Part shown: positions 1 to 64,000 of the stretch, one piece after another
Position numbering within the stretch: the first letter of the stretch is position 1
How the letters are laid out: the number at the start of each line of letters is the position of its first letter
Virus record (IMG/VR): IMGVR_UViG_3300023184_000106
Coordinates: 1 to 64,000 of that record
Reading direction: 5' to 3' (one strand)
From: a virus
Length of the DNA stretch: 64,000 bases
Position numbers and translations under genes: made by a program
Notes under the pieces: model-generated
Databases searched by the model: none
What the model was told of the DNA's origin: nothing
Seen by the model: only the letters and a program-made list of their open reading frames with translations

Positions 1-137
1 GGGTTATGCTCATATGTTGCAATACCAATATTGGGTAGGTGGATAGCATTCTCAATGCCTGCATCCTCCAAATCTCCAGGTACTGGGATCTCTTCTTGAA
101 CCTGTTTAATTAAATCAGCTATTAATAATTTTTTCAT
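1..137 (-). CDS. Hypothetical protein, 3' end outside the window
   Basis: The frame opens with ATG at 137 (MKKLLIADLIKQ...) and stays open for 45 codons to the window edge, so the C-terminus is missing. The visible part is a short amphipathic helix followed by an acidic, proline-containing stretch. The start overlaps the stop of the upstream zinc-ribbon gene in an ATGA, which supports translational coupling and this start. The family is not recognised. Confidence 0.6.
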   Translation of the reverse strand, partial: MKKLLIADLIKQVQEEIPVPGDLEDAGIENAIHLPNIGIATYEHN

Positions 138-268
138 CTTGTGTTACACTCCAGACATACAAATGGGTCATCATTAGCTTTATAAAATAGGATCTTACAT
201 TCGCTGCAGGCTACCTTATAAGGCTCATTCTTAGCGTATTTGCTATATGATGATTCAAACTTATTCAT
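134..268 (-). CDS. 44-residue zinc-ribbon micro-protein
   Basis: ATG at 268 to TGA at 134. Two knuckles, CSEC near residue 21 and CLEC near residue 38, are spaced as in a minimal zinc ribbon; the rest is short and charged. The start overlaps the stop of the upstream membrane micro-gene (ATGA) and its stop overlaps the next start, so it sits in a tightly coupled run of tiny genes. Zinc binding is inferred from the four cysteines. The partner or nucleic-acid target is unknown. Confidence 0.65.
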   Translation of the reverse strand: MNKFESSYSKYAKNEPYKVACSECKILFYKANDDPFVCLECNTR

Positions 269-354
269 TTTTTACGCACCGCAATAACAAATGCAATTAA
301 TATAATTATTGGTACCCAAAATACTATGATTGCTAAAGCTGCTAATGACTCCAT
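265..354 (-). CDS. 29-residue single-pass membrane micro-protein
   Basis: ATG at 354 to TGA at 265. Nearly the whole chain is one hydrophobic helix (residues 4-25) followed by a basic tail RKK, consistent with an N-out/C-in topology. It is stop/start coupled on both sides (TAATG upstream, ATGA downstream). The function is unknown; phage micro-proteins of this shape are often inner-membrane effectors, but nothing here specifies one. Confidence 0.55.
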   Translation of the reverse strand: MESLAALAIIVFWVPIIILIAFVIAVRKK

Positions 355-614
355 TATTTCCTAGTCCAAGTTGAAGCTTTTTGTCCAGGTGTTCCCATAT
401 ATGTATCTTCAATCAATGCTTTATTCCTATCTAGGTCTTGTATTGCCTTATTAAGTTCTATCATATCATTGGCTGAAAGTCTTATACTTGTCAGTTCCCG
501 CCCTTTAATTGCATCAAGCTTACGTCTAGTCTTTTCAATATCCGATAGGCTCTTCTGCTTTTCAGCAGCAATAGATGCCCTAGACATGCCTTTATATTTC
601 TTCTTTTTAGCCAT
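354..614 (-). CDS. Small basic coiled-coil protein
   Basis: 86 residues with a lysine-rich N-terminus (MAKKKKYKG) and then a long charged helix with heptad-like spacing (roughly residues 14-70). There is no signal peptide or cysteine motif. The start overlaps the stop of the upstream membrane protein. The family is not recognised; the basic N-terminus could bind nucleic acid, which is speculation. Confidence 0.6.
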   Translation of the reverse strand: MAKKKKYKGMSRASIAAEKQKSLSDIEKTRRKLDAIKGRELTSIRLSANDMIELNKAIQDLDRNKALIEDTYMGTPGQKASTWTRK

Positions 615-844
615 TATAGATGAATATCATTTATAGGTTCTTTAGACCAATGTATATATGATCTAATATAAACTATTGCATAGGCAATCGCTGAGAATAT
701 AAATCCATACTGCTCAGTAGTAATAGCATAGATCATCCATAGACACTCATTAAATAGAAGGACATACCATCCCCAAATATCTTTTCTGCCTACAAAGTAA
801 ATTCCCGTTACTCCAATAATGGCTAATATCCATGACCATATCAT
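614..844 (-). CDS. Small multi-pass membrane protein
   Basis: 76 residues with three hydrophobic helices (about 2-19, 24-42 and 46-65), aromatic-rich boundaries and an acidic C-terminus. The pattern of Trp and Tyr at helix ends loosely recalls short membrane proteins of other actinophages and, faintly, PnuC-type vitamin transporters. It is far shorter than a real PnuC, so no transport role is claimed. It is coupled to the downstream gene. Confidence 0.6.
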   Translation of the reverse strand: MIWSWILAIIGVTGIYFVGRKDIWGWYVLLFNECLWMIYAITTEQYGFIFSAIAYAIVYIRSYIHWSKEPINDIHL

Positions 845-859
845 CTACATTTACCGCCC

Positions 860-1015
860 CTACTCAAAGTCTATTTGTCTTTCAAAAACCGAATTATCTG
901 CTGATTGTGGATTAGGCATATCATCGCCCATAGCCCCACAATTGGAACATGTTACTTGACCATCAAGGTCTAGCTTATAGTCACATCCATATTTAGTACA
1001 CATTGCATCGCTCAT
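860..1015 (-). CDS. 51-residue zinc-ribbon micro-protein
   Basis: ATG at 1015 to TAG at 860. Cysteines sit at positions 6 and 11, plus a CSNC knuckle near residue 23, followed by an acidic tail ending in DFE. The layout suggests one zinc site. TAATG coupling to the upstream 69-residue gene supports the start. It is one of four cysteine-patterned mini-genes clustered between 134 and 1579. Confidence 0.6.
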   Translation of the reverse strand: MSDAMCTKYGCDYKLDLDGQVTCSNCGAMGDDMPNPQSADNSVFERQIDFE

Positions 1016-1224
1016 TAGTATCCCCCAAGACATTCATTACGAGTATGATATAGCCTGATCTTAGTTAATATCTTCTTAGTTGGAGCGTTTAATGGCTCTT
1101 CGCATGCACCGCATGCCATGTCCCATTCACCGCTAAAGAAGTCGTATTTAGCTCCCTTAAAATTGGCATATTTGTGTGCCACAAATACAGCAAATGGATC
1201 AGGTATCTCTAAGCTCTTTAACAT
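1015..1224 (-). CDS. 69-residue protein with Cys/His motif
   Basis: A CGAC pair near residue 38 and a later H-(x3)-C near residues 60-64 form a possible zinc site. A consensus-like promoter (TTGTCA, 17-base spacer, TATAAT) ends 6 bases before the ATG, so the mRNA is predicted to be leaderless and this start is firm. It heads the run of micro-genes down to position 1. The function is unknown. Confidence 0.65.
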   Translation of the reverse strand: MLKSLEIPDPFAVFVAHKYANFKGAKYDFFSGEWDMACGACEEPLNAPTKKILTKIRLYHTRNECLGGY

Positions 1225-1230
1225 ATATTT

Positions 1231-1259
1231 ATTATAGCATTTATGTCAGGTACTGACAA
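1231..1259 (-). promoter_or_regulatory. Promoter with leaderless start for the 1015..1224 gene
   Basis: On the minus strand the -35 is TTGTCA (1254-1259), the spacer is 17 bases and the -10 is TATAAT (1231-1236) preceded by TGC. Six bases separate the -10 from the ATG, which places +1 on the A of the start codon. Confidence 0.75.
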
Positions 1260-1266
1260 GGGGTCT

Positions 1267-1404
1267 CTACTTTTCGACTTCACTAATTGCGGTCAAATTC
1301 TCATGATATTGCATATGAAAGTCATATAATTGATGTGTGACTGCACAAAAGCATACGGGGCAATGTGTGATCCATTGGGATTTATCTTCCCAGTGTTTAG
1401 TCAA
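1267..1404 (-). CDS. 45-residue C2H2-like micro-protein, TTG start
   Basis: TTG at 1404 to TAG at 1267. It contains HCPVC near residue 14 and histidines at about 24, 30 and 34, a C2H2 or ribbon-like arrangement. There is no ATG in the frame, so TTG is the only plausible start. It lies just after the stop of the 56-residue gene, continuing the same operon. Because it is short, coding potential rests on the Cys/His pattern and gene packing. Confidence 0.5.
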   Translation of the reverse strand: MTKHWEDKSQWITHCPVCFCAVTHQLYDFHMQYHENLTAISEVEK

Positions 1405-1408
1405 TAGA

Positions 1409-1579
1409 CTAAGAACTCAATCCTTTGAATGCATGACGCTCACATACGCTTACCATATCATATCTATTTATATCTATTTCAGCTATATCATCATACTTAG
1501 CCATTCCTTGACAGAAATGACAGGATTCTCTATTTTCCGCTTTTTCTAGATAGGCTTCAAGGTTATCTAATATACCCAC
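1409..1579 (-). CDS. 56-residue Cys/His micro-protein, GTG start
   Basis: GTG at 1579 to TAG at 1409. An N-terminal acidic helix precedes CHFC near residue 20 and a C-E-R-H element near residue 46, so one zinc site is plausible. It begins 6 bases after the stop of the PD-(D/E)XK gene and ends 4 bases before the next TTG start. The function is unknown. Confidence 0.55.
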   Translation of the reverse strand: MGILDNLEAYLEKAENRESCHFCQGMAKYDDIAEIDINRYDMVSVCERHAFKGLSS

Positions 1580-1585
1580 TAGTCC

Positions 1586-2116
1586 TCAATTCAATGTTTT
1601 CCATGTATCTATTGTATCATTAATCTTAATGTATTTTGAGTTTATATGTCCATCTGTAATAATCTCATTATGTGAGACAGCATTAAAATCAAGAGTTAAC
1701 TCATTGCTATATTTATCATGATAATCAATGTATCTAACTTCATCTATTAAATTATGCTTAATTGCGGTATTGATCATATGCTCTGAATAGCTATCCGCTA
1801 TTGGATGTGCTGAAAAGTATATGATGTAATATGTCTCTGGGTATAATGCTTTAATTAATGATCCGTTTGCGATTGCCTTCTTAACATTATCTGTTCTTTG
1901 AGCACCTGGTCTTTTGTTATCATCGTGTTTCCCGCCTTTTGCTTCGACGTGATGTGTTGGCATATTATTACCAGACCCAACAAAATCAACTTCACAGCCA
2001 GTCCCAGGCATATATACGTTCTTTTTTATATTATTAAATCCACGCTCTTTAAGATCTTGTAGGACAAGGTCCTCGAACTCATCTCCTGAGCGTTTTGATT
2101 CAGATTGAAAATTCAT
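1586..2116 (-). CDS. PD-(D/E)XK-type nuclease
   Basis: 176 residues. The restriction-endonuclease-like core is visible: an N-terminal helix with FEDLV (about 14-18), then CEVDFVG (about 41-47) supplying the catalytic Asp, and HVEAKGG (about 56-62) supplying the Glu-x-Lys pair. These match the D...ExK signature of VRR-Nuc/Hjc/restriction-type folds. The C-terminal half has no recognisable motif. It lies between a 2OG oxygenase and cysteine-rich mini-genes. The role could be recombination, host DNA degradation or defence against competitors; sequence alone does not decide. Confidence 0.7.
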   Translation of the reverse strand: MNFQSESKRSGDEFEDLVLQDLKERGFNNIKKNVYMPGTGCEVDFVGSGNNMPTHHVEAKGGKHDDNKRPGAQRTDNVKKAIANGSLIKALYPETYYIIYFSAHPIADSYSEHMINTAIKHNLIDEVRYIDYHDKYSNELTLDFNAVSHNEIITDGHINSKYIKINDTIDTWKTLN

Positions 2117-2173
2117 CTCTACTTTTTCGCTTCACTTATGCCAATCTATATTAATCAATATAGAAGTATATAT

Positions 2174-2710
2174 TTATTTTGCTACATCAAAAAATAAAAT
2201 TATATTTGCTCGTTCTCCACTTATAACTGTATTGACTGAATGATGATGGTGTTCATCTCCTCTAAAGTGAAGTAGGGTCCCTGGATCAGGCTTATATGAT
2301 TGTGGTACATCTTCATCATAAAATAAAATTTCTCCGCCATCATAATCGTTGGTTAAATACAATAAAGCTGATTGACCAATTTCCCCATAACCTTCTACTC
2401 CGCCATATCCGTCTGCATGGTAACCTAATCCTTCTCCTTGTCTCAATACTTGATACAGCACCCTATTAATAGAAATCTTATCTTTAGGTACGTCAATTTC
2501 ATCTTTTATAGATTGGATTAGTTGATTTAAAAATGCATAAGCCGCTTTGTCAATTTCATAAATAGAATTATCAAGTTCTTTTTCCCAAGGTACGTGGAGC
2601 TGCTTGCTTAATACACCCTGCGGGTTTGCTGTCACAAGAGGTCTCAAAAAACTATTAAGGCCTTCAGCAACTTCCTTTGGAATAAAGCCGTCTACAATTA
2701 TTGGTTGCAT
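2174..2710 (-). CDS. 2-oxoglutarate/Fe(II)-dependent oxygenase (P4H-like)
   Basis: 178 residues, a single double-stranded beta-helix domain. Iron ligands are visible as HAD (His98, Asp100) and the distal His157 in an HHHHSV run; Arg167 in GERANI is the expected 2-oxoglutarate ligand. The region around DGGEILFY resembles prolyl-4-hydroxylase-type (P4Hc) enzymes. The family couples oxidative decarboxylation of 2-oxoglutarate to hydroxylation of a protein, nucleic-acid or small-molecule substrate; the substrate here is unknown. It is the first of three such enzymes between 2174 and 4780. The short downstream 32-residue gene is on the 5' side and is TAATG-coupled to it. Confidence 0.88.
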   Translation of the reverse strand: MQPIIVDGFIPKEVAEGLNSFLRPLVTANPQGVLSKQLHVPWEKELDNSIYEIDKAAYAFLNQLIQSIKDEIDVPKDKISINRVLYQVLRQGEGLGYHADGYGGVEGYGEIGQSALLYLTNDYDGGEILFYDEDVPQSYKPDPGTLLHFRGDEHHHHSVNTVISGERANIILFFDVAK

Positions 2711-2808
2711 TAGTCTTTACGGAAATGCTCGGCATTAGATTTAAGTAATGCTTTGTAAGCTTTCTTAAACTTCAAGTATTTTATAGGGTTTTTCCATATT
2801 TTAAACAT
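2710..2808 (-). CDS. 32-residue basic micro-protein
   Basis: ATG at 2808 to TAA at 2710. It is Lys/Tyr-rich, for example KNPIKYLKFKKAYKALLK, which would form an amphipathic basic helix. A TATAAT exactly 6 bases upstream predicts a leaderless mRNA and fixes the start. The stop overlaps the start of the 2OG oxygenase (TAATG), so it may act as a leader cistron or as a small membrane-binding peptide. Confidence 0.55.
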   Translation of the reverse strand: MFKIWKNPIKYLKFKKAYKALLKSNAEHFRKD

Positions 2809-2814
2809 ATATTA

Positions 2815-2820
2815 ATTATA
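2815..2820 (-). promoter_or_regulatory. -10 element, leaderless
   Basis: TATAAT lies on the minus strand 6 bases before the ATG at 2808, inside the 3' end of the upstream 91-residue gene. There is no convincing -35. It probably drives the 32-residue gene and the 2OG oxygenase at 2174. Confidence 0.55.
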
Positions 2821-3091
2821 CCTCACTTTTATCTGTTTCATGAAGCCATTGCTCTTCCCATAAGCCCATGAGGGATATGTTTCCAATGTCGTCAAAGTAA
2901 TAACGCTTGGCGTTACTATTGTACGTCCAGCCATACCATGTATCGCCTTCAGACCATGTAAGATTAGTTGGCTCTTCATCTTTGTACTTTTCGATCCGCT
3001 TAGCTATCCCATCATACATATGAACTTCATCAAATACCGCCTTGCGAAGTGGATCCCATCTAAACATTCTATTGACCAACCAGTCAATCAT
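2816..3091 (-). CDS. Hypothetical protein
   Basis: 91 residues, acidic overall, with a Trp/Tyr-rich segment (about 46-67, including WYGWTYNSN) that could form a small beta sheet. There are no catalytic motifs, signal peptide or membrane segments. It is sandwiched between two 2OG oxygenases and probably belongs to the same transcription unit. The family is not recognised. Confidence 0.6.
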   Translation of the reverse strand: MIDWLVNRMFRWDPLRKAVFDEVHMYDGIAKRIEKYKDEEPTNLTWSEGDTWYGWTYNSNAKRYYFDDIGNISLMGLWEEQWLHETDKSEV

Positions 3092-3096
3092 TTTAC

Positions 3097-3714
3097 TTAT
3101 TTCAATTCTTTATGGCGAATATGTAAAACAAAGCAAGCTCTTTCTCCAGAAAGAACATTTTCAACTGAATGTGATGTATATCCATCAAAAAGTATTAAAG
3201 ACCCAGTTTTTGGACTGTATGATATTGGATTATCTAACTTTTGATTTTCATAAAAAGTTACAGCCCCACCCTCATATTGATCGTTTAAATACAAAACTGC
3301 TGTGTATATTTTTCCACCCTCACCCCAGTGGTCGCAATGTGCATCTTGCCCGTTTTCACCAATTTTATCAGAACCAAAACCAGTGCCAATTTTTTCTACC
3401 CCAAAGCATTTATAATGTGAAGTTTCATATATTATTTCTGAATTGCTAAAACCAAACACGCTGCACATATTTTTACCAATTAAATTAAATAGATCATATA
3501 TCAAAGAATTTTGCATACCTTTACTACCAAGGGAATTCAATAGGGAAAAAATTTCTGGGGTCCATCCCATACAAACAGCATTTGAACCGCTATCTTCATT
3601 TACATAAATTATACATCTTCCGCCTGAATCTAGTAAGCTAGACTCTTTCATATACAAATTTATATATTCACAGGTCTCTTTACCAATAAAATTTTCAATT
3701 ACTTGTGGTTTCAT
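3097..3714 (-). CDS. 2-oxoglutarate/Fe(II)-dependent oxygenase
   Basis: 205 residues. Metal ligands are His126 and Asp128 in HCDHW, and His182 in SHSVENV; Arg192 in GERACF should bind 2-oxoglutarate. The EGGAVTFY strand matches the equivalent strand of the 2174 enzyme. Overall it is diverged from that neighbour, so these look like separately acquired or long-diverged members and not a recent duplication. A strong Shine-Dalgarno sequence (AAAGGAG) precedes the ATG. The substrate is unknown. Confidence 0.85.
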   Translation of the reverse strand: MKPQVIENFIGKETCEYINLYMKESSLLDSGGRCIIYVNEDSGSNAVCMGWTPEIFSLLNSLGSKGMQNSLIYDLFNLIGKNMCSVFGFSNSEIIYETSHYKCFGVEKIGTGFGSDKIGENGQDAHCDHWGEGGKIYTAVLYLNDQYEGGAVTFYENQKLDNPISYSPKTGSLILFDGYTSHSVENVLSGERACFVLHIRHKELK

Positions 3715-3916
3715 TTATATCTCCTTTTACATCCCAATACGGTACGCCATCTTCATTATAATCTGATCCAAGTCGGGCTAGCATCTCTTGGACCTCTGGA
3801 TCTACATGCCAACCATCAACTATAGAATTAATACTCTTTAGCTGAAGATATTTTCTGTGAATGGCAATACCGCTTATTATATAAGCAATAACTGCAACAA
3901 CAATAATAGTTACCAT
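3695..3916 (-). CDS. Small membrane-anchored protein
   Basis: 73 residues: an N-terminal transmembrane helix (about 2-18), a basic loop RKYLQLK, then an acidic soluble tail. A near-perfect promoter (TTGACA, 17 bases, TATAAT) ends 6 bases before the ATG, making this a well-supported leaderless start. It overlaps the following 2OG oxygenase by 20 bases. The function is unknown. Confidence 0.65.
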   Translation of the reverse strand: MVTIIVVAVIAYIISGIAIHRKYLQLKSINSIVDGWHVDPEVQEMLARLGSDYNEDGVPYWDVKGDINETTSN

Positions 3917-3922
3917 ATAGTA

Positions 3923-3951
3923 ATTATAGTAAATAAATGCAGTTTTGTCAA
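3923..3951 (-). promoter_or_regulatory. Consensus promoter, leaderless
   Basis: Minus strand: TTGACA (3946-3951), 17-base spacer, TATAAT (3923-3928), 6 bases, then the ATG at 3916. Both hexamers match the sigma-70/HrdB-type consensus perfectly. The transcript should begin at the start codon. Confidence 0.9.
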
Positions 3952-3955
3952 TAGG

Positions 3956-4780
3956 CTAGTGGTATCTAACACCACTTATGCCGTTCTCTTTTTCTTTAGT
4001 AACCTCTTCTGGCTCTTCCCATTTAAATCCATTGATTGGGGTAAGCCATTTATGCAGGTTATTAGTTTTTTTGGCCTCTATAATTTGTTCATTATACTCA
4101 TCTGATTTATATGAATAAAAGGTTCCTGGGTTTGCCGTAGTAGGCAAAACAAAATTAGAGAATGCAAATCTTGTACCGCTTAAAACTGGATTCACACCGT
4201 GAGCGTAATCATCATGAGATCCATGAATTACAAGATCTCCACGACCTGGCTTGATTCTAAGCTCGTTACCCTCATTCATTGGAATATCTCCTCCGACCCA
4301 GGTTCCATCATTTTTTACATGTGGATAAAATATTTCTCCACCTTCAAATTCACCAAAATAAATTATTAATCCATAATGCAATCGGCAGCAAGTGTTCCAT
4401 CTATCTTCTGCAATTAATCTAGATGATGCTATATCACAAACACCACAGATTGGCCCACAATTATCATGAGGCTCTCCAGGGGCATCTGAGTGTATAAACA
4501 TACCCTCATCTCCCACTCTTCCAACTAAGAAAAATGCTTGAGGGTGCATCACTAATTCTGGATATATTAAATCACTAGCCATTTCCCAAACTTCTAATAG
4601 CTCATGCATAACCTTAGTACTTCTATTGTTATACCAGTCGACGTTGTGATCTATGGTATCTGGAGTTTTATAGTCAGCACATAAGGTTTCTATTTTTTCT
4701 AATAAATTGCCATTAATAAAGTTTCTGTAAACCCAAACTTTAGGGGCAAGTTGTTCTATATTGGGATTGTCTGTAAACAT
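3956..4780 (-). CDS. 2-oxoglutarate/Fe(II)-dependent oxygenase
   Basis: 274 residues. HSD (His97, Asp99), His194 in YAHGV and Arg204 in SGTRF form the iron and 2-oxoglutarate site, and FEGGEIFYP is the conserved core strand. A cysteine-rich insert at about 108-132 (CGPICGVC, later CC) lies next to the active site and is unusual; it may bind a second metal. TATAAT lies 6 bases upstream of the ATG, giving a predicted leaderless mRNA. It is expressed just downstream of the P450 gene, consistent with shared oxidative chemistry. Confidence 0.86.
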   Translation of the reverse strand: MFTDNPNIEQLAPKVWVYRNFINGNLLEKIETLCADYKTPDTIDHNVDWYNNRSTKVMHELLEVWEMASDLIYPELVMHPQAFFLVGRVGDEGMFIHSDAPGEPHDNCGPICGVCDIASSRLIAEDRWNTCCRLHYGLIIYFGEFEGGEIFYPHVKNDGTWVGGDIPMNEGNELRIKPGRGDLVIHGSHDDYAHGVNPVLSGTRFAFSNFVLPTTANPGTFYSYKSDEYNEQIIEAKKTNNLHKWLTPINGFKWEEPEEVTKEKENGISGVRYH

Positions 4781-4786
4781 ATTTAT

Positions 4787-4792
4787 ATTATA
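4787..4792 (-). promoter_or_regulatory. Extended -10 (TGG-TATAAT), leaderless
   Basis: The minus-strand TATAAT is preceded by TGG and followed by 6 bases and the ATG at 4780. No good -35 is seen, so it is likely an extended -10 promoter. Confidence 0.6.
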
Positions 4793-4806
4793 CCATTTCT
4801 ATTATT

Positions 4807-6093
4807 TTACTGTAAGTCTCTTTTTTTTATTTTTATCATTACTTTGCCCTCTGGTCTATATGTAGCGATTGGTAATCCTTTTGGGAAATCCCCCACTAAT
4901 TCTATTTTCATTTTACTTGCCATCTCAATTAGAGTCATTTGAGATTGAGCCATAGCAAATTGGTACCCTATACATTTTCTTGGACCTAAATGGAATGGGA
5001 AATATGCGCCTTCTGGCAAGGATTCTTCTAGGCCTCCAGCCCAGCGCATAGGGTTAAATGTATTTGGATTATTAAAATACTTATCGCTTCTATGTGTTAC
5101 AAAAGAACTTAATATTACATTAGTACCAGATTTTATTAATGTGTCGCCAACCTGGGTGTCTACAATTGCCATTCTTGGACTGAACCAGACTGGCGGGTAT
5201 AGTCTCAGAGCTTCGTTAATTGCAAATTTAGATATATTCCAATCTCTAATGCTATGAACTATGCTATCACTGCCAACATTAACTTTCTTAGACTCTTCCA
5301 TTAAGAGTTCCCAGTAGTCTTCATACTGAGTCATATGAGCTATACACCAAGATAGTGTGTTAGCAGTTGTCTCGTGACCTGCCAAGAGCATCGTGATAAC
5401 CTCATCGCTTATGTCTTGAAGAGATATGCTATCGTCATCTATCGATGCCATTATTAGTAGATCAATAAAATCCTTTTCTTCTCTTTCATTCTCAATTCTA
5501 TTTTTAATAACCTTTAACATTAATGAATTAAGCTTTTCTGATATCTCTTGGAAGGTACCTGGGCTTGAGTGTTCACCGTGACTAGTTTTTGCTAAAATTT
5601 GAAAAAATATTGTCTTGAGATCATTTGATTCCTCAAGAATATCATCATTAAATATTGTATTTGTTAATACTTTATATGATAAGGAAAACATCTCTTCGCC
5701 AATATCTATAAGTTCTTTATCTAGCCATTTATCTGTTTCTTCTTTTATGATCAATAAAGATTTTTCTAAATAATAATTAATTTTATTTATATGAAATGCA
5801 GGATTTAAAATCCTTCTATGGTGCAGGTGAATTGGCTCTTCGCTAGTAAGTAAACCTTCTCCTAAAGCTTTTTTAATTATATGCCACCCTCCAGACTTTA
5901 TAAAGTTTTTATATTTTTTAATATAAATCTCTTCAACAAGCTCTGGTGTAAAGGCAAATAGATATTGTTTTGGTAAGATTGATCCAGACGACGGGGTGGC
6001 TACATTTAAAAAGAATTTATCTCCACGTTCTTTTTGTAATTGAAGCAGATACTCTGGTCCCCTAATCTTTAATTCATTTTTAATATCATTCAT
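4807..6093 (-). CDS. Cytochrome P450
   Basis: 428 residues, full length for a soluble bacterial P450. Diagnostic motifs are all present in order: C-helix HHRRILNPAFH (about 91-101), I-helix AGHETT (238-243) for oxygen activation, ExxR (Glu294-Arg297), a PERF-like FNPMRW (346-351), and the heme-thiolate loop FHLGPRKCIG with Cys374. The C-helix and I-helix wording resembles the fatty-acid-hydroxylase-like clans (CYP4, CYP102 heme domain, CYP110) more than class I camphor-type enzymes. There is no reductase fusion and no ferredoxin nearby, so host redox partners would be needed. A strong SD (AAGGAGG) precedes the ATG, which overlaps the upstream gene by 8 bases. Confidence 0.96.
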   Translation of the reverse strand: MNDIKNELKIRGPEYLLQLQKERGDKFFLNVATPSSGSILPKQYLFAFTPELVEEIYIKKYKNFIKSGGWHIIKKALGEGLLTSEEPIHLHHRRILNPAFHINKINYYLEKSLLIIKEETDKWLDKELIDIGEEMFSLSYKVLTNTIFNDDILEESNDLKTIFFQILAKTSHGEHSSPGTFQEISEKLNSLMLKVIKNRIENEREEKDFIDLLIMASIDDDSISLQDISDEVITMLLAGHETTANTLSWCIAHMTQYEDYWELLMEESKKVNVGSDSIVHSIRDWNISKFAINEALRLYPPVWFSPRMAIVDTQVGDTLIKSGTNVILSSFVTHRSDKYFNNPNTFNPMRWAGGLEESLPEGAYFPFHLGPRKCIGYQFAMAQSQMTLIEMASKMKIELVGDFPKGLPIATYRPEGKVMIKIKKRDLQ

Positions 6094-6328
6094 AATTAAT
6101 GCCCTCCTTAAATTTAATTTTTATCCACGACCCTATCTTACCAGAAACAACTTTATTTCTTAATATAGATGAATATTTTTGGTGTCCTAGTGAAGTACCT
6201 AGGTACTCTTCTCCTGTTTCCATGTCTATTATTTTCCATTTGGATGGAGCCTTGGTGTGTATTATAAGATCAACTGGGTAATCTAGCGATTCAACATTTG
6301 ACCCATCTTGCAATAGCCTAGTGTTCAT
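6086..6328 (-). CDS. Hypothetical actinophage protein
   Basis: 80 residues from the ATG at 6328 (MNTRLLQDG). A longer frame to 6361 would overlap the SDR further and is less likely. The core has alternating Lys/Trp beta-strand character (APSKWKIIDMETGEEYLG, SWIKIKF), a pattern familiar from conserved actinophage proteins of unknown function. It lies between an SDR and the P450 with overlaps on both sides, so it is translationally coupled to them. Confidence 0.65.
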   Translation of the reverse strand: MNTRLLQDGSNVESLDYPVDLIIHTKAPSKWKIIDMETGEEYLGTSLGHQKYSSILRNKVVSGKIGSWIKIKFKEGINYE

Positions 6329-7022
6329 ATACACCATTATCAACAAATATAGATTGCCCATTAACTGCTTTTGAATTTTTAATTAAATAACAAATTAAAT
6401 CAGAAACTTCTTCAGGACCACCTATGTATGCCTTTGTAATATCATTGGCAAAAATAATCTTTATAACTTCACTCTTAATATATTCTTCTGTCATGCCAGT
6501 TTTTGTTAGAGATGGATGTATTACATTTATTCTTGCGTTTAAATTAGATTTAATAAATTTTCTCGCCCAGTGATTAAGGGCTAATTTACAAGATGCGTAT
6601 ACTTCAGTATCAGTAAGATGATTATCCTTTGAATATAAAATAGCTTCTTCTTCTTTATCATCAAGTAACAATGATATAAGTTTTGGGTTTACCTTAGTAT
6701 GAGAAAAAATAATAGATCCTATTAAAATTGCATTAACATTGTCATACTGCTTATATATACTTTCTATAAGTCTAACTGAGCCAAAATAATTAAGTGGTAT
6801 CACACTGCTTCCGCCTATCACGCCAGCACAGGTGACCACTCCATCTATAGACTGATTCATGGATGCTATTTTAGAGACTAAATCTTCTATATTACTTTTA
6901 ATAGATAAATCGCAAACCATATCAGACTCTAATATATCTATACCCGTTACTAAATCAGTCTGTTTTAGTGAGCTATAGGTAGATTTACCTATGCCAGAAG
7001 CTGATCCAGTTACTAGATACAT
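6318..7022 (-). CDS. Short-chain dehydrogenase/reductase
   Basis: 234 residues, classical SDR length. The cofactor motif TGSASGIG (5-12) opens the Rossmann fold, CAG (about 65-67) follows, and catalytic Ser103, Tyr142 and Lys146 (YASCK) are in place. It would oxidise or reduce an alcohol or carbonyl with NAD(P)H; the substrate is unknown. It is translationally linked through a small gene to the P450, a combination typical of tailoring pathways where a hydroxylated product is oxidised further. An AGGA Shine-Dalgarno sequence precedes the ATG. Confidence 0.92.
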   Translation of the reverse strand: MYLVTGSASGIGKSTYSSLKQTDLVTGIDILESDMVCDLSIKSNIEDLVSKIASMNQSIDGVVTCAGVIGGSSVIPLNYFGSVRLIESIYKQYDNVNAILIGSIIFSHTKVNPKLISLLLDDKEEEAILYSKDNHLTDTEVYASCKLALNHWARKFIKSNLNARINVIHPSLTKTGMTEEYIKSEVIKIIFANDITKAYIGGPEEVSDLICYLIKNSKAVNGQSIFVDNGVYEH

Positions 7023-7051
7023 TTTGTATTCCTAATCTTTAGTTAAATTAA

Positions 7052-7147
7052 TTAAAAGATAGAAGCTTCTGCAACATCAACGCTATCATCAATTGTTCTA
7101 GACATATCAATAACTAAATCACTTGAGCTTGTTCTAATCTGACACAT
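7052..7147 (-). CDS. 31-residue micro-protein
   Basis: ATG at 7147 to TAA at 7052. It is Ser/Asp-rich, begins MCQIRTSSSD and has no structural motif. It is supported mainly by position, filling the gap between two genes of the micro-gene array. It could be a short regulatory peptide or non-functional. Confidence 0.4.
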   Translation of the reverse strand: MCQIRTSSSDLVIDMSRTIDDSVDVAEASIF

Positions 7148-7156
7148 TGTAAATAC

Positions 7157-7393
7157 TTAAACTTTTTTTCTTCCAGTTTTTTTAGGTTGCTGGGGAGTTA
7201 TTTCTCTTCTTATCCCGTGCTTATTTATATCTACTTTAACTGGAGGTCTTTTTGTTTGCACACCAGATTTAAATTTACCCTGATATGGCTTTTTTGCTGT
7301 AGCCTCTGCAGATGTTACAGCGCCAGCAGATGCACCAGCGTTAGCTGGTGGCACCGTGCTAGTACCGTTTTCTTTTTGAAAACTATTAGTCAT
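7157..7393 (-). CDS. Low-complexity basic protein
   Basis: 78 residues. An Ala/Thr/Ser-rich first half (about 10-35) leads to a Lys/Arg/Pro-rich second half ending KKTGRKKV. It is probably disordered; the basic tail could bind nucleic acid or the virion. It overlaps the upstream Cys-rich gene by 8 bases. The family is not recognised. Confidence 0.55.
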   Translation of the reverse strand: MTNSFQKENGTSTVPPANAGASAGAVTSAEATAKKPYQGKFKSGVQTKRPPVKVDINKHGIRREITPQQPKKTGRKKV

Positions 7394-7571
7394 TATCGTT
7401 TATGACCGCTCCTGTAGATGTTGATGTACTCATTGAATCAGAGTCATCAAGACCACTTTCATCCATGCTATCAATATCTCCACCAAAGATGTTAGTGATG
7501 ACCATCATAGGGGTGTCTGGAGATGTAATATCTCCATTCCCAGCCTTACCGCAACCACACATAATACACAT
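7386..7571 (-). CDS. Small protein with Cys-rich N-terminus
   Basis: 61 residues starting MCIMCGCGKAG: three cysteines within seven residues, then an acidic Ser/Thr/Asp-rich, likely disordered tail. The N-terminal Cys cluster could bind metal or be lipidated or palmitoylated, but there is no lipobox. TAATG coupling to the upstream 48-residue gene supports the start. Confidence 0.5.
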   Translation of the reverse strand: MCIMCGCGKAGNGDITSPDTPMMVITNIFGGDIDSMDESGLDDSDSMSTSTSTGAVINDND

Positions 7572-7717
7572 TAGTTGCAGTTCTCACAATTCTTAACTGA
7601 ACAAGGGGCTTCGCCTCTTGTGTCTCTTGTGCAATCTGTACTAGATGTAGTTGGAGCTACTGCTCTTACTGGAGCTGTAGCAGCCTCTACTACTGGCTCT
7701 TGATCCAATATAGACAT
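7571..7717 (-). CDS. 48-residue protein with C-terminal Cys motif
   Basis: ATG at 7717 to TAA at 7571. An Ala/Val/Pro-rich first half precedes cysteines at about 30, 38, 43 and 46 near the C-terminus (ending KNCENCN), a potential zinc or disulfide cluster. It is coupled to the next gene by TAATG. The function is unknown. Confidence 0.5.
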   Translation of the reverse strand: MSILDQEPVVEAATAPVRAVAPTTSSTDCTRDTRGEAPCSVKNCENCN

Positions 7718-7719
7718 TA

Positions 7720-7875
7720 TTACTTACCGCTTGTTCCGACGCCTGAGCTATCTTGTGTTGACTTATCTGTTGAAGGGAAAGCTGATCCTGTGTTATCTGA
7801 ATAGTGACCATTTATATCGTTAGTTGCTGATGGCTTTACTGTTGCAAAACCGTCTAAATTTAATCCGTCTGACAT
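7720..7875 (-). CDS. 51-residue low-complexity protein
   Basis: ATG at 7875 to TAA at 7720, preceded by a strong Shine-Dalgarno sequence (TAGGAG, 8 bases upstream). It is Ser/Thr/Gly/Asp-rich and probably disordered. Unlike its leaderless neighbours it has a real 5' leader of about 50 bases from the promoter at 7933, containing a 6-bp hairpin, so it may be highly expressed. The function is unknown. Confidence 0.55.
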   Translation of the reverse strand: MSDGLNLDGFATVKPSATNDINGHYSDNTGSAFPSTDKSTQDSSGVGTSGK

Positions 7876-7932
7876 TTTATTACTCCTATAGGTTATTTAT
7901 TTAAGCGGGACTAGTATTCCGCTTATGACTCT

Positions 7933-7941
7933 ATTATAGCA
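7933..7941 (-). promoter_or_regulatory. Extended -10 promoter (TGC-TATAAT) with structured leader
   Basis: TATAAT (7933-7938) is preceded by TGC. The next ATG is near 7875, so the transcript has a leader. The leader holds a 6-bp inverted repeat (AAGCGG / CCGCTT, around 7901-7923) upstream of the SD. The core ATGCTATAAT recurs at 1231 and 46386. Confidence 0.6.
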
Positions 7942-7950
7942 TTTAGTTGA

Positions 7951-8073
7951 TTAGGACTTGTATTGCTTATGCCAGCAATCATCACAGATGTCTATTATTG
8001 GTCCGCCTAGCTTTCCAGAGAGCCTTGTTGACTTATTTTTACAGTCCTTTATTTCGCAAAAACCACTAAACAC
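7951..8073 (-). CDS. 40-residue zinc-ribbon micro-protein, GTG start
   Basis: GTG at 8073 to TAA at 7951. Cysteines at 6 and 11 and a CDDCWH knuckle near residue 30 make a compact zinc-ribbon. The start overlaps the stop of the upstream basic gene (TAGTG). Spacing of the Cys pairs resembles other phage zinc ribbons in this window (860, 13325). Confidence 0.55.
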   Translation of the reverse strand: MFSGFCEIKDCKNKSTRLSGKLGGPIIDICDDCWHKQYKS

Positions 8074-8213
8074 TATTTAGGGCCTCTGGCCTTTTGACCC
8101 CTGTACCCAGTCTTTTTAATATTCATTGAACCTGGCTTTTTTTCCCCAGGGGCGTAGGTTGCGGCCTGTCTTTGAGCTAATGCCCTTTTCATTTTATCTA
8201 GATGTTTACCCAT
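8073..8213 (-). CDS. 46-residue highly basic protein
   Basis: ATG at 8213 to TAG at 8073. It is rich in Lys/Arg/Gln with Gly-Pro turns (APGEKKPGS, GYRGQKARGPK) and is likely to bind nucleic acid or be virion-associated. It overlaps the luciferase-like monooxygenase by 8 bases and the next GTG start by one base, so it belongs to that transcript. Confidence 0.5.
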   Translation of the reverse strand: MGKHLDKMKRALAQRQAATYAPGEKKPGSMNIKKTGYRGQKARGPK

Positions 8214-9000
8214 TAATTGATTTCCTTATCTCTTTTATTATATTGTGTATTTCTGAGCTTTGCCCTCGAACGGGAAGCTGATGTACTAGTATATCTGTAA
8301 CTCCTTTTAACTTTAAGTTCAGAATCTCTTTATGTATGTGATCCTTATCACCATAGATGGTTGTCTTACCGTGGGTTCCAATAATTTTATTTAAATATTT
8401 ATTGCTTTCATCAAGCGTGTCTTTATTTAATATCGCAACAGATACAATCTGCTTGTCATTTTTTAATAATGTTTTATCGTGTTGATATAAAAAATCATCT
8501 AGCTTGATTATATTGGTAATTCCATACTGTATGCAAGCTTTTTGAAAATCTATAGTATCACCAGATAGCATAAGTGGGGGTAGGTTTTTAATTATTGATA
8601 GCCTATTATATTTTTTAAGCCATTCTAATGTATAAAGATCTCTTTGTTCTTGTGTTTTAATTTGATCTTCAATTAAAACAACATCCCTTAAACTTGTTTC
8701 TTGAAATTTAATATTTCCTGGAATTATATTAAAAGTGACACGTCCTGGCGCAATTCTTTCAAATGTTTCATACATTCCCGCCAAATATTCTGGAGATACA
8801 GAATATGTTCTTACCGCAATTATATATTTAAAAGTATGATCTTTATTTATTGTATTTGATACAGTAATAACAGCATTATCTAAAAATGAATCATATACTA
8901 TAAGTAATGATTCATATCCCACCTCATGTACGGCGTTGGCTATACTTATTAATGCATCTTTAGAGTTATCTTCAAATAAAGACATATAGTGAAATTTCAT
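8206..9000 (-). CDS. Luciferase-like (LLM) flavin monooxygenase
   Basis: 264 residues. A TIM-barrel flavin-dependent monooxygenase pattern of the SsuD/alkanal-monooxygenase superfamily is visible: GYESLLIVYDS (about 28-38), IIAVRTYSVSPEYLA (60-74) and ERIAPGRVTFNIIPG (81-95), which correspond to the strand and helix segments around the flavin site. It is shorter than typical SsuD (about 380), so some insertion and C-terminal regions are missing. The enzyme would use reduced FMN and oxygen on an unknown substrate. TATTAT 6 bases before the ATG predicts a leaderless mRNA. No flavin reductase is visible. Confidence 0.78.
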   Translation of the reverse strand: MKFHYMSLFEDNSKDALISIANAVHEVGYESLLIVYDSFLDNAVITVSNTINKDHTFKYIIAVRTYSVSPEYLAGMYETFERIAPGRVTFNIIPGNIKFQETSLRDVVLIEDQIKTQEQRDLYTLEWLKKYNRLSIIKNLPPLMLSGDTIDFQKACIQYGITNIIKLDDFLYQHDKTLLKNDKQIVSVAILNKDTLDESNKYLNKIIGTHGKTTIYGDKDHIHKEILNLKLKGVTDILVHQLPVRGQSSEIHNIIKEIRKSING

Positions 9001-9006
9001 ATAATA

Positions 9007-9012
9007 ATAATA
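9007..9012 (-). promoter_or_regulatory. -10 element (TGG-TATTAT), leaderless
   Basis: TATTAT ends 6 bases before the ATG of the LLM gene. It lies immediately downstream of the 9026-9055 terminator, as expected for the start of a new transcription unit. Confidence 0.55.
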
Positions 9013-9025
9013 CCATTTAAATAAT

Positions 9026-9055
9026 AAAGGGGCAAGGCCTAGGCCTTGCCCCTTT
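9026..9055 (-). terminator. Rho-independent terminator (30-nt perfect palindrome)
   Basis: A 30-base perfect palindrome, arms AAAGGGGCAAGGCCT and its complement, begins 13 bases after the stop of the secreted-protein gene. It is followed on the minus strand by TTTATTATTT. The stem is the most GC-rich hairpin in the non-coding parts of the window. Confidence 0.88.
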
Positions 9056-9067
9056 GCTTTAATATAC

Positions 9068-10240
9068 TTACTTCTTTAGTGAAACTTTGGACTTTGGATT
9101 AGCCTTGTTCCATTTAGCAGCCAGTTTATTATAATCAGCTTTTAGTTTTGCTTCTGTTGCATCTGAAAGAGTCTTAGCAGTTAGTGCTGCAGAAGACGCA
9201 TTAGCCTTATCAAGTGCAGCATCTGCTGCAAACTTTGAATGTGATGCAATGGCATCTGAAAGAGCCTTATCTCCACTAGCCTTAGCATCTGCTAAAGTTT
9301 TTTCTGCTACTGCTTTAGCTGCATCTGATGCAACCTTGGCATCTGCTAAAGCTTTTGCATTTGCTAACTTGTTTGCTTCATTTGAAGCTTTTTCAGTGGC
9401 AAGCGCTGCTTGTGATGCCGCAAGGTCTGACTTTAGTCCTGCAATAATTCCCGTAAGATCAGAAACTGTAAACTTGGCAATGACAGACTTTACTGGTGCA
9501 GCAAGGCCAGTTACGGCTGTTACTGTTGAAAGACCTGTAGCAACTACAGTAACTTCTCCAGCAACTGATGTTGCTAGGGCTGATGTTACAGTTCCAAGAA
9601 CTGCTCCAGTCGAAGTGTTTGTTGCTGTTGCTGTAGTTAGTGACTTTGTAACAGAACCATCAGCAAATGTTGAGCCGATCAATGTTACTGTTGCTGTATC
9701 TGAAACTGAGTTTCCGAATACATCTGTTGTTGTTAGAGCAATTGTAGGAACTGTGCCCACTGCTGTTGCAGATGGAACTGTTAGTCCTAGGTTGTATGCT
9801 GCTCCAGCAGTACCAGAGATGTAAACAATTGTTGAGTACGAGCCATTAGTAATGGTTACTGTACCGACTGCTGTTGTAGTTGTATAAGCATAAACTGTTG
9901 CTGCTGATCCAGCAGAAGTAACTGTAAGTGTTGAAACACCTGATGCGACTGACTTTGGTGCATCTGTTGTGTTAAGTGCTGTTACCAACTTTACAGTTGA
10001 TGAAGCAGTAAAAGTAACGCTTGTGCCTGTATCTGCTGTTGCTGCCAAGGCAATAGTGTTTCCAGAAGTAATGACATTACTTGATGGAACTGCTACTGTT
10101 GCTGGTGCTGTCGTAGTTGTTGCGTTATTTACTGTTGCAACCGTAACGGCAAGCGGTGCTGCCGAAGAAGGTGCTACAGAAAATCCAACGATTGCTAAAG
10201 CTGCAGCAGTAGCAATTGATATTTTTTTGAACGATTTCAT
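9068..10240 (-). CDS. Secreted Ala/Thr-rich surface protein with coiled-coil C-terminus
   Basis: 390 residues from the ATG at 10240, chosen because AAAGGAG precedes it and because it starts a clean signal peptide (KSFKK, hydrophobic core, SSA-AP cleavage near residue 28). Residues about 30-270 are Thr/Val/Ala beta-rich and resemble bacterial Ig-like or invasin-type repeats. From about 275 to 370 an Ala/Lys/Asp helix with heptads forms a coiled coil, ending in a basic tail. Base composition is visibly richer in G+C than most neighbours, suggesting capture from the host. It is flanked by a strong terminator. It may coat the infected cell or alter phage receptor exposure; this is inference. Confidence 0.8.
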   Translation of the reverse strand: MKSFKKISIATAAALAIVGFSVAPSSAAPLAVTVATVNNATTTTAPATVAVPSSNVITSGNTIALAATADTGTSVTFTASSTVKLVTALNTTDAPKSVASGVSTLTVTSAGSAATVYAYTTTTAVGTVTITNGSYSTIVYISGTAGAAYNLGLTVPSATAVGTVPTIALTTTDVFGNSVSDTATVTLIGSTFADGSVTKSLTTATATNTSTGAVLGTVTSALATSVAGEVTVVATGLSTVTAVTGLAAPVKSVIAKFTVSDLTGIIAGLKSDLAASQAALATEKASNEANKLANAKALADAKVASDAAKAVAEKTLADAKASGDKALSDAIASHSKFAADAALDKANASSAALTAKTLSDATEAKLKADYNKLAAKWNKANPKSKVSLKK

Positions 10241-10335
10241 TCTATTTATTTCTCCTTTTATTATCTGTCTCTTCACGAGCCAGAAATTTGTGACATGTTC
10301 ACACTATGTAAGACGTTTTTAGACCTCAAATGTCG

Positions 10336-10536
10336 CTACATTAGCGCATTTATTTTTACATGAAATGAACATGGGTCTCCGCCTTCATCCCATTCTTGAC
10401 TTTCTTCTTCTGTTAAAGGAGGTCCTTCGTGTGTGTCGCAAAACACATCTGATACCCAACCCCTGTCGTAACCATTTTTAAGCCATATTTCAAACTCTAC
10501 GTGGTCGATGTACTCTGGATCGGAATCTATATCCAC
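10336..10536 (-). CDS. Conserved actinophage hypothetical with Cys/His motifs
   Basis: 66 residues, very acidic. Contains CDTHEGPP (about 33-40), EEESQEWDEGG and a late CSFH (about 56-59), a pattern I associate with small conserved proteins in many actinophages (CxTH...GGDPCxH). The paired Cys/His elements suggest one metal site. It overlaps the thioredoxin gene by 10 bases. Confidence 0.7.
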   Translation of the reverse strand: MDIDSDPEYIDHVEFEIWLKNGYDRGWVSDVFCDTHEGPPLTEEESQEWDEGGDPCSFHVKINALM

Positions 10537-10829
10537 TCTGACAACTCCTCCAACATAATATGCTTGGGTTTAGCCCCAATAATAGTTTTGACTGGCTTTC
10601 CAGACTTAAATAATACCATACACGGAATAGAGGTTACAGAGTATTCTGCAGATTTAATAGGATTCTCATCAACATTTAACTTTCCCACCCACAATCCGAG
10701 CTCTTTAGATATCTCATCTAATATTGGAGACACCTTTAGGCATGGCCCACACCACGGAGCCCAAAAATCAATAAGAACTAGATTATGAGAATCTAGTACT
10801 CTACCGAAGCTTTCATCTGTAACTATCAA
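10527..10829 (-). CDS. Thioredoxin
   Basis: 100 residues, single-domain thioredoxin fold. The active site WCGPC (Cys27, Cys30) follows LIDFWAPW, and the cis-proline loop SIP is near residue 68. It lacks a signal peptide, so it acts in the cytoplasm. Thioredoxins are frequent in phages, where they reduce ribonucleotide reductase or act as polymerase factors; the neighbours here (secreted protease, secreted surface protein) do not point to either. Confidence 0.93.
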   Translation of the reverse strand: MIVTDESFGRVLDSHNLVLIDFWAPWCGPCLKVSPILDEISKELGLWVGKLNVDENPIKSAEYSVTSIPCMVLFKSGKPVKTIIGAKPKHIMLEELSEWI

Positions 10830-10830
10830 A

Positions 10831-11040
10831 CTACTCTCCTTTTAATTCGTCCGCAGCGCTATTAAACTTCTCCATGAATGTTTGAATAACCCACATTGCC
10901 GTCTCGCCAGCATTTGTAGAAAGTGCTTTTGATGCGGCCTCATTTCTATCTTCAAGAGCAATTGAGTTGTACCATTTCTGGTACAACTCCTCGCCAATCT
11001 CTTTTATAATTTCTTCTAATACAGTTAGCTTATTATCCAT
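10831..11040 (-). CDS. Small helical hypothetical protein
   Basis: 69 residues predicted to be mostly helical and acidic, with no motifs. It overlaps the end of the subtilase gene by 8 bases and runs to one base before the thioredoxin start, so the three are one operon. The family is not recognised. Confidence 0.6.
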   Translation of the reverse strand: MDNKLTVLEEIIKEIGEELYQKWYNSIALEDRNEAASKALSTNAGETAMWVIQTFMEKFNSAADELKGE

Positions 11041-11971
11041 TTATTGCGCCCTGTTCACTCATTACGATTCCTATTTGATTTAAAGAATTTGTGATTGGCT
11101 TAGCAGTTCTTTTAATTAGATCAAGCATTTGTGACATTGTGAGTGTTGGTTTTGATGACGACACACTTAGCCATTTTGCTGCTGCAATTTGTACTGAAAC
11201 AGATGTTCCAAATGCGTTACCCTCTGCACCTCCAGGGAATAGCACTCTGGCTGATATTGGTGCCCAAAAATCTGTCAATACGGGATCGTAATTACTAGTA
11301 ATAGATGTTGCATAAGTTTCATCAAAATCTTCTGCCCCGCCTATTGCAATGGATGATGGAATACATGCTGGCCAGTCAATTCTTGCTTTGTCACGACCAT
11401 TACCTGTGGGAAAAAATACTGGAATGTTAGACTTTGAAAACCAATCCACCCAATAATCTGTATTTGTAACTGGGCAGTAGTTTGTTTTAGCCAGTAGGTT
11501 GTGGTGGCCTTGCGACATGCTTACTGCTTTAATATTATATTTATCCTTGTTTTCATACAGCCATTTCAAAGCATTTGGAACAGTGTTAATTCCTGTAGTT
11601 TGTCTCATTCCATTTGCAGTGTTCCCAATAATGCGGACAAACAGAATATTCATATTTGGGTTATTTGCAATTGCAATAGATGTCATCTGAGTTCCGTGGT
11701 TTAAGTCTCTACTAACCATTAGATTAAGTGGGATGACTGCCGCCCCTGGACCTTCCATAAACTTTTGGCCATTGGCGCATGTTGCCCAATCTAAAATACA
11801 AACCTCACCAATTAATCTTGATTTAATTGAGGGGATTGAAGTGTCTAGAGCTGTGTCTAGAATTGCCAATGTCGGCACATTTACTGTTGTATTTTTTAAT
11901 ACAGCAGCATTAGCTGTTGGTATTAAGCATAGAGCTATTGAGGCTACTAGAGCCGTGATTATTTTTTTCAT
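11033..11971 (-). CDS. Secreted subtilisin-like serine protease (S8)
   Basis: 312 residues. A Sec signal peptide (KK, hydrophobic core, AN-A cleavage near residue 22) precedes a subtilase domain with Asp39 (AILDTALD), His92 (NHGTQM), an Asn191 oxyanion candidate (PTGNG) and Ser257 (FGTSVS). There is no long prodomain, which is unusual for S8 enzymes and may mean autonomous folding. It would act outside the cytoplasmic membrane on host surface or extracellular proteins. It has its own near-consensus promoter and a predicted leaderless mRNA. Possible roles are receptor removal, envelope weakening or nutrient release. Confidence 0.92.
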   Translation of the reverse strand: MKKIITALVASIALCLIPTANAAVLKNTTVNVPTLAILDTALDTSIPSIKSRLIGEVCILDWATCANGQKFMEGPGAAVIPLNLMVSRDLNHGTQMTSIAIANNPNMNILFVRIIGNTANGMRQTTGINTVPNALKWLYENKDKYNIKAVSMSQGHHNLLAKTNYCPVTNTDYWVDWFSKSNIPVFFPTGNGRDKARIDWPACIPSSIAIGGAEDFDETYATSITSNYDPVLTDFWAPISARVLFPGGAEGNAFGTSVSVQIAAAKWLSVSSSKPTLTMSQMLDLIKRTAKPITNSLNQIGIVMSEQGAING

Positions 11972-11977
11972 ATACTA

Positions 11978-12006
11978 ATCATACTAAATTGACTGGTGAA
12001 TGTCAA
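11978..12006 (-). promoter_or_regulatory. Consensus promoter of the subtilase gene, leaderless
   Basis: TTGACA (12001-12006), 17-base spacer, TATGAT (11978-11983), then 6 bases to the ATG at 11971. Confidence 0.88.
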
Positions 12007-12011
12007 TAGTA

Positions 12012-12185
12012 CTATTGCTGTGGGTTCTTACGTGGGTACCACTTGCCAGAATCAATTCTTTGATTGTCTATCTGGGTAGACATAGAGGATATTACGGTAT
12101 TTATAATTTCATGTAATAAATCTAACTCTATATGTAGCTTATATATTTCAAGTTCTAGTAGATCTATTCTTCTTGAATTTCTCAT
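12012..12185 (-). CDS. 57-residue helical micro-protein
   Basis: ATG at 12185 to TAG at 12012. A basic N-terminus (MRNSRRID), a long amphipathic helix rich in Leu/Glu/His, and a polar C-terminal tail with WYPRK. It starts inside the stop of the upstream zinc-ribbon gene (ATGA). It could be a coiled-coil partner of a neighbour; the function is unknown. Confidence 0.6.
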   Translation of the reverse strand: MRNSRRIDLLELEIYKLHIELDLLHEIINTVISSMSTQIDNQRIDSGKWYPRKNPQQ

Positions 12186-12394
12186 TGCAACTCATTTCTA
12201 TCTATAGGCGTTGGCGCAGTTGCCAACGTACCACAAGCGGCACATTCCATATCTAAAAAATAACTGGCTATCTCATAATCTTTAAAAATTACCTTTAGAT
12301 TAAATACTTCACAGCCACAAGGACATATGTGTATTGGAAACCCCCTGATGTCCATAGATCTGCTATAGTCTGGTCTTAGGTGGTTTATATCCAT
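12182..12394 (-). CDS. Zinc-ribbon protein
   Basis: 70 residues. Knuckles CPCGC (about 24-28) and CAAC (about 51-54) flank a beta-hairpin-like segment, as in rubredoxin/zinc-ribbon folds. TATAAT lies 6 bases before the ATG, giving a leaderless prediction and a firm start. Similar short ribbons are widespread in actinophages; DNA or protein binding is possible. Confidence 0.65.
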   Translation of the reverse strand: MDINHLRPDYSRSMDIRGFPIHICPCGCEVFNLKVIFKDYEIASYFLDMECAACGTLATAPTPIDRNELQ

Positions 12395-12400
12395 GTATTA

Positions 12401-12406
12401 ATTATA
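12401..12406 (-). promoter_or_regulatory. -10 element, leaderless
   Basis: TATAAT is 6 bases before the ATG at 12394. TATACA at 12424-12429 with a 17-base spacer is a 4/6 match to the -35 consensus. Confidence 0.6.
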
Positions 12407-12408
12407 CA

Positions 12409-12966
12409 CTAAACTTGAATGTATGTATAGGGGGCCGTTACGCTCATATTGAATTCAGTTGCAGCCTCTAGTGCTGCTTTTAATCGCAAACGTGGATTCT
12501 TTTGGTTCTTAGTAGCATACAATGCTCCAAGTGCTACCATTCCACCGCTACCTTCTGCCATGTAGTTAACAATGTTTTCTCCAACATGAAAATCTTCATC
12601 TATAGTAAAAAGTCTTCCGCATACTCCAACAATAAAAATTCCACCCGTATCTTCCTCTGACGGTGATCCTATACTTCCATAGCCATGATCTTTAAATACA
12701 GACTTAACAGAATCAATAAATTTAGTTCTCATAAACTTATCTAAACCAGAGTTTGTTTTAGTTGGTGTATATTTTGGAGGGGTCCACATATATTGAAGGA
12801 TTTGTCCCATACGAAATGAATCTGTAAATGCAATTCCATACTGACCATTTTTAAAACATTTTGGTTCTTTTCTTGCCAAAATCCATCCAGTTTTATCATC
12901 TGATGCGGCATGGTCGGAGCCCATATACACAACACCACCTTGAGCAATAGCAACGATACAAGTCAT
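12409..12966 (-). CDS. Proteasome-beta-like Ntn hydrolase
   Basis: 185 residues. The N-terminus MTCIVAIAQGGVVYMGSDHAA fits the beta-subunit/HslV/Anbu superfamily: Thr2 would become the N-terminal nucleophile after Met removal, Asp18 follows in GSD, and a Lys lies near 33-36 (RKEPKCF). Later strands end in a glycine-rich GSGG near 138, as in the fold's second layer. No alpha subunit, ATPase or Pup-like gene is visible in the window. Phage members of this superfamily are known but uncharacterised. It could self-assemble as a small protease or act as an amidase. Confidence 0.8.
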   Translation of the reverse strand: MTCIVAIAQGGVVYMGSDHAASDDKTGWILARKEPKCFKNGQYGIAFTDSFRMGQILQYMWTPPKYTPTKTNSGLDKFMRTKFIDSVKSVFKDHGYGSIGSPSEEDTGGIFIVGVCGRLFTIDEDFHVGENIVNYMAEGSGGMVALGALYATKNQKNPRLRLKAALEAATEFNMSVTAPYTYIQV

Positions 12967-12972
12967 ATATTT

Positions 12973-13001
12973 ATTGTACTATTTTAATTATTCTGTGTCC
13001 A
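12973..13001 (-). promoter_or_regulatory. Promoter of the Ntn hydrolase, leaderless
   Basis: TGGACA (12996-13001), 17-base spacer, TACAAT (12973-12978), 6 bases, ATG at 12966. Each hexamer has one mismatch to consensus. Confidence 0.72.
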
Positions 13002-13296
13002 GTTCCGCATGATATTCTATATGATTTAATTGATTTATGGCGTTTTCTAATTCAGCTTTAATTTCTATTAATTCCTGCATGGCTTTATAATACTTATCTT
13101 TCCAGGAATTAAGTTCACGCTCAAGTTCATATAATTCAATTTTTAAATCTTTTACGTCTATTCTTAGTAAATCCTGTGCATGCTCATATTGCCGTATTTT
13201 TTCTTTTTTGGATTCCCTAGAAGAATTGACAATAGCTGTCCCAAGACCACTTAAAATGGCTGAACAGATAACTAATACTATAGATAGTGGCTCCAT
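12988..13296 (-). CDS. Membrane-anchored coiled-coil protein
   Basis: 102 residues: one N-terminal transmembrane helix (about 4-22), a basic SRESKKEKIR stretch and then a continuous charged coiled coil to about residue 95. The shape is like small phage membrane proteins, including i-spanins, but it is far from the lysis genes, so no spanin role is assigned. TATAAT lies 8 bases upstream of the ATG. Confidence 0.65.
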   Translation of the reverse strand: MEPLSIVLVICSAILSGLGTAIVNSSRESKKEKIRQYEHAQDLLRIDVKDLKIELYELERELNSWKDKYYKAMQELIEIKAELENAINQLNHIEYHAELDTE

Positions 13297-13304
13297 GTAT
13301 AACT

Positions 13305-13310
13305 ATTATA
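13305..13310 (-). promoter_or_regulatory. -10 element near the start codon
   Basis: TATAAT is 8 bases before the ATG at 13296, giving at most a 2-base leader. No -35 is recognised. Confidence 0.45.
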
Positions 13311-13324
13311 TCAGTATAACAACT

Positions 13325-13561
13325 TTAAACTAGAAGTTCTGATGCAGATATATCTGCGCCAAGATACCGTTTCTTTTGAATGAATTCTTTAACAAACTCA
13401 TGCCCATTTGATCTGCCAGATAGGATAATCACCCATCGTGGCTCAAATTTTAAATCTATGCATGTTTGGCACATAAATAAATTAATTGTAAGTAAATTAG
13501 ACTTTCTAATATGCAATTGATTTTTTGTTTTATTACAGGAGTAACAAAGTATTTTTTCCAA
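13325..13561 (-). CDS. Conserved actinophage zinc-finger protein, TTG start
   Basis: 78 residues beginning at TTG 13561. CYSC (about 6-9) and CQTC (about 31-34) form a four-Cys zinc site, and FEPRWVIILSGR after it is a segment I recognise from conserved actinophage proteins. The TTG sits directly after the TAA of the upstream gene with AGAGGA as SD. The role is unknown. Confidence 0.7.
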   Translation of the reverse strand: MEKILCYSCNKTKNQLHIRKSNLLTINLFMCQTCIDLKFEPRWVIILSGRSNGHEFVKEFIQKKRYLGADISASELLV

Positions 13562-13723
13562 TTATTCCTCTTCCATGAATGTAAGGTCATCATTCTCTAT
13601 TATTTCTTGATAATAGATACCGTGTTTTGAGTATTCAACTATTGATGCATGTGCACCTATAGATCTAGCCATTCCATGAACTTGCTCTGATTTGATCAAG
13701 ACATTATAGTTTTCTGTGTTCAA
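13562..13723 (-). CDS. Hypothetical protein, probable TTG start
   Basis: 53 residues from TTG 13723, chosen because AAGGGG lies 6 bases upstream; the open frame extends further to another TTG at 13765 that has no SD and overlaps the upstream gene by 62 bases. The chain is mixed alpha/beta with an acidic C-terminus (ENDDLTFMEEE). The family is not recognised. Confidence 0.55.
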   Translation of the reverse strand: MNTENYNVLIKSEQVHGMARSIGAHASIVEYSKHGIYYQEIIENDDLTFMEEE

Positions 13724-14027
13724 TCGGGACCCCTTCAAGTTCGCATCGTACACCGTAAGATTCAATCATTTTCTTAGCTTTTGAAACATAATCAATAACT
13801 TTCTCTTTTTCAATTCCAGTGAATTGAATAAAGTTATCTTCATACAGCCTCAAAGCAAGAAACTCAGGATACTTTACTATATCCATCATCAAAAGCAAAG
13901 GTTTTTTAATTTCCCTAAGCTTCCTTCTCATCTCGTCGCTATAAAATACTGGCTTGTTTGGCTCCCCAGTCCACTGGTTTATGCCATGCTTAAAATGAAC
14001 ATTGTCGTATAAATTACTTGATGCCAT
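13704..14027 (-). CDS. Conserved phage hypothetical protein
   Basis: 107 residues, mostly helical with a Lys/Arg-rich centre (EMRRKLREIKKP) and no catalytic motif. It overlaps the WhiB gene by 14 bases and is probably co-translated with it. It could partner with WhiB, but the only evidence is adjacency. Confidence 0.6.
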   Translation of the reverse strand: MASSNLYDNVHFKHGINQWTGEPNKPVFYSDEMRRKLREIKKPLLLMMDIVKYPEFLALRLYEDNFIQFTGIEKEKVIDYVSKAKKMIESYGVRCELEGVPIEHRKL

Positions 14028-14355
14028 TTTTTTTATTTACTTTCTTCCAAATTTCTTTAGTCTTGTGCGAATTTTTTAGCTTATCTGCTAAACCAGAACT
14101 TAAGTAAACTCCACCCCATACCCCATATTCATTATTTGAAACACCAGACTCGTGGCATATCTTCATAACTGGGCAAGATAAACAACACTCATCTATATTT
14201 TTTGCAACAGTTTCATTAGACTCATAGGTATCAAAAAATAAATTAGTGTCCATTCCCCTGCAGGCAGATATATCCCACCAGTTTAGATTGTCTGGATTTA
14301 AATTTAAATCATTTAAGATATTTGACATATTTTTTTGGCAGTTCCCATATTCCAT
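14014..14355 (-). CDS. whiB: WhiB-family Fe-S transcriptional regulator
   Basis: Up to 113 residues; the start may instead be the ATG at 14328 (MSNILND). The four Fe-S cysteines are at 32 (ACRGMD), 58, 61 and 67 (CLSCPVMKIC), followed by the G-[VI]-W-G-G turn (78-82) and a basic C-terminal tail (KKVNKKNG) for DNA contact. WhiB proteins occur only in actinobacteria and their phages, bind the primary sigma factor and sense redox or NO. Phage WhiBs (for example mycobacteriophage TM4) repress host whiB genes and alter septation and superinfection. This is the strongest single indicator of host phylum. Confidence 0.95.
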   Translation of the reverse strand: MEYGNCQKNMSNILNDLNLNPDNLNWWDISACRGMDTNLFFDTYESNETVAKNIDECCLSCPVMKICHESGVSNNEYGVWGGVYLSSGLADKLKNSHKTKEIWKKVNKKNGIK

Positions 14356-14542
14356 TTTTTGTTATTGGGAAAATCTTTGATATCCCCCAACTACTGTTTC
14401 TATATACACCACTTGTATTAGAGTATCCGCCAATATTTTTTTCCCATATTATGAAGCTATAATTATTCCAATACATATCAGTTGCATTTGCTTTATTTTT
14501 TTTTATTAAAACATTAATGCCAGCTTCATTAAGATATAACAT
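14309..14542 (-). CDS. Hypothetical protein, start uncertain
   Basis: 77 residues if the ATG at 14542 is used, with aromatic- and Asn-rich composition. A consensus promoter (TTGACA, 18 bases, TATAAT) ends one base before this ATG, so a transcript from it would begin inside the frame. Either the next in-frame Met (about residue 23, near 14476) is used, or the ATG is served by read-through RNA. It overlaps WhiB. Confidence 0.5.
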   Translation of the reverse strand: MLYLNEAGINVLIKKNKANATDMYWNNYSFIIWEKNIGGYSNTSGVYRNSSWGISKIFPITKNGIWELPKKYVKYLK

Positions 14543-14543
14543 A

Positions 14544-14573
14544 ATTATACCAAGCGTTTAGTGGGTGTGTCAA
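14544..14573 (-). promoter_or_regulatory. Consensus promoter upstream of the whiB unit
   Basis: TTGACA (14568-14573) overlaps the stop codon of the SDR gene; the spacer is 18 bases and the -10 is TATAAT (14544-14549) preceded by TGG. It would drive the 77-residue gene and whiB. Confidence 0.8.
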
Positions 14574-15244
14574 GAGCAAAATGGTATTTCCTTTACATGG
14601 CCGATAGATATACTGTTTATATCAACGTGTTTTTTTGTATTACATATATAAGATACAATATCAGCAATATCTGAAGGATCAAGGCATTTATCTGACATGC
14701 TTGGGTTATTGTGACTATTTACGGATGATGGGATAATTTCAGAAACCCTAACACCAGACTTAGCTAGGTCACGTCTTAATATATTAGTAAGAACTGATTG
14801 AGCATGTTTTGCTATTGTGTAAGATGGGGTGGCGTTAAGTATCTCATGCCCAGCTATTGATGTTATATTTATAATTATTGGGTTATCAGATATATTCATT
14901 TTAGGAACAACCGACTTGATTAAATTAAATGTAGATGAGGTATTTAACATAAAGTCACTGCTTATATCTTCTGCATTTTGATTTAAAATATTATCCTTAA
15001 ACTCCGAAGTACCGCCACCAGCACAATTTACAAGAATAGAAATAGATTTATCTGATATATACTTAGATAGTCCAGATATTGAATCATTGTCGGTTATGTC
15101 TAATTTAAATGGTATTATATTCCTAGACTCTTCAATTAGATTAATTCTTCTTCCACAGGCTATAACTGTGTATTGATCCGATAACCTATTGGCTATTGAT
15201 TTTCCAATGCCAAAAGTAGCCCCAGTAACAATAGCATACTGCAT
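14570..15244 (-). CDS. Short-chain dehydrogenase/reductase
   Basis: 224 residues. Cofactor motif TGATFGIG (7-14), Arg32-Arg33 after strand 2 (suggesting NADPH), NCAG (73-76), catalytic Ser129, Tyr142 and Lys146 (YTIAK). All classical SDR positions are intact. It is clearly different from the SDR at 6318, so the phage carries two independent members. It is located between the endolysin and whiB units. The substrate is unknown. Confidence 0.93.
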   Translation of the reverse strand: MQYAIVTGATFGIGKSIANRLSDQYTVIACGRRINLIEESRNIIPFKLDITDNDSISGLSKYISDKSISILVNCAGGGTSEFKDNILNQNAEDISSDFMLNTSSTFNLIKSVVPKMNISDNPIIINITSIAGHEILNATPSYTIAKHAQSVLTNILRRDLAKSGVRVSEIIPSSVNSHNNPSMSDKCLDPSDIADIVSYICNTKKHVDINSISIGHVKEIPFCS

Positions 15245-15246
15245 AT

Positions 15247-15390
15247 CTACTTCTTTACTATTCGGACTATTTTAACACTTTTAATTTCATCGTCTATGCC
15301 AAATATATCAGAAATATAATCCATTGCATCATTTTCATCAAAAGCTTCCACTTCTGCTGTTATTGCAATACTTATGCTATATTTGTTCAC
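15247..15390 (-). CDS. 47-residue micro-protein, GTG start
   Basis: GTG at 15390 to TAG at 15247. A beta-alpha-beta-like small domain (KYSISIAITAEVEAFD, then DYISDIFGID, then SVKIVRIV) that resembles short ferredoxin-like or ACT-like folds seen in phage hypotheticals. It fits neatly between the endolysin and the SDR. Confidence 0.55.
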   Translation of the reverse strand: MNKYSISIAITAEVEAFDENDAMDYISDIFGIDDEIKSVKIVRIVKK

Positions 15391-15392
15391 AA

Positions 15393-15992
15393 TTATTTAA
15401 CAGCTGACGGTTTTCCGCCACTAGATTTAGATGCTGTTTTTTTAACTGTAGAAGCTGCCTTCTTAACAACTGGCTTACCAAATGACGGTCTTCCAAATCC
15501 TACAATAGAAACTAATTCACTTCTGCGAAGTTTTGAACCATTTTTCTTTTTGTATGCACGAGTTTTACGACAACATTCTCCGCCGTTGCGTTGATCTCCC
15601 TTTTTGTTTCCCGCAGTATTTCCTTCAACTGTGTCAACGGTTCCGTCACCATTGTCTTTAATAACAATGCCAACATGAGAAATTCTATCGACGCCATCTG
15701 ATGGGAAATCAAAATAGGCAATATCCCCTGGTTGTGGTGTTGCTTCTTCTGACATCTGCCACGAACCTGCTTTAATAAATGCTTGTGCCCCTGCTGGTGT
15801 ATAAACTGTATTAGGAATATTTACGGAAGACTCGTTCCCGCACCAGTTTACGAAACTTCCGCACCATGGTTGGAAGTTTGATTTTGTAAACTTACCATAC
15901 TTTGTTTCATTATCTTTTGGACCCTCAATGGTTCCAACTTCTGCTAATGCTACTTCTACTAATCTTGCTGCTGAGCCTTGTGCCTCTGCCAT
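15393..15992 (-). CDS. CHAP-domain endolysin
   Basis: 199 residues. CHAP amidase/endopeptidase features: Cys44 in PWCGSFVNWC, PGDIAYFD (88-95), His106 in SHVGIV and Glu123/Asn125 in TVEGNT. A Lys/Ser/Ala-rich, probably disordered basic tail (about 172-199) would bind the anionic wall. There is no signal peptide, so release would depend on holins, and three small membrane proteins lie directly upstream. It cleaves peptidoglycan stems or cross-bridges. Confidence 0.9.
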   Translation of the reverse strand: MAEAQGSAARLVEVALAEVGTIEGPKDNETKYGKFTKSNFQPWCGSFVNWCGNESSVNIPNTVYTPAGAQAFIKAGSWQMSEEATPQPGDIAYFDFPSDGVDRISHVGIVIKDNGDGTVDTVEGNTAGNKKGDQRNGGECCRKTRAYKKKNGSKLRRSELVSIVGFGRPSFGKPVVKKAASTVKKTASKSSGGKPSAVK

Positions 15993-16032
15993 TTTACTCT
16001 CCTAGTTTGTGATAGACTTGTGTCATAAGTAC

Positions 16033-16038
16033 ATTATA
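16033..16038 (-). promoter_or_regulatory. Extended -10 upstream of the endolysin
   Basis: TATAAT preceded by TGG, with a leader of about 35 bases containing AGGAG before the ATG at 15992. TCGACT 18 bases upstream is a partial -35. Confidence 0.55.
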
Positions 16039-16074
16039 CCACTTTAAAGGTTTTTTAGTCGACTTGTATTTATA

Positions 16075-16368
16075 TTAAATTTTATTGGCTTTTTTATCTA
16101 CTGCTGAAAATGCCGAATTTATTTCTGATACTGTTAATTTACCATCATCTAAGAATCCACGAGCAAGCTTTTCAACTACAGTTGCAACTCCAAGGGTTCC
16201 AGCCAATATAACTGCTTTATAGGTTTCAATCCCTACAATTGCTCCTGCTCCAATTACGGATAGTCCAGAGGCTGCAAATACAGCAATTATACGCATTACA
16301 ATATTATTGATGTTTGCAATTGCTCCTGAGCCTACTTGTGTCGGCTCTTCTATGTATGCTTTAGCCAT
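16075..16368 (-). CDS. Holin-like membrane protein with EF-hand-like tail
   Basis: 97 residues. Two hydrophobic segments (about 27-48 and 52-66) and a soluble C-terminus containing DDGKLTVSEIN (about 74-84), an EF-hand-loop-like sequence. Its position directly upstream of the endolysin and its size suit a holin or antiholin. The same DGK-[IL]-T motif occurs near the C-terminus of the 906-residue protein two genes upstream. Confidence 0.65.
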   Translation of the reverse strand: MAKAYIEEPTQVGSGAIANINNIVMRIIAVFAASGLSVIGAGAIVGIETYKAVILAGTLGVATVVEKLARGFLDDGKLTVSEINSAFSAVDKKANKI

Positions 16369-16580
16369 TACTTTTCACCTTTTCCTGCAAAGTATCCGCC
16401 AATAATTCCTATTAATCCTACTAATGCATTTTGAACTAATGCAATTGCATCTGAGTTAGTTGAATACTTTTCTCCAAATTTTGCTTGTTGCATTAACATT
16501 GAAGAGTATTCTCCAATAACTACAAGGCCTATAAATCCTAATATTCCTAGGGTGATTACCCACATCAATTTATCTTTCAT
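16368..16580 (-). CDS. Holin-candidate membrane protein
   Basis: 70 residues with two transmembrane helices (about 5-24 and 46-65) separated by a polar loop and ending in a basic AGKGEK tail, a class II holin-like topology. It is coupled to both neighbours by stop/start overlap. Which of the three small membrane proteins forms the lethal hole cannot be told from sequence. Confidence 0.65.
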   Translation of the reverse strand: MKDKLMWVITLGILGFIGLVVIGEYSSMLMQQAKFGEKYSTNSDAIALVQNALVGLIGIIGGYFAGKGEK

Positions 16581-16759
16581 TCTTTATCATCCCAATCTTT
16601 GTTTCTAATAGGATACGTTACTGCCCACGCAATTAGTGTGCATACAATTGCATAACCTACTACTGTTTTTGCGGAACCATCAAGGACTACCCAGGCAATA
16701 AACATACCTAGAAGTGTCCAAAGTTGGTCTATCATATCTTGCATTATTTTCTTTATCAT
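16577..16759 (-). CDS. Small membrane protein of the lysis cassette
   Basis: 60 residues, hydrophobic segments about 12-27 and 31-49, charged tail [13 protein letters not shown] overlap with the stop of the 906-residue gene. It may be a holin or antiholin. Confidence 0.6.
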
Positions 16760-19476
16760 GGTCTTCTTCTCCTTATTCCCTTGGAATCGCCAGAGGCTCC
16801 TCCTCCACCTGATCCTCCAGAATTGCTTCTGCTAGATCCTCCAGTGGTTCCCGCCGTTGCTGCACCAACAGCATTTATTGCTGCACCTGTTGCGATGACT
16901 GTTGCTACAACCATCTTAGTTGCTTCTTCTCTTTCTCCTGTAGTCATGTCAGCACCTATACTACCAATGGCTGCTACTGCTGCCCCTGGGTCTGTAAATA
17001 CTGCTTCTAATAATGCTCCCGCATCTGTAACTAATTCTACATTTGCAGCAACTTCTGCAGTAATAACAAGTGTTTCTCCATTTTCAGATGTTCTAACTTC
17101 AACTGGTGTTTCTGGTGGAAGATCTTTATATTGAATTCCAGCATCTTGAATTTGTTCTGCTGTTACATTTTCTCCAGAAGATACTGCTGCTGCAATAACA
17201 ACTGTTGCAATTAAATCTTTTTGCTCAACAGTTAATGGAGCATCTGATTGTTTAATTGCTTCTACAATATTTTTAACTTCTGCTTGAGTTACTTTACCAT
17301 CAGAGTTAATATTTTCTAAAACCCTTTTAGTATCTTCTGCTGTAATCTTTCCGTCAGTCAAAGCCTTTTGCTCAGCGATCTTTCTATCTTCCTCTGCTTT
17401 TATTTTTGCAGCCTCCGCTTCTTTAGCTTTTTGCTCTGCTAATATTCTTGCTTCTTCTGCTGCTTTATCTTTAGCAATTTGTGCCTGCCTGTCTGCTTCT
17501 GCTTTGGCTCTGGCTTCTTCTTCTGCTTTCTTTATTGCTGCAAGTCGTGCATCTTCTTCTGCCTTGGCTTTTGCCTCAGCCTCTGCCTTCAGTCTATCCG
17601 CCTCTGCCTTAGCAGCAGCCTCTGCTGCAAGCCTATCCTTTTCTGCTTGAATTCTTGCTTCTTCTTCTGCCTTCTTTCTTTGCTCTTCCGCTATACGAGC
17701 ATCCTCTTCCGCTTTCTTTCTTTTCTCTTCAGCAAGCCTTGCTTCTTCTTCAGCCTTTAGTCTAGCCTCTTCTGCTGCTTTGGCTTCTTCTTCAGCCTTC
17801 AATCTTTTCTCTTCAGCAATTCTTGCTTCTTCTTCTGCCTTGGCCTTTGCTAATGCTGCAGCAACTCTTTCTTCTTCTGCTTTCTTTGCTGCTAGTTCTG
17901 CTGCTACACGATCAGCCTCCGCTTTAATTGCAGACTGTCTTGCTACCTCGGCAAGCCTAGCATTTTCTGCATTGATGGCATCCTGTTTTGCTTTCTCTAC
18001 TGCCAGTGCTGCTAATCTTGCTTCTTCCGCTACCCTTGCAACTTCTGCAAGTCTGGCATTTTCTGCAGCGATTGCTGCTAATCTTTCAGATTCAATTCGT
18101 GCTGCCTCAACCCTTGCAGCCTCTGCTGCTGCTGCTACCCTTGCCGCCTCTGCTACCGCTGCTACTCTGGCTGCTTCAACCCTTGCAGCCTCTGCAATAG
18201 CGGCTACACGAGCAGCCTCAACCCTTGCTGCCTCTGCTACTGCTGCCACCCTTGCTGCTTCTATTCTTGCTGCTTCTTGCTGTGCTGCTAAGACTGCTGC
18301 TGCTTCTGCTTCAACCCTTGCTACTTCTGCTAACCTTGCCACCTCTGCCAGTCTTGCAACCTCTGCTACTCTTGCTGCTTCTGCAGCGATTGCTGCTAAT
18401 CTTGCGTTCTCTGCATCAATAGCAGCCTGTGCTGCTGCTGCTTCAGCATTTAGTAATAACTGATAGTTACTAACGAGTGCTTTTTGATCACTTGTCAATG
18501 CATTATATTGGCTACGGGCTGTGGTCCAGTTAGAGTTTGTAATTGATCCAATAACAATGTTTGCTGCGCTTTGATTTGCTGCTGCTTGCTCTGCTGCAAT
18601 TTCTTCTGCAGTCTTTCCAATTTTTAATGTAACAACATTTGAATTTGCAGAGTACAGGGCTAATGTATCATTATCTGATCTAATATGAAATGACCATACC
18701 GTACCGCTTGGCATTAAACTTTCAAGTAGAGAGTTATCAATTGTTATTGTTGTGTTTAAAGAATTTGGTCCGCCAACATTTCCAGTGGCAATTCCCCAAC
18801 CGTTACACCCAGAACAATTAAAGCTTATCGCATATCTTTCTGGTTGTGTGTTGCCAGTATTGGGTGCCTCCCAGCTTAATACAGTTGATGTATCATTGCT
18901 AGATATCGTTAAATTTCTTGGGGCTCCAATGGTTTTAACAACTGTTGGTGTCACAGATAAAGAGGCATTAGTAAATATAGTTCCGTAGCATCCAGCCCAG
19001 CCTAATCCGTCTGTTCCGCTTATTGTTATTGTTACATTTTCATTTGGAGATGTGGTTGTTACTGTTAGCGTTTTATTAATTCCGCTAGTAGAATAGTTGC
19101 CGCCTGTTGAAATATTTTGATTAGAATCTTGAAGTCTAATTGTTGCTTGTGCTCCAGGAACATCTGATCTATTCCGAGCATTTACTGTAAAAACAACTGC
19201 AGATGGTTGAGATATTGTTACTACTTGAGTAACTGGCGTGTTAACATACGACATAGCAAGTGCATCGTCATCCCAAGCGCCCATACTTGGGCCACCATTG
19301 TCGCAGGAGGCATTATTGTTTGATGAGCCAGTGATATTTGCCCCAGACCATCCACCACCAGTTGACGAGAAGGATCCGTTTATTAGTGTGTCTGCAGCAT
19401 TAGCTTGGGAGGGACCAGCAAAAAGCCAACCTACTGATAGCAGGAAGGCTGTAAATATTCTTAATTTTTTGTTCAA
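16756..19476 (-). CDS. Large secreted coiled-coil protein with Fn3 domain, TTG start
   Basis: 906 residues starting at TTG 19476, with GGGGGA 7 bases upstream. In order: signal peptide (about 1-27, AN-A), a beta-sandwich carbohydrate-binding-like domain (about 28-180), an Fn3 domain (about 185-285, APRNLTISS...SWEAP), an Ala/Glu/Arg coiled coil of over 300 residues built from [12 protein letters not shown]-type repeats, a KaeE-rich TolA-like stretch, two EF-hand-like loops ([17 protein letters not shown]), a hydrophobic Ala/Val segment that may be a membrane anchor, and a Gly/Ser-rich tail ending in Arg. It heads the lysis cassette. It could bridge membrane and wall or mask the cell surface; no function is proven. 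Confidence 0.82.
17800..18420 (-). repeat. Coding repeat tract for the Ala/Glu/Arg coiled coil
   Basis: Degenerate short in-frame repeats encode the GCxGCxCGxGTx-type AARVEAARV units of the 906-residue protein. The tract also creates long open frames on the plus strand that are not genes. Such repeats are prone to length variation by slippage. Confidence 0.7.
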
Positions 19477-19486
19477 TCAAGAGTCC

Positions 19487-19552
19487 CCCAAGTAATACAA
19501 TATTTTTGTTTACTTAGTAAGTATAGCAGAATGCTAGTTCAAATTACTTGGG
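19487..19552 (-). promoter_or_regulatory. Inverted repeat spanning an internal promoter; candidate RNA switch
   Basis: Arms CCCAAGTAAT (19543-19552, overlapping the FmdB stop) and ATTACTTGGG (19487-19496, overlapping the first three G of the GGGGGA SD) can pair over 10 bp in read-through RNA. The internal -10 at 19520 lies in the loop, so short transcripts lack the 5' arm and leave the SD free. Confidence 0.5.
19520..19525 (-). promoter_or_regulatory. Extended -10 (TGC-TATACT) for the 906-residue gene
   Basis: TATACT preceded by TGC on the minus strand, predicted +1 near 19513, about 37 bases before the TTG start. No -35 with good spacing is seen. Confidence 0.6.
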
Positions 19553-19732
19553 ATTATCTGTTTTGTAAAAGCCATTTCCTTTAAACTGTACGCCAACTGT
19601 AGTAAAAAATCGTGTCATTTCGGACTCACATTCTACGCATGTATACCCAGGGTCGCTCTCAGTCATTGCCCTGTGTACTGACATTTTTGGATGTGCATCA
19701 TCATATGAGCATTTATATTCGTATACTGGCAT
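19544..19732 (-). CDS. FmdB-type zinc-ribbon protein
   Basis: 62 residues. MPVYEYKC opens the family signature; CVEC (about 32-35) follows, and the C-terminal segment GVQFKGNGFYKTDNPK is typical of FmdB/regulatory zinc-ribbon proteins. The first ribbon half has a single Cys (residue 8), so metal binding may be altered. Proteins of this family are thought to regulate transcription. It is TAATG-coupled to SNase upstream. Confidence 0.85.
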   Translation of the reverse strand: MPVYEYKCSYDDAHPKMSVHRAMTESDPGYTCVECESEMTRFFTTVGVQFKGNGFYKTDNPK

Positions 19733-20139
19733 TACTTCCCGCTTTTCTTCCTAGCTTTTGCTAATGCGTCAAAGTCTTTAATCTTTGTTTCTCCCATATA
19801 TCCCCATGCATGTCCATCCGCAATCATCTTTTCATTTAATGATACAGATGCTCCGTCAAGAAATACCCAACCCAAAATACGACCATACTTTTCAGATGAG
19901 TCCATTTTTTCTGTTTTAATAACAACAGATTTGGCTGCATCAATCTCATGCTTTAAGTAAGCTTTTGCTTCTAAGCCTAGGGCTTTTTCTATCTTGTCAG
20001 TTGTTCTACTCTCTGGAGTATCAATGCCAGCAAGTCTTACCCTTGAACTAAAGGAGATATCAAAACCTAAATCAATTTCTACATCAATTGTATCTCCGTC
20101 TACAACCTTGCTTACTTTCTTTACATAATACTCAAACAT
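19732..20139 (-). CDS. Staphylococcal-nuclease-like endonuclease
   Basis: 135 residues starting at ATG 20139, chosen over an ATG 15 bases upstream because it forms a TAATG with the previous gene and has GGGGGAG as SD. SNase motifs: VDGDTIDVEI, RVRLAGIDTPE (catalytic Arg and Asp) and KYGRILGWVFLDG (second Arg). There is no signal peptide, unlike secreted homologues, so it likely works inside the cell on host DNA or RNA. Confidence 0.9.
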   Translation of the reverse strand: MFEYYVKKVSKVVDGDTIDVEIDLGFDISFSSRVRLAGIDTPESRTTDKIEKALGLEAKAYLKHEIDAAKSVVIKTEKMDSSEKYGRILGWVFLDGASVSLNEKMIADGHAWGYMGETKIKDFDALAKARKKSGK

Positions 20140-20342
20140 TATTCTCTCCCCCATTTAATTTTATTCCAACCACGTTCATGGAAGTAATAAAGTATTGTTT
20201 TTGTTAGTACTTCAAACCCTGCAATTGATGCAGCCGTTATTGCTTTATGTGTTATAAAATATGACAAAACAAAAGTATCTGCTGTACCTATAACACGCCA
20301 AGTAATTGCTTTTAGTGCTGATCTTTGTTTAGTTACGTTCAT
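20139..20342 (-). CDS. DUF2061-family membrane protein
   Basis: 67 residues. The signature KAITWRVIGTADTFVLSYF (about 11-29), the Gly/Ala-rich second helix and EVLTKTILYYFHERGW (about 44-59) match DUF2061, a two-helix membrane family found in bacteria and phages. The function is unknown. It is coupled to SNase. Confidence 0.85.
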   Translation of the reverse strand: MNVTKQRSALKAITWRVIGTADTFVLSYFITHKAITAASIAGFEVLTKTILYYFHERGWNKIKWGRE

Positions 20343-20394
20343 CTTCTTCTTTCTTAAACCATTGCTCGTAAAGCTTTATTTCGTTGTCTGCCAT
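20329..20394 (-). CDS. Candidate 21-residue micro-protein
   Basis: ATG at 20394 to TAA at 20329, acidic and aromatic (MADNEIKLYEQWFKK). It overlaps the start of the DUF2061 gene and fills the gap after the kinase gene. It could be a leader peptide that couples translation. The evidence is positional only. Confidence 0.35.
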   Translation of the reverse strand: MADNEIKLYEQWFKKEEDERN

Positions 20395-20407
20395 AGCATC
20401 GGCGGAC

Positions 20408-21163
20408 TCATATACCCATTTCTTTACGCTTTTGAGTAGCACTAATAGATTCAATTTCTGCTCCTAACGACACTTGCTCAATTTTATATCCGACATCACG
20501 ACCATATACAATGTTAGTTATATTAGGCATCTTAATAACCATCGCTTTGTCCATTACTGGATCTTGTGCAATATATCCCCTTACTTGTTCAAAATCTAAG
20601 GGATCTTTTTCGCTTGTCTTGTACGTATTTCTAACACCTAGCATTACTTGAGGAGTTCTGGTTCCCGCCTCTTGATACAAAGCATGATGCCCTTCATGCC
20701 ATGGCTGATATCTTCCAAGCATCAATGTAGTTGGCTGACGCCAATCATGGAGCTGAAAATCAACACATGCAATTCTTGCTGCATCTGTGTATTCTGTTCT
20801 GTCATCAAACGTTAAATTTGGGTTTGCTGGCATTTCCCACATAGCTGTTGTATCTGGAAAATCTCGAACTGGTTTTCTATTCATCCAAACTACTTTGTCT
20901 GGATTTCCAAATGATGCTCTTGTTTCTGCTGTTGGGTTAACAAAATCTACAACCACATGGTATCCTTGATTTGAAAGTAGTCTTGAAAGGGCACCCATTC
21001 TGCGAGCTTGCTCAAGCCTATCCTCTGGACTAAACCCTAAATCTTTATTTAATTCCGCTCTTACTGCATCGGCATTTAAATGTATAGCATTAATTCTATC
21101 AGCAAGTTCTTTTGCAAACGTAGTTTTGCCTGCTCCTGGCAAGCCTATAACCTGTATAATCAT
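20408..21163 (-). CDS. P-loop kinase fused to a nucleotidylyltransferase
   Basis: 251 residues in two domains. The N-terminal half has a Walker A GLPGAGKTT (7-15) and NADAVR (30-35), resembling adenylylsulfate (APS) kinase-type small kinases. The C-terminal half has HEGH (156-159) after MLGRYQPW and ISATQKR (240-246), the (H/T)xGH and ISxTxxR motifs of the cytidylyl/adenylyltransferase superfamily. The order is the reverse of NadR (transferase first). It may phosphorylate a small molecule and then attach a nucleotide, activating a sugar, polyol or NAD precursor. It sits next to a glycosyltransferase. Confidence 0.85.
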   Translation of the reverse strand: MIIQVIGLPGAGKTTFAKELADRINAIHLNADAVRAELNKDLGFSPEDRLEQARRMGALSRLLSNQGYHVVVDFVNPTAETRASFGNPDKVVWMNRKPVRDFPDTTAMWEMPANPNLTFDDRTEYTDAARIACVDFQLHDWRQPTTLMLGRYQPWHEGHHALYQEAGTRTPQVMLGVRNTYKTSEKDPLDFEQVRGYIAQDPVMDKAMVIKMPNITNIVYGRDVGYKIEQVSLGAEIESISATQKRKEMGI

Positions 21164-21192
21164 TAATTTACCTTAATCTCTACACAAGTATA

Positions 21193-22155
21193 TCATAATA
21201 CACTTGATCTTTCATCTAAAATTTTGTAAAATTTTGTAAAATCTATTTCACAAGCTGCCTCAAATTCTTTTAATTTTTCAATTGATGGGGCACCCCAATA
21301 CCCTATATAGTCACCCAACAGAATTTCTCGCATAATCCTTTTACCCTCATTGTACCTTTTCATATAAAACGGGAAAAGCCTTGAGTCATTATTTGCCAAG
21401 CTTCTCCAATCATCTTTGTTGTCTTTCCCATGGGCACCTTTAGTTGTTTTTTTATTATAGTGAAAACATATGTTTGGTTTAATAGAAAACATCTGGTATC
21501 CTCTGCACCACGCACGCAAAGAATATATTGGCTCATCTCCACCCCAAACAATCCTGGGATCATGCAAAATTTCAGAATATAAGTCTGGCCTGCTAAAAGT
21601 AAATTGAGCAGATATTAAATTGTGTTCTATATAATCACCGTTTTCAAAACCAACACCTTCTATTGTTGGGTATCCGTCTTGAAATGCAGAAACCTCTGAG
21701 TCTTTAAATATTAATTTTTGAGGACTATTTGATACTTCGGCATATAAAATACTGCCCGACTCATCATAAGTCCATGCTGGCGCTCTTGAGCTGATGATTG
21801 GTTTTTTTGCTATCTTTTCAAGTTTATTAAAGCATTCCACTATTGTGGTGTCCCAATGTTTAACAAATATCATATGTGAGTCTAGCTGCAAAACGTAGTT
21901 GGTGTCTGGCATAATAATAGATGAAGCAATTAGTCTAGCCAGGCCGACACCTTGTGTCCCACTAAATTCCATATTCATATAAAAAACATTTTTAATATCT
22001 GTAAAATCAGTTTTTGTAAAGCCGTTCAGGCATGAATCAAATATGACAAATGATAGATTGTCTGGGTTATCTGCATTATCTATAGCGCTTAAAACAGTTT
22101 GTTTTAAATCCTTCTCATTAGCGCTAATAATTGCTACCAAAATTTTACTGCTCAT
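21193..22155 (-). CDS. GlcNAc-type glycosyltransferase (GT-A fold, GT60-like)
   Basis: 320 residues. The segment GVGLARLIASS...YVLQLDSHMIFVKHWD (about 71-104) matches the Skp1-type GlcNAc-transferase family (PF11397-like), with DSH as the metal-binding DxD-like site. Later GGDEP (about 204-208) would be the catalytic region. There are no transmembrane helices. Family members add GlcNAc to hydroxyproline on protein in eukaryotes; bacterial and viral ones are mostly uncharacterised. The phage also carries prolyl-hydroxylase-like enzymes, a suggestive pairing. TATACT lies 6 bases upstream of the ATG. Confidence 0.8.
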   Translation of the reverse strand: MSSKILVAIISANEKDLKQTVLSAIDNADNPDNLSFVIFDSCLNGFTKTDFTDIKNVFYMNMEFSGTQGVGLARLIASSIIMPDTNYVLQLDSHMIFVKHWDTTIVECFNKLEKIAKKPIISSRAPAWTYDESGSILYAEVSNSPQKLIFKDSEVSAFQDGYPTIEGVGFENGDYIEHNLISAQFTFSRPDLYSEILHDPRIVWGGDEPIYSLRAWCRGYQMFSIKPNICFHYNKKTTKGAHGKDNKDDWRSLANNDSRLFPFYMKRYNEGKRIMREILLGDYIGYWGAPSIEKLKEFEAACEIDFTKFYKILDERSSVL

Positions 22156-22161
22156 ATTATA

Positions 22162-22167
22162 AGTATA
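22162..22167 (-). promoter_or_regulatory. -10 element (TATACT), leaderless
   Basis: TATACT is exactly 6 bases before the ATG at 22155; a second hexamer TATAAT directly abuts the ATG but is too close to serve. The -35 region would fall inside the tRNA-Arg gene and is not recognisable. Confidence 0.5.
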
Positions 22168-22185
22168 CCTTTCTTTTTGCTAGGG

Positions 22186-22257
22186 CACCCCTGGCTGGAA
22201 TCGAACCAGCGACAAACAGATTAGAAGTCTGTTGCTCTTCCGCTGAGCTACAAAGGT
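22186..22257 (-). tRNA. tRNA-Arg (anticodon UCU)
   Basis: 72 bases folding into a cloverleaf: acceptor ACCTTTG/CAGGGGT with two G-U pairs, D-arm GCTC/GAGC, anticodon stem ACAGA/TCTGT around CTTCTAA (anticodon TCT), and T-arm GCTGG-TTCGATT-CCAGC. The discriminator is G and no CCA is encoded. It reads AGA, a codon favoured in this AT-rich genome and rarer in the likely host. The 5' end lies one base after the carbamoyltransferase stop codon, so it must be processed from that mRNA or a longer one. Confidence 0.93.
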
Positions 22258-23679
22258 TTATGTTAATATATTATACCCGTAATATTGTTGCCAGTCAATA
22301 GTGTCTTGAATATCATTTAATAGAGGTTGGCCCTTTATGTTTAAACTAGTATTTAATAACATTGGAACTCCAGTTTGTAAATAAAATTTATTTAAAACTC
22401 TGTGTAATCCTGGATGCTGATCCCTTGTTACTGTTTGTACTCTAGATGTTCCATCAAAATGAACAACAGAAGGAACCCTTGATGGCTGCAAGCATTTAAC
22501 TGTATACTGCATATATGGACTTTCAAAATCCATATCGAACCATTTAGATGCATGATCCGCCATAACAACTGGAGCAAAGGGTCTAAACAGCTCTCTTTGT
22601 TTAATTAAATTTACTTTATTTTTTATATTAGGATCTCTAGGATCCGCAAGTATACTTCTATTACCAAGTGCCCTTGGTCCGTATTCTGCTCTTCCTGATG
22701 CAACTGCAACAACACCATCTTTTAATATGCCATCAATAATTTTTTGAACTGGGTACTCTCCACCTAAATCATGGCCTAAATATGGAGACTTCCATTCCAA
22801 ATGTTTACCGTACAATGCTGCAGCGGCACCCAAAGAACTTCCAGCATCTCCAGGGTTTGGCATTATCCATATCATGTCAAATATATTCCACAACAAAGTA
22901 TTTGCTGAAGAGTTAAGAGCACACCCACCCATAAATACTAAATTGTTTTTACCAGTAAGAGACTTTGCCATACGCATAAATTGATTTAGTCTTTGCTCAT
23001 AAACTACTTGTACTGCTGCAGCAATATCAAATTTATCTTGTTCTGAAATCCAGCCCCAGTCGGTGATTCCCTTATGAAAATTATATTTTTGCTTATCATA
23101 ACTTGGAAAATAATCATCTACTTCCTTATAATACTTTTTCCAGTCTCCGTGTGCTGCCATACCCATCATTATATATTCTTCTTGATTTGGCATAAGTCCG
23201 ATTAGCTGAGTAAAAGCTGAGTAGAATAATCCAAAACTAACTGGATAGTTTTGTTTATATTTCAACTTAATTTTTTCACCTTCTCCAACCCATATTGTTG
23301 ATGTATTGTATTCTCCAATAGCATCTAGTACCACTATTGCGGCGTCATTAAATTTACTTGTATAGTATCCTGCTGCTGCATGAGAGTAATGGTGGCTAAA
23401 AGATTTTTTAGGTATACCTGAAATATTGAATCTTGGCTTCCATTCCCCAGAACCGCCCCTTAGAAGCAGTCTGGAGGCTTTTAGAAGAGGTTTTTCGTAG
23501 TAGGCGATAGCATCAGGTGCGCCATAAGATAAGGCATCCTCAATCAAGCCGTCAGCAATATACCAGTCATTCTTTTTCTTGCTATATCTTTCAGAATGTC
23601 CTGCAAATAATATCTCACCATCTTTAATTAAAGATAGTGATGCGTCATGAGATGTTTCATTAACCCCTAATATTATCAT
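22258..23679 (-). CDS. Carbamoyltransferase (NodU/CmcH/TobZ family)
   Basis: 473 residues. The N-terminal Kae1/ASKHA-like domain begins MIILGVNETSHDASLSL and contains the metal-binding HHYSHAAAG (about 111-119), plus GGCALN and GDAGSSLGAA phosphate-binding loops. The C-terminal half has GRAEYGPRALGNRSILADPR and RPFAPVV, family hallmarks. The enzyme transfers a carbamoyl group from carbamoyl phosphate, via carbamoyl-adenylate, to a hydroxyl on a sugar or polyketide. It is somewhat shorter than TobZ (about 570). Viral homologues are known in marine phages. Its gene runs into the tRNA-Arg. Confidence 0.93.
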   Translation of the reverse strand: MIILGVNETSHDASLSLIKDGEILFAGHSERYSKKKNDWYIADGLIEDALSYGAPDAIAYYEKPLLKASRLLLRGGSGEWKPRFNISGIPKKSFSHHYSHAAAGYYTSKFNDAAIVVLDAIGEYNTSTIWVGEGEKIKLKYKQNYPVSFGLFYSAFTQLIGLMPNQEEYIMMGMAAHGDWKKYYKEVDDYFPSYDKQKYNFHKGITDWGWISEQDKFDIAAAVQVVYEQRLNQFMRMAKSLTGKNNLVFMGGCALNSSANTLLWNIFDMIWIMPNPGDAGSSLGAAAALYGKHLEWKSPYLGHDLGGEYPVQKIIDGILKDGVVAVASGRAEYGPRALGNRSILADPRDPNIKNKVNLIKQRELFRPFAPVVMADHASKWFDMDFESPYMQYTVKCLQPSRVPSVVHFDGTSRVQTVTRDQHPGLHRVLNKFYLQTGVPMLLNTSLNIKGQPLLNDIQDTIDWQQYYGYNILT

Positions 23680-23735
23680 TAGTATATGTACTTTCTATTT
23701 TTCATAATCTTTTTTATTTTTCTTTTAACCAGCAT
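23679..23735 (-). CDS. Candidate 18-residue basic micro-peptide
   Basis: ATG at 23735 to a TAA that overlaps the carbamoyltransferase ATG (TAATG); it starts 4 bases after the upstream SGNH stop. The sequence is almost all Lys/Arg/Ile (VKRKIKKIMKNRK). Most likely it couples translation of the two large genes. Confidence 0.4.
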   Translation of the reverse strand: MLVKRKIKKIMKNRKYIY

Positions 23736-23739
23736 TCTT

Positions 23740-24567
23740 TTAATTATTTTTATAATTTATAAACTCCTCATAAAACTTTTCTGCCCATACTTTATGAAAC
23801 CCTTTGCCAAAATGAAAGCCGTCCCTTGCGACTAAATCCTCTATCTTAATGCCCCAATGATCTTTCCCTGACGGTGCAGTTAAAACATAATCCGAAGAAT
23901 CATACTCTGTAAATATTCCAATAGGGTAACTATCTGGGTGCCAAGTGGACCAATAAAGTTTTACAGAATTTATTTTGCAAAATTGAATTAATGTTCTTAA
24001 AATAAAATTACTAAAAAATATATTTATATTAAGCTCAGGAATTTCGCCACCTTTAGTAAAAAAATCTAAAAATTTAGAATCTAATTTTGTTAGCTCTTTT
24101 TTATTTTTATATACTGGATGAATTAATTTTTCTTCTGACCAGGAAAGGTACCTGCTGTGATCTGGAAGTTGTAGAAATATGTAATCTGGAATTCCATAAT
24201 CACTAATATACTGAAAAATATTTAATATAATTAATGGGGTCGTCAAGCCAGTTTTACCAACATTATAGTAGCCAGACGCATTGATGTCGTTTTTAATTTT
24301 ATTATATAAAACATGTGACCATGTGTCCTCTAGTAAATTAGACGCCCCCTCTGTTTCGGAACATCCTCCAAACAATACGTGCGTCCCGACATGCTCTTTT
24401 ATAAAATTATCACACCTAAACCCAATATTGTTATATTGATAAATTATACTTAGATCAACCTCCAAACCTAATTCTTTTTCGTATCTTAAACTAAATTCTT
24501 CAGTATTTGGAGACAACTCTCCAAAATATCCTAGAGAAAAAAAGTTATCTCTTTGATTAGATATCAT
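23740..24567 (-). CDS. SGNH-hydrolase-like protein
   Basis: 275 residues. FGGCSETEG (about 67-75) carries the nucleophile-type G-x-S block and DGFHFGKGFH (about 253-262) the Asp-x-x-His block of SGNH/GDSL esterases. The middle is aromatic-rich and diverged, so the Gly and Asn oxyanion blocks are not clear. It could be an O-acetyl esterase or acetyltransferase acting on glycan. It is flanked by carbamoyltransferase and an oxidoreductase. Confidence 0.68.
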   Translation of the reverse strand: MISNQRDNFFSLGYFGELSPNTEEFSLRYEKELGLEVDLSIIYQYNNIGFRCDNFIKEHVGTHVLFGGCSETEGASNLLEDTWSHVLYNKIKNDINASGYYNVGKTGLTTPLIILNIFQYISDYGIPDYIFLQLPDHSRYLSWSEEKLIHPVYKNKKELTKLDSKFLDFFTKGGEIPELNINIFFSNFILRTLIQFCKINSVKLYWSTWHPDSYPIGIFTEYDSSDYVLTAPSGKDHWGIKIEDLVARDGFHFGKGFHKVWAEKFYEEFINYKNN

Positions 24568-25495
24568 TTGTTAAAATAAGTTTTCCAAGTGTTATTCTAT
24601 CTCTTATTTTTTCATGCATGATCTTTGCATCTTTTAGGCTCATCTTATCTCCGATAATAATCTTAATCTTTTTATTTTTAATTAAATCAAATAATGCATT
24701 TACAACATTTGCTAATCTATCTGAGTCATGTAAGAATAAGGCAGTTCCCCAAAATCCAGAGACTGTCTTTGTGTCCTTAAGCAAATCTCTTATCTGAATA
24801 GATGGAAGTCCATCTCTAGATGAAGCTCCGTATGAGCATATGTGTCCACCAGTAGAAAGCATTGCGTAGTACCCCATGAAATGTTTGCCTCCGTATGATT
24901 CCATGATAAATTTTGGCCTGCACCCTATTGACTTTATTATTTTATTTATTTCAGTATCTAGAAAAGCAAAATCTACACCTAGAGTTTTAATAAATTCTAT
25001 CTTTTGCTCACTTGAAGTAACTCCTACTACAGTAGCACCAGCAAGTTTACACAGCTGAATTAAAATCATTCCGACTGCGCTTGAGGCACCATTGACCAAA
25101 ACAACGTCACCTGGCAATATATTGCAGACATCGTTTACAATTCCATATGCTGTGGATCCTTGACATATGACAGACAGGGCTTCTTCTTCAGTCACGCCTT
25201 CTGGAACCTCAAACATTTTGTCTTTATTAATAATAATTTTTTCTGCATAAGCACCGCTTGATGTGTAACCTACAAATAATTTATTGTCCAGAATAAAGGA
25301 AGCCTCAATGCCAGGTATGACTGGTGGTAGGGACTGAACTAAATAAGTATTTTCTGTTTGATAGGTGTCGGCATAGTTTACGCCAATCATTCTAGTATCC
25401 GCTACTACCTGGTTACTATTTGGTATTGGATCCCTGTAGTCAACATATTCCATAACTTCTGGTCCACCAAACGACTTTACAACAATTGCTTTCAT
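24557..25495 (-). CDS. Quinone-oxidoreductase-like MDR enzyme
   Basis: 312 residues. The medium-chain dehydrogenase/reductase fold is recognisable: N-terminal GroES-like domain (MKAIVVKSFGGPEVMEY, IGVNYADTYQ, PPVIPGIEAS) and Rossmann domain with LVNGASSAVGMILIQL (about 132-147). It lacks the Cys/His zinc ligands of alcohol dehydrogenases, as in zeta-crystallin/QOR. It is NADPH-dependent and may reduce enones or quinones. It overlaps the SGNH gene by 11 bases. Confidence 0.92.
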   Translation of the reverse strand: MKAIVVKSFGGPEVMEYVDYRDPIPNSNQVVADTRMIGVNYADTYQTENTYLVQSLPPVIPGIEASFILDNKLFVGYTSSGAYAEKIIINKDKMFEVPEGVTEEEALSVICQGSTAYGIVNDVCNILPGDVVLVNGASSAVGMILIQLCKLAGATVVGVTSSEQKIEFIKTLGVDFAFLDTEINKIIKSIGCRPKFIMESYGGKHFMGYYAMLSTGGHICSYGASSRDGLPSIQIRDLLKDTKTVSGFWGTALFLHDSDRLANVVNALFDLIKNKKIKIIIGDKMSLKDAKIMHEKIRDRITLGKLILTNDI

Positions 25496-25902
25496 TATAT
25501 TCCCATTTCTAATCTATATTCAATAAGCATATCGTATAATAAATCAGAATATGATTTATTAACAATAAGAAATTGATTCATGTTTGGACTGCATAGCTGT
25601 ATCAATTCATCATAAGTATCTGCATCTATTTCAAAAAACCACCTGATATGCTTAATAAATAAAACAAAAAGATCATGGGCCTCTTTTGTTTTTGCGGATA
25701 TCCCCAAATTAATTGCTTTATCAAAACTATCTTGGAAAGCATAAGCTTCTTTAAGCATAAAAGAATATTCATCTTTTGAATAACTTTTCATTTTTTCGGT
25801 AGCTTTTATTACCCACGGGTTGTTTGGGAAAGCTTTAGCTATATTTTGGAATAAGAACCTTCTATTCTCAAAAACATCATCGTCAAAATTAATTGTCGGC
25901 AT
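25495..25902 (-). CDS. Helical hypothetical protein (weak TipAS resemblance)
   Basis: 135 residues, predicted all-helical. The spacing of hydrophobic and aromatic residues around HDLFVLFIKHIRWFFE and DELIQL recalls the TipAS ligand-binding globin-like fold of MerR regulators, but there is no DNA-binding domain and the match is faint. It is coupled to the QOR gene by a stop/start overlap. Confidence 0.5.
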   Translation of the reverse strand: MPTINFDDDVFENRRFLFQNIAKAFPNNPWVIKATEKMKSYSKDEYSFMLKEAYAFQDSFDKAINLGISAKTKEAHDLFVLFIKHIRWFFEIDADTYDELIQLCSPNMNQFLIVNKSYSDLLYDMLIEYRLEMGI

Positions 25903-26215
25903 TAAAAATATCCCCCTCTTCTAGCGGTATAATTCCTTTTTCTTTTGCAATCTTATATCCTTCTGGGGATAACATTAATGTGGCTTCTAAATTTTCATCG
26001 TATTCAACATCCACTAATCCTTCTTCATATAGCTCAATAAGTGATTCATCTACATAATTCATATGTGATTCCCACAGCTCGGGGGCAAGAGATTGAGTAA
26101 TATCTTCGTCTATTTCATATACAATTTCTCCATCTTTATCTACCCCAGCCACCCTGATTGCTCCTATCTCTAAGTAGTGAGCTAGTTTTTCATTATGATA
26201 TTGTTCATCATTCAT
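25889..26215 (-). CDS. Acidic protein with winged-helix-like C-terminus
   Basis: 108 residues from the ATG at 26215, preferred over an ATG at 26233 because it avoids a longer overlap and has GGGG upstream. The C-terminal LIELYEEGLVDVEYDENLEATLMLSPEGYKIAKEKG pattern (seen here in pieces, about 59-94) resembles a winged helix with a beta wing. The net charge is strongly negative. The function is unknown. Confidence 0.55.
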   Translation of the reverse strand: MNDEQYHNEKLAHYLEIGAIRVAGVDKDGEIVYEIDEDITQSLAPELWESHMNYVDESLIELYEEGLVDVEYDENLEATLMLSPEGYKIAKEKGIIPLEEGDIFNADN

Positions 26216-26216
26216 T

Positions 26217-26918
26217 TTAATACCCCATGGCATCTAGTATGCCGTTAACTATTTTTTGGCTAAATGGCTTTTTTAAATGGTCAAGCTTAATATCTGTTTC
26301 TTTATACTGATCACATGCTAGGCATTCATGACATTCAAATGATTCATCTAGTCTATCAACACCCAGAATATCTTCTATGGATATTGGGTCTTTTAAACCT
26401 TCTTCAGATACATGCTTTTTTAAAAAATACTTAAATTCTTCATAATATGGGAATCTGTCATCAAAATCATAGTTCGGTGATCCACTACCGATAGCGTTAA
26501 CAAATTGTGGTATAGGATTTACAAAACGTATTTGATGTCCCTTAAAAAATGAAAGAGTTTTACCGACATAACGAGATACAACCTCTTCAGTATTTTTTTT
26601 ATGTGGCAAGTGTGCTTTAACATCAATATATCCAAATGATGGGAGTACGACAGAATTAGAATCAAGTGTTTTAAGAATGCAGGGGTATCCACCATTTGTA
26701 TATGTTGATGAGTATGCACTGGCGCCCCTGAAGCCAGAAAAATACATATCTGCTCTGAGTCCCACTGCACGTGCAACGTGAGTAGATGCACATTCTGATG
26801 GATTTGGGATATCGTCATCTGGCGGAGTTCGGCCAATCCAGCTGCAATAGCTTACTGCTTCGCCTTGTCCAGACAAAGCCATTCTAAACTGATGGCTATC
26901 TCCAATTGAATACAACAT
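26217..26918 (-). CDS. SGNH-like protein with Cys cluster
   Basis: 233 residues. The N-terminus MLYSIGDSHQFRM has the GDS block directly at the start, as in GDSL enzymes. Near the C-terminus a CHECLAC cluster (about 197-203) and DHLKKP (about 215-220) follow; the latter could provide the Asp/His pair. The Cys/His cluster may bind zinc. It starts directly downstream of the tRNA-Met. An esterase or acyltransferase role is inferred. Confidence 0.6.
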   Translation of the reverse strand: MLYSIGDSHQFRMALSGQGEAVSYCSWIGRTPPDDDIPNPSECASTHVARAVGLRADMYFSGFRGASAYSSTYTNGGYPCILKTLDSNSVVLPSFGYIDVKAHLPHKKNTEEVVSRYVGKTLSFFKGHQIRFVNPIPQFVNAIGSGSPNYDFDDRFPYYEEFKYFLKKHVSEEGLKDPISIEDILGVDRLDESFECHECLACDQYKETDIKLDHLKKPFSQKIVNGILDAMGY

Positions 26919-26933
26919 CTACTTACCTTTCTG

Positions 26934-27007
26934 TGCAACAGCTCGGACTTGAACCGAGGATTACCGAATTATGAGTTCGGGGCTTTAACCAACTAAGCTA
27001 CTGTTGC
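26934..27007 (-). tRNA. tRNA with anticodon CAU (Met, or Ile2 if lysidinylated)
   Basis: 74 bases: acceptor GCAACAG/CTGTTGC (perfect), D-arm, anticodon stem CCGAA/TTCGG around CTCATAA, T-arm CTCGG-TTCAAGT-CCGAG, discriminator A, no encoded CCA. It does not show the mismatch at 1-72 typical of initiator tRNA. It has its own promoter at 27017. Confidence 0.93.
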
Positions 27008-27016
27008 CTAGTTGTA

Positions 27017-27046
27017 AGTATACCTAAACTGACTTGCCGTTGTCAA
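27017..27046 (-). promoter_or_regulatory. Promoter for tRNA-Met
   Basis: TTGACA (27041-27046), 18-base spacer, TATACT (27017-27022); predicted +1 about 27010, just before the tRNA 5' end. The -35 lies within the end of the preceding coding region. Confidence 0.78.
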
Positions 27047-27266
27047 TACTATTCTGAACTACTTGCTGTACATACTCTGAAAAATGTTTACTTAAGTTAC
27101 CTGGAGGCCTATGTCCAATTTTTTCCCAAAGCTTACTGTACTCTAAAACATTATAATACGTTGTAGGACACAGTGTAGTTCTATTAAATTCTTTTAGGAT
27201 TATTGGTAATGGTACATGCTTACCGCAGCACTTACAATCTTTTGCTTTTTCTTGATATATACTCAT
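27024..27266 (-). CDS. Small Cys/His protein next to terminase
   Basis: 80 residues. CKCCGK (about 11-16) is followed by a single Cys33 and His52, a possible zinc site, and by YYNVLEYSKLWEKIGHRPPG. It overlaps the terminase stop. Actinophages often carry a small zinc protein or HNH nuclease beside terminase; the HNH signature is not complete here. Confidence 0.55.
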   Translation of the reverse strand: MSIYQEKAKDCKCCGKHVPLPIILKEFNRTTLCPTTYYNVLEYSKLWEKIGHRPPGNLSKHFSEYVQQVVQNSIDNGKSV

Positions 27267-29047
27267 ATTATTTCCATATTCTCTATAGCGTTTGCCAAGC
27301 TTATTGGTATTCTGGGTGGTCTTATCATATTATACCTAGTTTCTTCCTCATCTTTAACATTATCGTATACAATAGAATCATAAGTGTGAACCTCAACTTC
27401 CCCAAAAGCTGGTCTAGTGAGGCTTATTGCATTATATATTGACCCACAGACTGCATCGGCTAAATCTTTTGAGCCTTTCCGTGGGTGATCCACCTTGTCC
27501 CTTATAATTCTTAACTCAAGTAGCTCGTCTATCAAAAGATTGATGTGTGGCCCAGAAAGTCTTTCTTCTAGAACTACCATAGCCATGTCGTCGTAATGCT
27601 TTTTTGCAACAGATAAAGTCTCGGTATTTATACCATACTGCTTAAGTTGCTGCATCATGTCATGAGAGTTCCACCTATCAAAAGTACAAATTCTTATATT
27701 AAACCCTCTTGATCTTAATGACAATATGTAATCCCTTACTTCAGTAAAATCAACAGATTTATCAGATGTAGGGGTCCAATATCTTACTGAGTCTACTTCT
27801 ACAATCGGAGCTTGCTGAGAATAGGTATCTGTTACTTTTACGTTTACCCATTTTTTAATATGGGACATTGCAACTGCACAATGGTCATGTTTTTGTGCAA
27901 GGTCGACGTGGATAAAATATTCTTTTGAGTCTTCTGGTTTAAACCATTCTTCAAATCTTCCGTGCTCATCTGTTGCCAATGCCAAATTGTTAAAAGATTT
28001 TTCTACTTTATCTCTTGATTTAAAAAATGCATCAATAGCCTCTGGGGGCATGCAGGCAAATCTACCAAGTGCGTCTACTGGATCTCTGTAAAATGATATC
28101 TTAAAGTCATTAATATCTCTAGTCGGGTTTACTTCCCACGTAGGCCTTTTTATAGCATACACCCTAGGATATTTATAAGACACAATATGGTCTTCATCCC
28201 AGGATATCTCAAATTCGTTGCCTGCGGTCTCATCTGGCAAATCGTTGTCTAGCTTAAATTTATATACTCTAGATATGGTTTCTTTTTCTGCAATAACATC
28301 TGCGTATCTTTGCTGAATATAATCATTCTTAAATCTTGGGAATGATAATAAAATTACTTTTCCGTAATCTGGAAAACGTGAATCAACTGATGCCCTGTAC
28401 ATCTCATATATTCCGCTTGCAGTCTTTGCCTGATCATGCCCACTGGTGCTTTCAAGAGAGAAGCCCGATATCTCATCTAGCACAACTACAAGTACGTTAT
28501 AACCCTCAAACGCTTCTCTTTCTGAGTGACCTGAGTATACTGTAACATTTTTATCAAATTTAATTTCAGATGCTTTTTCAAAATATTTTCCGATAAACCA
28601 CGGAGATTTTGTTATTCTTGTTTTAAATCCTTTAAAAAAAACATTGTTCGCTTGTTGTGAGTTAATTGCAATATTAATAATATCAATTGAATCTCCTGGG
28701 GGTTTCCCATAGTATGTCGCTGGGTCTTTTAAGCACAGCAACAAATAAACAATATAGGCAACGGAGATTGTTGAGCAGTAATCCTTACCGCTTCCTTTTC
28801 CTAATTGTGCAATTACTTCATTACATGTCTGCCTGTATCTTAATGTTCCCTCTTCGCCAAACAACTTTACTAGCGTAGCCTCTTTATAAATCTGAGAACT
28901 TTTTTCAATTAAAGTGTATTGATGCTCAGAAAGTTCTGGAAGGCCAAGATACTGCTTATCTGTTACAAAAGTTTTTAGATCGACTGGTCTTTCATCAAAC
29001 TCTTCGCCATCCAGGATGTCAATCAAATCATTAAAATTAAGATCCAC
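27263..29047 (-). CDS. terL: Terminase large subunit
   Basis: 594 residues. ATPase domain with Walker A LGKGSGKDY (82-90) and Walker B VLVVVLDEISG (Asp191-Glu192). The nuclease domain has HVDLAQKHD (about 372-380) with the first metal-binding Asp, TFDRW (about 466-470) with the second, and KGSKDLADAVCG (about 545-556) with the third. It packages DNA into the prohead with the small subunit directly upstream (11-base overlap). Its distance from the structural genes in this window is unusual. Confidence 0.94.
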   Translation of the reverse strand: MDLNFNDLIDILDGEEFDERPVDLKTFVTDKQYLGLPELSEHQYTLIEKSSQIYKEATLVKLFGEEGTLRYRQTCNEVIAQLGKGSGKDYCSTISVAYIVYLLLCLKDPATYYGKPPGDSIDIINIAINSQQANNVFFKGFKTRITKSPWFIGKYFEKASEIKFDKNVTVYSGHSEREAFEGYNVLVVVLDEISGFSLESTSGHDQAKTASGIYEMYRASVDSRFPDYGKVILLSFPRFKNDYIQQRYADVIAEKETISRVYKFKLDNDLPDETAGNEFEISWDEDHIVSYKYPRVYAIKRPTWEVNPTRDINDFKISFYRDPVDALGRFACMPPEAIDAFFKSRDKVEKSFNNLALATDEHGRFEEWFKPEDSKEYFIHVDLAQKHDHCAVAMSHIKKWVNVKVTDTYSQQAPIVEVDSVRYWTPTSDKSVDFTEVRDYILSLRSRGFNIRICTFDRWNSHDMMQQLKQYGINTETLSVAKKHYDDMAMVVLEERLSGPHINLLIDELLELRIIRDKVDHPRKGSKDLADAVCGSIYNAISLTRPAFGEVEVHTYDSIVYDNVKDEEETRYNMIRPPRIPISLANAIENMEII

Positions 29048-29576
29048 TTGACTCTTCTAAATCTATTATCACATGCTCTACTATCCCAGTTATCTGGGAT
29101 AATCTTTTTGCAACCTCTAGCTTGCATTTAGGGCAAACAGCGGTTACTTCTTTTAATATCTTAACCAATACTTCTTGCTTTCTTTCCATCTCGGCAAGGT
29201 CTGTTGCTAATTCTGCATTATCAAGTAGGCCAACTTCTTGAAGCATTCCTATTCTTTTTCCTTCAATATCTGCAATTAATTTTAATGTGGTTGCCTTTAC
29301 GTTTAGTTGCCCAAGCTGGTCTGCATCCTCTACCGTCTTCCAGGCCTCTTTAATTAGCATTGCATAGTGTTGGTCCGCACCAGAGATCGCCTGCTTAGCC
29401 CTCTCACGAGCCCCAGAATCCGTTCTAACGGCCTCTTTCCACTCATCTATATACTCTATAACCTCTGACCTTTTAAAACCCGTTAGAGTAGATATTTTTG
29501 TTGCGTTGTTACCTTTAAGTAGTTCTTCAACTACCTTGTTCATTCGATCATAATGATCAGCTAATTCAATTTCCAT
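29037..29576 (-). CDS. terS: Terminase small subunit candidate
   Basis: 179 residues. An N-terminal helix-turn-helix (NNATKISTLTGFKRSEVIEYIDEW, seen about 23-46) is followed by a long helical oligomerisation region and a CPKC pair near residue 148. Location, size and HTH suit TerS, which recognises the packaging site. It has a consensus promoter 8 bases upstream. Confidence 0.72.
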   Translation of the reverse strand: MEIELADHYDRMNKVVEELLKGNNATKISTLTGFKRSEVIEYIDEWKEAVRTDSGARERAKQAISGADQHYAMLIKEAWKTVEDADQLGQLNVKATTLKLIADIEGKRIGMLQEVGLLDNAELATDLAEMERKQEVLVKILKEVTAVCPKCKLEVAKRLSQITGIVEHVIIDLEESSGS

Positions 29577-29584
29577 AGATATAC

Positions 29585-29613
29585 AGTATACTTTCAGTCA
29601 ACTAAAATGTCAA
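29585..29613 (-). promoter_or_regulatory. Consensus promoter of the terminase unit
   Basis: TTGACA (29608-29613), 17-base spacer, TATACT (29585-29590), then 8 bases to the ATG at 29576, so the leader is 0-2 bases. Confidence 0.85.
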
Positions 29614-29942
29614 TTGGATTTAGCCTTTGCAATTTTATATAGGACTAAATATCCAATTAAATCATCAATATCGTTGTCTCCAGAAAATCCTTGGTTGTTC
29701 TTTACCCTACTTAGTTTATCATCAATACGGACCTTTAACTGCTCTGCTGGGTCCGCCGTTGAAAATATTCTTGTTGGCTCCAGGGCCGAATTGCCATAGG
29801 ATATATTTTTATCAATTAGCAATTGTGCAATTTCATGACAGGCAGACCAAATTTTATTACCTGCTGGTGCGCTTACTGATTGAAGGTACAGATCACTACA
29901 TCTAAATTCTTTTACATCTGGAAAAACTGCCCTAAGAGCCAT
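29610..29942 (-). CDS. Nucleotide-modification-associated (DUF1599-like) protein
   Basis: 110 residues from ATG 29942, which has GGTGG 9 bases upstream; an ATG three codons earlier sits on the SD. The core IAQLLIDKNISYGNSAL and DNDIDDLIGYLVLYKIA segments match the small Nmad/DUF1599-like family, frequent in phages that handle modified nucleotides. No modified-base synthesis genes are obvious nearby. Confidence 0.68.
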   Translation of the reverse strand: MALRAVFPDVKEFRCSDLYLQSVSAPAGNKIWSACHEIAQLLIDKNISYGNSALEPTRIFSTADPAEQLKVRIDDKLSRVKNNQGFSGDNDIDDLIGYLVLYKIAKAKSN

Positions 29943-30534
29943 AATATTCATCCACCTTTGAAATTACATAATCTACAATACGCTCAGAATCTTCTGGGGT
30001 ATGATGTTTAAATTCATCTATCGTTGTATATTTTCTGCTAATAACATTATACATTACCTCAATTGGTTCTGGCAAGTCATTTTCTTGTGAAATTTTTCTA
30101 AGTAGTACGGTTACATCTTCCCATGGCTGATAAGTTTCATCATCTTCATACATCCACCATGGGCACATAAAGATTAGTTTAGTATTATATTCTTTACAAA
30201 ATCTAATTATTTCTGAAGTATATTTATACATTACACTATCAACATTTTTATATTTTTTGTTATACTCCATAACTGCGTCCATACCTCCAAATTCTGAAAT
30301 AATTACAGAATGCTCTCCCAAATCAGAAATATTATTTTTAAATAAATCTTTTAAGTAATCAAAATCTACTTTATATGCACCCCTGCTAGTTTGCCATAAA
30401 AATTTTAAGTTGTATCCCGACTTTAATCTGCTATGAGATCCGTATGCAAGATGTTTACCATTCATTGGTATCTTTACACCCGCAGATGCGTAGGCTATTT
30501 GGCTATCCCCTATTATAAATATGCTTTCTATCAT
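29932..30534 (-). CDS. SGNH-like protein, paralogue A
   Basis: 200 residues. IIGDSQIAYASAG (7-19) supplies the GDS block; SEFGGMDA (about 95-102) resembles the Gly block; DEFKHHTPED (about 173-182) has the Asp-x-x-His block. It is clearly related over its full length to the next gene (30537), so they are tandem duplicates. Esterase or glycan-modifying activity is inferred. Confidence 0.72.
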   Translation of the reverse strand: MIESIFIIGDSQIAYASAGVKIPMNGKHLAYGSHSRLKSGYNLKFLWQTSRGAYKVDFDYLKDLFKNNISDLGEHSVIISEFGGMDAVMEYNKKYKNVDSVMYKYTSEIIRFCKEYNTKLIFMCPWWMYEDDETYQPWEDVTVLLRKISQENDLPEPIEVMYNVISRKYTTIDEFKHHTPEDSERIVDYVISKVDEYYGS

Positions 30535-30536
30535 TT

Positions 30537-31136
30537 TTAATTATAGTACTCCGAGACTTTTAAAATAACATAATCAACTATTTTTTCTGAGTCTTCTGGC
30601 GTATGGTGCTTCCATTCATCTAAAACTGGATATACCCTACCAACAACATTGTACATAACCTCAATTGGTTCTGGTAAATTATTGTCTTCAGATAATCTTC
30701 TAAATAGCAATGTAATATCATCCCACGTTTTATAAAACTCATCGTCTTCGACCAGCCACCAAGGTGTCATTAGGACTAATTTAGTATTATAGTCTTTACA
30801 AAACTTTAATATATCAGTAAAATATTTAGTAAGAACACTTTCCATATTGCCATGCTTTTGATACTGGTTTAGAGCTGCATCCATTCCGCCAAATTCAGAA
30901 ACAATAACGGAGTTTTCACCTAGATCTAACATATTATTTTTAAAAAGATCTTCAAGATACTTATAGGTTACCCCAAAAGCTGTTCTGCTATGTTGCCATA
31001 AAAACTTTAATTCGTAGCCCGACTTGCTTCTACTGAAATTGCCATACTCAAGAGCTCTTAACGGACCTGCATGGACAACACCTCCAGATGCATATGCAAT
31101 CTGGCTTTCTCCAATAATAAATATATTTTTAATCAT
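30537..31136 (-). CDS. SGNH-like protein, paralogue B
   Basis: 199 residues, homologous end to end with 29932. The nucleophile block reads IIGESQIAYASGG, with Glu replacing the Asp of GDS, while SEFGGMDA and DEWKHHTPED are conserved. The Ser is kept, so activity may persist. The two genes are separated by 2 bases, which fits tandem duplication. Confidence 0.72.
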   Translation of the reverse strand: MIKNIFIIGESQIAYASGGVVHAGPLRALEYGNFSRSKSGYELKFLWQHSRTAFGVTYKYLEDLFKNNMLDLGENSVIVSEFGGMDAALNQYQKHGNMESVLTKYFTDILKFCKDYNTKLVLMTPWWLVEDDEFYKTWDDITLLFRRLSEDNNLPEPIEVMYNVVGRVYPVLDEWKHHTPEDSEKIVDYVILKVSEYYN

Positions 31137-31276
31137 TTTCTAATTAAACCAAATTTCTCTAAGTATCTTTGTATAGTCATGGCGGAAACGCTACATTCGG
31201 CTCCTATTTCGGTAACAGTTTTCTTTTGCACTACATATCTTCTATATAGCCATTCCTTACTTTGATAAAATTTCAT
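31133..31276 (-). CDS. Small helix-turn-helix protein
   Basis: ATG at 31276 to TGA at 31133, 47 residues. KEWLYRRYVVQKKTVTEIGAE...VSAMTIQRYLEKFGL is a resolvase/homeodomain-like HTH with the AECSVSAMTIQRYL recognition helix region. Such mini-HTHs are common in actinophages. It may control the adjacent SGNH/terminase units. Confidence 0.72.
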   Translation of the reverse strand: MKFYQSKEWLYRRYVVQKKTVTEIGAECSVSAMTIQRYLEKFGLIRK

Positions 31277-31839
31277 CGCTCTGTTAATACTTTGTTAGCA
31301 TAATGTGCAATACCAAAGCTATCTGCCACGTCAAAATCCACCACATTTAGATTATACTTTGTATTAAAGTAATCAGCAGTTCTCTGCTTTCTCATATTTC
31401 GTAATTTGTTTTTATACCAGGAATCCGCATACCCTGGGCTCAACGCTCTTATTGCAGACTTCTCATCTTTTGTCGGATTTTTGTTGCCAATGTACGCCTG
31501 CCACGAGGATGGGCTAATAGTAATAACCTTAGCACCAGTAGACATAAGCTCAGCAATAACAACTCCATAGACATAAGACAATTTTATCACAGCATCTGGT
31601 GATCTGACAAGTATGGCTCCTTCTACAGCAATATAATCGCTTTTTAGTTCGTCTAGCATTACAAACATTTTATTTTTAGCATCATATATTTTTTCATATA
31701 TATCGTTTCCATTTAAATTAATTTTGCCCCACTTTAATGGTACGTCATTTTCCATGAGGCAAAAAGCTATTGAGCTTGTGGATGCGTCTATTCCCAGCAC
31801 CCTGTTTGCTTTTGTTTTAACCAGGCTGGCTAGCTTCAT
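31273..31839 (-). CDS. RuvC-like Holliday-junction resolvase
   Basis: 188 residues from ATG 31839 (a TTG one codon earlier lacks spacing). The RNase-H-like core shows VLGIDASTSS (first Asp), IAVEGAI (Glu) and DVADSFGIAHYA (last Asp), the RuvC acidic residues. It resolves branched DNA before packaging, which fits its place beside terminase and a Cas4-like nuclease. Confidence 0.88.
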   Translation of the reverse strand: MKLASLVKTKANRVLGIDASTSSIAFCLMENDVPLKWGKINLNGNDIYEKIYDAKNKMFVMLDELKSDYIAVEGAILVRSPDAVIKLSYVYGVVIAELMSTGAKVITISPSSWQAYIGNKNPTKDEKSAIRALSPGYADSWYKNKLRNMRKQRTADYFNTKYNLNVVDFDVADSFGIAHYANKVLTER

Positions 31840-32104
31840 CAATCATCCCTAAAACAGATTTCCTATGCCTTATGGCATTATTTTTTTCACAACTTGAGCA
31901 AATTTCATAATGATTATACCGACTTAGTTGAGCATTACATTTTTTGCATATTCGTACTGCGCCATTTCTAATAGCTTTTTTTTCATAATACTTTTGCATA
32001 ATTTTTTTGTTTGTTGCAACTCTGCAGCATTCATTAGAGCAATATTTTTGATTGTGCGTTTTTGCATCAAAATCTATTGCACAATCTTTATTAAAGCATA
32101 TCAT
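31817..32104 (-). CDS. Double zinc-finger protein
   Basis: 95 residues from ATG 32104, which overlaps the upstream stop (ATGA). C-(x4)-C and YCSNECC (about 21-27) form a first finger of the FYVE/CXXC type; CKKC and CSSC later form a second. The linker is basic. It is a widespread actinophage protein type; DNA binding is likely. Confidence 0.68.
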   Translation of the reverse strand: MICFNKDCAIDFDAKTHNQKYCSNECCRVATNKKIMQKYYEKKAIRNGAVRICKKCNAQLSRYNHYEICSSCEKNNAIRHRKSVLGMIDEASQPG

Positions 32105-32892
32105 ATTAATGGTGCCTCGTATAATTCTATTTGCACTGTTCCAATAGGGCCTGATTTGTCGTAGCATGATTTTTTAACTGGACAATATGTGCATGGCATT
32201 TTTGATTTTGTTGCGCCCGCTGGACGCATTGGCAAATCTCCATTTTTAAAATTATCATAAACTTCTTGCATCCATAGGAATGCATCCTCAATAATTTTTT
32301 TATTTTTATCATTCATAGAAATTGGAATAATCAATATCTCTTGTGTGTTTTTATTTTCATATAAAAAGAAGCCCTCTTTGGCATTTTTTAGTTTCATGTA
32401 AGTAAGAAGTTGAAGCATATGGTTTGTGGTGGATTTCATTTCAGACTGTCTTGTATCCCATACCTCTTGCTTTGCCGTTTTAATTTCGCCGATAACCGTT
32501 TCACCATCATACTCCATAATAAGATCTATAAAGCCACGAATTGGAGGATACTCATTAATGATCTCTTCTTCTTCCGCTCTCCACTCTGGCATAGTAGCAA
32601 TGAGCTTTTGTAGTCTCTCGTGAGCTTGAGTTCCTTGTGCCATATTTGCAACAGCAACTGCATCATTATCGTCCACAAAGACTGCGCCAGAAAAAGCCAT
32701 GTACCAGTATCTAGGGCACTTTCCGTGCCCGTAGCCTAAAGAGCTAGGGCTAAATGATTTTTTTGTCATTAGGCCGTCTGCACGTTTTGTATTTCTGTAT
32801 GACTCATCAAGTAGCTGGGCAAAAAGTTCAGGGTCAAAAAATTTACCTGTATGTTTTTTAAATTTAAGGTTTTTTACAATATCTCTTCCCAT
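32101..32892 (-). CDS. Cas4/RecB-like PD-(D/E)XK exonuclease
   Basis: 263 residues. One Cys in KCPRYWY (about 59) and three in CTYCPVKKSC (about 234-243) form a Cas4-type Fe-S cluster. The nuclease core has GFIDLIM (Asp), VIGEIKTAK (Glu-x-Lys) and a QLLTYM helix. It processes double-strand ends for recombination together with RecA. It is not part of a CRISPR locus. Confidence 0.88.
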   Translation of the reverse strand: MGRDIVKNLKFKKHTGKFFDPELFAQLLDESYRNTKRADGLMTKKSFSPSSLGYGHGKCPRYWYMAFSGAVFVDDNDAVAVANMAQGTQAHERLQKLIATMPEWRAEEEEIINEYPPIRGFIDLIMEYDGETVIGEIKTAKQEVWDTRQSEMKSTTNHMLQLLTYMKLKNAKEGFFLYENKNTQEILIIPISMNDKNKKIIEDAFLWMQEVYDNFKNGDLPMRPAGATKSKMPCTYCPVKKSCYDKSGPIGTVQIELYEAPLI

Positions 32893-33230
32893 TATGAGTT
32901 GTACCTAACGACATACTTAAGTGCATCTACAAGTTTGTCTATGGACTCCTTTACTGAATAGTAAATATTTTTCTTGTTATTATTAGATGTACCAGCTTTA
33001 TCTTTAGCAATTGTAGAGTATACAGAAGCAAGCACTGCAAATTTTGTAGACATGGCTTGAAGCTCCATAATCAAATGTGGTGCCTTTGCGGAAGGGACAT
33101 CTGGGTTCATTAATATCTTAACAACAATAGCAAGGGCCTTATCTAAGTGCTCGTCCTGCATATACTCATGAAGATCATTAAACTCTGTGATATCGCTAAT
33201 CAACTGAAGTGTGTTTTTATCCTCTGTCAT
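32892..33230 (-). CDS. Hypothetical protein in the recombination module
   Basis: 112 residues from ATG 33230, preceded by AGAGGA; the longer frame to 33281 is not used. The chain is all-helical with an acidic N-terminus and no motif. It is coupled directly to the Cas4-like gene and may be its partner. Confidence 0.6.
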   Translation of the reverse strand: MTEDKNTLQLISDITEFNDLHEYMQDEHLDKALAIVVKILMNPDVPSAKAPHLIMELQAMSTKFAVLASVYSTIAKDKAGTSNNNKKNIYYSVKESIDKLVDALKYVVRYNS

Positions 33231-33321
33231 TTTTAATCCTCTTATCCCATTTGTCTGCAAACAATCCCATTCCATAACCAACTACAACGCCAACCATAAG
33301 TCCCATTAAAAATAATGTCAT
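33217..33321 (-). CDS. 34-residue membrane micro-protein
   Basis: ATG at 33321 to TAA at 33217: one Gly/Val/Met-rich transmembrane helix (about 3-20) and a basic tail KWDKRIKNDR. It starts in the stop of the XapX-like gene (ATGA) and overlaps the next start by 14 bases. It may act with the XapX-like protein. Confidence 0.5.
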   Translation of the reverse strand: MTLFLMGLMVGVVVGYGMGLFADKWDKRIKNDRG

Positions 33322-33479
33322 GACATAAACCTCTGAACAATCCCATACCCCATCCATAAACCAAAGATTCCCATAAGCCCCGCAAAAACTGGTGGGGCAG
33401 GAACTGGTAGCTTAAAGATGCTAAATACTGCCCCAACTCCCATACCAGTAAGTGTTGTTAAAAATACTTCTTTAATCAT
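33318..33479 (-). CDS. XapX-domain membrane protein
   Basis: 53 residues, ATG 33479 to TGA 33318. Two short helices surround FKLPVPAPPVFAGLMGIFG, the hallmark of the XapX (DUF1427) family found with xanthosine transport genes and in phages. It is coupled to the 2OG oxygenase by ATGA. The function is unknown. Confidence 0.78.
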   Translation of the reverse strand: MIKEVFLTTLTGMGVGAVFSIFKLPVPAPPVFAGLMGIFGLWMGYGIVQRFMS

Positions 33480-34429
33480 TGGTCTCTTCCGTCTATGTAT
33501 GTTTCCGATTTAATATAAATTGGAACTGATGGATCGCTATCGTTTGGAGCCCCACCTTCAAAAATTAATTGTCTTCCCACATTCCCAGCATCTTCAAAAT
33601 CTTTTACTTTATCATTTGTCATCCTTAACCAAAGTGCTAGCCCGTGATTCTTTAATCCGTTATTCCATTCTTTAGTACCTGAGCTTCTATACAGACCAAA
33701 TGTTCTAATGAATACTTTATTCGATCCGCCAGTTACGGCTCTTGCCCCATGCCAATATGGTCTACCAGACGGGAATACGGTGACATCGCCACGCTTTGGC
33801 TTATATACAATTAAATTTCCAGTTGCTTCATCAACAAAGTCTATTTCCCCTCCTTCGTAATCATCGTTAATATAAATTGTGTATGTGAGTATCTGCTTTG
33901 GCCCTGGCTCATCTTTTCTGTGATCGTGCCAGTCTGTGTGAACTCCAATTGTATAATCTTTTTCTAAATTAAGTTTGTGTTGTAGTATTTCAAAACTAGA
34001 CAAACACATATTGTCTAGATTATCCGTTTCACGTTCAAAAATATCCCACTTAGGAATATCATAGGTCCAGTCTCCAGCGTCTTTCCATTTTTCTATATAA
34101 TCAAAATGGGCTTTGCCAATTGCGTCTTGAAGAATTAAATAACCCATAGCCTGCGGGGATTGATCCCCGATATCTTTTATAGAACCCCAAACGCTTTTTA
34201 TACCGTAGGTGTACCATGACTCCCATGTACGAATTAGGCTTCCATCCTTTTTATCTCTAGGCTCTTCCCCGTGATAATCATTTAAAACTGATTCAAGTGG
34301 ATCAAGCGAATCGTGGCTTATCATATCTTCTTGAGACTTACTAATTTCTGCAAATATAAGATCCAAATCTTTATCAGAAATTAAATTTTTATATACTGTA
34401 ATTTGAGGTAATATTTCAATTTTATCCAT
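33476..34429 (-). CDS. 2-oxoglutarate/Fe(II)-dependent oxygenase
   Basis: 317 residues, the largest of the four. HTD (His164, Asp166), His227 in YWHGARAV and Arg242 in FIRTF are the iron and 2-oxoglutarate ligands; EGGEIDF is the core strand. The long N-terminal helical region (about 1-140) and C-terminal extension distinguish it from the three near 3-4 kb. It lies inside the recombination module, so a DNA or nucleotide substrate is conceivable, though the sequence resembles small-molecule or protein hydroxylases equally well. Confidence 0.86.
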   Translation of the reverse strand: MDKIEILPQITVYKNLISDKDLDLIFAEISKSQEDMISHDSLDPLESVLNDYHGEEPRDKKDGSLIRTWESWYTYGIKSVWGSIKDIGDQSPQAMGYLILQDAIGKAHFDYIEKWKDAGDWTYDIPKWDIFERETDNLDNMCLSSFEILQHKLNLEKDYTIGVHTDWHDHRKDEPGPKQILTYTIYINDDYEGGEIDFVDEATGNLIVYKPKRGDVTVFPSGRPYWHGARAVTGGSNKVFIRTFGLYRSSGTKEWNNGLKNHGLALWLRMTNDKVKDFEDAGNVGRQLIFEGGAPNDSDPSVPIYIKSETYIDGRDQ

Positions 34430-34727
34430 TATGTTTCTCCCAAAACTCTATTAGTTCTTCTAGTACAGACCACTCTATTATACCAAGTCTTACCTTGGAC
34501 TCCGTTCCTATAATTATCTTTAAAGCTGGATGCATATCTCTGTTTACCTTAAAGGTGTCAGTACAAATTTTGGCCCAGTTGTCTTTATTTAATGTAAAAG
34601 ATTTTCCAGATTCTTTATAGTCAACAAGAAACTTGCCCCATTTAGCATCTCCCTTTTGATAGTCTCCACGTCCTGAATTTTTTTGAGCCTTGGCCCCATC
34701 CCGTTTTACTTCAGATCGCTCTGACAT
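34422..34727 (-). CDS. Conserved phage protein, possible nuclease
   Basis: 101 residues from ATG 34727 (TAATG with upstream stop). GDAKWGKFLVDYKESGKSFTL resembles the D...xK core of small Holliday-junction or PD-(D/E)XK nucleases, and the remainder is mixed alpha/beta. Located between RecA and the recombination genes. The nuclease call is tentative. Confidence 0.5.
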   Translation of the reverse strand: MSERSEVKRDGAKAQKNSGRGDYQKGDAKWGKFLVDYKESGKSFTLNKDNWAKICTDTFKVNRDMHPALKIIIGTESKVRLGIIEWSVLEELIEFWEKHNG

Positions 34728-34909
34728 TACTGCACCATAAACTTTGACTCGTGACCTTTGGAACATTTCCAGGACATTGATAAATTAATTGGATCCCAAA
34801 ATGCGCCATCTACGTTTTCTTCACAAAATTTACACGGCCTGATTCCTTCTAAAAACTCCAAGTTTTTATTATCATCTTTAGGATTTAAAAATTCATCAAG
34901 ATCTGGCAT
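34727..34909 (-). CDS. Zinc-ribbon protein next to RecA
   Basis: 60 residues. CKFC (about 26-29) and C-(x3)-H (about 49-53) form one zinc site; the acidic N-terminus (MPDLDEFLNPKDD) resembles small replication accessory peptides. It overlaps the RecA stop by 14 bases. Confidence 0.65.
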   Translation of the reverse strand: MPDLDEFLNPKDDNKNLEFLEGIRPCKFCEENVDGAFWDPINLSMSWKCSKGHESKFMVQ

Positions 34910-35900
34910 TTATTTCTGACACCAGCCCCTCAACTACATCTGGGTGATCTTTTAAATACAAAACAGCTTTAGCACGACCCTGAAGTCGTTCTCCATTAAC
35001 TGTATACCAAGCGCCGCCCTTTTCAACAATTCCGCACATCTCTGCAACGTCAAGAACTTCACCTACTCTATCTACCCCTAAAACTTCCCCTTGGTAATAG
35101 AAATCGTATTGTCCTGATAAATTAGGGGGGCCGAGTTTGTTGTAATCAATAATCCAATTGACGGGTCTCCCAACTCTTTGTTCAATAACCTTGTCGCCAA
35201 CCTTAACACCAGCTTTAATAGCATTAGCCTCTGCTTCTGAAGACCAAAGCTTAATGACCGTTGAGGAGAAGAATTTAACTGCCATTCCTCCCGTAGGGAT
35301 GTGACTAGCGTGCATTGATCCAAATTGATTTCTTTGTTGTGAGATAAGAACAAGTAGTGTATTTTTGTTTGCATAATTTAACATCTTGACTGCGTGAGTC
35401 ATATCCTTTGCTTCTGCGCCGATTTGCTTTGTATCTTGCAAATCCTTCATTTCATTTCCATCTTTTTCAAAATAGATTGCTGGTAGTAATGCTGAAATAG
35501 AATCAACTACTATTAAATCTACACCCGCATCCATTAATTTAGTAGCGACATCAACCATATCGTTAACTGTTTTTGCTGGTGAATAGATAAGGGAAGATGA
35601 ATCTACTCCTAGTTGCTCAGCCCAGGATTGGTCGTAAGAAGCTTCTGCATCAATCCACGCACACGTTTTGCCATCTTTTTGTGCAATGGCAATCATCTGT
35701 AAGCAAAAAGAAGATTTACCAGCAGATTTATTTCCCCATACAAGTGCTTGCCTTCCGTAACCCAGGCCTCCACGAAGTGCAAAGTTTAGCCCAATACTGG
35801 GAGTTAATTGTTTATCAACCTTAACATCTTGTGCCGATTTAACCCTGGCTCTTGTTTTTGGATCAAGTTTAGCCAATACGTTATCTATATCTACGGTCAT
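34896..35900 (-). CDS. recA: RecA recombinase
   Basis: 334 residues from ATG 35900 (SD AAAGTGA; a TTG lies one codon upstream). Walker A GNKSAGKSS, Walker B LIVVDSISALLP, and LISQQRNQFG/GGMAVKFFSS corresponding to loop regions L1/L2 are intact. It performs strand exchange for phage recombination-dependent replication and repair, alongside RuvC-like and Cas4-like enzymes. Confidence 0.95.
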   Translation of the reverse strand: MTVDIDNVLAKLDPKTRARVKSAQDVKVDKQLTPSIGLNFALRGGLGYGRQALVWGNKSAGKSSFCLQMIAIAQKDGKTCAWIDAEASYDQSWAEQLGVDSSSLIYSPAKTVNDMVDVATKLMDAGVDLIVVDSISALLPAIYFEKDGNEMKDLQDTKQIGAEAKDMTHAVKMLNYANKNTLLVLISQQRNQFGSMHASHIPTGGMAVKFFSSTVIKLWSSEAEANAIKAGVKVGDKVIEQRVGRPVNWIIDYNKLGPPNLSGQYDFYYQGEVLGVDRVGEVLDVAEMCGIVEKGGAWYTVNGERLQGRAKAVLYLKDHPDVVEGLVSEINARS

Positions 35901-35904
35901 CAAA

Positions 35905-36231
35905 TCACTTTCTATAAAATGGGCTATTGTAATCTACAAATCCAACTTCTAAATTGCCTCTTGTACATTGAAAACCTATTGCATTTAAAGGTCTATATCC
36001 ATCATCTTCGTACATTAATTCAAACCCAAACTCTTTTTTATTTGTGTCGTAAGTTACGCACATAGCGCTTCCGTTATTTGTAATAAAATCATTGGGCCAC
36101 TCTTGTTTATTTAATAGCTCCATAAGCATGTTTTCTGGCACACTCATTTTCCCATTGTGCTTTAATAAAGCAACTAAAGCTGAGGTAGCTTTTAAATTTT
36201 CAAAAATTGTTTTTAGTTTATCGTCTTCCAT
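35905..36231 (-). CDS. Hypothetical protein (paralogue of 36596..36844)
   Basis: 108 residues. The start LKTIFENLKATSALVALLKHNGKMSVPENMLMEL shares the pattern [LI]-x-[SA]-ALVA-[LI]-x(3)-G-x(3)-VP/D with the protein at 36596. The C-terminal half is beta-rich. TATACT 6 bases before the ATG and TTCACA at 17 bases predict a leaderless mRNA. Confidence 0.6.
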   Translation of the reverse strand: MEDDKLKTIFENLKATSALVALLKHNGKMSVPENMLMELLNKQEWPNDFITNNGSAMCVTYDTNKKEFGFELMYEDDGYRPLNAIGFQCTRGNLEVGFVDYNSPFYRK

Positions 36232-36237
36232 ATTTTC

Positions 36238-36266
36238 AGTATACCATTAATCTAAATTGTTGTGAA
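36238..36266 (-). promoter_or_regulatory. Promoter, leaderless, upstream of recA unit
   Basis: TTCACA (36261-36266), 17-base spacer, TATACT (36238-36243) preceded by TGG, 6 bases, ATG at 36231. It probably drives the 108-residue protein, recA and the downstream recombination genes. Confidence 0.75.
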
Positions 36267-36642
36267 GTGATGCTATAATAGCTTTATTATTTTCTATTTG
36301 CCTAATCAAAAGCTCATCAATACTGTGTTCTACAAATTCTACATTACGCATAGCCGCATAAAGATCAAGTGTTCTAATTAAAATCATTACTAGGCACGCA
36401 ACTATTTCTTCGGAGTCTTTATCATTTTTTATTGCCTCAAGAATTTCTTTTACTTCACCCGCAATGTATCCAAGTTTGGTATTAAATGAGCTATAGTCTC
36501 TTGGCCCGTCCCAAAATCCTTTTTCAACCGCAGCTTCATGTAAAATTGCAGCAAGTGCGTCTAGGCCATAATCCGTTGGCAATTGTATTTCTGTTTTATT
36601 CAAAGTCTGTAATGAGATCGTTTTCGTTATTTCCTGATCCAT
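36247..36642 (-). CDS. MazG-like nucleotide pyrophosphohydrolase
   Basis: 131 residues. The helix KLGYIAGEVKEILEAI (ExxE) and the second helix EEIVACLVMILIRTLDLYAAM (E(x)...D) form the metal-binding four-helix-bundle signature of MazG. Phage MazG proteins hydrolyse NTPs or ppGpp and may keep the host metabolically active. It overlaps the small upstream gene by 47 bases. Confidence 0.75.
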   Translation of the reverse strand: MDQEITKTISLQTLNKTEIQLPTDYGLDALAAILHEAAVEKGFWDGPRDYSSFNTKLGYIAGEVKEILEAIKNDKDSEEIVACLVMILIRTLDLYAAMRNVEFVEHSIDELLIRQIENNKAIIASLHNNLD

Positions 36643-36844
36643 TTTTCTCCTTTAATGTAAAAACAAATGTTTGACCGTCAATTAGGTCAACTTTTAATTC
36701 TCTATCCTCTTTTGCCATATTCATAAACAGCTTGGCATCAACTCTAATTTCACCTAATGTTTGAATTGCTGCGACTAATATTGCTGAAAGACTAAGAGAC
36801 TTAAAAATCTCTTCCACTTCATTTGTGCCTGATTCTTCTGTCAT
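36596..36844 (-). CDS. Hypothetical protein (paralogue of 35905..36231)
   Basis: 82 residues with a helical N-terminus and a beta-rich acidic C-terminus (KEKNGSGNNENDLITDFE). FKSLSLSAILVAAIQTLGEIRVDAKLFM resembles the start of the 108-residue protein, so they probably arose by an old duplication around the MazG gene. It is ATGA-coupled to DnaE. Confidence 0.6.
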   Translation of the reverse strand: MTEESGTNEVEEIFKSLSLSAILVAAIQTLGEIRVDAKLFMNMAKEDRELKVDLIDGQTFVFTLKEKNGSGNNENDLITDFE

Positions 36845-39800
36845 TTTATTTCCTTTACCATTAAAGTTCCATCGTCTAGTGTCGATAAAACAACTTTACA
36901 CTTCATTCCTTCACGCATTTTAGCAAGAGACATTTTGTACATAGTTGGAAAAGCAATTACCCTGGTTAATTCTTTTGAAGCATTTGACAATATTATATGG
37001 CTCATTGTTTTGCCAGCTTTTGTAACATATGGGGTAAAGTCTACTACAAAATACTCACCTTCGTCAAGGTCATATTCCTTTTTGTATAAATAATTTACAA
37101 AAGAATTCTCTGATCCTTCTTCCATGTTACCAACCTTTACGTACCTTGCAATTCTATTATCCCCCACAAGTATAAAATACATCTGTCCTGTTTCAATTTG
37201 AGTTTGCTCTGTGTGGAATAAACCAATTGTTCCAGTCTCATCTACTAACTCTACTCTAGCCCAGCCAGATCCACGTTTAATACTTTTTACCATACCAAAC
37301 ATTACAAATGACCCGAGATCTTCAAATTCCTCAATTGGCCTTGCCTGAGATTTAATTCTTGGTGGGATACCTTCAAGATTAAATGTTGGAATGCCTAGGT
37401 ATTCGTAGTAGCTGTCTTTTTCATTTCCTTGCCTTTTGTTATCATCGAACGCAGCACCGCCGATGGAGTTAAGAGCATTAATAGCACGGCTATTAATACC
37501 AGAGCCTTTGCTCGATGCTTTTTCAATAAATTCAACATAATTTTTGTATGGCCTCTTATCTATAATCTTATTAGCAATACTATCTGAAATAAATTTTACT
37601 TCAGCCAATCCAAATCTAATTGAGTCTCCCTGCAGAGAAAAATAAATATCTGATTCGTTAACGTGAGGAAGCTTAACACTAAGACCTAGTCTTTTTGCTT
37701 CAATTAAATATTCAGTTCTTGCATCTTTATCATTTTCGTTTTTAAGAATTGAAAACATGAATTCAAGAGGATAATAGGACTTAAGCCAAGCAGTATAATA
37801 ACTAAGCATAGAGTAAGCAACAGCATGGGAGCGGTTGAAAGAATAGCCAGCATGAGCCTCAAATGTTTGCCAAAGGGTTTCTGCTTGTTTCTTAGAAATG
37901 TGTTTTGAAGCACCATCAATAAAACTATCCCTGAACTGGTCGAACTCTTTTGCATCCTTTTTCTTTCCAATAATCTTGCGGACCTTATCAGCCTCTGACC
38001 AAGTCATACCCCCAAGGTGTACGCATGCCTGCATAACCTGCTCTTGATATATGATAACACCATATGTGTTCTCGGTAAAGGGCTTCATTATTGGGTGAAT
38101 AAACCGTACCGCTTCATTTCCGTGCTTACGTTTTACATAAGAAGCTCCTACTGTATTCATAGCACCTGGCCTTACCAGGGCATTTGACGCAGCAAGATCT
38201 TCAAATTTATCCACTCCCATCTTAATCAGAAGGTTTGTGTATGGTGTTGCTTCAGCCTGGAACACACCCTTTGTGTATCCATCGCTTAAAAGCTTATATA
38301 CATTTTCATCAGCAAAGTCTAGGTCAGATAAATTAATATCTTTACCCGATCTTTTTTTAATTGATGAAAGTGTGTCTGATATAACGGAAAGAGTTTTTAA
38401 TCCTAGGGCATCTAACTTGATTAATCCAATATCCGCAACCGTATCCATGTCGTAAGCAACAACGGGGATTCTTCCAGATACAAGGTCGCTTGCGTCGGCT
38501 CTTGATTCGACTGGAGCATATTTTCTTAATTCATCTTTTGCTACTACAACTCCTGCGGCGTGCACCCCAACGGATCTTATTCTTCCACGCAGTCTATCAG
38601 CAAGCCAGACAACTTCTGGGTACTTACCCCTAAACTCTTTTGTATTTGGAGAGTCAATAAAATCTTCAAATGTATCAATTGATTTCATTGCACGATTTAC
38701 GTCTTGAAGTGGAACCATAAATACACGAGCAGCATCTCTAATAACACCTTTATCTTTAAAATAAGTATAAGTAGAAATAGATGCAACGTGCTTAAACTTC
38801 TTCTTTAAATAGTCTTTAACCTCTTTACGGCGACGGTCTTCAAAATCTGTATCAATATCTGGAAAGTCATTTCGCTCTGGGTTAATAAAACGAAAAAACA
38901 AAAGGTCATATTTAATTGGATCTACATCCGTAATGCCAAGTGAGTAGCAGACCAGCGAGCCTGCCGCTGAACCACGCCCTGGCCCAACCTTAATGTCATT
39001 GCCCTTTGCCCAGTTAATCATGTCTGCAACAACCAAGAAATAGGAAGCAAATGACTTATCTTTAATTACAGATAACTCCTCATTAAGCCTATCAATGTAT
39101 ACCTGAGACTCTGCCAGATCTAGCCGTTTAAGGCCTTCAGAGGCCATCTGAGCCAGTTTCTCGTCGGCATCTGTCTTAGGTACTGGGAGCAGGTCTAAAC
39201 CCCTGTTAAAATCGTATTCTTCAATTTTTTCAGATATCTCAATAGTGTTGTCATATATATCGGTACGAGTAATTCCAGCCTTATTAAAATCAGCTTCAAT
39301 TTCAGACCTTGATTGAATAAATAAATTGTAGTCCTGAAAGGATATTCTACGGTCTGGATATAAGTAATTTAATCTTTCATTAATATCTTTAATCTGTCTA
39401 GACATTTCAAAGTCAGCATCTTTATCCATTTTAGGGGATGTTGATAATATAAGCATTGCCTCTTCTAATACTCTATCTTCTTCTTTAGCAAAGTGAGCAT
39501 CACCTGTTGCCACCGCTTTAATTTTAAGTTTGTCTGCTAATTCTAAAAGGGCAGAGTTGATTTCCATAGGGTTATGTGATTGCACTTCCACGTAAAAATC
39601 TTGTCCGAAAGTTTGTTTAAAACCTTTGAGAAGAAGTTCTGCTTCCTCCATGTTACCTTTATCGATAGCCTTACTAATGAGTCCATTAAGACATCCGCTG
39701 AGAACGATAATACCTTCGCTATAATCATTTAAAACCTCTCTGTCAATTCTTGGCTTATGATAAAAGCCTTCGTTCCAAGCAAGCTCTTGGAGAGTATTGA

Positions 39801-40110
39801 TATTCTCTAATCCTTTTTTATTCTTTGCTAACAGGATGATGTGGTTATATGCTTGAATAGATTTATCTGTCTTTGAAGACTTATCAAATCTATCTGTTGG
39901 AGAGATGTATGCTTCTACTCCAAGGATTGGCTTGATGCCCTCTTCTTTACACGCAATCTGCATTTCACGGTGTGATGATAATGTTCCGTGATCTGTAATT
40001 GCTATTGCTGTTTGTCCCGCCGCTTTTGCTGCCTGAACAAGTTCAAGGGGAGAGTTAAGCCCATCCATTAAAGAATAGTAGGAATGCACATGCAAATGTG
40101 TGAATTTCAT
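36841..40110 (-). CDS. dnaE: DNA polymerase III alpha subunit (DnaE type)
   Basis: 1089 residues, close to bacterial DnaE length. PHP domain: HLHVHSYYSLMDG (6-18) and ITDHGTL (about 38-44) with metal-binding His residues kept. Polymerase domain: VGPGRGSAAGSLVCY (about 378-392) and FPDIDTDFEDRRR (about 417-429) with the catalytic aspartates, FQAEATPYTNLL, and KSYYPLEFM. A C-terminal OB fold (about 955-1040) follows the HhH region. It is the replicative polymerase of the phage. No clamp or clamp loader is visible here. Confidence 0.97.
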   Translation of the reverse strand: MKFTHLHVHSYYSLMDGLNSPLELVQAAKAAGQTAIAITDHGTLSSHREMQIACKEEGIKPILGVEAYISPTDRFDKSSKTDKSIQAYNHIILLAKNKKGLENINTLQELAWNEGFYHKPRIDREVLNDYSEGIIVLSGCLNGLISKAIDKGNMEEAELLLKGFKQTFGQDFYVEVQSHNPMEINSALLELADKLKIKAVATGDAHFAKEEDRVLEEAMLILSTSPKMDKDADFEMSRQIKDINERLNYLYPDRRISFQDYNLFIQSRSEIEADFNKAGITRTDIYDNTIEISEKIEEYDFNRGLDLLPVPKTDADEKLAQMASEGLKRLDLAESQVYIDRLNEELSVIKDKSFASYFLVVADMINWAKGNDIKVGPGRGSAAGSLVCYSLGITDVDPIKYDLLFFRFINPERNDFPDIDTDFEDRRRKEVKDYLKKKFKHVASISTYTYFKDKGVIRDAARVFMVPLQDVNRAMKSIDTFEDFIDSPNTKEFRGKYPEVVWLADRLRGRIRSVGVHAAGVVVAKDELRKYAPVESRADASDLVSGRIPVVAYDMDTVADIGLIKLDALGLKTLSVISDTLSSIKKRSGKDINLSDLDFADENVYKLLSDGYTKGVFQAEATPYTNLLIKMGVDKFEDLAASNALVRPGAMNTVGASYVKRKHGNEAVRFIHPIMKPFTENTYGVIIYQEQVMQACVHLGGMTWSEADKVRKIIGKKKDAKEFDQFRDSFIDGASKHISKKQAETLWQTFEAHAGYSFNRSHAVAYSMLSYYTAWLKSYYPLEFMFSILKNENDKDARTEYLIEAKRLGLSVKLPHVNESDIYFSLQGDSIRFGLAEVKFISDSIANKIIDKRPYKNYVEFIEKASSKGSGINSRAINALNSIGGAAFDDNKRQGNEKDSYYEYLGIPTFNLEGIPPRIKSQARPIEEFEDLGSFVMFGMVKSIKRGSGWARVELVDETGTIGLFHTEQTQIETGQMYFILVGDNRIARYVKVGNMEEGSENSFVNYLYKKEYDLDEGEYFVVDFTPYVTKAGKTMSHIILSNASKELTRVIAFPTMYKMSLAKMREGMKCKVVLSTLDDGTLMVKEIK

Positions 40111-40133
40111 TTAACTCTCCGCCCCTGAACCTA

Positions 40134-40802
40134 TTACCAGTCTACGCTGCTAGATGAGCTAGACTCTTCTTCATTTGAATGTTCGCCTGCAAAGAATCCT
40201 TCTTGATCTGTGTATGGCATGTCACGCACTGCTGTATCTTCAAGCTGATAAAGCTCAAGTGATGAACCATCAAATGGTGTTTCATCTTTTGCAAGTGGGA
40301 TGATTGTATAACTTGTATCGGTCTTTGTGCCAGTACGCTTGATTCTCCACATTAGATTAGTAATGCTTCCCATCTCTCCAGCATACTCAATTAGTGTCGG
40401 TGTAATTGTCTTGCCGCTTGAACCTTGAGACAAGATTCCTACGTAAGGATCTTCCTTGCCATCATCGATAAGAACATTAATGTAAAGTCGTGAACGGCCT
40501 TTCCATCCTGCCTTGTAATCTTTTCGGTGTTGTTCGCAACCGTAACACTTTCCTTGATCGTCCATTGAGCATAGAGCCTTGCGACGATAGTCTTTTGGAT
40601 TTGTGTGTTCTACTGCAATAAATCCAAGACCTAGCTTTTCATTGTAGGTAGGTGAGTCTGGATCAAGTTCTTGAAGAAAGCGAACTTTAACACTTTCTGC
40701 ATCCTCTAACTTAACCCAACGAGCCTTTGTACCGTCTCCACCTGAAGACTGTGGCTTGTCCATTACTTGATTAAGGCCTTTAAGCCCTTTTACTATTCCC
40801 AT
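40134..40802 (-). CDS. Single-stranded DNA-binding protein candidate
   Basis: 222 residues. An OB-like core contains CSMDDQGKCYGCEQH (about 78-92), a zinc-binding element comparable to that of T4 gp32, and aromatic and basic strands (KGRSRLYINVLIDDG). The C-terminus is acidic and Ser-rich with a terminal aromatic residue (EEESSSSSSVDW), the classic protein-interaction tail of SSBs. Position between primase and polymerase supports the assignment. Confidence 0.75.
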   Translation of the reverse strand: MGIVKGLKGLNQVMDKPQSSGGDGTKARWVKLEDAESVKVRFLQELDPDSPTYNEKLGLGFIAVEHTNPKDYRRKALCSMDDQGKCYGCEQHRKDYKAGWKGRSRLYINVLIDDGKEDPYVGILSQGSSGKTITPTLIEYAGEMGSITNLMWRIKRTGTKTDTSYTIIPLAKDETPFDGSSLELYQLEDTAVRDMPYTDQEGFFAGEHSNEEESSSSSSVDW

Positions 40803-40855
40803 TTTTCCTCATTTCATATAGTTGATGGTGTATATCCATCTTTAGTTTGTTTTTA

Positions 40856-41854
40856 TTATGGGGTCCAAGATCTGTACTCTATGTCTGATACTGCATTCTT
40901 AATACAGTTTTTAATTTCTTCATCAGTCATATCGCCAGCATCTTTTGCATCATGTGGATATATCTTACCATATTTATGGGAAGCCCACAAGAGGTCTTTA
41001 TTTTTTAATCTATTGGCTATGCTCAAGCCTAGCTCTCTGCCAGCCAAATCTGCGTCTGTCATTACGGTTATTTTATTAAAATATCTATTTAGAATATTGT
41101 GCTGCTCAGTTGACAAAAATCCACCTAGCGTAGCAACAACATTTGGAAACCCAGCTTGATGCACACGGATTGCATCAAAGCTAGACTCCACAACTATGAC
41201 ATTACTGCCAATTTTTTTAGCACGGTGCACATTAAATAATGTTTTGCTCTTAGGCAGGTTTGTGCTATTTTTAAAAGACTTTCCCTCAATAGATCTTCCT
41301 ACAATTCCAATCGGAATACCGTCTGGGCTATGCACTGGAACAGTAACCATATTTTGTTTTTCAGAATACCCTAAAGAAAAATGTGCCATCGAAGACATGT
41401 CGATACCTCTTGATTTAAAATAATCTTTTGCCATTTCAGAACCAACAAGTCCGTTATATAAACCCCTTAATGTCTCTTCTGGAAACTCTTCAAAGTCAGG
41501 CTTTTCCTCAAATAGACCCGCCATTATTTCATCAAAATTATTTAGCACTTCTTTTTCTTGAGAAGATATAAATCTCATAGCTTCAAAATCATTCTTGTGT
41601 AACACACGCTTTACTAATTCTATTAACGTTCCCGACTCTCCGCATGATGGATTAAAGCAAAGCCAGACACCCGAAGATTTATTTATACAACAGCTTGCCG
41701 TATGTCTATTAGAATGAAATGGGCAGTAGAACATAACCTCATTACCTGGTTCTGCAACAATATCTAAACCTAAAGATTTAACTATAGACTTGATATGGTT
41801 GGGCGCATACTGCGTGGAATCAATTTTCCTTGCGTTATACCCTCTGATAGCCAT
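40856..41854 (-). CDS. dnaG: DNA primase (DnaG-like)
   Basis: 332 residues from ATG 41854, which has AAGAAGG upstream; a longer frame to 41905 is not needed. Zinc domain CPFH...C..C (about 44-72), then the TOPRIM core with VVESSFDAIR (Glu) and MTDADLAGRE (Asp-x-Asp). There is no helicase domain. It makes primers with the separate DnaB-type helicase encoded upstream. Confidence 0.93.
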   Translation of the reverse strand: MAIRGYNARKIDSTQYAPNHIKSIVKSLGLDIVAEPGNEVMFYCPFHSNRHTASCCINKSSGVWLCFNPSCGESGTLIELVKRVLHKNDFEAMRFISSQEKEVLNNFDEIMAGLFEEKPDFEEFPEETLRGLYNGLVGSEMAKDYFKSRGIDMSSMAHFSLGYSEKQNMVTVPVHSPDGIPIGIVGRSIEGKSFKNSTNLPKSKTLFNVHRAKKIGSNVIVVESSFDAIRVHQAGFPNVVATLGGFLSTEQHNILNRYFNKITVMTDADLAGRELGLSIANRLKNKDLLWASHKYGKIYPHDAKDAGDMTDEEIKNCIKNAVSDIEYRSWTP

Positions 41855-42081
41855 GCCTTCTTCTTTCCAACATATACTCCATGAAGTGTCATTAAGAACT
41901 TCCATGTCTCACCAGTAAATTCTACCGAAAATGCAGTATCTATGTCAAGTACCCTGACATACCCTTTTGACCTCATATCATGAGTTAAAAGGTTCTCATA
42001 CTGCGGTCTAAGGCTAATTAGCTGTGAATTATCCCGAAACAGTACATCTATTTGAAATCTTTTAATCCTTTTGTGAGTCAT
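41782..42081 (-). CDS. Conserved actinophage replication-region protein
   Basis: 99 residues from ATG 42081; the longer frame to 42189 overlaps the helicase and its N-terminus is not protein-like. The C-terminal segment GVYVGKKKAWLSEGITQGKLIPR is one I recognise as highly conserved in actinophages. It overlaps the primase N-terminus by 73 bases. The function is unknown; a primase or helicase accessory role is inferred from location. Confidence 0.7.
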   Translation of the reverse strand: MTHKRIKRFQIDVLFRDNSQLISLRPQYENLLTHDMRSKGYVRVLDIDTAFSVEFTGETWKFLMTLHGVYVGKKKAWLSEGITQGKLIPRSMRPTISSL

Positions 42082-43306
42082 TCTGGAATGGATTCTCATA
42101 AATTTCTTTGACAATACCACGGTTGATATCCCAGTCCAGATAGAAGTTAAAGTCGTGACCGTGCCTATTCTTACGAGATACAATCTCAATCATATTAGTT
42201 TGTGGATATCTGTGAACAGCTAAGGCCATATCCGCATCATACTCAATTGCCTTTGACCAAGCAACTTGGCTCATCATTGGTGGATTGTCTTGATCTGATA
42301 TATCGTCTGCTGTTGCAGCAGTAATATCAATAATGGGAATATTGTTTGATACCGCAAGCATTTTGAATTCACGAGAAACGTTTCTATTTCTTTCTACTTC
42401 AGAATTTGATCTCTTGTTGTCATTAAATAGCTGGTGGTAATCAAGAATAACTAAATCAGGTTTGTGCTGATCAATCTTTCCCTGAATTGTTGCTGGAGTA
42501 ACTTCAGATGAACCTTCATTTGAAATTAAAACAAAGCTATTTTTTCCTTCAAACTTTTTATTTCCCCATGACTTGAAGTCATCAATGTTAATGTCTCCTT
42601 TTGATAAATCACTTGCACGAAATATTCCAGAACCCAGCATAGTAAAAATTCTATCTCTCATATTTTCTGGCGACATTTCAAGTGAGACAATCATTGGCTT
42701 AAATCCTTGCTCCCATGCTTTGCACGCCAAGTAGGCCGTAAACCATGTCTTTCCTTTTCCTGGCCAGCCGATTGCAACAATTAAATGTCCTGGTGCCATG
42801 CCAGTTGGATAAGCTTTATCAATTGCTTCAAAGCCAGTGAGGATTCCTGGGGCCCCTCCCATTATAGATGAACGGTCTTTGACTGCTTGATAATGTCTTG
42901 CAGCATTTTCAACATCAATAATATCTAGGTCTCTTACGTTATTTGTGTATCGACTTAGGCTAGCGAGGTCGCTTTGCATTTGTGCAAGAACTCTGGATGC
43001 CGCATCTTCTTTAAGAGCGGATCCGCCACGCATAATAATTGTCTTAAGCTTGTTTGAAATAAATTCATTTTTTAAAATGTCTAAGTAATATCCAGTTTCT
43101 GCTTTTGCCTCAACTGGCTCAAAATCTTTATGTCGTTCCATAAGTATGCCAGCTTCTGGTACCGCTTTAAACTTATAGTAGTATGACTTTAGGCTTTCCC
43201 AGATATCTCTATGTGATGTAAACAGCTCATCTACGTTATTAGCAAGAAGTGTGCTGATGTCTTTATTCTTGCATACGGCAGAAATTAATGTTGCTTCTGT
43301 ATTCAT
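42062..43306 (-). CDS. dnaB: Replicative DNA helicase (DnaB-like)
   Basis: 414 residues. RecA-like motor with Walker A IGWPGKGKTWFT (about 175-186), Walker B LVILDYHQLF (about 272-281) and later DISDQDNPPMMSQVAWSKA corresponding to the sensor and motif H4 region. The N-terminal collar is short. It unwinds the fork with DnaG-like primase; a candidate loader is encoded just upstream. Confidence 0.93.
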   Translation of the reverse strand: MNTEATLISAVCKNKDISTLLANNVDELFTSHRDIWESLKSYYYKFKAVPEAGILMERHKDFEPVEAKAETGYYLDILKNEFISNKLKTIIMRGGSALKEDAASRVLAQMQSDLASLSRYTNNVRDLDIIDVENAARHYQAVKDRSSIMGGAPGILTGFEAIDKAYPTGMAPGHLIVAIGWPGKGKTWFTAYLACKAWEQGFKPMIVSLEMSPENMRDRIFTMLGSGIFRASDLSKGDINIDDFKSWGNKKFEGKNSFVLISNEGSSEVTPATIQGKIDQHKPDLVILDYHQLFNDNKRSNSEVERNRNVSREFKMLAVSNNIPIIDITAATADDISDQDNPPMMSQVAWSKAIEYDADMALAVHRYPQTNMIEIVSRKNRHGHDFNFYLDWDINRGIVKEIYENPFQNDSQKD

Positions 43307-43620
43307 TATTCGCTCTCCACCATCTTCTTGGTTTCAATTAGCAAGACACTGCGATTTGCTTTATCTTTTTCAATTTCTTTTTGTAATTTATCAATTCTGT
43401 CAAAATTATTATAAAAAAAGTTTAGCGGATGCCCCGACTTGTTGGTATCAAAATAATACTTTATAAGTTCAACTGCACGATCATATCCTACACTATCAAT
43501 GACATCTTGCATAGCCCATTTTTCTCTAAACTTATTAATTGTTAAGGTTTTGTTATACTTCTCTTTATATATAGACAGGTATATCCCTATTAGTATATAT
43601 GGCTGCTTCTCATTTGCCAC
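43306..43620 (-). CDS. Candidate helicase loader/replisome accessory, GTG start
   Basis: 104 residues, helical and basic at the C-terminus, starting at GTG 43620. The position immediately before DnaB and the helical, Lys/Asp-rich composition resemble helicase loaders of other phages. No AAA+ motif is present, so it would be of the T4 gp59/G39P type. This is inference from context. Confidence 0.55.
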   Translation of the reverse strand: MANEKQPYILIGIYLSIYKEKYNKTLTINKFREKWAMQDVIDSVGYDRAVELIKYYFDTNKSGHPLNFFYNNFDRIDKLQKEIEKDKANRSVLLIETKKMVESE

Positions 43621-43813
43621 GTTTTAGCTCTTCTTCTACCTCACGAGTTTTTTCTATAAGCTTGCTTTCAACAAATTGATAAACTCTTTCCGTTGCCGTA
43701 TCTACATTTTCTCCATCACGAATATCATCTTCAACTCCAACGGCAATCTTAATGCTTTCATAATTGCCAAGGTTGCGTGTGAATGATAAATCTATTTTAA
43801 CTCTAGTTGTCAC
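43610..43813 (-). CDS. Conserved phage hypothetical, GTG start
   Basis: 67 residues: KIDLSFTRNLGNYESIKIAVGVED (beta) followed by a charged helix (TERVYQFVESKLIEKTREVEEELK). The compact beta-helix pattern recurs beside actinophage DnaB genes. GTGA overlap with the upstream stop and SD AAGGAG fix the start. Confidence 0.65.
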   Translation of the reverse strand: MTTRVKIDLSFTRNLGNYESIKIAVGVEDDIRDGENVDTATERVYQFVESKLIEKTREVEEELKRGK

Positions 43814-43920
43814 CTGTGCTCCTTTTTAATATGGTTAGATAGTGTTAGGTGTGCAAATCCAGATCTTACTTCCAGCTCCTTGTTGCATGTTGGGCACATG
43901 ACTAGCCTACTACTTGCCAT
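43810..43920 (-). CDS. 36-residue C2H2-like zinc finger
   Basis: ATG 43920 to TGA 43810. CPTC at residues 9-12 and a histidine pair about 29 and 35 (NHIKKEH) make a classic single zinc finger. It is coupled to both neighbours by overlaps. Probably binds DNA. Confidence 0.6.
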   Translation of the reverse strand: MASSRLVMCPTCNKELEVRSGFAHLTLSNHIKKEHR

Positions 43921-44047
43921 CTTTTTTAACCTCAGCTTTTTTAATAACAACTGGGCCATTTAAAGAATTCCAATACTCTACTTCTGCTTCTCTTTTTCTT
44001 TTTTTAGAAGCGCCAGTTTCTAATGTGTACCTAGGCATATCAGCCAT
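43910..44047 (-). CDS. 45-residue basic micro-protein
   Basis: ATG 44047 to TAG 43910. The centre is Lys/Arg-rich (GASKKRKREAE) and the C-terminus KKAEVKKDGK; likely nucleic-acid-associated. Its ATG overlaps the stop of the MerR-like gene (TAATG). Confidence 0.55.
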   Translation of the reverse strand: MADMPRYTLETGASKKRKREAEVEYWNSLNGPVVIKKAEVKKDGK

Positions 44048-44526
44048 TATTCCGCCTTCCATACTGGGATGAACCCAGTCTCAGTCTTAGTATACAATAT
44101 AAAGCTGTGTTTGAGAAGAGCCCTCAATTCAGCCTTAGATGGAACATTTTTAGAATAGCCCGCTTCCAATATAAATTCATGAATGTCCATTATGTCTGAC
44201 TCGCTATACATAAACTTATACCATTTACTATCTGGTTTTCCTATTGGGTATACCCTTTGTGGCATCTTAATCTTGCCCTCTAGGATATAGTCTTCTATGG
44301 TAACCTTATGTTTATTTAATAAGTCTGCAACTTGCGTTGTGCTGTATGCCTTTTCCATATTCTTTAAAACCTGTGAATGTGAATAAAGTACACGCTTGCG
44401 ATCTAAATAGGACCATGCAATCATTTCATCTTTAGATCTTGACGAACTAAGTACACGATGTATTTTATTGTTTAAGAAGAAATAGAGGAACTTTTTAGTT
44501 GAGCTTTTTCTTTTTTTTCTATCCAT
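44047..44526 (-). CDS. MerR/excisionase-like HTH protein
   Basis: 159 residues. A basic N-terminus (KKRKSSTKKFLYFFLN) leads to AYSTTQVADLLNKHKVTIEDYILEGKI (about 60-86), a winged-helix HTH of the excisionase type, and a C-terminal helical segment. This protein type recurs near metallophosphoesterase and DnaB genes in actinophages. It likely regulates or organises the replication region. Confidence 0.7.
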   Translation of the reverse strand: MDRKKRKSSTKKFLYFFLNNKIHRVLSSSRSKDEMIAWSYLDRKRVLYSHSQVLKNMEKAYSTTQVADLLNKHKVTIEDYILEGKIKMPQRVYPIGKPDSKWYKFMYSESDIMDIHEFILEAGYSKNVPSKAELRALLKHSFILYTKTETGFIPVWKAE

Positions 44527-44657
44527 TTTCCAAAAGAACTCGTTTCTTTGTTAACCATCCAACGTTTTCCGCACATAATACAGAAAAGTTCAACATGCAG
44601 TTTTTGTGAAAAAACTCTATCTACAAAAACTCTTCCCTTACATTTACTACACCACAT
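44472..44657 (-). CDS. Zinc-ribbon protein
   Basis: 61 residues from ATG 44657 (TAATG with phosphoesterase stop). CSKC (3-6) and CIMC (about 26-29) form one zinc ribbon; the tail is basic. It overlaps the HTH gene by 55 bases. Confidence 0.65.
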   Translation of the reverse strand: MWCSKCKGRVFVDRVFSQKLHVELFCIMCGKRWMVNKETSSFGKWIEKKEKAQLKSSSISS

Positions 44658-45457
44658 TATAAAGTAAATACCTTTCCGTCTACTACGCAAGAGTAGTCTG
44701 GAGATACGTGAATCATTTGAATATGAGGATAATCATTTACAATATGTGCAACGGCAAAACCCTTTTGCCAATCGTGGTGCTGAGTATATTTCATTCCTGG
44801 ACCTTTTTCATCACACATGTGACCAATTTCATAGCCACGTAGTGTTTCTCCTTCACCGTTATTTCTAAGTTCATATGTTACCATATGTGAAGCAATCCTG
44901 TGAGAGTGTCCTCTAATCAAAGATACTTGCATATCTTCCATATCTTTTCTTACCGCACCTGTTGCGGAAACAGATAGTCCGTGATGAACATGTATATCTC
45001 CAAAACGTTTCTTCGGTAGGCTGTCATAATAAATATAATCATATCCTAAAGAATCTAAACTCCACAAAGCTTCTGGTGTTACCTCAGAAATATAATCTGG
45101 AAGCTTTGCGTCAACGTAATTAAATACCCTAATATCGTGGTTTCCTAATGCTGAAAAAAGTTGTGCATCTGGCAACATCTCTCTTGTTTTAGCATAAAAA
45201 TCTCTTGCCCCCTTTGCCTCATGGCGCATCATAGGAACAATTAAATCCTTGCTATCATTTTTATGATAGTTTAAAAACTCAGCTGAGCGTCCTTCGGTAT
45301 ATTTGCTGTAGCAAGCTTGATCATCAGTATCTCCCAAATAGTCAACAACATCTGGCTTAAACCATTTCATTACCTTAAACCAAAGAGCAATCATTTTGTC
45401 ATCTTGATATGGGAACTGCTGGTCAGACGAAAGCATCCATTTTAAATCGTTACTCAT
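44657..45457 (-). CDS. Calcineurin-like metallophosphoesterase
   Basis: 266 residues. Motifs in order: SDQQFP (about 10-15; Asp but Gln in place of the second His), YLGDTDD (about 40-46), ALGNHD (about 103-108), VHHGLS (about 155-160) and IRGHSHR (about 179-185). This is a complete dimetal site of the SbcD/Mre11-like or phosphodiesterase superfamily. Substrate could be nucleic acid or cyclic nucleotide. It lies first after the terminator/promoter region. Confidence 0.88.
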   Translation of the reverse strand: MSNDLKWMLSSDQQFPYQDDKMIALWFKVMKWFKPDVVDYLGDTDDQACYSKYTEGRSAEFLNYHKNDSKDLIVPMMRHEAKGARDFYAKTREMLPDAQLFSALGNHDIRVFNYVDAKLPDYISEVTPEALWSLDSLGYDYIYYDSLPKKRFGDIHVHHGLSVSATGAVRKDMEDMQVSLIRGHSHRIASHMVTYELRNNGEGETLRGYEIGHMCDEKGPGMKYTQHHDWQKGFAVAHIVNDYPHIQMIHVSPDYSCVVDGKVFTL

Positions 45458-45473
45458 TTTCTACCTTAATACT

Positions 45474-45497
45474 AAAAAAGTCACGATATCGTGACTT
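45474..45497 (-). terminator. Terminator: 20-bp palindrome and U-tract
   Basis: AAGTCACGATATCGTGACTT (45478-45497) is a perfect palindrome followed on the minus strand by TTTTTT. It ends the tail transcription unit, yet lies only about 10 bases after a predicted +1, so it could also act as an attenuator or operator. Confidence 0.82.
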
Positions 45498-45513
45498 AGG
45501 GCGCTACAATTAA

Positions 45514-45541
45514 ATTGTAACATAAAAAACAATCTTGTCAA
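45514..45541 (-). promoter_or_regulatory. Promoter facing the terminator
   Basis: TTGACA (45536-45541), 16-base spacer, TACAAT (45514-45519) preceded by TGT. The -10 is part of a second palindrome TACAATTTAATTGTA (45505-45519), a possible operator. Predicted +1 is about 45507. Confidence 0.65.
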
Positions 45542-45543
45542 TA

Positions 45544-45960
45544 CTAAATAATTTTTTCTGCTGAACTTATCCAGCAAATTGTAATCAATGGTTTTGTATC
45601 TGGTTTACCTTCATAGTATATATTAATTATAGGGGCAAATGCTCCCTTAACTCCAACTCTAACTTCATTGGCTTTTGGGTCTTGAATTTTTGCAGTTGCT
45701 ACGGTTACAGGATTTTTATATACTGTTGAGTCCCATGCAAAGTCTAGGCCTTCTGTTCTTAAGCTGCCGCTTTTTACATTTTCAAAATCTAATTCTCCAG
45801 ATCTGGTATGGAATACAGAGCTAGTGGTTTGGCCATTTGCGGTAGTGCTAATTAGATTGTATGCAGCACCTGCAGTTGCCTTGATCTCTGTTATCTGAGA
45901 TTGAAGGTTTCTTAATTTTTGCGGATCTACTGGTTCTCCGTCTGCAAATGTTTCTGCCAT
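45544..45960 (-). CDS. Small tail-associated protein
   Basis: 138 residues: an N-terminal helical part (about 1-40) with heptad-like spacing followed by a beta-rich domain (about 45-138). It is the last gene of the tail operon and may be a head-fibre or tail-tip decoration. The family is not recognised. Confidence 0.6.
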   Translation of the reverse strand: MAETFADGEPVDPQKLRNLQSQITEIKATAGAAYNLISTTANGQTTSSVFHTRSGELDFENVKSGSLRTEGLDFAWDSTVYKNPVTVATAKIQDPKANEVRVGVKGAFAPIINIYYEGKPDTKPLITICWISSAEKII

Positions 45961-45961
45961 G

Positions 45962-46135
45962 CTACACTTCCTTTATCTGTTCTTTTAAAGAATCAGAGTA
46001 TTCTTCTTTGGCTGCCTCTTTTTCAATTAGCTGAGTTATTTCTGCCCGCATCACTGCAATTTGTGTCTCATAGTTTGAGACAATTTCGCCAATACGTTGC
46101 TGTAGGGCAGTAATAATTAACTCTTCTTTATTCAA
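45962..46135 (-). CDS. 57-residue coiled-coil protein, TTG start
   Basis: TTG 46135 to TAG 45962, with AAAGGA upstream. The whole chain is a heptad-pattern helix (ALQQRIGEIVSNYETQIAVMRAEI...). Small coiled coils in this position in actinophages often associate with tail-fibre genes. Confidence 0.65.
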   Translation of the reverse strand: MNKEELIITALQQRIGEIVSNYETQIAVMRAEITQLIEKEAAKEEYSDSLKEQIKEV

Positions 46136-46146
46136 TTTAAAATCCT

Positions 46147-46368
46147 TTACTCTAATTCAATTGATGCTTTTTCTGCATCAAGAGCTGCTATCTGTTGATC
46201 AATTAATTCTACTTGGCTTGTTAAAATTGTTATGTTTGCAGTATCTTTTACTGATTTAACATTTTCTTCAATTAAAGTAAGCTCTATGTTATATTGAGAC
46301 ATTGCTAGAGATCTCTTATGTGAGTCTACCAATTGAATTCTTTCTTCTTTAGATAAAATATTTGTCAT
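46147..46368 (-). CDS. 73-residue coiled-coil protein
   Basis: Almost fully helical with heptads and acidic surface. A strong SD AGGAGG precedes the ATG, with an extended -10 upstream at 46386. Likely trimerises or pairs with neighbouring coiled-coil proteins. Confidence 0.65.
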   Translation of the reverse strand: MTNILSKEERIQLVDSHKRSLAMSQYNIELTLIEENVKSVKDTANITILTSQVELIDQQIAALDAEKASIELE

Positions 46369-46385
46369 TTTTTGCCTCCTCTCAT

Positions 46386-46394
46386 ATTATAGCA
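46386..46394 (-). promoter_or_regulatory. Extended -10 promoter (TGC-TATAAT)
   Basis: TATAAT (46386-46391) with TGC; predicted +1 about 46379 and SD AGGAGG before the ATG at 46368. The upstream context ACTAAATGCTATAAT is identical to that at 7933. Confidence 0.65.
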
Positions 46395-46395
46395 T

Positions 46396-46602
46396 TTAGT
46401 CTTGATTAGTCAAGGCCGTTTTTTGATTCTCTAAGGCCTGTTTTTGAGCTAATAAATCTGATATATATTCATCAAGATCAATTGGAGATTTATTTTCTGG
46501 GGTCTCATATTGACTTGGATCTAGCAACACCATATTGACATGATCGATATGGAACTGTATATTATCTATGTGAGATTGAAGTATCTCTAATTTATTTATC
46601 AT
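46396..46602 (-). CDS. 68-residue coiled-coil protein
   Basis: Two helical segments (about 3-26 and 44-64) with a Pro/Asn-rich linker. ATGA overlap with the large fibre gene upstream. The third small coiled-coil protein in a row; probably structural. Confidence 0.6.
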   Translation of the reverse strand: MINKLEILQSHIDNIQFHIDHVNMVLLDPSQYETPENKSPIDLDEYISDLLAQKQALENQKTALTNQD

Positions 46603-49169
46603 TTGTACACACTCAATTGTGAAGCTGTACTTTCTAGATTAGCAGAGTTAACTGCCCAGACTGAGGCAGCATAATACAACGCAGCATTCGGTGAAGTATA
46701 TGTATAGGATAATGTACTACCATTTGCAGTATAAAATGATCCTTTCCATACTGCTCCGCTGCCAGAACTGTTTGATGCTTCATATATTGCTATACCGTAT
46801 TTGGAAATAGTTGCTGCTCCTCCTCCACTTACTGTTCCAGGACTAGTTGACGCTGTCCAGCTAAATGGGTATGTAGTACCAGAAGTCCATCCATTTGTTG
46901 GAGTGCCAGGAGCACCTGGTGCTGTTGCTGGTGTAGTAGCTGTCACTCTGGCTCCATTATCTGGTCCACCCCAGTTAGATTTTGTACCCGTCGGATTTCC
47001 ACTTTTAAATGCCTGAACATAATAATCCCTATTTGATCCAGAAGAAATAGTTGTATCTAAATATGAAGTGCCAGTAATTAAAGTAGGATTTCCTGGACCT
47101 CCAAAGTCTGGGGTAGAGTCATACCCTGGTGTATATCCCCACCAAACTCCATAGTATGAGGCACCCGATACTGCGTTCCACGTAATGTTAGTTCCATCAG
47201 TTCTAGTGTCTGTTGCGTTTACTCCAGTTGGTGTTGCAAGTTGTACAACAACAACTGCTGTCCATCTAGCGTACATATTTCGGTTTCCTTCTGGTGGTGA
47301 CCAAGTACCTCCAGCGGCAACAAAATAAGTATAGTCTAAAGAAGATGAGTCATACCAACCATTAAATGTGAAACCAGATCTTGTGGGAGCTGAAGCAGCT
47401 ACTGTTGATCCTCCATAGGTAAATGTGCTTGTGTCTTGCGCTGTTCCAGACCCATCATTTTTAAGATAAGTAATTGTATATGTAGGTGATGTATTTTGAA
47501 TAGAGTTTGAGCTTGCTGGGGAAGAGCTTCCTGTAGCATTTGTTGCAGTAACATTACAATATATTGAATAATTATGATAAGATGAGCTTGAGGTATAGGT
47601 GCTAGAATTTGTTCCAACAGCTGTATTGCTTATGTATGGCGGATAAGGAAGGCTTGTAGATGCATACCACTGATAGCTGTATGAGGTTGGAGTATTATTC
47701 CATGACCCAGTTGTTGTGGAATACGAATAGGTATTTGAAGTCCTACTTACTACTGGGTCTCCCAAATAAATTATGGTTGGAGCTGGCAGTGGTATAGATG
47801 CAACTATCGCAGTACTTCCATCATCAACATTATCTTTTAATGTATTCCTAGTCATTCCGCTAACTAGGTCCGTTGCAACAGCAGTAGATCCTGCCCAAGT
47901 TGCTGTTGCAGTAGCTCCATTATATACAGCATTTGTATCATAGTCAGCGGTTATTAAATTATTTGTAACAAAATAAACATCTACTGCCGAAGACCCATAT
48001 GTAAACTTTGCTTGGTAGTCAATTGTTCTACCTGTGTTATTTAGCCTATAACCTTGCCACCTAACATAAAAATTAGTTGCATCTGAATAATAATATAAAG
48101 CCGTTTGCACATGATCGCCTCTTAAAATAGTTAGGTGTGCTCCAGATGCTGGTACACTAATTGATGAACCTGGATCATAACCTATAGATATAAATCCATT
48201 TGTAGAAACATATACAGTAGTTCCTGAAGTAAAATTTGAATTTAACAACACCCTTCTTTTTGAGCCAGTCGCTTGATTAGAAATTTCAGTTACTACGCTT
48301 GTAGTTATAACGCTAACAGAAACTCCTACATCAACTCCATAATCAAAATCTGATCCTGAATTTACTCTTGTTTCAGTTACATATATATATTTACCTACAT
48401 CAGCAGATACTGGAGTGTATGTTGATCCTGTAGTTAAAGGTGTTCCCCCAGTTGTTGAATTTGTGCTATTACTATACCATCCAATAGTTATTGTCCTGGC
48501 TCTATTTGCTTCCGCTGCAAACCAAGTGGAGCTATAAGTTAGCTGTGTACCCACTACTGGAGTCAGGCTACTTAAAGAATAAGTAGAATTAATAGGTGAT
48601 TGCCTAATGACTTTAATTTTTGAAGAAACAGAAAGTCCACTATATACAGATCCGTTGGAGGCGTTAGCCATACATTCAAATCCTAGGTATTGTTCGTCCG
48701 AGTTTGCACAGTTGGTAGTTGTCCAGATAGAAGATGGAAGTACATCTTCTCCTGCTGAGGATGTCCACCCTGATCCTGTACCGCTTCTTAAAACTGTAGT
48801 TAAATCTGATCCATATTGATCATACAATTTCCATTTGTAGGTATAGTTAGACGCAGCAAAACCATTTAAATCCCAAACAGCATTGTCTCCATAGTATGCA
48901 TATCCCATTCTTATCCTGCCTGCAGTAGTTAATCTATTTGCGTAAGTGTCAGCAGAAGAGGCTGATATATACGGAACTCTTGAAGCAAATATACCAGATA
49001 TTGGCCAGACCTTGAGCCATTGAGTTGCGTTTTTAATCCATACCCCAGTTGCTTCTCTCCAACCAGTAGATGGTGAGTTGGCAGTTTTAGCCCAAATTCT
49101 TGATGCTTTTCTCCAGCCAGTTGTGCCGTAACTTCCTGAACTAGCTGCTTTGACAAAGATATCTGACAT
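46599..49169 (-). CDS. Large tail fibre/adhesin with Ig-like, InlB-like and Fn3 domains
   Basis: 856 residues. Two short N-terminal repeats (GWRKASRIWAKTA and GWREATGVWIKNA, about 18-50) could bind the tail. Then beta-sandwich regions, a segment near 560-640 (TITYLKNDGSGTAQDTSTF ... GFTFNGWYDSS) of the Listeria-Bacteroides/InlB B-repeat type, and a C-terminal Fn3 and Ig-like pair (about 645-850). Ser/Thr/Gly/Tyr-rich composition suits a virion surface protein that binds host glycan. Confidence 0.8.
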   Translation of the reverse strand: MSDIFVKAASSGSYGTTGWRKASRIWAKTANSPSTGWREATGVWIKNATQWLKVWPISGIFASRVPYISASSADTYANRLTTAGRIRMGYAYYGDNAVWDLNGFAASNYTYKWKLYDQYGSDLTTVLRSGTGSGWTSSAGEDVLPSSIWTTTNCANSDEQYLGFECMANASNGSVYSGLSVSSKIKVIRQSPINSTYSLSSLTPVVGTQLTYSSTWFAAEANRARTITIGWYSNSTNSTTGGTPLTTGSTYTPVSADVGKYIYVTETRVNSGSDFDYGVDVGVSVSVITTSVVTEISNQATGSKRRVLLNSNFTSGTTVYVSTNGFISIGYDPGSSISVPASGAHLTILRGDHVQTALYYYSDATNFYVRWQGYRLNNTGRTIDYQAKFTYGSSAVDVYFVTNNLITADYDTNAVYNGATATATWAGSTAVATDLVSGMTRNTLKDNVDDGSTAIVASIPLPAPTIIYLGDPVVSRTSNTYSYSTTTGSWNNTPTSYSYQWYASTSLPYPPYISNTAVGTNSSTYTSSSSYHNYSIYCNVTATNATGSSSPASSNSIQNTSPTYTITYLKNDGSGTAQDTSTFTYGGSTVAASAPTRSGFTFNGWYDSSSLDYTYFVAAGGTWSPPEGNRNMYARWTAVVVVQLATPTGVNATDTRTDGTNITWNAVSGASYYGVWWGYTPGYDSTPDFGGPGNPTLITGTSYLDTTISSGSNRDYYVQAFKSGNPTGTKSNWGGPDNGARVTATTPATAPGAPGTPTNGWTSGTTYPFSWTASTSPGTVSGGGAATISKYGIAIYEASNSSGSGAVWKGSFYTANGSTLSYTYTSPNAALYYAASVWAVNSANLESTASQLSVYK

Positions 49170-49177
49170 TTATTATC

Positions 49178-52100
49178 CTAAGCGTATTGAATCCATATGT
49201 CACCACGTAAGCCATCTGTATGTGATGATGTTTTTGCTCCAGTGCCCATGCCAATATTTCTCATGTAATAAAGACCATCCGAAGCGGTTCCTCCAATAGC
49301 GCCCCCGTAGCTGGTGCTAACTTCTTTGCCTCTAAAATATATGCTGCCCGCCGACTCGATTTCTATGGAATACTTTGTGCTTCCATTTGCATCAGTATAC
49401 CCCAAAGTTGTAGTACTTGAATTGAGTGAAAGGTAAGATGATGATGCTGGATATCCAAGTGCTGTTTTAGATCCGTGCTGAAATATACTTTCGCTTCCGT
49501 CAGCAAATGTGAAAAGTGATGTGGCAACTGCATTACTTGAATTTAATAACTCAATTGTATTATTAGATCCATTAATTCTAACAGCTCCATATCCTGAACC
49601 AGCCGTTGTGAGTGAAGCTCCAACTATGGCTCCATTTGAAATAGATGCAGATCCACTATAAATAATTCCACCAGTAATTGTTGCACCAGAAATTGTTCCA
49701 GTTGCAGAGTTTAATGAAATTGCACCTTTGTATATAGAATCTGTTCCTATACTCCATCCGCCAATGAATCCTGTTGTGGCAGATATATTTCCCTTTATCA
49801 CTAAGCCATCATCTGTAGAATACTTTAAATAGGTATCTGCTCCGCCTAAATAAATTGCTGGGGTATAAGATCCAGCTCCAACTGACTTCCACCCCATATA
49901 CCATCCGTTTGTTGTATCGGTATAGCTAGTTTTTGATGAATAAATAGATGCACTACTAGTATCAAGCGTTAACCCTAATATTAAATTACCCGTTGTTGAG
50001 TCAAATTTCTTTGCTTTTCCTGCTGCTACCGCTGCTGCGGAAGCTGCGGCAGCTGCGGCCAAATTAGCAGCAACCGCTTTACCATCTGCGACACCTGCTG
50101 CATCATCTGCGTCTGCAGCTAACTGAGCTGCGGCATCTGCGGCATTTTTGGCAACAACCGCTTTACCATCTGCTGTTACCGCTTTACCATCTGCTGTTAC
50201 CGCTTTACCATCTGCTATTGCAGCTGCAGCTAAAGCTGCTGCGGAATCTTGAACAACCACCCATGCGGCTGGAGTTACTAACGTACTCCATTGATAAACT
50301 TTACTATTATCGTCCGTATCTATCCAAAGGTCACCATTTTTATATGAGCTTCCCGATGGTATAGAAGGGCTTCTAAAAATACTTGCTTTGCTATCAATTA
50401 TTGTACTTAGTCCTGATCCATTTGTTAATGTTATATTTCCTTCAATAACCGCACCCGTTGCATGCAATATTCCGCCTGCAGTTACTCTAAAGTTTGCTCC
50501 AGTAACTGAGGTTCCGCCAGTTGCAGATTGTCCTGCCCATAAAACAATATCGTCGACTGAAGCTGATTTTGGCTCTATCCCAACATAATACGCTCCGCTG
50601 CTGGCAATAATTTTTCCTGTTGAGTTTAAAGTAATACCATTTTTGCTTATTGTGCTTGCGTTGACATCCCAACCACCAATATTTGCTAGAGATGTACTTA
50701 GCTTTCCAGTTTCGGCATCTATTGTTGTTATGTCTGTAACTGTTGCAGAGTTAAATTTAAGCCCGCCAGTATTTAGCACAAATCCCTTACCCAGAAGGAC
50801 TCCGCCAGTGTCTCCTGCACTTGTCACGGTATTTCCAGTTAGAGCGCCGCTATACAAAGATGCACCACTAGCAATACTTACATTTCCGCTAAATGATCCT
50901 TTTTTTGCCCGAAGGTCCCCAGTTACTGTAAGAGAAGATCCGTTCCAACTCATATAATTATCTGCGCCGCCAACCTTTAATGATGCACCCTGATTTGAAT
51001 CTATATACCAATAGTTGTGCTCAGTTAAAGAAATTCCTCTTTTACCCAAGAGGGCTTTGTCAAAATATCCAAATTTAAATGCTGTTGAATCTACATCGGT
51101 GGAATTTGCTTTTGCCGAAAAGTATCCAGATACATCTACTGTGCTGGCTATGTATGGAGTTCCGCCAACCGTGACATTGGTTCCAGATATAAAATCTGTT
51201 GATGTATTATTGTATGCATCGTATGTGGCAACTGCAATTTCATATACTAGCCCTGCGTTTAGGCCAGTCAGTCTGAAAGAAAGTCCTGCGCCTGGCGAGT
51301 TTACATATGCATATGGAGATACTGGTGAAGTTACTGGTCTATATCGTATTGTGTATCCACGAATATCTCCAGTAGTGACTGCGGCCCAAGAAATGTTAGC
51401 AAAGCCATTGAATCCAATAGTGCCTAGTGAGTCTAATCCCCCGCTGGTTGTTACTGTGCCGACATTAGGTGGACCTGAAGTGCCTAGTGATACGGCGGCT
51501 AAAGGTTTTACTGTTACTGGTGTGCTAAATGATGTTGATCCGCCATTACTATCATAAAACTTTGCTTTGACAGATCTTGTTAATGTATTATTAACAGGAA
51601 CAGATATTGGATTTGAAGTTCCCTGAGCCACCTGACTGTATCCAGAACCCGTATCTTCAAAGATATAGATATTGTCAAATGGCTTATCAGTTTGGTTGTT
51701 ATAAGAAACATTATATGAAAGTGTTCCAGCTGTTGCGGTAATGGTTGGAGTATCTAAAGGAGTTGAATACGTAAGAGTCTGTGCATTAACTAATGTGCTA
51801 ACTTGACCGAATGTATCTCGTACTAATATAAAAACTTCAAACTGTGAAGCAAATAGTCCAAAGCTAGCTTTATTATCTGTGGCTGATAAAAAGAATGATT
51901 GGCTGGTTGAAGATTTATTTACTGGAGACCAAAAAGTTCTAGTTTTGGAGTTTGCTGTTAGTGTTATTAGGAAATAATCTGCATCTTTATTTGAATTGGT
52001 GGCATCTACCGCAGATGGATCAAAAGTAAAGGTAATCATTAATGCATCAGTCTTTGATGTCAAATCATCCTTTACCCATCTTCCTTGAAGATTAGTAACT

Positions 52101-52603
52101 GGCTTTGGGCTTTTATATACCTCAACACAATATTCATTTGAAAATCCAGACAGTGTGCCGAGCATTGATTCCGCTTGAAGTTTTACACAATATTGACCAG
52201 CGTTTACTGGTATAGTCAATAATCCAGCTTGCGTAAATGATTGTGCAGCTTTAACATATACTGCCCCAAATGATCCGCCCTTTATCCAAACATTTACTTG
52301 TTTAAAGTTTAATAACGGCATGTTGGTTAAATCATTGCCGTCCCAATTAATTAATAGGAAACCATTTTTTGCAGTTAAATCTGAAGATCGAAAATTTGGA
52401 GCTGGAAAATCTGGCTCTTCATTTGTAATCAATGGGAACACATCCGAAGGACTACTTATTCCGCCTAGGCCGAGTGATGGGTCTTCATACTCCCAAGCAA
52501 ATCTTAATCCATATATGGTATCTGGATCCAGGTCAGTAAAAACAAGATCGACATATTTACCGTCATCCGTTTTAGATTGATTGACAAGATCCTCAAAAGC
52601 CAT
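49178..52603 (-). CDS. Tail tip/receptor-binding fibre protein
   Basis: 1141 residues. N-terminal Fn3-like domains (about 1-480), a set of beta-helix-like repeats (IGGWDVNASTISKNG, GGWSIGTDSIYKG), an Ala/Asp/Lys coiled coil (about 795-870) with tandem GKAVTAD heptads, then a final beta-rich tip (about 870-1141). This layout matches phage receptor-binding fibres where the tip docks on the cell. It follows the hub and minor tail genes. Confidence 0.82.
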   Translation of the reverse strand: MAFEDLVNQSKTDDGKYVDLVFTDLDPDTIYGLRFAWEYEDPSLGLGGISSPSDVFPLITNEEPDFPAPNFRSSDLTAKNGFLLINWDGNDLTNMPLLNFKQVNVWIKGGSFGAVYVKAAQSFTQAGLLTIPVNAGQYCVKLQAESMLGTLSGFSNEYCVEVYKSPKPVTNLQGRWVKDDLTSKTDALMITFTFDPSAVDATNSNKDADYFLITLTANSKTRTFWSPVNKSSTSQSFFLSATDNKASFGLFASQFEVFILVRDTFGQVSTLVNAQTLTYSTPLDTPTITATAGTLSYNVSYNNQTDKPFDNIYIFEDTGSGYSQVAQGTSNPISVPVNNTLTRSVKAKFYDSNGGSTSFSTPVTVKPLAAVSLGTSGPPNVGTVTTSGGLDSLGTIGFNGFANISWAAVTTGDIRGYTIRYRPVTSPVSPYAYVNSPGAGLSFRLTGLNAGLVYEIAVATYDAYNNTSTDFISGTNVTVGGTPYIASTVDVSGYFSAKANSTDVDSTAFKFGYFDKALLGKRGISLTEHNYWYIDSNQGASLKVGGADNYMSWNGSSLTVTGDLRAKKGSFSGNVSIASGASLYSGALTGNTVTSAGDTGGVLLGKGFVLNTGGLKFNSATVTDITTIDAETGKLSTSLANIGGWDVNASTISKNGITLNSTGKIIASSGAYYVGIEPKSASVDDIVLWAGQSATGGTSVTGANFRVTAGGILHATGAVIEGNITLTNGSGLSTIIDSKASIFRSPSIPSGSSYKNGDLWIDTDDNSKVYQWSTLVTPAAWVVVQDSAAALAAAAIADGKAVTADGKAVTADGKAVVAKNAADAAAQLAADADDAAGVADGKAVAANLAAAAAASAAAVAAGKAKKFDSTTGNLILGLTLDTSSASIYSSKTSYTDTTNGWYMGWKSVGAGSYTPAIYLGGADTYLKYSTDDGLVIKGNISATTGFIGGWSIGTDSIYKGAISLNSATGTISGATITGGIIYSGSASISNGAIVGASLTTAGSGYGAVRINGSNNTIELLNSSNAVATSLFTFADGSESIFQHGSKTALGYPASSSYLSLNSSTTTLGYTDANGSTKYSIEIESAGSIYFRGKEVSTSYGGAIGGTASDGLYYMRNIGMGTGAKTSSHTDGLRGDIWIQYA
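50160..50222 (-). repeat. 21-nt tandem repeat in fibre coding sequence
   Basis: Three tandem copies (third imperfect) of a 21-base unit encoding GKAVTAD, with a further separated partial copy near 50080. The unit is a multiple of three, so length changes keep the frame and lengthen or shorten the coiled coil. Confidence 0.85.
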
Positions 52604-52607
52604 TTAT

Positions 52608-53465
52608 TTAAACTCCAAAATTTAAATCTAATTTATATTCTAGAAGCATTTCTCTTCCAGCAATCTTTTCTATCTCAGTTATGTTTGCTCTTGCTACCAT
52701 ACCATACGTTGGGTCAAATGTATCTTCATCATTAACTCTCAACCCATCAACACAAATTGAAGTTGTGCCAGAACTTGGGGTTACAACAATACCCACCTTA
52801 GATATTTTATTTTTTGATGGGCTTCCAACTACTGACATAGAGGCAAAGCCTAATTGCTTTATATTCCATCCTACAGAATGTCCCGTAAAGCTAAATTGAT
52901 AATAATCCACGTCTGAGCTATAAAATCTAACTTTAACTGAAGATAAGTTTGCATCATTTGCTTTGTATGAAAAAGATAGCGTATCAAAATTGCTATACCC
53001 CGATATATCAAAATCCTCTACTATGGAAATGTATTCTTTTGCAGCTGAAGCATTAGAAGTAAATATCAAAGAGCTGTTACCGATTCTATAGTTAACTTGA
53101 TCTATAGATGGTTCTGGGGTCCAGCTATAAATTGATTCAAAGTCTGTTATAAATTTATTATCAAAAGAATTTACGGATGTTCTAAGTCCTGGGTATATTG
53201 CAATTTCATTAATTTTACCCGCAAGGTTTGTTGGCAATGTTGCGCTAAATATTGCTGTATATGTTATTGGATTTGCCGATGTGTCTATATCGATCCCGCC
53301 AAATTTAACTGGAAGTCTATAAAACTCAAAACCTAATCTTGAGTTTGTTTCCGCTAGCGTATACTCTAAATTTTTTGCTATACCAATAGCCATATCTTTT
53401 TTCTCAAAAGACTGGTTGCCTGCTAAAAAACTTGTCAAAAATCTTTTACCAAATAGTGTTATCAT
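52608..53465 (-). CDS. Minor tail protein with jelly-roll domain
   Basis: 285 residues. An N-terminal helical part with a conserved-looking GIDIDTS region is followed by a beta-sandwich (about 105-260) that resembles carbohydrate-binding jelly-roll modules. The position between hub and fibre genes suggests a baseplate component. Confidence 0.65.
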   Translation of the reverse strand: MITLFGKRFLTSFLAGNQSFEKKDMAIGIAKNLEYTLAETNSRLGFEFYRLPVKFGGIDIDTSANPITYTAIFSATLPTNLAGKINEIAIYPGLRTSVNSFDNKFITDFESIYSWTPEPSIDQVNYRIGNSSLIFTSNASAAKEYISIVEDFDISGYSNFDTLSFSYKANDANLSSVKVRFYSSDVDYYQFSFTGHSVGWNIKQLGFASMSVVGSPSKNKISKVGIVVTPSSGTTSICVDGLRVNDEDTFDPTYGMVARANITEIEKIAGREMLLEYKLDLNFGV

Positions 53466-53809
53466 GTTCTTCCACCCCTTAAGACAGGAAGAGTGCTTGT
53501 TATTTTAAATTTCTTTACTGCATCTGTTGAAGATATGTAGATTCTCATTTTTACCTTTACCCTAGCTATATTGTTTACATAATAAATTTCTTGCGTAACT
53601 GGACGTTGAATATCATCAATTTGAGGTCTTTCATCTTTATTGCTTGGTGGATCCACTGGGCCGCTACCTGGGTCTCCAACTCCAGCTTTAAACGGTCCTA
53701 CAACTGATGTAGTTCTATTTGCTGCAAGGTTGGCCGTCCACACGGGATTTAGATAAAACTTATCTATTTCGTCTGGTATATGTGGTGTTGATTTGCCTGC
53801 TGTTGCCAT
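53462..53809 (-). CDS. Minor tail protein
   Basis: 115 residues from ATG 53809; the -10 TATAAT 7 bases upstream makes this start more likely than the ATG at 53818. Beta-rich C-terminus (TQEIYYVNNIARVKVKMRIYISS). It overlaps the next gene by 4 bases. The family is not recognised. Confidence 0.6.
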   Translation of the reverse strand: MATAGKSTPHIPDEIDKFYLNPVWTANLAANRTTSVVGPFKAGVGDPGSGPVDPPSNKDERPQIDDIQRPVTQEIYYVNNIARVKVKMRIYISSTDAVKKFKITSTLPVLRGGRT

Positions 53810-53816
53810 AATATTC

Positions 53817-53822
53817 ATTATA
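53817..53822 (-). promoter_or_regulatory. Internal extended -10 (TGG-TATAAT) in the tail operon
   Basis: TATAAT with TGG, 7 bases before the ATG at 53809 and within the stop region of the hub gene. It could boost expression of the fibre genes. Confidence 0.5.
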
Positions 53823-53832
53823 CCATTTAGAG

Positions 53833-56800
53833 CTAAATTGCTCTACATGCTATCCTGGTTGTCACCCCCTCTGAAAACTGAAGTTGAACGTCTACCACTA
53901 TATACTTACCAACTTGAGTTATAAGCTCTTGTAAAGGATAGTTTATAGTTACAATATCACCTGGAGATATTAAGGGGTTTCCAAATATGTCTAAGTTGAT
54001 TACCTTATTTTTATTTAGAATAGATTCTTTAATCCATGTTGCTAAAGACTTTGCGTCCTGCTCGGACTGTATCCAGGTGGATTGAAATATCAAAGGTTCT
54101 TTTGAAGACATTTCAGTAGAGTCGTCGATTGAATATTCTATTTGGCCAGACTTATTAATTTCATTGCCAATAACAGAAAATGTACTAAATTGATTATCGT
54201 GTAATGGAACAAATGTTGAGGTGTTATTTAGCACGTACATCTCTGCACCAAACGGTTGAATCTTGCTATCCAATACAGTTACCTGCTTATTCCCTCCCAC
54301 AGAAACTCTGAGTGGGATGGAAGGGCCTTCCGATTGAAATCTAACCTTTACTTTTCTTACTTCTCTTGCAGTTGAGCCAAATTCTAAAAGAGATCCATTT
54401 CTTGATTCCGCAGTCTCCCCAGGAGAATATATCAGGTCACCATAAAGAAGTGATATTGTGTCATCTGAATACACACCACTGTATTGATAAGATGATTTTG
54501 CGAATAAAGATTTGTATGTTGGCTTCCCGTCCAGTTTTGGAGAATCACCACTTTCTATTGCGGTTCCGTATACATAATCGTAATATGCTATTCCTTGTCC
54601 GCATATAATTCCAATATTTTTTGTAGGAGATAGTGGTGGGTATACCGCTGACTGCCCTTCTGAAACAATGTCTTCAGCTTGTATCTTAAACCCATTAACA
54701 AATACTGTAATAATATTCTTTTCGGCTGTACCCTTTACAAGTACATCTATATTATATGTTTCTGCAGCATATACTCCCGCCAATGTGTTTGCTGAATTGG
54801 TCTGGGTGTCTTTTAAAACTGTCACAGTGCCGTTTGCTCTTTTTTTAAGAATTCTAATATCCTTGCTTGTTTTTGCAAGTCCCGTAGTTGTTAGTACAAC
54901 GTAATATCCGTAGGCTCCATTTGAGCTTGTAAAAAATGAAAATCCTCCGACCTGCTCTGAGCTGTCTTGAAAATTATTATCAAAAAACATTCTTGTTCCA
55001 AATGCGTGATATTTACTTGAGGTGTCTATAGAGCTAATTTCTTTTACACCTATTGTAAAGGTTGTTTTATCTTTATCAAAATTAGAAACTGAAATAAAAG
55101 ATTTTGAAATAGATGATTCTGTCCATCCAGTAGGGGAGTTATAAAACTGGTTTGGATTTCCAATATATGTTGAGTCTAGGGACGACTTTAGGTTAATCTT
55201 GTATTTAGATATATCTGTGGATTTAACTGGATGGGCTTTGGCTGTTGTCCCTAGAGCACCTCTTCCACCAGTAGGTCTACTTGTAGATATGGGAAGAATT
55301 TTATAACGGCCAGTGGGCTTAAAGAACGAAGAGCTTGGGTCTTGTGTGTTTGAGTAACCTGGTTTAGATAAGCTTTTATACTTATATATATCCGTTAAAG
55401 ATTTTATTACTATGGGCAAAGCTTTATTATCAGAAGCAGTTTTTGGAACGTATTGATACTCTATGCCGTCATATTCAATAATTTCTCCATTTATTAAAGC
55501 ATACCCACTAAAACCGTAAAAAGAATTTACATTGCTTTGTTGATCAATTGTGTTACTATTTAAATTAAAATAGGTTGTGTCAAGTTCTGTTAAAGGGGTT
55601 GCAAGAGAACCCGCTCCAAGGTACGATGTATCAGATTGCCATATTGGGGAAGATGAACCATCATAATCTGATGTTGCTGGGGCCTGCCAAAGTATTCTTA
55701 CCGAGTTTGCTGATGAATTTTCTGTCTTATTTAATGAAATAATATTTGGCAAAACAGTTTTATTATTTACTGTAATTGTTTCACTTGTAAAATCCCAATC
55801 GACTGCTCTGTTGTAGTCATAAATATAATCTCTACTATAAAAATTTAACACATTATTTTCATCAACAGAAGCATTCATTTGAATATCTCTACATAACTCT
55901 TGTATTGTTTCCCATACTGTTTTATCTTCAGATGTCCAAAAATATCTTATTGTTGGAATTGATCCATCTTGTGCTCTTATATTTATTCTATAATTTGAAA
56001 ATCCTATTGCATCTAGTAATCTTTTGATAGATGACGTAACTGGGGCATCTTGTACAAGTATAAGGGGGCACATAGTTTCTTGAAGTATTTTTGCCGAATC
56101 TAAAGCCGATATAGAAGTGTCTCCAAATTCATTAAACTGCCAGGATAGTGCGTAGAATGTTCCTTGAAAAATTTTATTATCTGTTGTGCCATCCTTTATA
56201 TTGATATACGGCTTGATAATTATGTTTTTATGTAAATAAATTTTTGTGCTATCAATATCGCTATCACGATTATATTCTTTAATGATTAAACTATCTTGGC
56301 TAAATTTATTAATATTTATGTTTAACATATTTGCAGTCAATGTGCCAACAGGCAGCATAGAATTTTGATCCATACTCGTCTGCTTTGATATATCAAAAGA
56401 TTGGATATCATTAGATATGTCTATTACCCATCTAGGACTTAACTCAATAACTCCTATTAGTTTTCCAGTTCCTGAATTTACTGCTTCTAAAGATATTTTT
56501 TTAAAAGATTGTGTTGTTGAATATGAAGTTGGTTCTGTTTTAGACCAGGCAGTTCCATTGTAGTAGACAACGGCTTCTCCATTAGTTAAAGATGTTCCAG
56601 TTCCCAATGTAATTGTTGTAGAGTCTGATTTTGTTCCTTTAATTGTCCAGGAAGTTGGTACATCGTGACTTGTTTCAAATCTTGCAATAACCTTATTGCA
56701 AGGAACTAATTTTGCAACTGGAATAGATTGGTTGTCAAAATACTCAAGAGATAGCGATACATTTTGATTCTTTGGTCCTACCCAGTATTTGTATGTTGTA

Positions 56801-57144
56801 TCAGCACCTGGATAATATAGTCTTGGTGAACCCGCTTCCATATCTCTAAATGAATAATAGGAATTTGGAGGGGTATCGGTTTGAACCCCAGGAGAGGTTT
56901 CTGTTGTGTATATATAGTATTTAATTCCTGGAGCAACTGGTCTCCATGGCTTGTATATTGTATCAATAGGGAATAGCTTTTTAAATGCATTTGATAAAGA
57001 CGACACATGGTCTAGACCAGATGAGGATGCGGTTATTTTGTCAACCATCGTATTTAAATTATATTCAATAATTGCACCTGCTGAGGTACTAATATTTACT
57101 GTTGATTTTAATAGATCTTTTATTGAATCTGAAGCAGAGATCAT
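53833..57144 (-). CDS. Hub-like tail protein with embedded LamG-like domain
   Basis: 1103 residues. The first 450 residues and the C-terminal GNPLISPGDIVTINYP...GKYIVVDVQLQFSEG resemble siphophage hub/baseplate proteins of the gp27-like class. Between about 660 and 860 a Ser/Thr/Tyr-rich beta sandwich with FVNGFKIQAEDI resembles LamG/concanavalin modules. It is located between the Dit-like protein and the minor tail genes, as expected for a tail hub. Confidence 0.7.
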   Translation of the reverse strand: MISASDSIKDLLKSTVNISTSAGAIIEYNLNTMVDKITASSSGLDHVSSLSNAFKKLFPIDTIYKPWRPVAPGIKYYIYTTETSPGVQTDTPPNSYYSFRDMEAGSPRLYYPGADTTYKYWVGPKNQNVSLSLEYFDNQSIPVAKLVPCNKVIARFETSHDVPTSWTIKGTKSDSTTITLGTGTSLTNGEAVVYYNGTAWSKTEPTSYSTTQSFKKISLEAVNSGTGKLIGVIELSPRWVIDISNDIQSFDISKQTSMDQNSMLPVGTLTANMLNININKFSQDSLIIKEYNRDSDIDSTKIYLHKNIIIKPYINIKDGTTDNKIFQGTFYALSWQFNEFGDTSISALDSAKILQETMCPLILVQDAPVTSSIKRLLDAIGFSNYRINIRAQDGSIPTIRYFWTSEDKTVWETIQELCRDIQMNASVDENNVLNFYSRDYIYDYNRAVDWDFTSETITVNNKTVLPNIISLNKTENSSANSVRILWQAPATSDYDGSSSPIWQSDTSYLGAGSLATPLTELDTTYFNLNSNTIDQQSNVNSFYGFSGYALINGEIIEYDGIEYQYVPKTASDNKALPIVIKSLTDIYKYKSLSKPGYSNTQDPSSSFFKPTGRYKILPISTSRPTGGRGALGTTAKAHPVKSTDISKYKINLKSSLDSTYIGNPNQFYNSPTGWTESSISKSFISVSNFDKDKTTFTIGVKEISSIDTSSKYHAFGTRMFFDNNFQDSSEQVGGFSFFTSSNGAYGYYVVLTTTGLAKTSKDIRILKKRANGTVTVLKDTQTNSANTLAGVYAAETYNIDVLVKGTAEKNIITVFVNGFKIQAEDIVSEGQSAVYPPLSPTKNIGIICGQGIAYYDYVYGTAIESGDSPKLDGKPTYKSLFAKSSYQYSGVYSDDTISLLYGDLIYSPGETAESRNGSLLEFGSTAREVRKVKVRFQSEGPSIPLRVSVGGNKQVTVLDSKIQPFGAEMYVLNNTSTFVPLHDNQFSTFSVIGNEINKSGQIEYSIDDSTEMSSKEPLIFQSTWIQSEQDAKSLATWIKESILNKNKVINLDIFGNPLISPGDIVTINYPLQELITQVGKYIVVDVQLQFSEGVTTRIACRAI

Positions 57145-57701
57145 GCTTCCTCCATACTTATGTCAACATTCCAGTATGATTGAATTCCTCTTTTAGCCAA
57201 GACAAAATTGCATGATGTAAATATTACACTATAATCTACTTCAGAACTTGTCTTTACTTTAATATCAAACTGTCCTTGTCCCGCAGTGCTTTCATAAAAT
57301 TCTTTTATATCTTCCGCTCCCCATGCTCCGTCAACTGTTTCATTTCTAAATGAGGGTAGCATTGTCCAAGATACGCTAAATGTACTTTTATCTGCAATAA
57401 AATATTTTCGCATTGAGCCATTTGCCATTCTAGATTGTTGCTCAATTCTATTATTCCCAATAGTAAATTCTGATCTATTATGTTCTGAAACTCTTCTCCA
57501 GGCAACAGTATCTTTTGTTGCGTATACTAATCCATTTGTAGTTGATGTACTTAAATTGTAGTATTGCCCTGGGACAACTGTTGTTGCGCCCTTATATAAA
57601 AATGTAGGTGTTGGCGGGGAAACTATTGCAAGATTAATTGCAAGAGGATCTTTTGCCTTAATTGATAAAGCTGACCCTTTTGGTAATACTTCATATGACA
57701 T
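57141..57701 (-). CDS. Distal-tail-like minor tail protein
   Basis: 186 residues, mostly beta with a central helical part. Position directly after the tape measure and before the hub is that of the Dit protein in siphophages. The overlap with the hub gene is 4 bases. No sequence motif is diagnostic. Confidence 0.65.
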   Translation of the reverse strand: MSYEVLPKGSALSIKAKDPLAINLAIVSPPTPTFLYKGATTVVPGQYYNLSTSTTNGLVYATKDTVAWRRVSEHNRSEFTIGNNRIEQQSRMANGSMRKYFIADKSTFSVSWTMLPSFRNETVDGAWGAEDIKEFYESTAGQGQFDIKVKTSSEVDYSVIFTSCNFVLAKRGIQSYWNVDISMEEA

Positions 57702-60700
57702 TAATTGCTCCTCCCTGGTCCTACTTGGCCGCTATAATTCTTTTCCATATCTTTAATAACCTTTATTGTTTTCATGGTTACCCTATTGCTTAATGACTCT
57801 ATATCCATTCCTTCTGGAGCGGTTATATAGTTAGTAATATTTACTCCGCCTCCGCCCGAATTTCTTGTAGGCTCAAAGAATTTTTGCGCCTGTTGAACAT
57901 CAAATCTAGGGGATGAGTATGGAATATCAGACATATTTGGAATAACCATATTACCAAACACCAATTCTGGTCCTCGGTCTCCAACAATTGTTGGGACCAT
58001 TGGGTTAATTTTATCTATTCCGTACCCAGCCTTGACAACACCATATGTTGTATCATGGTCACCTGTGGGAGGTTGCATGATTTTCCAAGTTTTACCATCT
58101 TTATCAGTAAAGGTACTGCCTACTTTGGGGGTTATCCCAGCTGCTTGGAATTGTCTAATATCCACTTCATATGATTTATTATTTCGTGAATCAGTTACAG
58201 TGCCAACTGATAAACCAGGTGTTGCTTTCGCTCCAGGGACCTTGTATCCCATTGCTGCGGCTAATTCTTTAATGGTCATTCCACCAGCAATACCCTTAAC
58301 AATAGAATCTGCATTTTTATTTGCCGCTGCAATATCTGATGCTATTGTTCCAGCAATTGTTGGATTAATTCCCGTTGTTCCCATTACGCCGCCAGGTAAG
58401 AGTGGGGTAGTTGTCTTTAAAGGTGTTGGCTTACCATTTTTATCAAATAAATTTAATTTTTCAAATGCGTCTTTTACGCTTTTTGCTAGAAGCGTGTTGC
58501 CAGTACCAGATTTTTGTATTTCTGCAAATAGTGCAATAAGGTTTTCATTTGATGTTTTTGTAGCAGCGCCTTGTTTAGATGGATCAAGAAATTGAATATC
58601 ATTTTTTTGCTGCAACAGATTTTCATATCTACCTTTAAATGCAGTTATTGCGGTTGATGCAGCTTGGGCATCAGCAGATTTTTCTGCTGCTATTGCTGCT
58701 TTTCTGGCAGCCGCATCTATGCTAGCCTGAACTGCTTCAGCTTTTTTCTGTGCCGCTGCTGCTTTTTTATCTGCATCATCACGTATAGCCTCTTGTGCAA
58801 GTTGCATTTGATATTCTTTTGTTAATTGCTGCTGTTTAATTTGAGCTTGTGCAGCTGCGGCCATATCTCCTCTTGCAATAGCATCTTGATATTCTAGTTG
58901 CGTTTGTAGTGAGTTTAGTTGATAGCTTTCTGCATTTTGTATTTTTTGCATTGCCTTAAGCTTGGCATCTGCTTCATCTTGAATTAATTTAATTTTTTTA
59001 TTAATTGCTTTAATTTCATCTTCAGCATTTCTTTGTGATTGCGCTGCTGCCCTTGCTGATGCTTGTGAGTTTGAATCGATTATTTTCTTTAGGCCTGTAA
59101 GGGTTTTCCCCATTGTTGAAAATGTAGTTGATGGGCCTGCTGCTGTTGCAAGATTATTCATTGCAGTTCCAAAAGCTGAATTAAATGCTGCTAGGCCAAT
59201 TGCTGCCTCTGAACTTATTTCTTTAAAGTTTACAACAATATCAGAACTGTACAATTGCCATTTAGCCAACATGCCAGCTATTGAGTCGGCGCTGTTTGAT
59301 ATTGCTTGGAATTCTGGAGGCAGATTAGAAAATGCGCTCTCGCCCATTCCTTTGGTAAATCCTGGAACACTTGAAAGCTTTTCCATTGAAATTCTAAATG
59401 CATCTGCTGCTGTTATAATTTTTCCAAACTCATCTTTGGTGCCAACAAGTGAGTTCTGGTATTGGCTAAAGGAATTTATAACAGAAGATATTCCTTCAAT
59501 TGTTGCAGTTTTTAAATCATCAAAACCTGAATCTTTTATGCTTCCGTCAAGTACTTTTGTAAAACTTTCAATACTATATTTAGCAGCAGTTGCCTTATCG
59601 GTAATGCCCATAAATCCAGCATCTGAAAGAACTGCAAATGCGCTACTTGCATTTTTTGAAACTGATATAGATGCGTAAATCTTTTTATTGGCTTCTTCAA
59701 CACTCATGCCAGCTGCAAGGAATTGAGCCTTTATGTTAGTTGCTGTTTGTATAATGTTATTCTGTCCTACAGAACTAAATGTATCTACAAACTCTCCTAA
59801 ATTCTTTTTAGCATTTTCTTTTTCTTTTTTAAGATCTGTTATGGATAAAGTTAATCCTGGGACAGAAGACCCTTGATAAGCTCCCTTTGCTGATGCAAAC
59901 ATTGCTTTCTGTCTTTCTGAAACAAGCTTCATGGTATCTGCTAACTTAAAGTATTTAATACCCGCTTGCTCGGCACCCTTTTCCGTCATACCAAAAGTTA
60001 ATTGTGTATTTTGATGAAGTTGATCCATATGCTTTTTAAGAGCGTATATGGCTGATCCTAAAGTTATAATTGCGCCTATTGGGCCTGCAAATTTAAATTT
60101 AGTTAATACGTTAACAAATGCTTTTGCCGTAAAAGATCCACCTCTAAGTGCAGTTGCTGCTCCTTTTACTCCAGTAGCTAATGCTTTTGCACCACTTGCA
60201 AGTTTAGGACCCATCATAGGAAGTATGCTTGAACCAATCATTACTCCCATACCAAGATTTTGATTTTGTTGCATGAGCGCCATTCCAGCCATTTGGCCGC
60301 CCATCATAGTGCCCATTCCTGCTCCACCACTCATAGTTCCTCGTGGAGCAACTAGACCCTTTTGTACAGCCTGTTGTCTTGTTATTGCTTGTCCGTCTAC
60401 TTGATATTGTGTTTTTCTAAATCCCAGATATCCGCTCTTTCTGCTTTCTACAGTACCTACGCCTTCTACTTGACTTGACATCCAAGGGGTTAACCCTATA
60501 GGCCCAGTAATTGCGTTAGGTTTGTACTGCGTGTTAAGTGTCCCAGCTTCTCTATGTTGTTGATATGCTTCATTTCTTAATAAAGATCTTCCCATCTTGG
60601 CTTGAATTTCTGCTTGTCTTGCGGCAGATGCGGCGATGGACGCTGCTTTTTTTGCAGCGTTACCCATAGACTTTCCAGCATCAGAGTATGCTGTTCCAAT

Positions 60701-63700
60701 ATAATTTCCTGAAACTGATAAAGTTTGTTTTAATAATTTTGATCCATGGGAAACTGAAACTGAAAGGTTTTTAAAAGCAGATGCAATATCTGCTCCGTTC
60801 CCAATTTGTGCCATTCTTAAAGTGCTGATAACACTGCTTGCAGATGGTGTAAATCCTCCACTATACGCATTTCCAGACACACCTGCGCCACCGACATATG
60901 GTGTGCGAGAAACACTCATTTGTGAATTGCCAGATGAGGTGTATGATGATTCCGATGATCCTCTATACGAGGCGGCTCTTTCTGCTTTTGCTCTTACTTG
61001 TTCTGCTCTTGCAGCTGGGTTACCCTTTTTACCGTATGAACGCTTACCGCTAGTAATTGGGCCACCATAGTTAAAACCAGGAACCTTGGAGTGCATATCA
61101 TGATACTTTCTCCAATCAACCGATCTACCAGCCTCTAAGCGCTTAACCATTTTTTGATAAAGGGCTGCCTCAACTCTTGTTAATTTAAATGATTTTATAA
61201 CCTGCTTAAGCTTAGGCAATACCCTATTTATTTCCTCTATCATTAAATGATGATATTGATCTGGAGTCATCTTTCTTGCAATATCTGATGTAGCCATTGC
61301 AAAATCTTTTCGTGCTCCACCCTTTACTCCAAGTAGGTTAACGGTTGCTTGCTGCGCCATTGAAGGAAGATTAAAGTTATACTCTCTTTGTCCTGAAGCT
61401 CTTCCAAATACGCCGCCTGCGCCTTCATCTGCCATGTTATTGCCAAATACATTGCTTGAAGAAAGATCTTTATCATTACGGACTAATGATGCAACTAATT
61501 GCCTTATGTATTGTTTTTGTGTAAAGCTTCTTCCACCCTTTGCAAGCCTAGCATCGTATGGAGATTCAAGAACTATTACTTTTCTCTTACCTGCGGGATC
61601 TGTTGGATCAATCATTGTTCTAATTGTGTGCTTGGCTGTATTTAATCCGTTTGCACGTCGTGCTATTTCCGTAGCCCTGAGTGATGCAATAGCTGATCTT
61701 TCGTCTAGCTGTGGCTTAACAAATGATCTAGACCCATCTGGCTTTAGCCAAACTCCGCCTATTCCTTCTACTGGAAAGCTATGTCCTGTTGATTTGGTTT
61801 CAAGTGTTCCAAAATTAGTTGGCTTAATTCTTTTAAATCTGCTTGAAGATACCCTGGCTGAAATTTTATCCATGATCCCACCATTGAGGATGCTTGTGTT
61901 GTATGCCTGAATTTTTTCTCTAATCCAGGGGTACCTGGCCATGTTTTTTTCATGTTCTGCAGCGTACCTAGCCTGCTGAGCTACTCTAAAAGCTTCTAAT
62001 CTTGGAGAGAGTCCGTATGAAGATCTATTTGCAGATATTGATCCCCCTGGGATTCCGCCACCCATGTTTCTCTTAAGGAACATTTTTGCCATAAGTTTAG
62101 CAAGAGCTTGTCTACTAGTGTTAAAAGATTTTCCGCTATATGTTCCAAGTAGACCTTTTGCCACAGAAGAAAGTTTGGATTTTTCAATTGAAGTTAAACC
62201 CGATGCACCTTTAATTAATGTTCGTAAAGCAACATTTGTTTTCTCGCCCCTTGGTCCGTAAGGTTGAAGTACGGAATTAAATAATGATTTAAATGATTTT
62301 GATCCGACTCTTATTGAGCTAAATGATCTAGAAGGAAGTATTTCTTTTTGAAACCATTGTTCAAAAGTTAAGTCTCCATTGTTTCCGCCAAATACTCTAC
62401 CGTCTTTTTCAAGCTTACTTATCATTTCCTTGAAGACTTTATTAAATTTATCTTGATTCCTTGGATCGCCACCAAGGTTATCGGATGCGGTCATCCATGG
62501 CTCAAAGGGGTGTCGTCCTGCTCTTATTGCTTTTTGAAATTCGTTTGCTAACTGAGGACCAGTCATTCCTCTGCCAGTTGAACGTGTTTCTTGATTAGCA
62601 TCTGCCGTCATCCAAATTGGAATTCCCTTGCCTACGCTTACAGTGTTCTTATAATTAACAAAGTTACCGAGAGAGTCTGTATAACCACTTTGAGATCTAA
62701 CGTCTCTTATATCAGATGCTGAACCCATTGCTACATGACTTCTTTCAAATCTGGGAGTGCCATCTGCATTGTAACGAGATCGTGGGTTTTGTCTTCCGTA
62801 CGATTTTAATCCTCTTTTAATCTGCCCGCCAAAACTGTATCCATTATTTGCAGCATCTACTGCGGCATAAAGTTCAGGATCTTTTTCAATCTTTGGCCCA
62901 AATACTGTTTCTCCTGGAGTCAAGTTGGCAGTTATCTCTCCGCCACTGTTCAAGTATGTTTGTGGTGCCATCGCAACAAGGTCAGCATTTGCTGGGTCCA
63001 TTGAGGCTTGCTGGTTTAAAACATACCCTCCAACTGGAACATTCCCCAGTCTGTCATCATAATTAATTGATGTTGATCCGCTTACTGTTGTTTTATTTGC
63101 ATGAAATCCTTCAATACGACCACCCTCATAAAATCTTGGCAGTCTTGTTGTTTCTATTGAATAGGGTGCACCAAATGTTCTTACTCCACGTAGTCGCCCA
63201 AACTCTTCCATTACTGCACGGTTTGATTGCTTCTTGTATAAATCTCTAAGGGTAAATTGTCCATTAACATCAACAACTGGTTGATTCATTAATGGTGCTC
63301 TATTTAGGTTAAGTGTTCTTCCTCTGCTACCAGCAAATGATGTTAGCGCTGATCCCATCATTGTTTCAATTTCTGAATTAAGCGCCATGATTCTAGCTTT
63401 TGCTTGGTCTACAGTCATTTTCCCAGCTTTTAATTCAGCAACTATGGCAGCTGAACCAGCTGCTGCTTTATCAGTAAACATTGATGTAATTGGGAGAATG
63501 TCATCAAAAGTTCCAAGAAGTTCTGAGCTTACTGTTCCACCCAACGCAATAGTCTTTTTTAGTGACTCAACTTCTGCTTTTGTTTGCATTCCTAACGTGG
63601 CCATTAATGCGTGGAATCTTGCAGCTTCTCCAGAAACTATTCCTGTGGAGATACCCTTTACGGATGTGAGCCCTTCGTAATCTGGAAGTCTTTGATCCAT

Positions 63701-64000
63701 ATATACTTGCGGAGCTCTTTGAATTCCTCTATTAACTGGTATTGCTGCTGGAACAACTCCCATCAATGATGCTGGTCTTTGTGGATCCCTCGGAAGAATG
63801 TGAGCCATAGCTCTTGTATTTTCATCCCCAGATAATCTGTTTGTTGGATCTACTTCTCTTCTTATTGAAGCTGAACCAGACATTATTGCGCTTCCCTGCA
63901 CTGTGGCCACACTAGGATTTACTGGAACTGCTCCCTTTAACATTTGTGTATTTAAATTTGCATAGTCTGAAATTAATTTTTTCAGTGCTACATCTAAAAC
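57701..64000 (-). CDS. Tape measure protein, N-terminus outside the window
   Basis: More than 2099 codons; the frame is open upstream of the ATG at 63943 for 19 more codons (VLDVALKKLISDYANLNTQ) to the window edge, so the true start lies outside. Gly-rich GG[RQ]I repeats occur about 280 and 375. Hydrophobic helices (about 1240-1330) may pass the membrane during DNA entry. Long Ala/Lys/Gln coiled coil is at about 1630-1790. Residues about 700-955 (ATG 63943 numbering) form a separate compact region with VWLKPDGSRSFVKPQL, ATEIARRANG and NDKDLSSSNVFGN, which resembles an atypical kinase fold. It sets tail length. Confidence 0.9.
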   Translation of the reverse strand, partial: VLDVALKKLISDYANLNTQMLKGAVPVNPSVATVQGSAIMSGSASIRREVDPTNRLSGDENTRAMAHILPRDPQRPASLMGVVPAAIPVNRGIQRAPQVYMDQRLPDYEGLTSVKGISTGIVSGEAARFHALMATLGMQTKAEVESLKKTIALGGTVSSELLGTFDDILPITSMFTDKAAAGSAAIVAELKAGKMTVDQAKARIMALNSEIETMMGSALTSFAGSRGRTLNLNRAPLMNQPVVDVNGQFTLRDLYKKQSNRAVMEEFGRLRGVRTFGAPYSIETTRLPRFYEGGRIEGFHANKTTVSGSTSINYDDRLGNVPVGGYVLNQQASMDPANADLVAMAPQTYLNSGGEITANLTPGETVFGPKIEKDPELYAAVDAANNGYSFGGQIKRGLKSYGRQNPRSRYNADGTPRFERSHVAMGSASDIRDVRSQSGYTDSLGNFVNYKNTVSVGKGIPIWMTADANQETRSTGRGMTGPQLANEFQKAIRAGRHPFEPWMTASDNLGGDPRNQDKFNKVFKEMISKLEKDGRVFGGNNGDLTFEQWFQKEILPSRSFSSIRVGSKSFKSLFNSVLQPYGPRGEKTNVALRTLIKGASGLTSIEKSKLSSVAKGLLGTYSGKSFNTSRQALAKLMAKMFLKRNMGGGIPGGSISANRSSYGLSPRLEAFRVAQQARYAAEHEKNMARYPWIREKIQAYNTSILNGGIMDKISARVSSSRFKRIKPTNFGTLETKSTGHSFPVEGIGGVWLKPDGSRSFVKPQLDERSAIASLRATEIARRANGLNTAKHTIRTMIDPTDPAGKRKVIVLESPYDARLAKGGRSFTQKQYIRQLVASLVRNDKDLSSSNVFGNNMADEGAGGVFGRASGQREYNFNLPSMAQQATVNLLGVKGGARKDFAMATSDIARKMTPDQYHHLMIEEINRVLPKLKQVIKSFKLTRVEAALYQKMVKRLEAGRSVDWRKYHDMHSKVPGFNYGGPITSGKRSYGKKGNPAARAEQVRAKAERAASYRGSSESSYTSSGNSQMSVSRTPYVGGAGVSGNAYSGGFTPSASSVISTLRMAQIGNGADIASAFKNLSVSVSHGSKLLKQTLSVSGNYIGTAYSDAGKSMGNAAKKAASIAASAARQAEIQAKMGRSLLRNEAYQQHREAGTLNTQYKPNAITGPIGLTPWMSSQVEGVGTVESRKSGYLGFRKTQYQVDGQAITRQQAVQKGLVAPRGTMSGGAGMGTMMGGQMAGMALMQQNQNLGMGVMIGSSILPMMGPKLASGAKALATGVKGAATALRGGSFTAKAFVNVLTKFKFAGPIGAIITLGSAIYALKKHMDQLHQNTQLTFGMTEKGAEQAGIKYFKLADTMKLVSERQKAMFASAKGAYQGSSVPGLTLSITDLKKEKENAKKNLGEFVDTFSSVGQNNIIQTATNIKAQFLAAGMSVEEANKKIYASISVSKNASSAFAVLSDAGFMGITDKATAAKYSIESFTKVLDGSIKDSGFDDLKTATIEGISSVINSFSQYQNSLVGTKDEFGKIITAADAFRISMEKLSSVPGFTKGMGESAFSNLPPEFQAISNSADSIAGMLAKWQLYSSDIVVNFKEISSEAAIGLAAFNSAFGTAMNNLATAAGPSTTFSTMGKTLTGLKKIIDSNSQASARAAAQSQRNAEDEIKAINKKIKLIQDEADAKLKAMQKIQNAESYQLNSLQTQLEYQDAIARGDMAAAAQAQIKQQQLTKEYQMQLAQEAIRDDADKKAAAAQKKAEAVQASIDAAARKAAIAAEKSADAQAASTAITAFKGRYENLLQQKNDIQFLDPSKQGAATKTSNENLIALFAEIQKSGTGNTLLAKSVKDAFEKLNLFDKNGKPTPLKTTTPLLPGGVMGTTGINPTIAGTIASDIAAANKNADSIVKGIAGGMTIKELAAAMGYKVPGAKATPGLSVGTVTDSRNNKSYEVDIRQFQAAGITPKVGSTFTDKDGKTWKIMQPPTGDHDTTYGVVKAGYGIDKINPMVPTIVGDRGPELVFGNMVIPNMSDIPYSSPRFDVQQAQKFFEPTRNSGGGGVNITNYITAPEGMDIESLSNRVTMKTIKVIKDMEKNYSGQVGPGRSN

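Follow-up and report, generated by a model that had tools for sequence, protein, structure and literature searches.

A coupled SDR-cytochrome P450 gene pair with one 2OG-Fe(II) oxygenase is a conserved module of phages related to actinophages

Do oxidative genes gathered in one corner of a phage genome form a tailoring pathway, or have they merely come to rest side by side? The question is raised by the window analysed here (64 kb out of a 67.7 kb viral record), which encodes on its minus strand, between positions 2174 and 9000, a cytochrome P450, a short-chain dehydrogenase/reductase (SDR), a luciferase-like monooxygenase (LLM) and three 2OG-Fe(II) oxygenases. The first-pass annotation had listed these six genes, and they were recovered at the same positions; motifs and alignments corroborated the presence of catalytic residues in the P450, the SDR and the three 2OG-Fe(II) oxygenases. 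Its further proposal, that the six genes make up one tailoring set, was sustained for a smaller unit formed by the SDR, the P450 and, usually, one 2OG-Fe(II) oxygenase.

The source record is, judging by its sequence, a phage fragment whose relatives have genomes of about 109-120 kb. The DnaE-type polymerase and the terminase share up to 58% and 65% identity, respectively, with those of Streptomyces phages, and terminase, DnaE and tail genes all match actinophages. The window also encodes WhiB, a gene used as an actinophage marker (PMC6802176, PMC10202952). The putative hosts are likely actinobacteria, from freshwater by the kind of phage. A chimeric or contaminated contig was ruled out, because four contigs have the cassette flanked by identically ordered backbone genes, and the terminase, DnaE and tail genes match those of actinophages.

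The P450 gene (4807..6093, minus strand) encodes a 428 aa protein in which no membrane anchor was recognised, and which shows the features of the superfamily: the Pfam domain PF00067 (E=1e-55) and the ExxR, AGx[DE]T and haem-Cys motifs. None of 29 phage P450s departs from ExxR, AGxET or the haem Cys, and essentially every one of 84 cellular P450s keeps them as well. CYP170A1, the albaflavenone synthase (NF051859; PDB 3dbg), was the top match among both curated families and solved structures, but the phage P450 reaches 165 bits where the cut-off is 700, which places it outside the CYP170/albaflavenone family. In the tree, the 29 phage P450s are united in a single clade with SH-aLRT support of 99, apart from the 84 sampled cellular P450s, mostly genome-scan rows chosen by pattern among the matches listed; the best identity between phage and sampled cellular P450s was about 33%, again among the matches listed. 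The window P450 thus belongs to a phage-only clade, relative to the cellular P450s sampled. This clade splits into the SDR-linked branch (4 rows) and a sister branch (25 rows) located at another genomic site; both branches share marker residues, W70, P87 and Y412 among them, that are rare in cellular P450s.

Phage P450 genes are rare: one was found in a single record out of 100 chosen by terminase or polymerase similarity. The 39 viral contigs with a P450 were retrieved by a pattern scan built on a broad alignment including cellular P450s; the window P450 as lone query gave no match among viral contigs, the patterns drawn from a single sequence being too specific, and the pattern scan of genome contigs with the phage P450s alone gave none either. 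The P450 of Mycobacterium phage Adler, cited in a passage of PMC9405906, is likewise encoded by an actinobacteriophage, but it is only 25% identical to the window P450, lies on a long branch outside the phage clade, and has no SDR or sulfotransferase annotated in its neighbourhood. In passages of PMC9405906, viral P450s are thought to rely on host redox partners. Giant-virus P450s are virus-encoded and believed to rely on redox partners from the host (passages of PMC9405906 and PMC11814380), as proposed for the window P450; they differ in having eukaryotic hosts, were not recovered here as close relatives, and are described without a coupled SDR in those passages. Regarding a redox partner from the same genome, no ferredoxin of the Fer4_15 (PF13459) or Fer2 (PF00111) type was found in nine P450-phage records, several of them fragments.

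The SDR gene (6318..7022, minus strand; 234 aa; Pfam adh_short_C2, 2e-14) encodes a classical SDR in which the TGxxxGIG, Ser and YxxxK motifs are invariant across four homologues. Its nearest solved relatives are 3-alpha-hydroxysteroid dehydrogenase/carbonyl reductases (PDB 1fjh, E=3e-14, and 2dkn; PRK12428), which give the best match over the whole protein with the same motif order, although the score against PRK12428 in NCBIfam (63.5 bits) is below the cut-off of 242. The second strand ends in Asp (GIDIL). An Asp in this position favours NAD(H) in SDRs, and the window enzyme would therefore prefer NAD(H) and oxidise an alcohol. A second SDR is encoded elsewhere in the window (14570-15244).

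Between the SDR and the P450 lies a small gene (6086..6328, minus strand; listed as an ORF from 6361), whose start is most likely 6328, given the overlap and its relatives. It is a phage backbone gene, also found in relatives without SDR and P450. The SDR overlaps the small gene by 11 nt (ATGAACACTAG), and the small gene overlaps the P450 by 8 nt (ATGAATGA), with AAGGAGGG in front; the P450 start is preceded by a strong predicted ribosome-binding site. Both overlaps bear out the translational coupling of SDR, small gene and P450 that had been noted on first reading.

The same genes were found beyond the window. SDR, small gene and P450 occupy the same genomic site in the same order in the window and in three further contigs (L321, L322 and L323), which disproves the idea of a private insertion of this contig. 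L321 and L322 reproduce the window gene for gene at the same backbone position (62-73% identity for the LLM, 74% for the SDR, 72-73% for the small gene, 60% for the P450, and 72-73% for the 2OG-Fe(II) oxygenase at 3956-4780). The 109 kb record L323 is more distant (71%, 63% and 46% for SDR, small gene and P450): gaps separate the three genes, LLM and P450 overlap by 4 nt, and the homologue of the 3956-4780 oxygenase sits elsewhere. A pattern scan of 2.9 million viral contigs with the four SDRs matched only L321, L322 and L323. Among the close carriers, the SDR accompanies the P450 in 4/4 and the 3956-4780 oxygenase adjoins them in 3/4. The expected co-conservation in relatives was hence found for these genes, and failed for the LLM and for the oxygenases at 2174 and 3097. 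The data support SDR-P450(-2OG) as the unit and not a pathway of six enzymes: the coupled SDR-P450 pair plus one 2OG-Fe(II) oxygenase is a conserved phage module.

The adjacency of SDR and P450 might nevertheless stem from one ancestral insertion into a site that gathers unrelated redox and modification enzymes singly, with no pathway behind it. The contents of the site agree with such an origin: in relatives lacking the P450 the slot holds an aspartyl/asparaginyl hydroxylase with a 2OG domain, a glutathione peroxidase, a peroxiredoxin, a PLP enzyme and an SDR, and in G039 it holds a catalase and an AdoMet decarboxylase. The gene separating SDR from P450 belongs to the backbone, and the carriers of the pair number only four. 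In all four, however, SDR and P450 stay together, across three backbone positions, and they were never found apart in the records searched; according to the pattern scans of these records, the SDR is present only in P450-carrying contigs. The NG86 estimates also argue against an idle insertion: purifying selection acts on all four enzymes, SDR and P450 included, with dN/dS of 0.14-0.21 (SDR), 0.15-0.26 (P450) and 0.05-0.14 (2OG), values that are approximate because synonymous sites are close to saturation. Taking both sides together, we consider the insertion of unrelated cargo rather unlikely, albeit a serious contender.

The three 2OG-Fe(II) oxygenases differ in their relationship to the module. 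The gene at 3956..4780 (minus strand) starts 26 nt downstream of the P450; its PF13640 match (2e-4) is below the Pfam cut-off, its HxD...H...R motif is invariant over 11 homologues (H97, D99, H194, R204), and its structure model resembles prolyl-4-hydroxylase (P4H). The genes at 3097..3714 (PF13640, 2e-11) and 2174..2710 (5e-9), both on the minus strand, carry the iron-site HxD...H and the 2OG-binding Arg, as read directly from the sequences, and are not conserved with the cassette. PHROG 61, which comprises 2OG-Fe(II) oxygenases common in phages, is a good match to two of the three and a weak match to the 3956-4780 protein, yet this is the one retained beside the P450. A fourth 2OG gene of the window (33476-34429) also matches PHROG 61 well. 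Directly past the stop of the 3956-4780 gene there is a perfect consensus match to a sigma70-like promoter (TTGACA-17-TATAAT, 3923..3951, minus strand), a predicted element that likely marks the end of the SDR-P450-2OG unit; given this promoter-like site, the 3097-3714 and 2174-2710 genes probably form a separate transcription unit. The clustering of three 2OG genes had been taken as a pathway signal and was rejected as such: PF13640 has 8-12 matches, often clustered, in 9/12 relatives of 107-120 kb (0, 3 and 4 in the other three), and since 2OG genes abound in these phages, three in one place are ordinary.

The prolyl-4-hydroxylase-like model raises a different explanation, namely that the oxygenases act on a protein (of the virion, the tail or the host) or on a small peptide, hydroxylating these instead of a lipid. 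The predicted fold of the 3956-4780 oxygenase fits a protein substrate equally well; the relatives are rich in 2OG genes, and in G039 an SDR comes after two such genes, near structural genes (55628-57523); and the RiPP P450 ApyO is one of the sub-threshold family matches of the window P450. The SDR points elsewhere, being nearest to the steroid/carbonyl reductase family and not to a protein-modifying one, and no precursor peptide gene was recognised next to the cassette. Protein or peptide tailoring is accordingly judged improbable.

The LLM gene (8206..9000, minus strand; Bac_luciferase, 6e-7) encodes a protein with a PF00296 score of 29.5 bits (cut-off 27.9) and a predicted TIM-barrel fold, which assign it to the LLM family, although it is short (264 aa vs about 320-350). 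The model (mean pLDDT 83) is an SsuD-like barrel, with a Foldseek probability of 1.00 and a TM-score of 0.75 by query length to alkanesulfonate monooxygenase SsuD; SsuD differs in its length (about 330-380 aa), and the sequence match is limited to the N-terminal half. A 13-14 bp hairpin is predicted at 9025-9056, ahead of the LLM. LLM relatives also occur in P450-less phages, and the gene is only loosely associated with the P450 cassette; together with the oxygenases at 3097 and 2174, it looks like general cargo of these phages.

In the sister P450 branch a different partner recurs. A sulfotransferase-like gene, whose assignment is supported by Pfam, lies upstream of the P450 in 22/35 loci and overlaps it by 7 nt in 15 of these; the other 13 have no coupled sulfotransferase. 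Some loci of this branch also hold genes for an acyl-ACP-type fatty-acid desaturase, a methyltransferase and 2OG oxygenases.

On the six-protein backbone tree the P450 carriers are scattered, and the presence of the P450 needs at least four changes. G102 and G008, for instance, have terminases 95% identical and differ in P450 presence; G008 is devoid of SDR, P450, LLM and of the gene for a zinc-independent MDR (24557..25495, minus strand; quinone oxidoreductase/enoyl-reductase-like). G016 and G017, which do not have the locus, were discarded as negative controls. The SDR tracks the P450 in 3/4 independent contrasts; the exception is the contrast that involves the sister branch. An unbiased ranking of the window genes by their profile against P450 presence put the MDR next after the P450 itself: it is present in 6/9 P450 carriers and 0/14 non-carriers, and in 0/41 P450-less phages of a wider set. 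The association holds in four independent contrasts, none opposite (sign test p 0.125), a number of contrasts with which the test cannot reach significance; the MDR is consequently a lead, a candidate remote partner of the P450 identified by co-occurrence. The concatenated tree hides mosaicism (G101, with a terminase 94% identical to that of G102, groups with the window), and for this reason no cassette transfer is claimed from tree conflict.

What might the module do? P450s of this kind act for the most part as hydroxylases of small, hydrophobic compounds. We tentatively propose, at slightly less than an even chance, that the SDR-P450 pair, usually with the P4H-like 2OG-Fe(II) oxygenase, is an auxiliary metabolic module by which a lipophilic host metabolite is hydroxylated and the new hydroxyl oxidised. 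From a cargo site in a large actinophage genome, the P450 would take electrons from a host ferredoxin system and hydroxylate a metabolite of acyl lipid or isoprenoid type, a candidate substrate suggested by the family resemblance of P450 and SDR and by the desaturase neighbours in the sister branch; the NAD-dependent SDR would then turn the resulting secondary alcohol into a ketone, and the MDR might act after it. On first reading, a lipid, a carotenoid or an antibiotic-like host metabolite had been put forward as a possible substrate. In the sister branch, the coupled sulfotransferase would cap the hydroxyl in place of oxidation by the SDR. During infection, the product may alter the membrane or surface chemistry of the host, or its metabolism.

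The same enzymes could instead serve detoxification: P450, SDR and LLM would inactivate a small molecule with anti-phage or antimicrobial activity that the host or its neighbours produce. Actinobacteria are known to make anti-phage small molecules, and inactivating compounds of that sort is a common role of P450s and SDRs; neither a molecule of this kind nor a host pathway that would match it showed up in this analysis, and we hold detoxification to be very unlikely.

Returning to the remodelling of a host metabolite, a broader and more doubtful extension is that a lineage of large actinophages has maintained a P450 family of its own over a long time and pairs it with interchangeable finishing enzymes (a NAD-type SDR or a sulfotransferase) to modify a lipid or isoprenoid of the infected host, as a phage-borne and modular pathway of small-molecule tailoring. 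No report of a phage P450 beside an SDR or a sulfotransferase was found in the open-access literature, and phage P450s themselves are almost unreported: the searches turned up a single published example, from a mycobacteriophage. With its two recurring coupled partners, the phage-only P450 clade offers a defined, clonable target. The P450-SDR pair in a virus-only branch suggests that phages chemically remodel a host molecule, and the substrate of the two enzymes would reveal host chemistry that a phage of environmental actinobacteria must change.

Beyond the P450 cassette, the window encodes further redox enzymes, all on the minus strand: a second, FabG-like SDR (14570-15244), a fourth 2OG oxygenase (33476-34429) and a zinc-independent MDR resembling quinone oxidoreductases/enoyl reductases (24557-25495). 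The presence of the MDR tracked that of the P450, being found in 6 of the 9 P450-carrying phages versus 0 of the 41 non-carriers.

The same strand also encodes a glycosyltransferase and a Nol-like carbamoyltransferase (21193-23679), suggesting modification of glycan, surface or DNA; and a subtilase with a signal-like start (11033-11971) and an HslV-like peptidase (12409-12966), each conserved across most relatives. An Ala/Thr/Val-rich protein with a signal-peptide-like start (9068-10276, minus strand) had no family match and was variable among relatives.

In the sister branch of the phage-only P450 clade, a sulfotransferase-like gene lies directly upstream of the P450 in 22 loci (L221-L234, L324-L328, L335, L342, L343), and an acyl-ACP-desaturase-type gene (FA_desaturase_2) is located near the P450 of loci L222 and L329, with homologues in several sibling loci. 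A candidate P450-like stretch (41% of the query covered) was detected in Pseudomonas phage Y1 (OQ572403.1, 46583-47110), an UNVERIFIED record without annotation.

The backbone site where the window phage carries its P450 cassette holds other cargo in relatives. In genome G039 these are phage genes for a catalase (PF00199, E=1e-91) and for an AdoMet decarboxylase (L164:14571-15842 and 16284-16661). In or adjoining the slot of the P450-less G003, G005, G034, G038 and G048 lie genes for an aspartyl/asparaginyl hydroxylase with a 2OG domain, a glutathione peroxidase, a PLP enzyme, a peroxiredoxin and an SDR. This cargo slot is a hypervariable redox/modification island.
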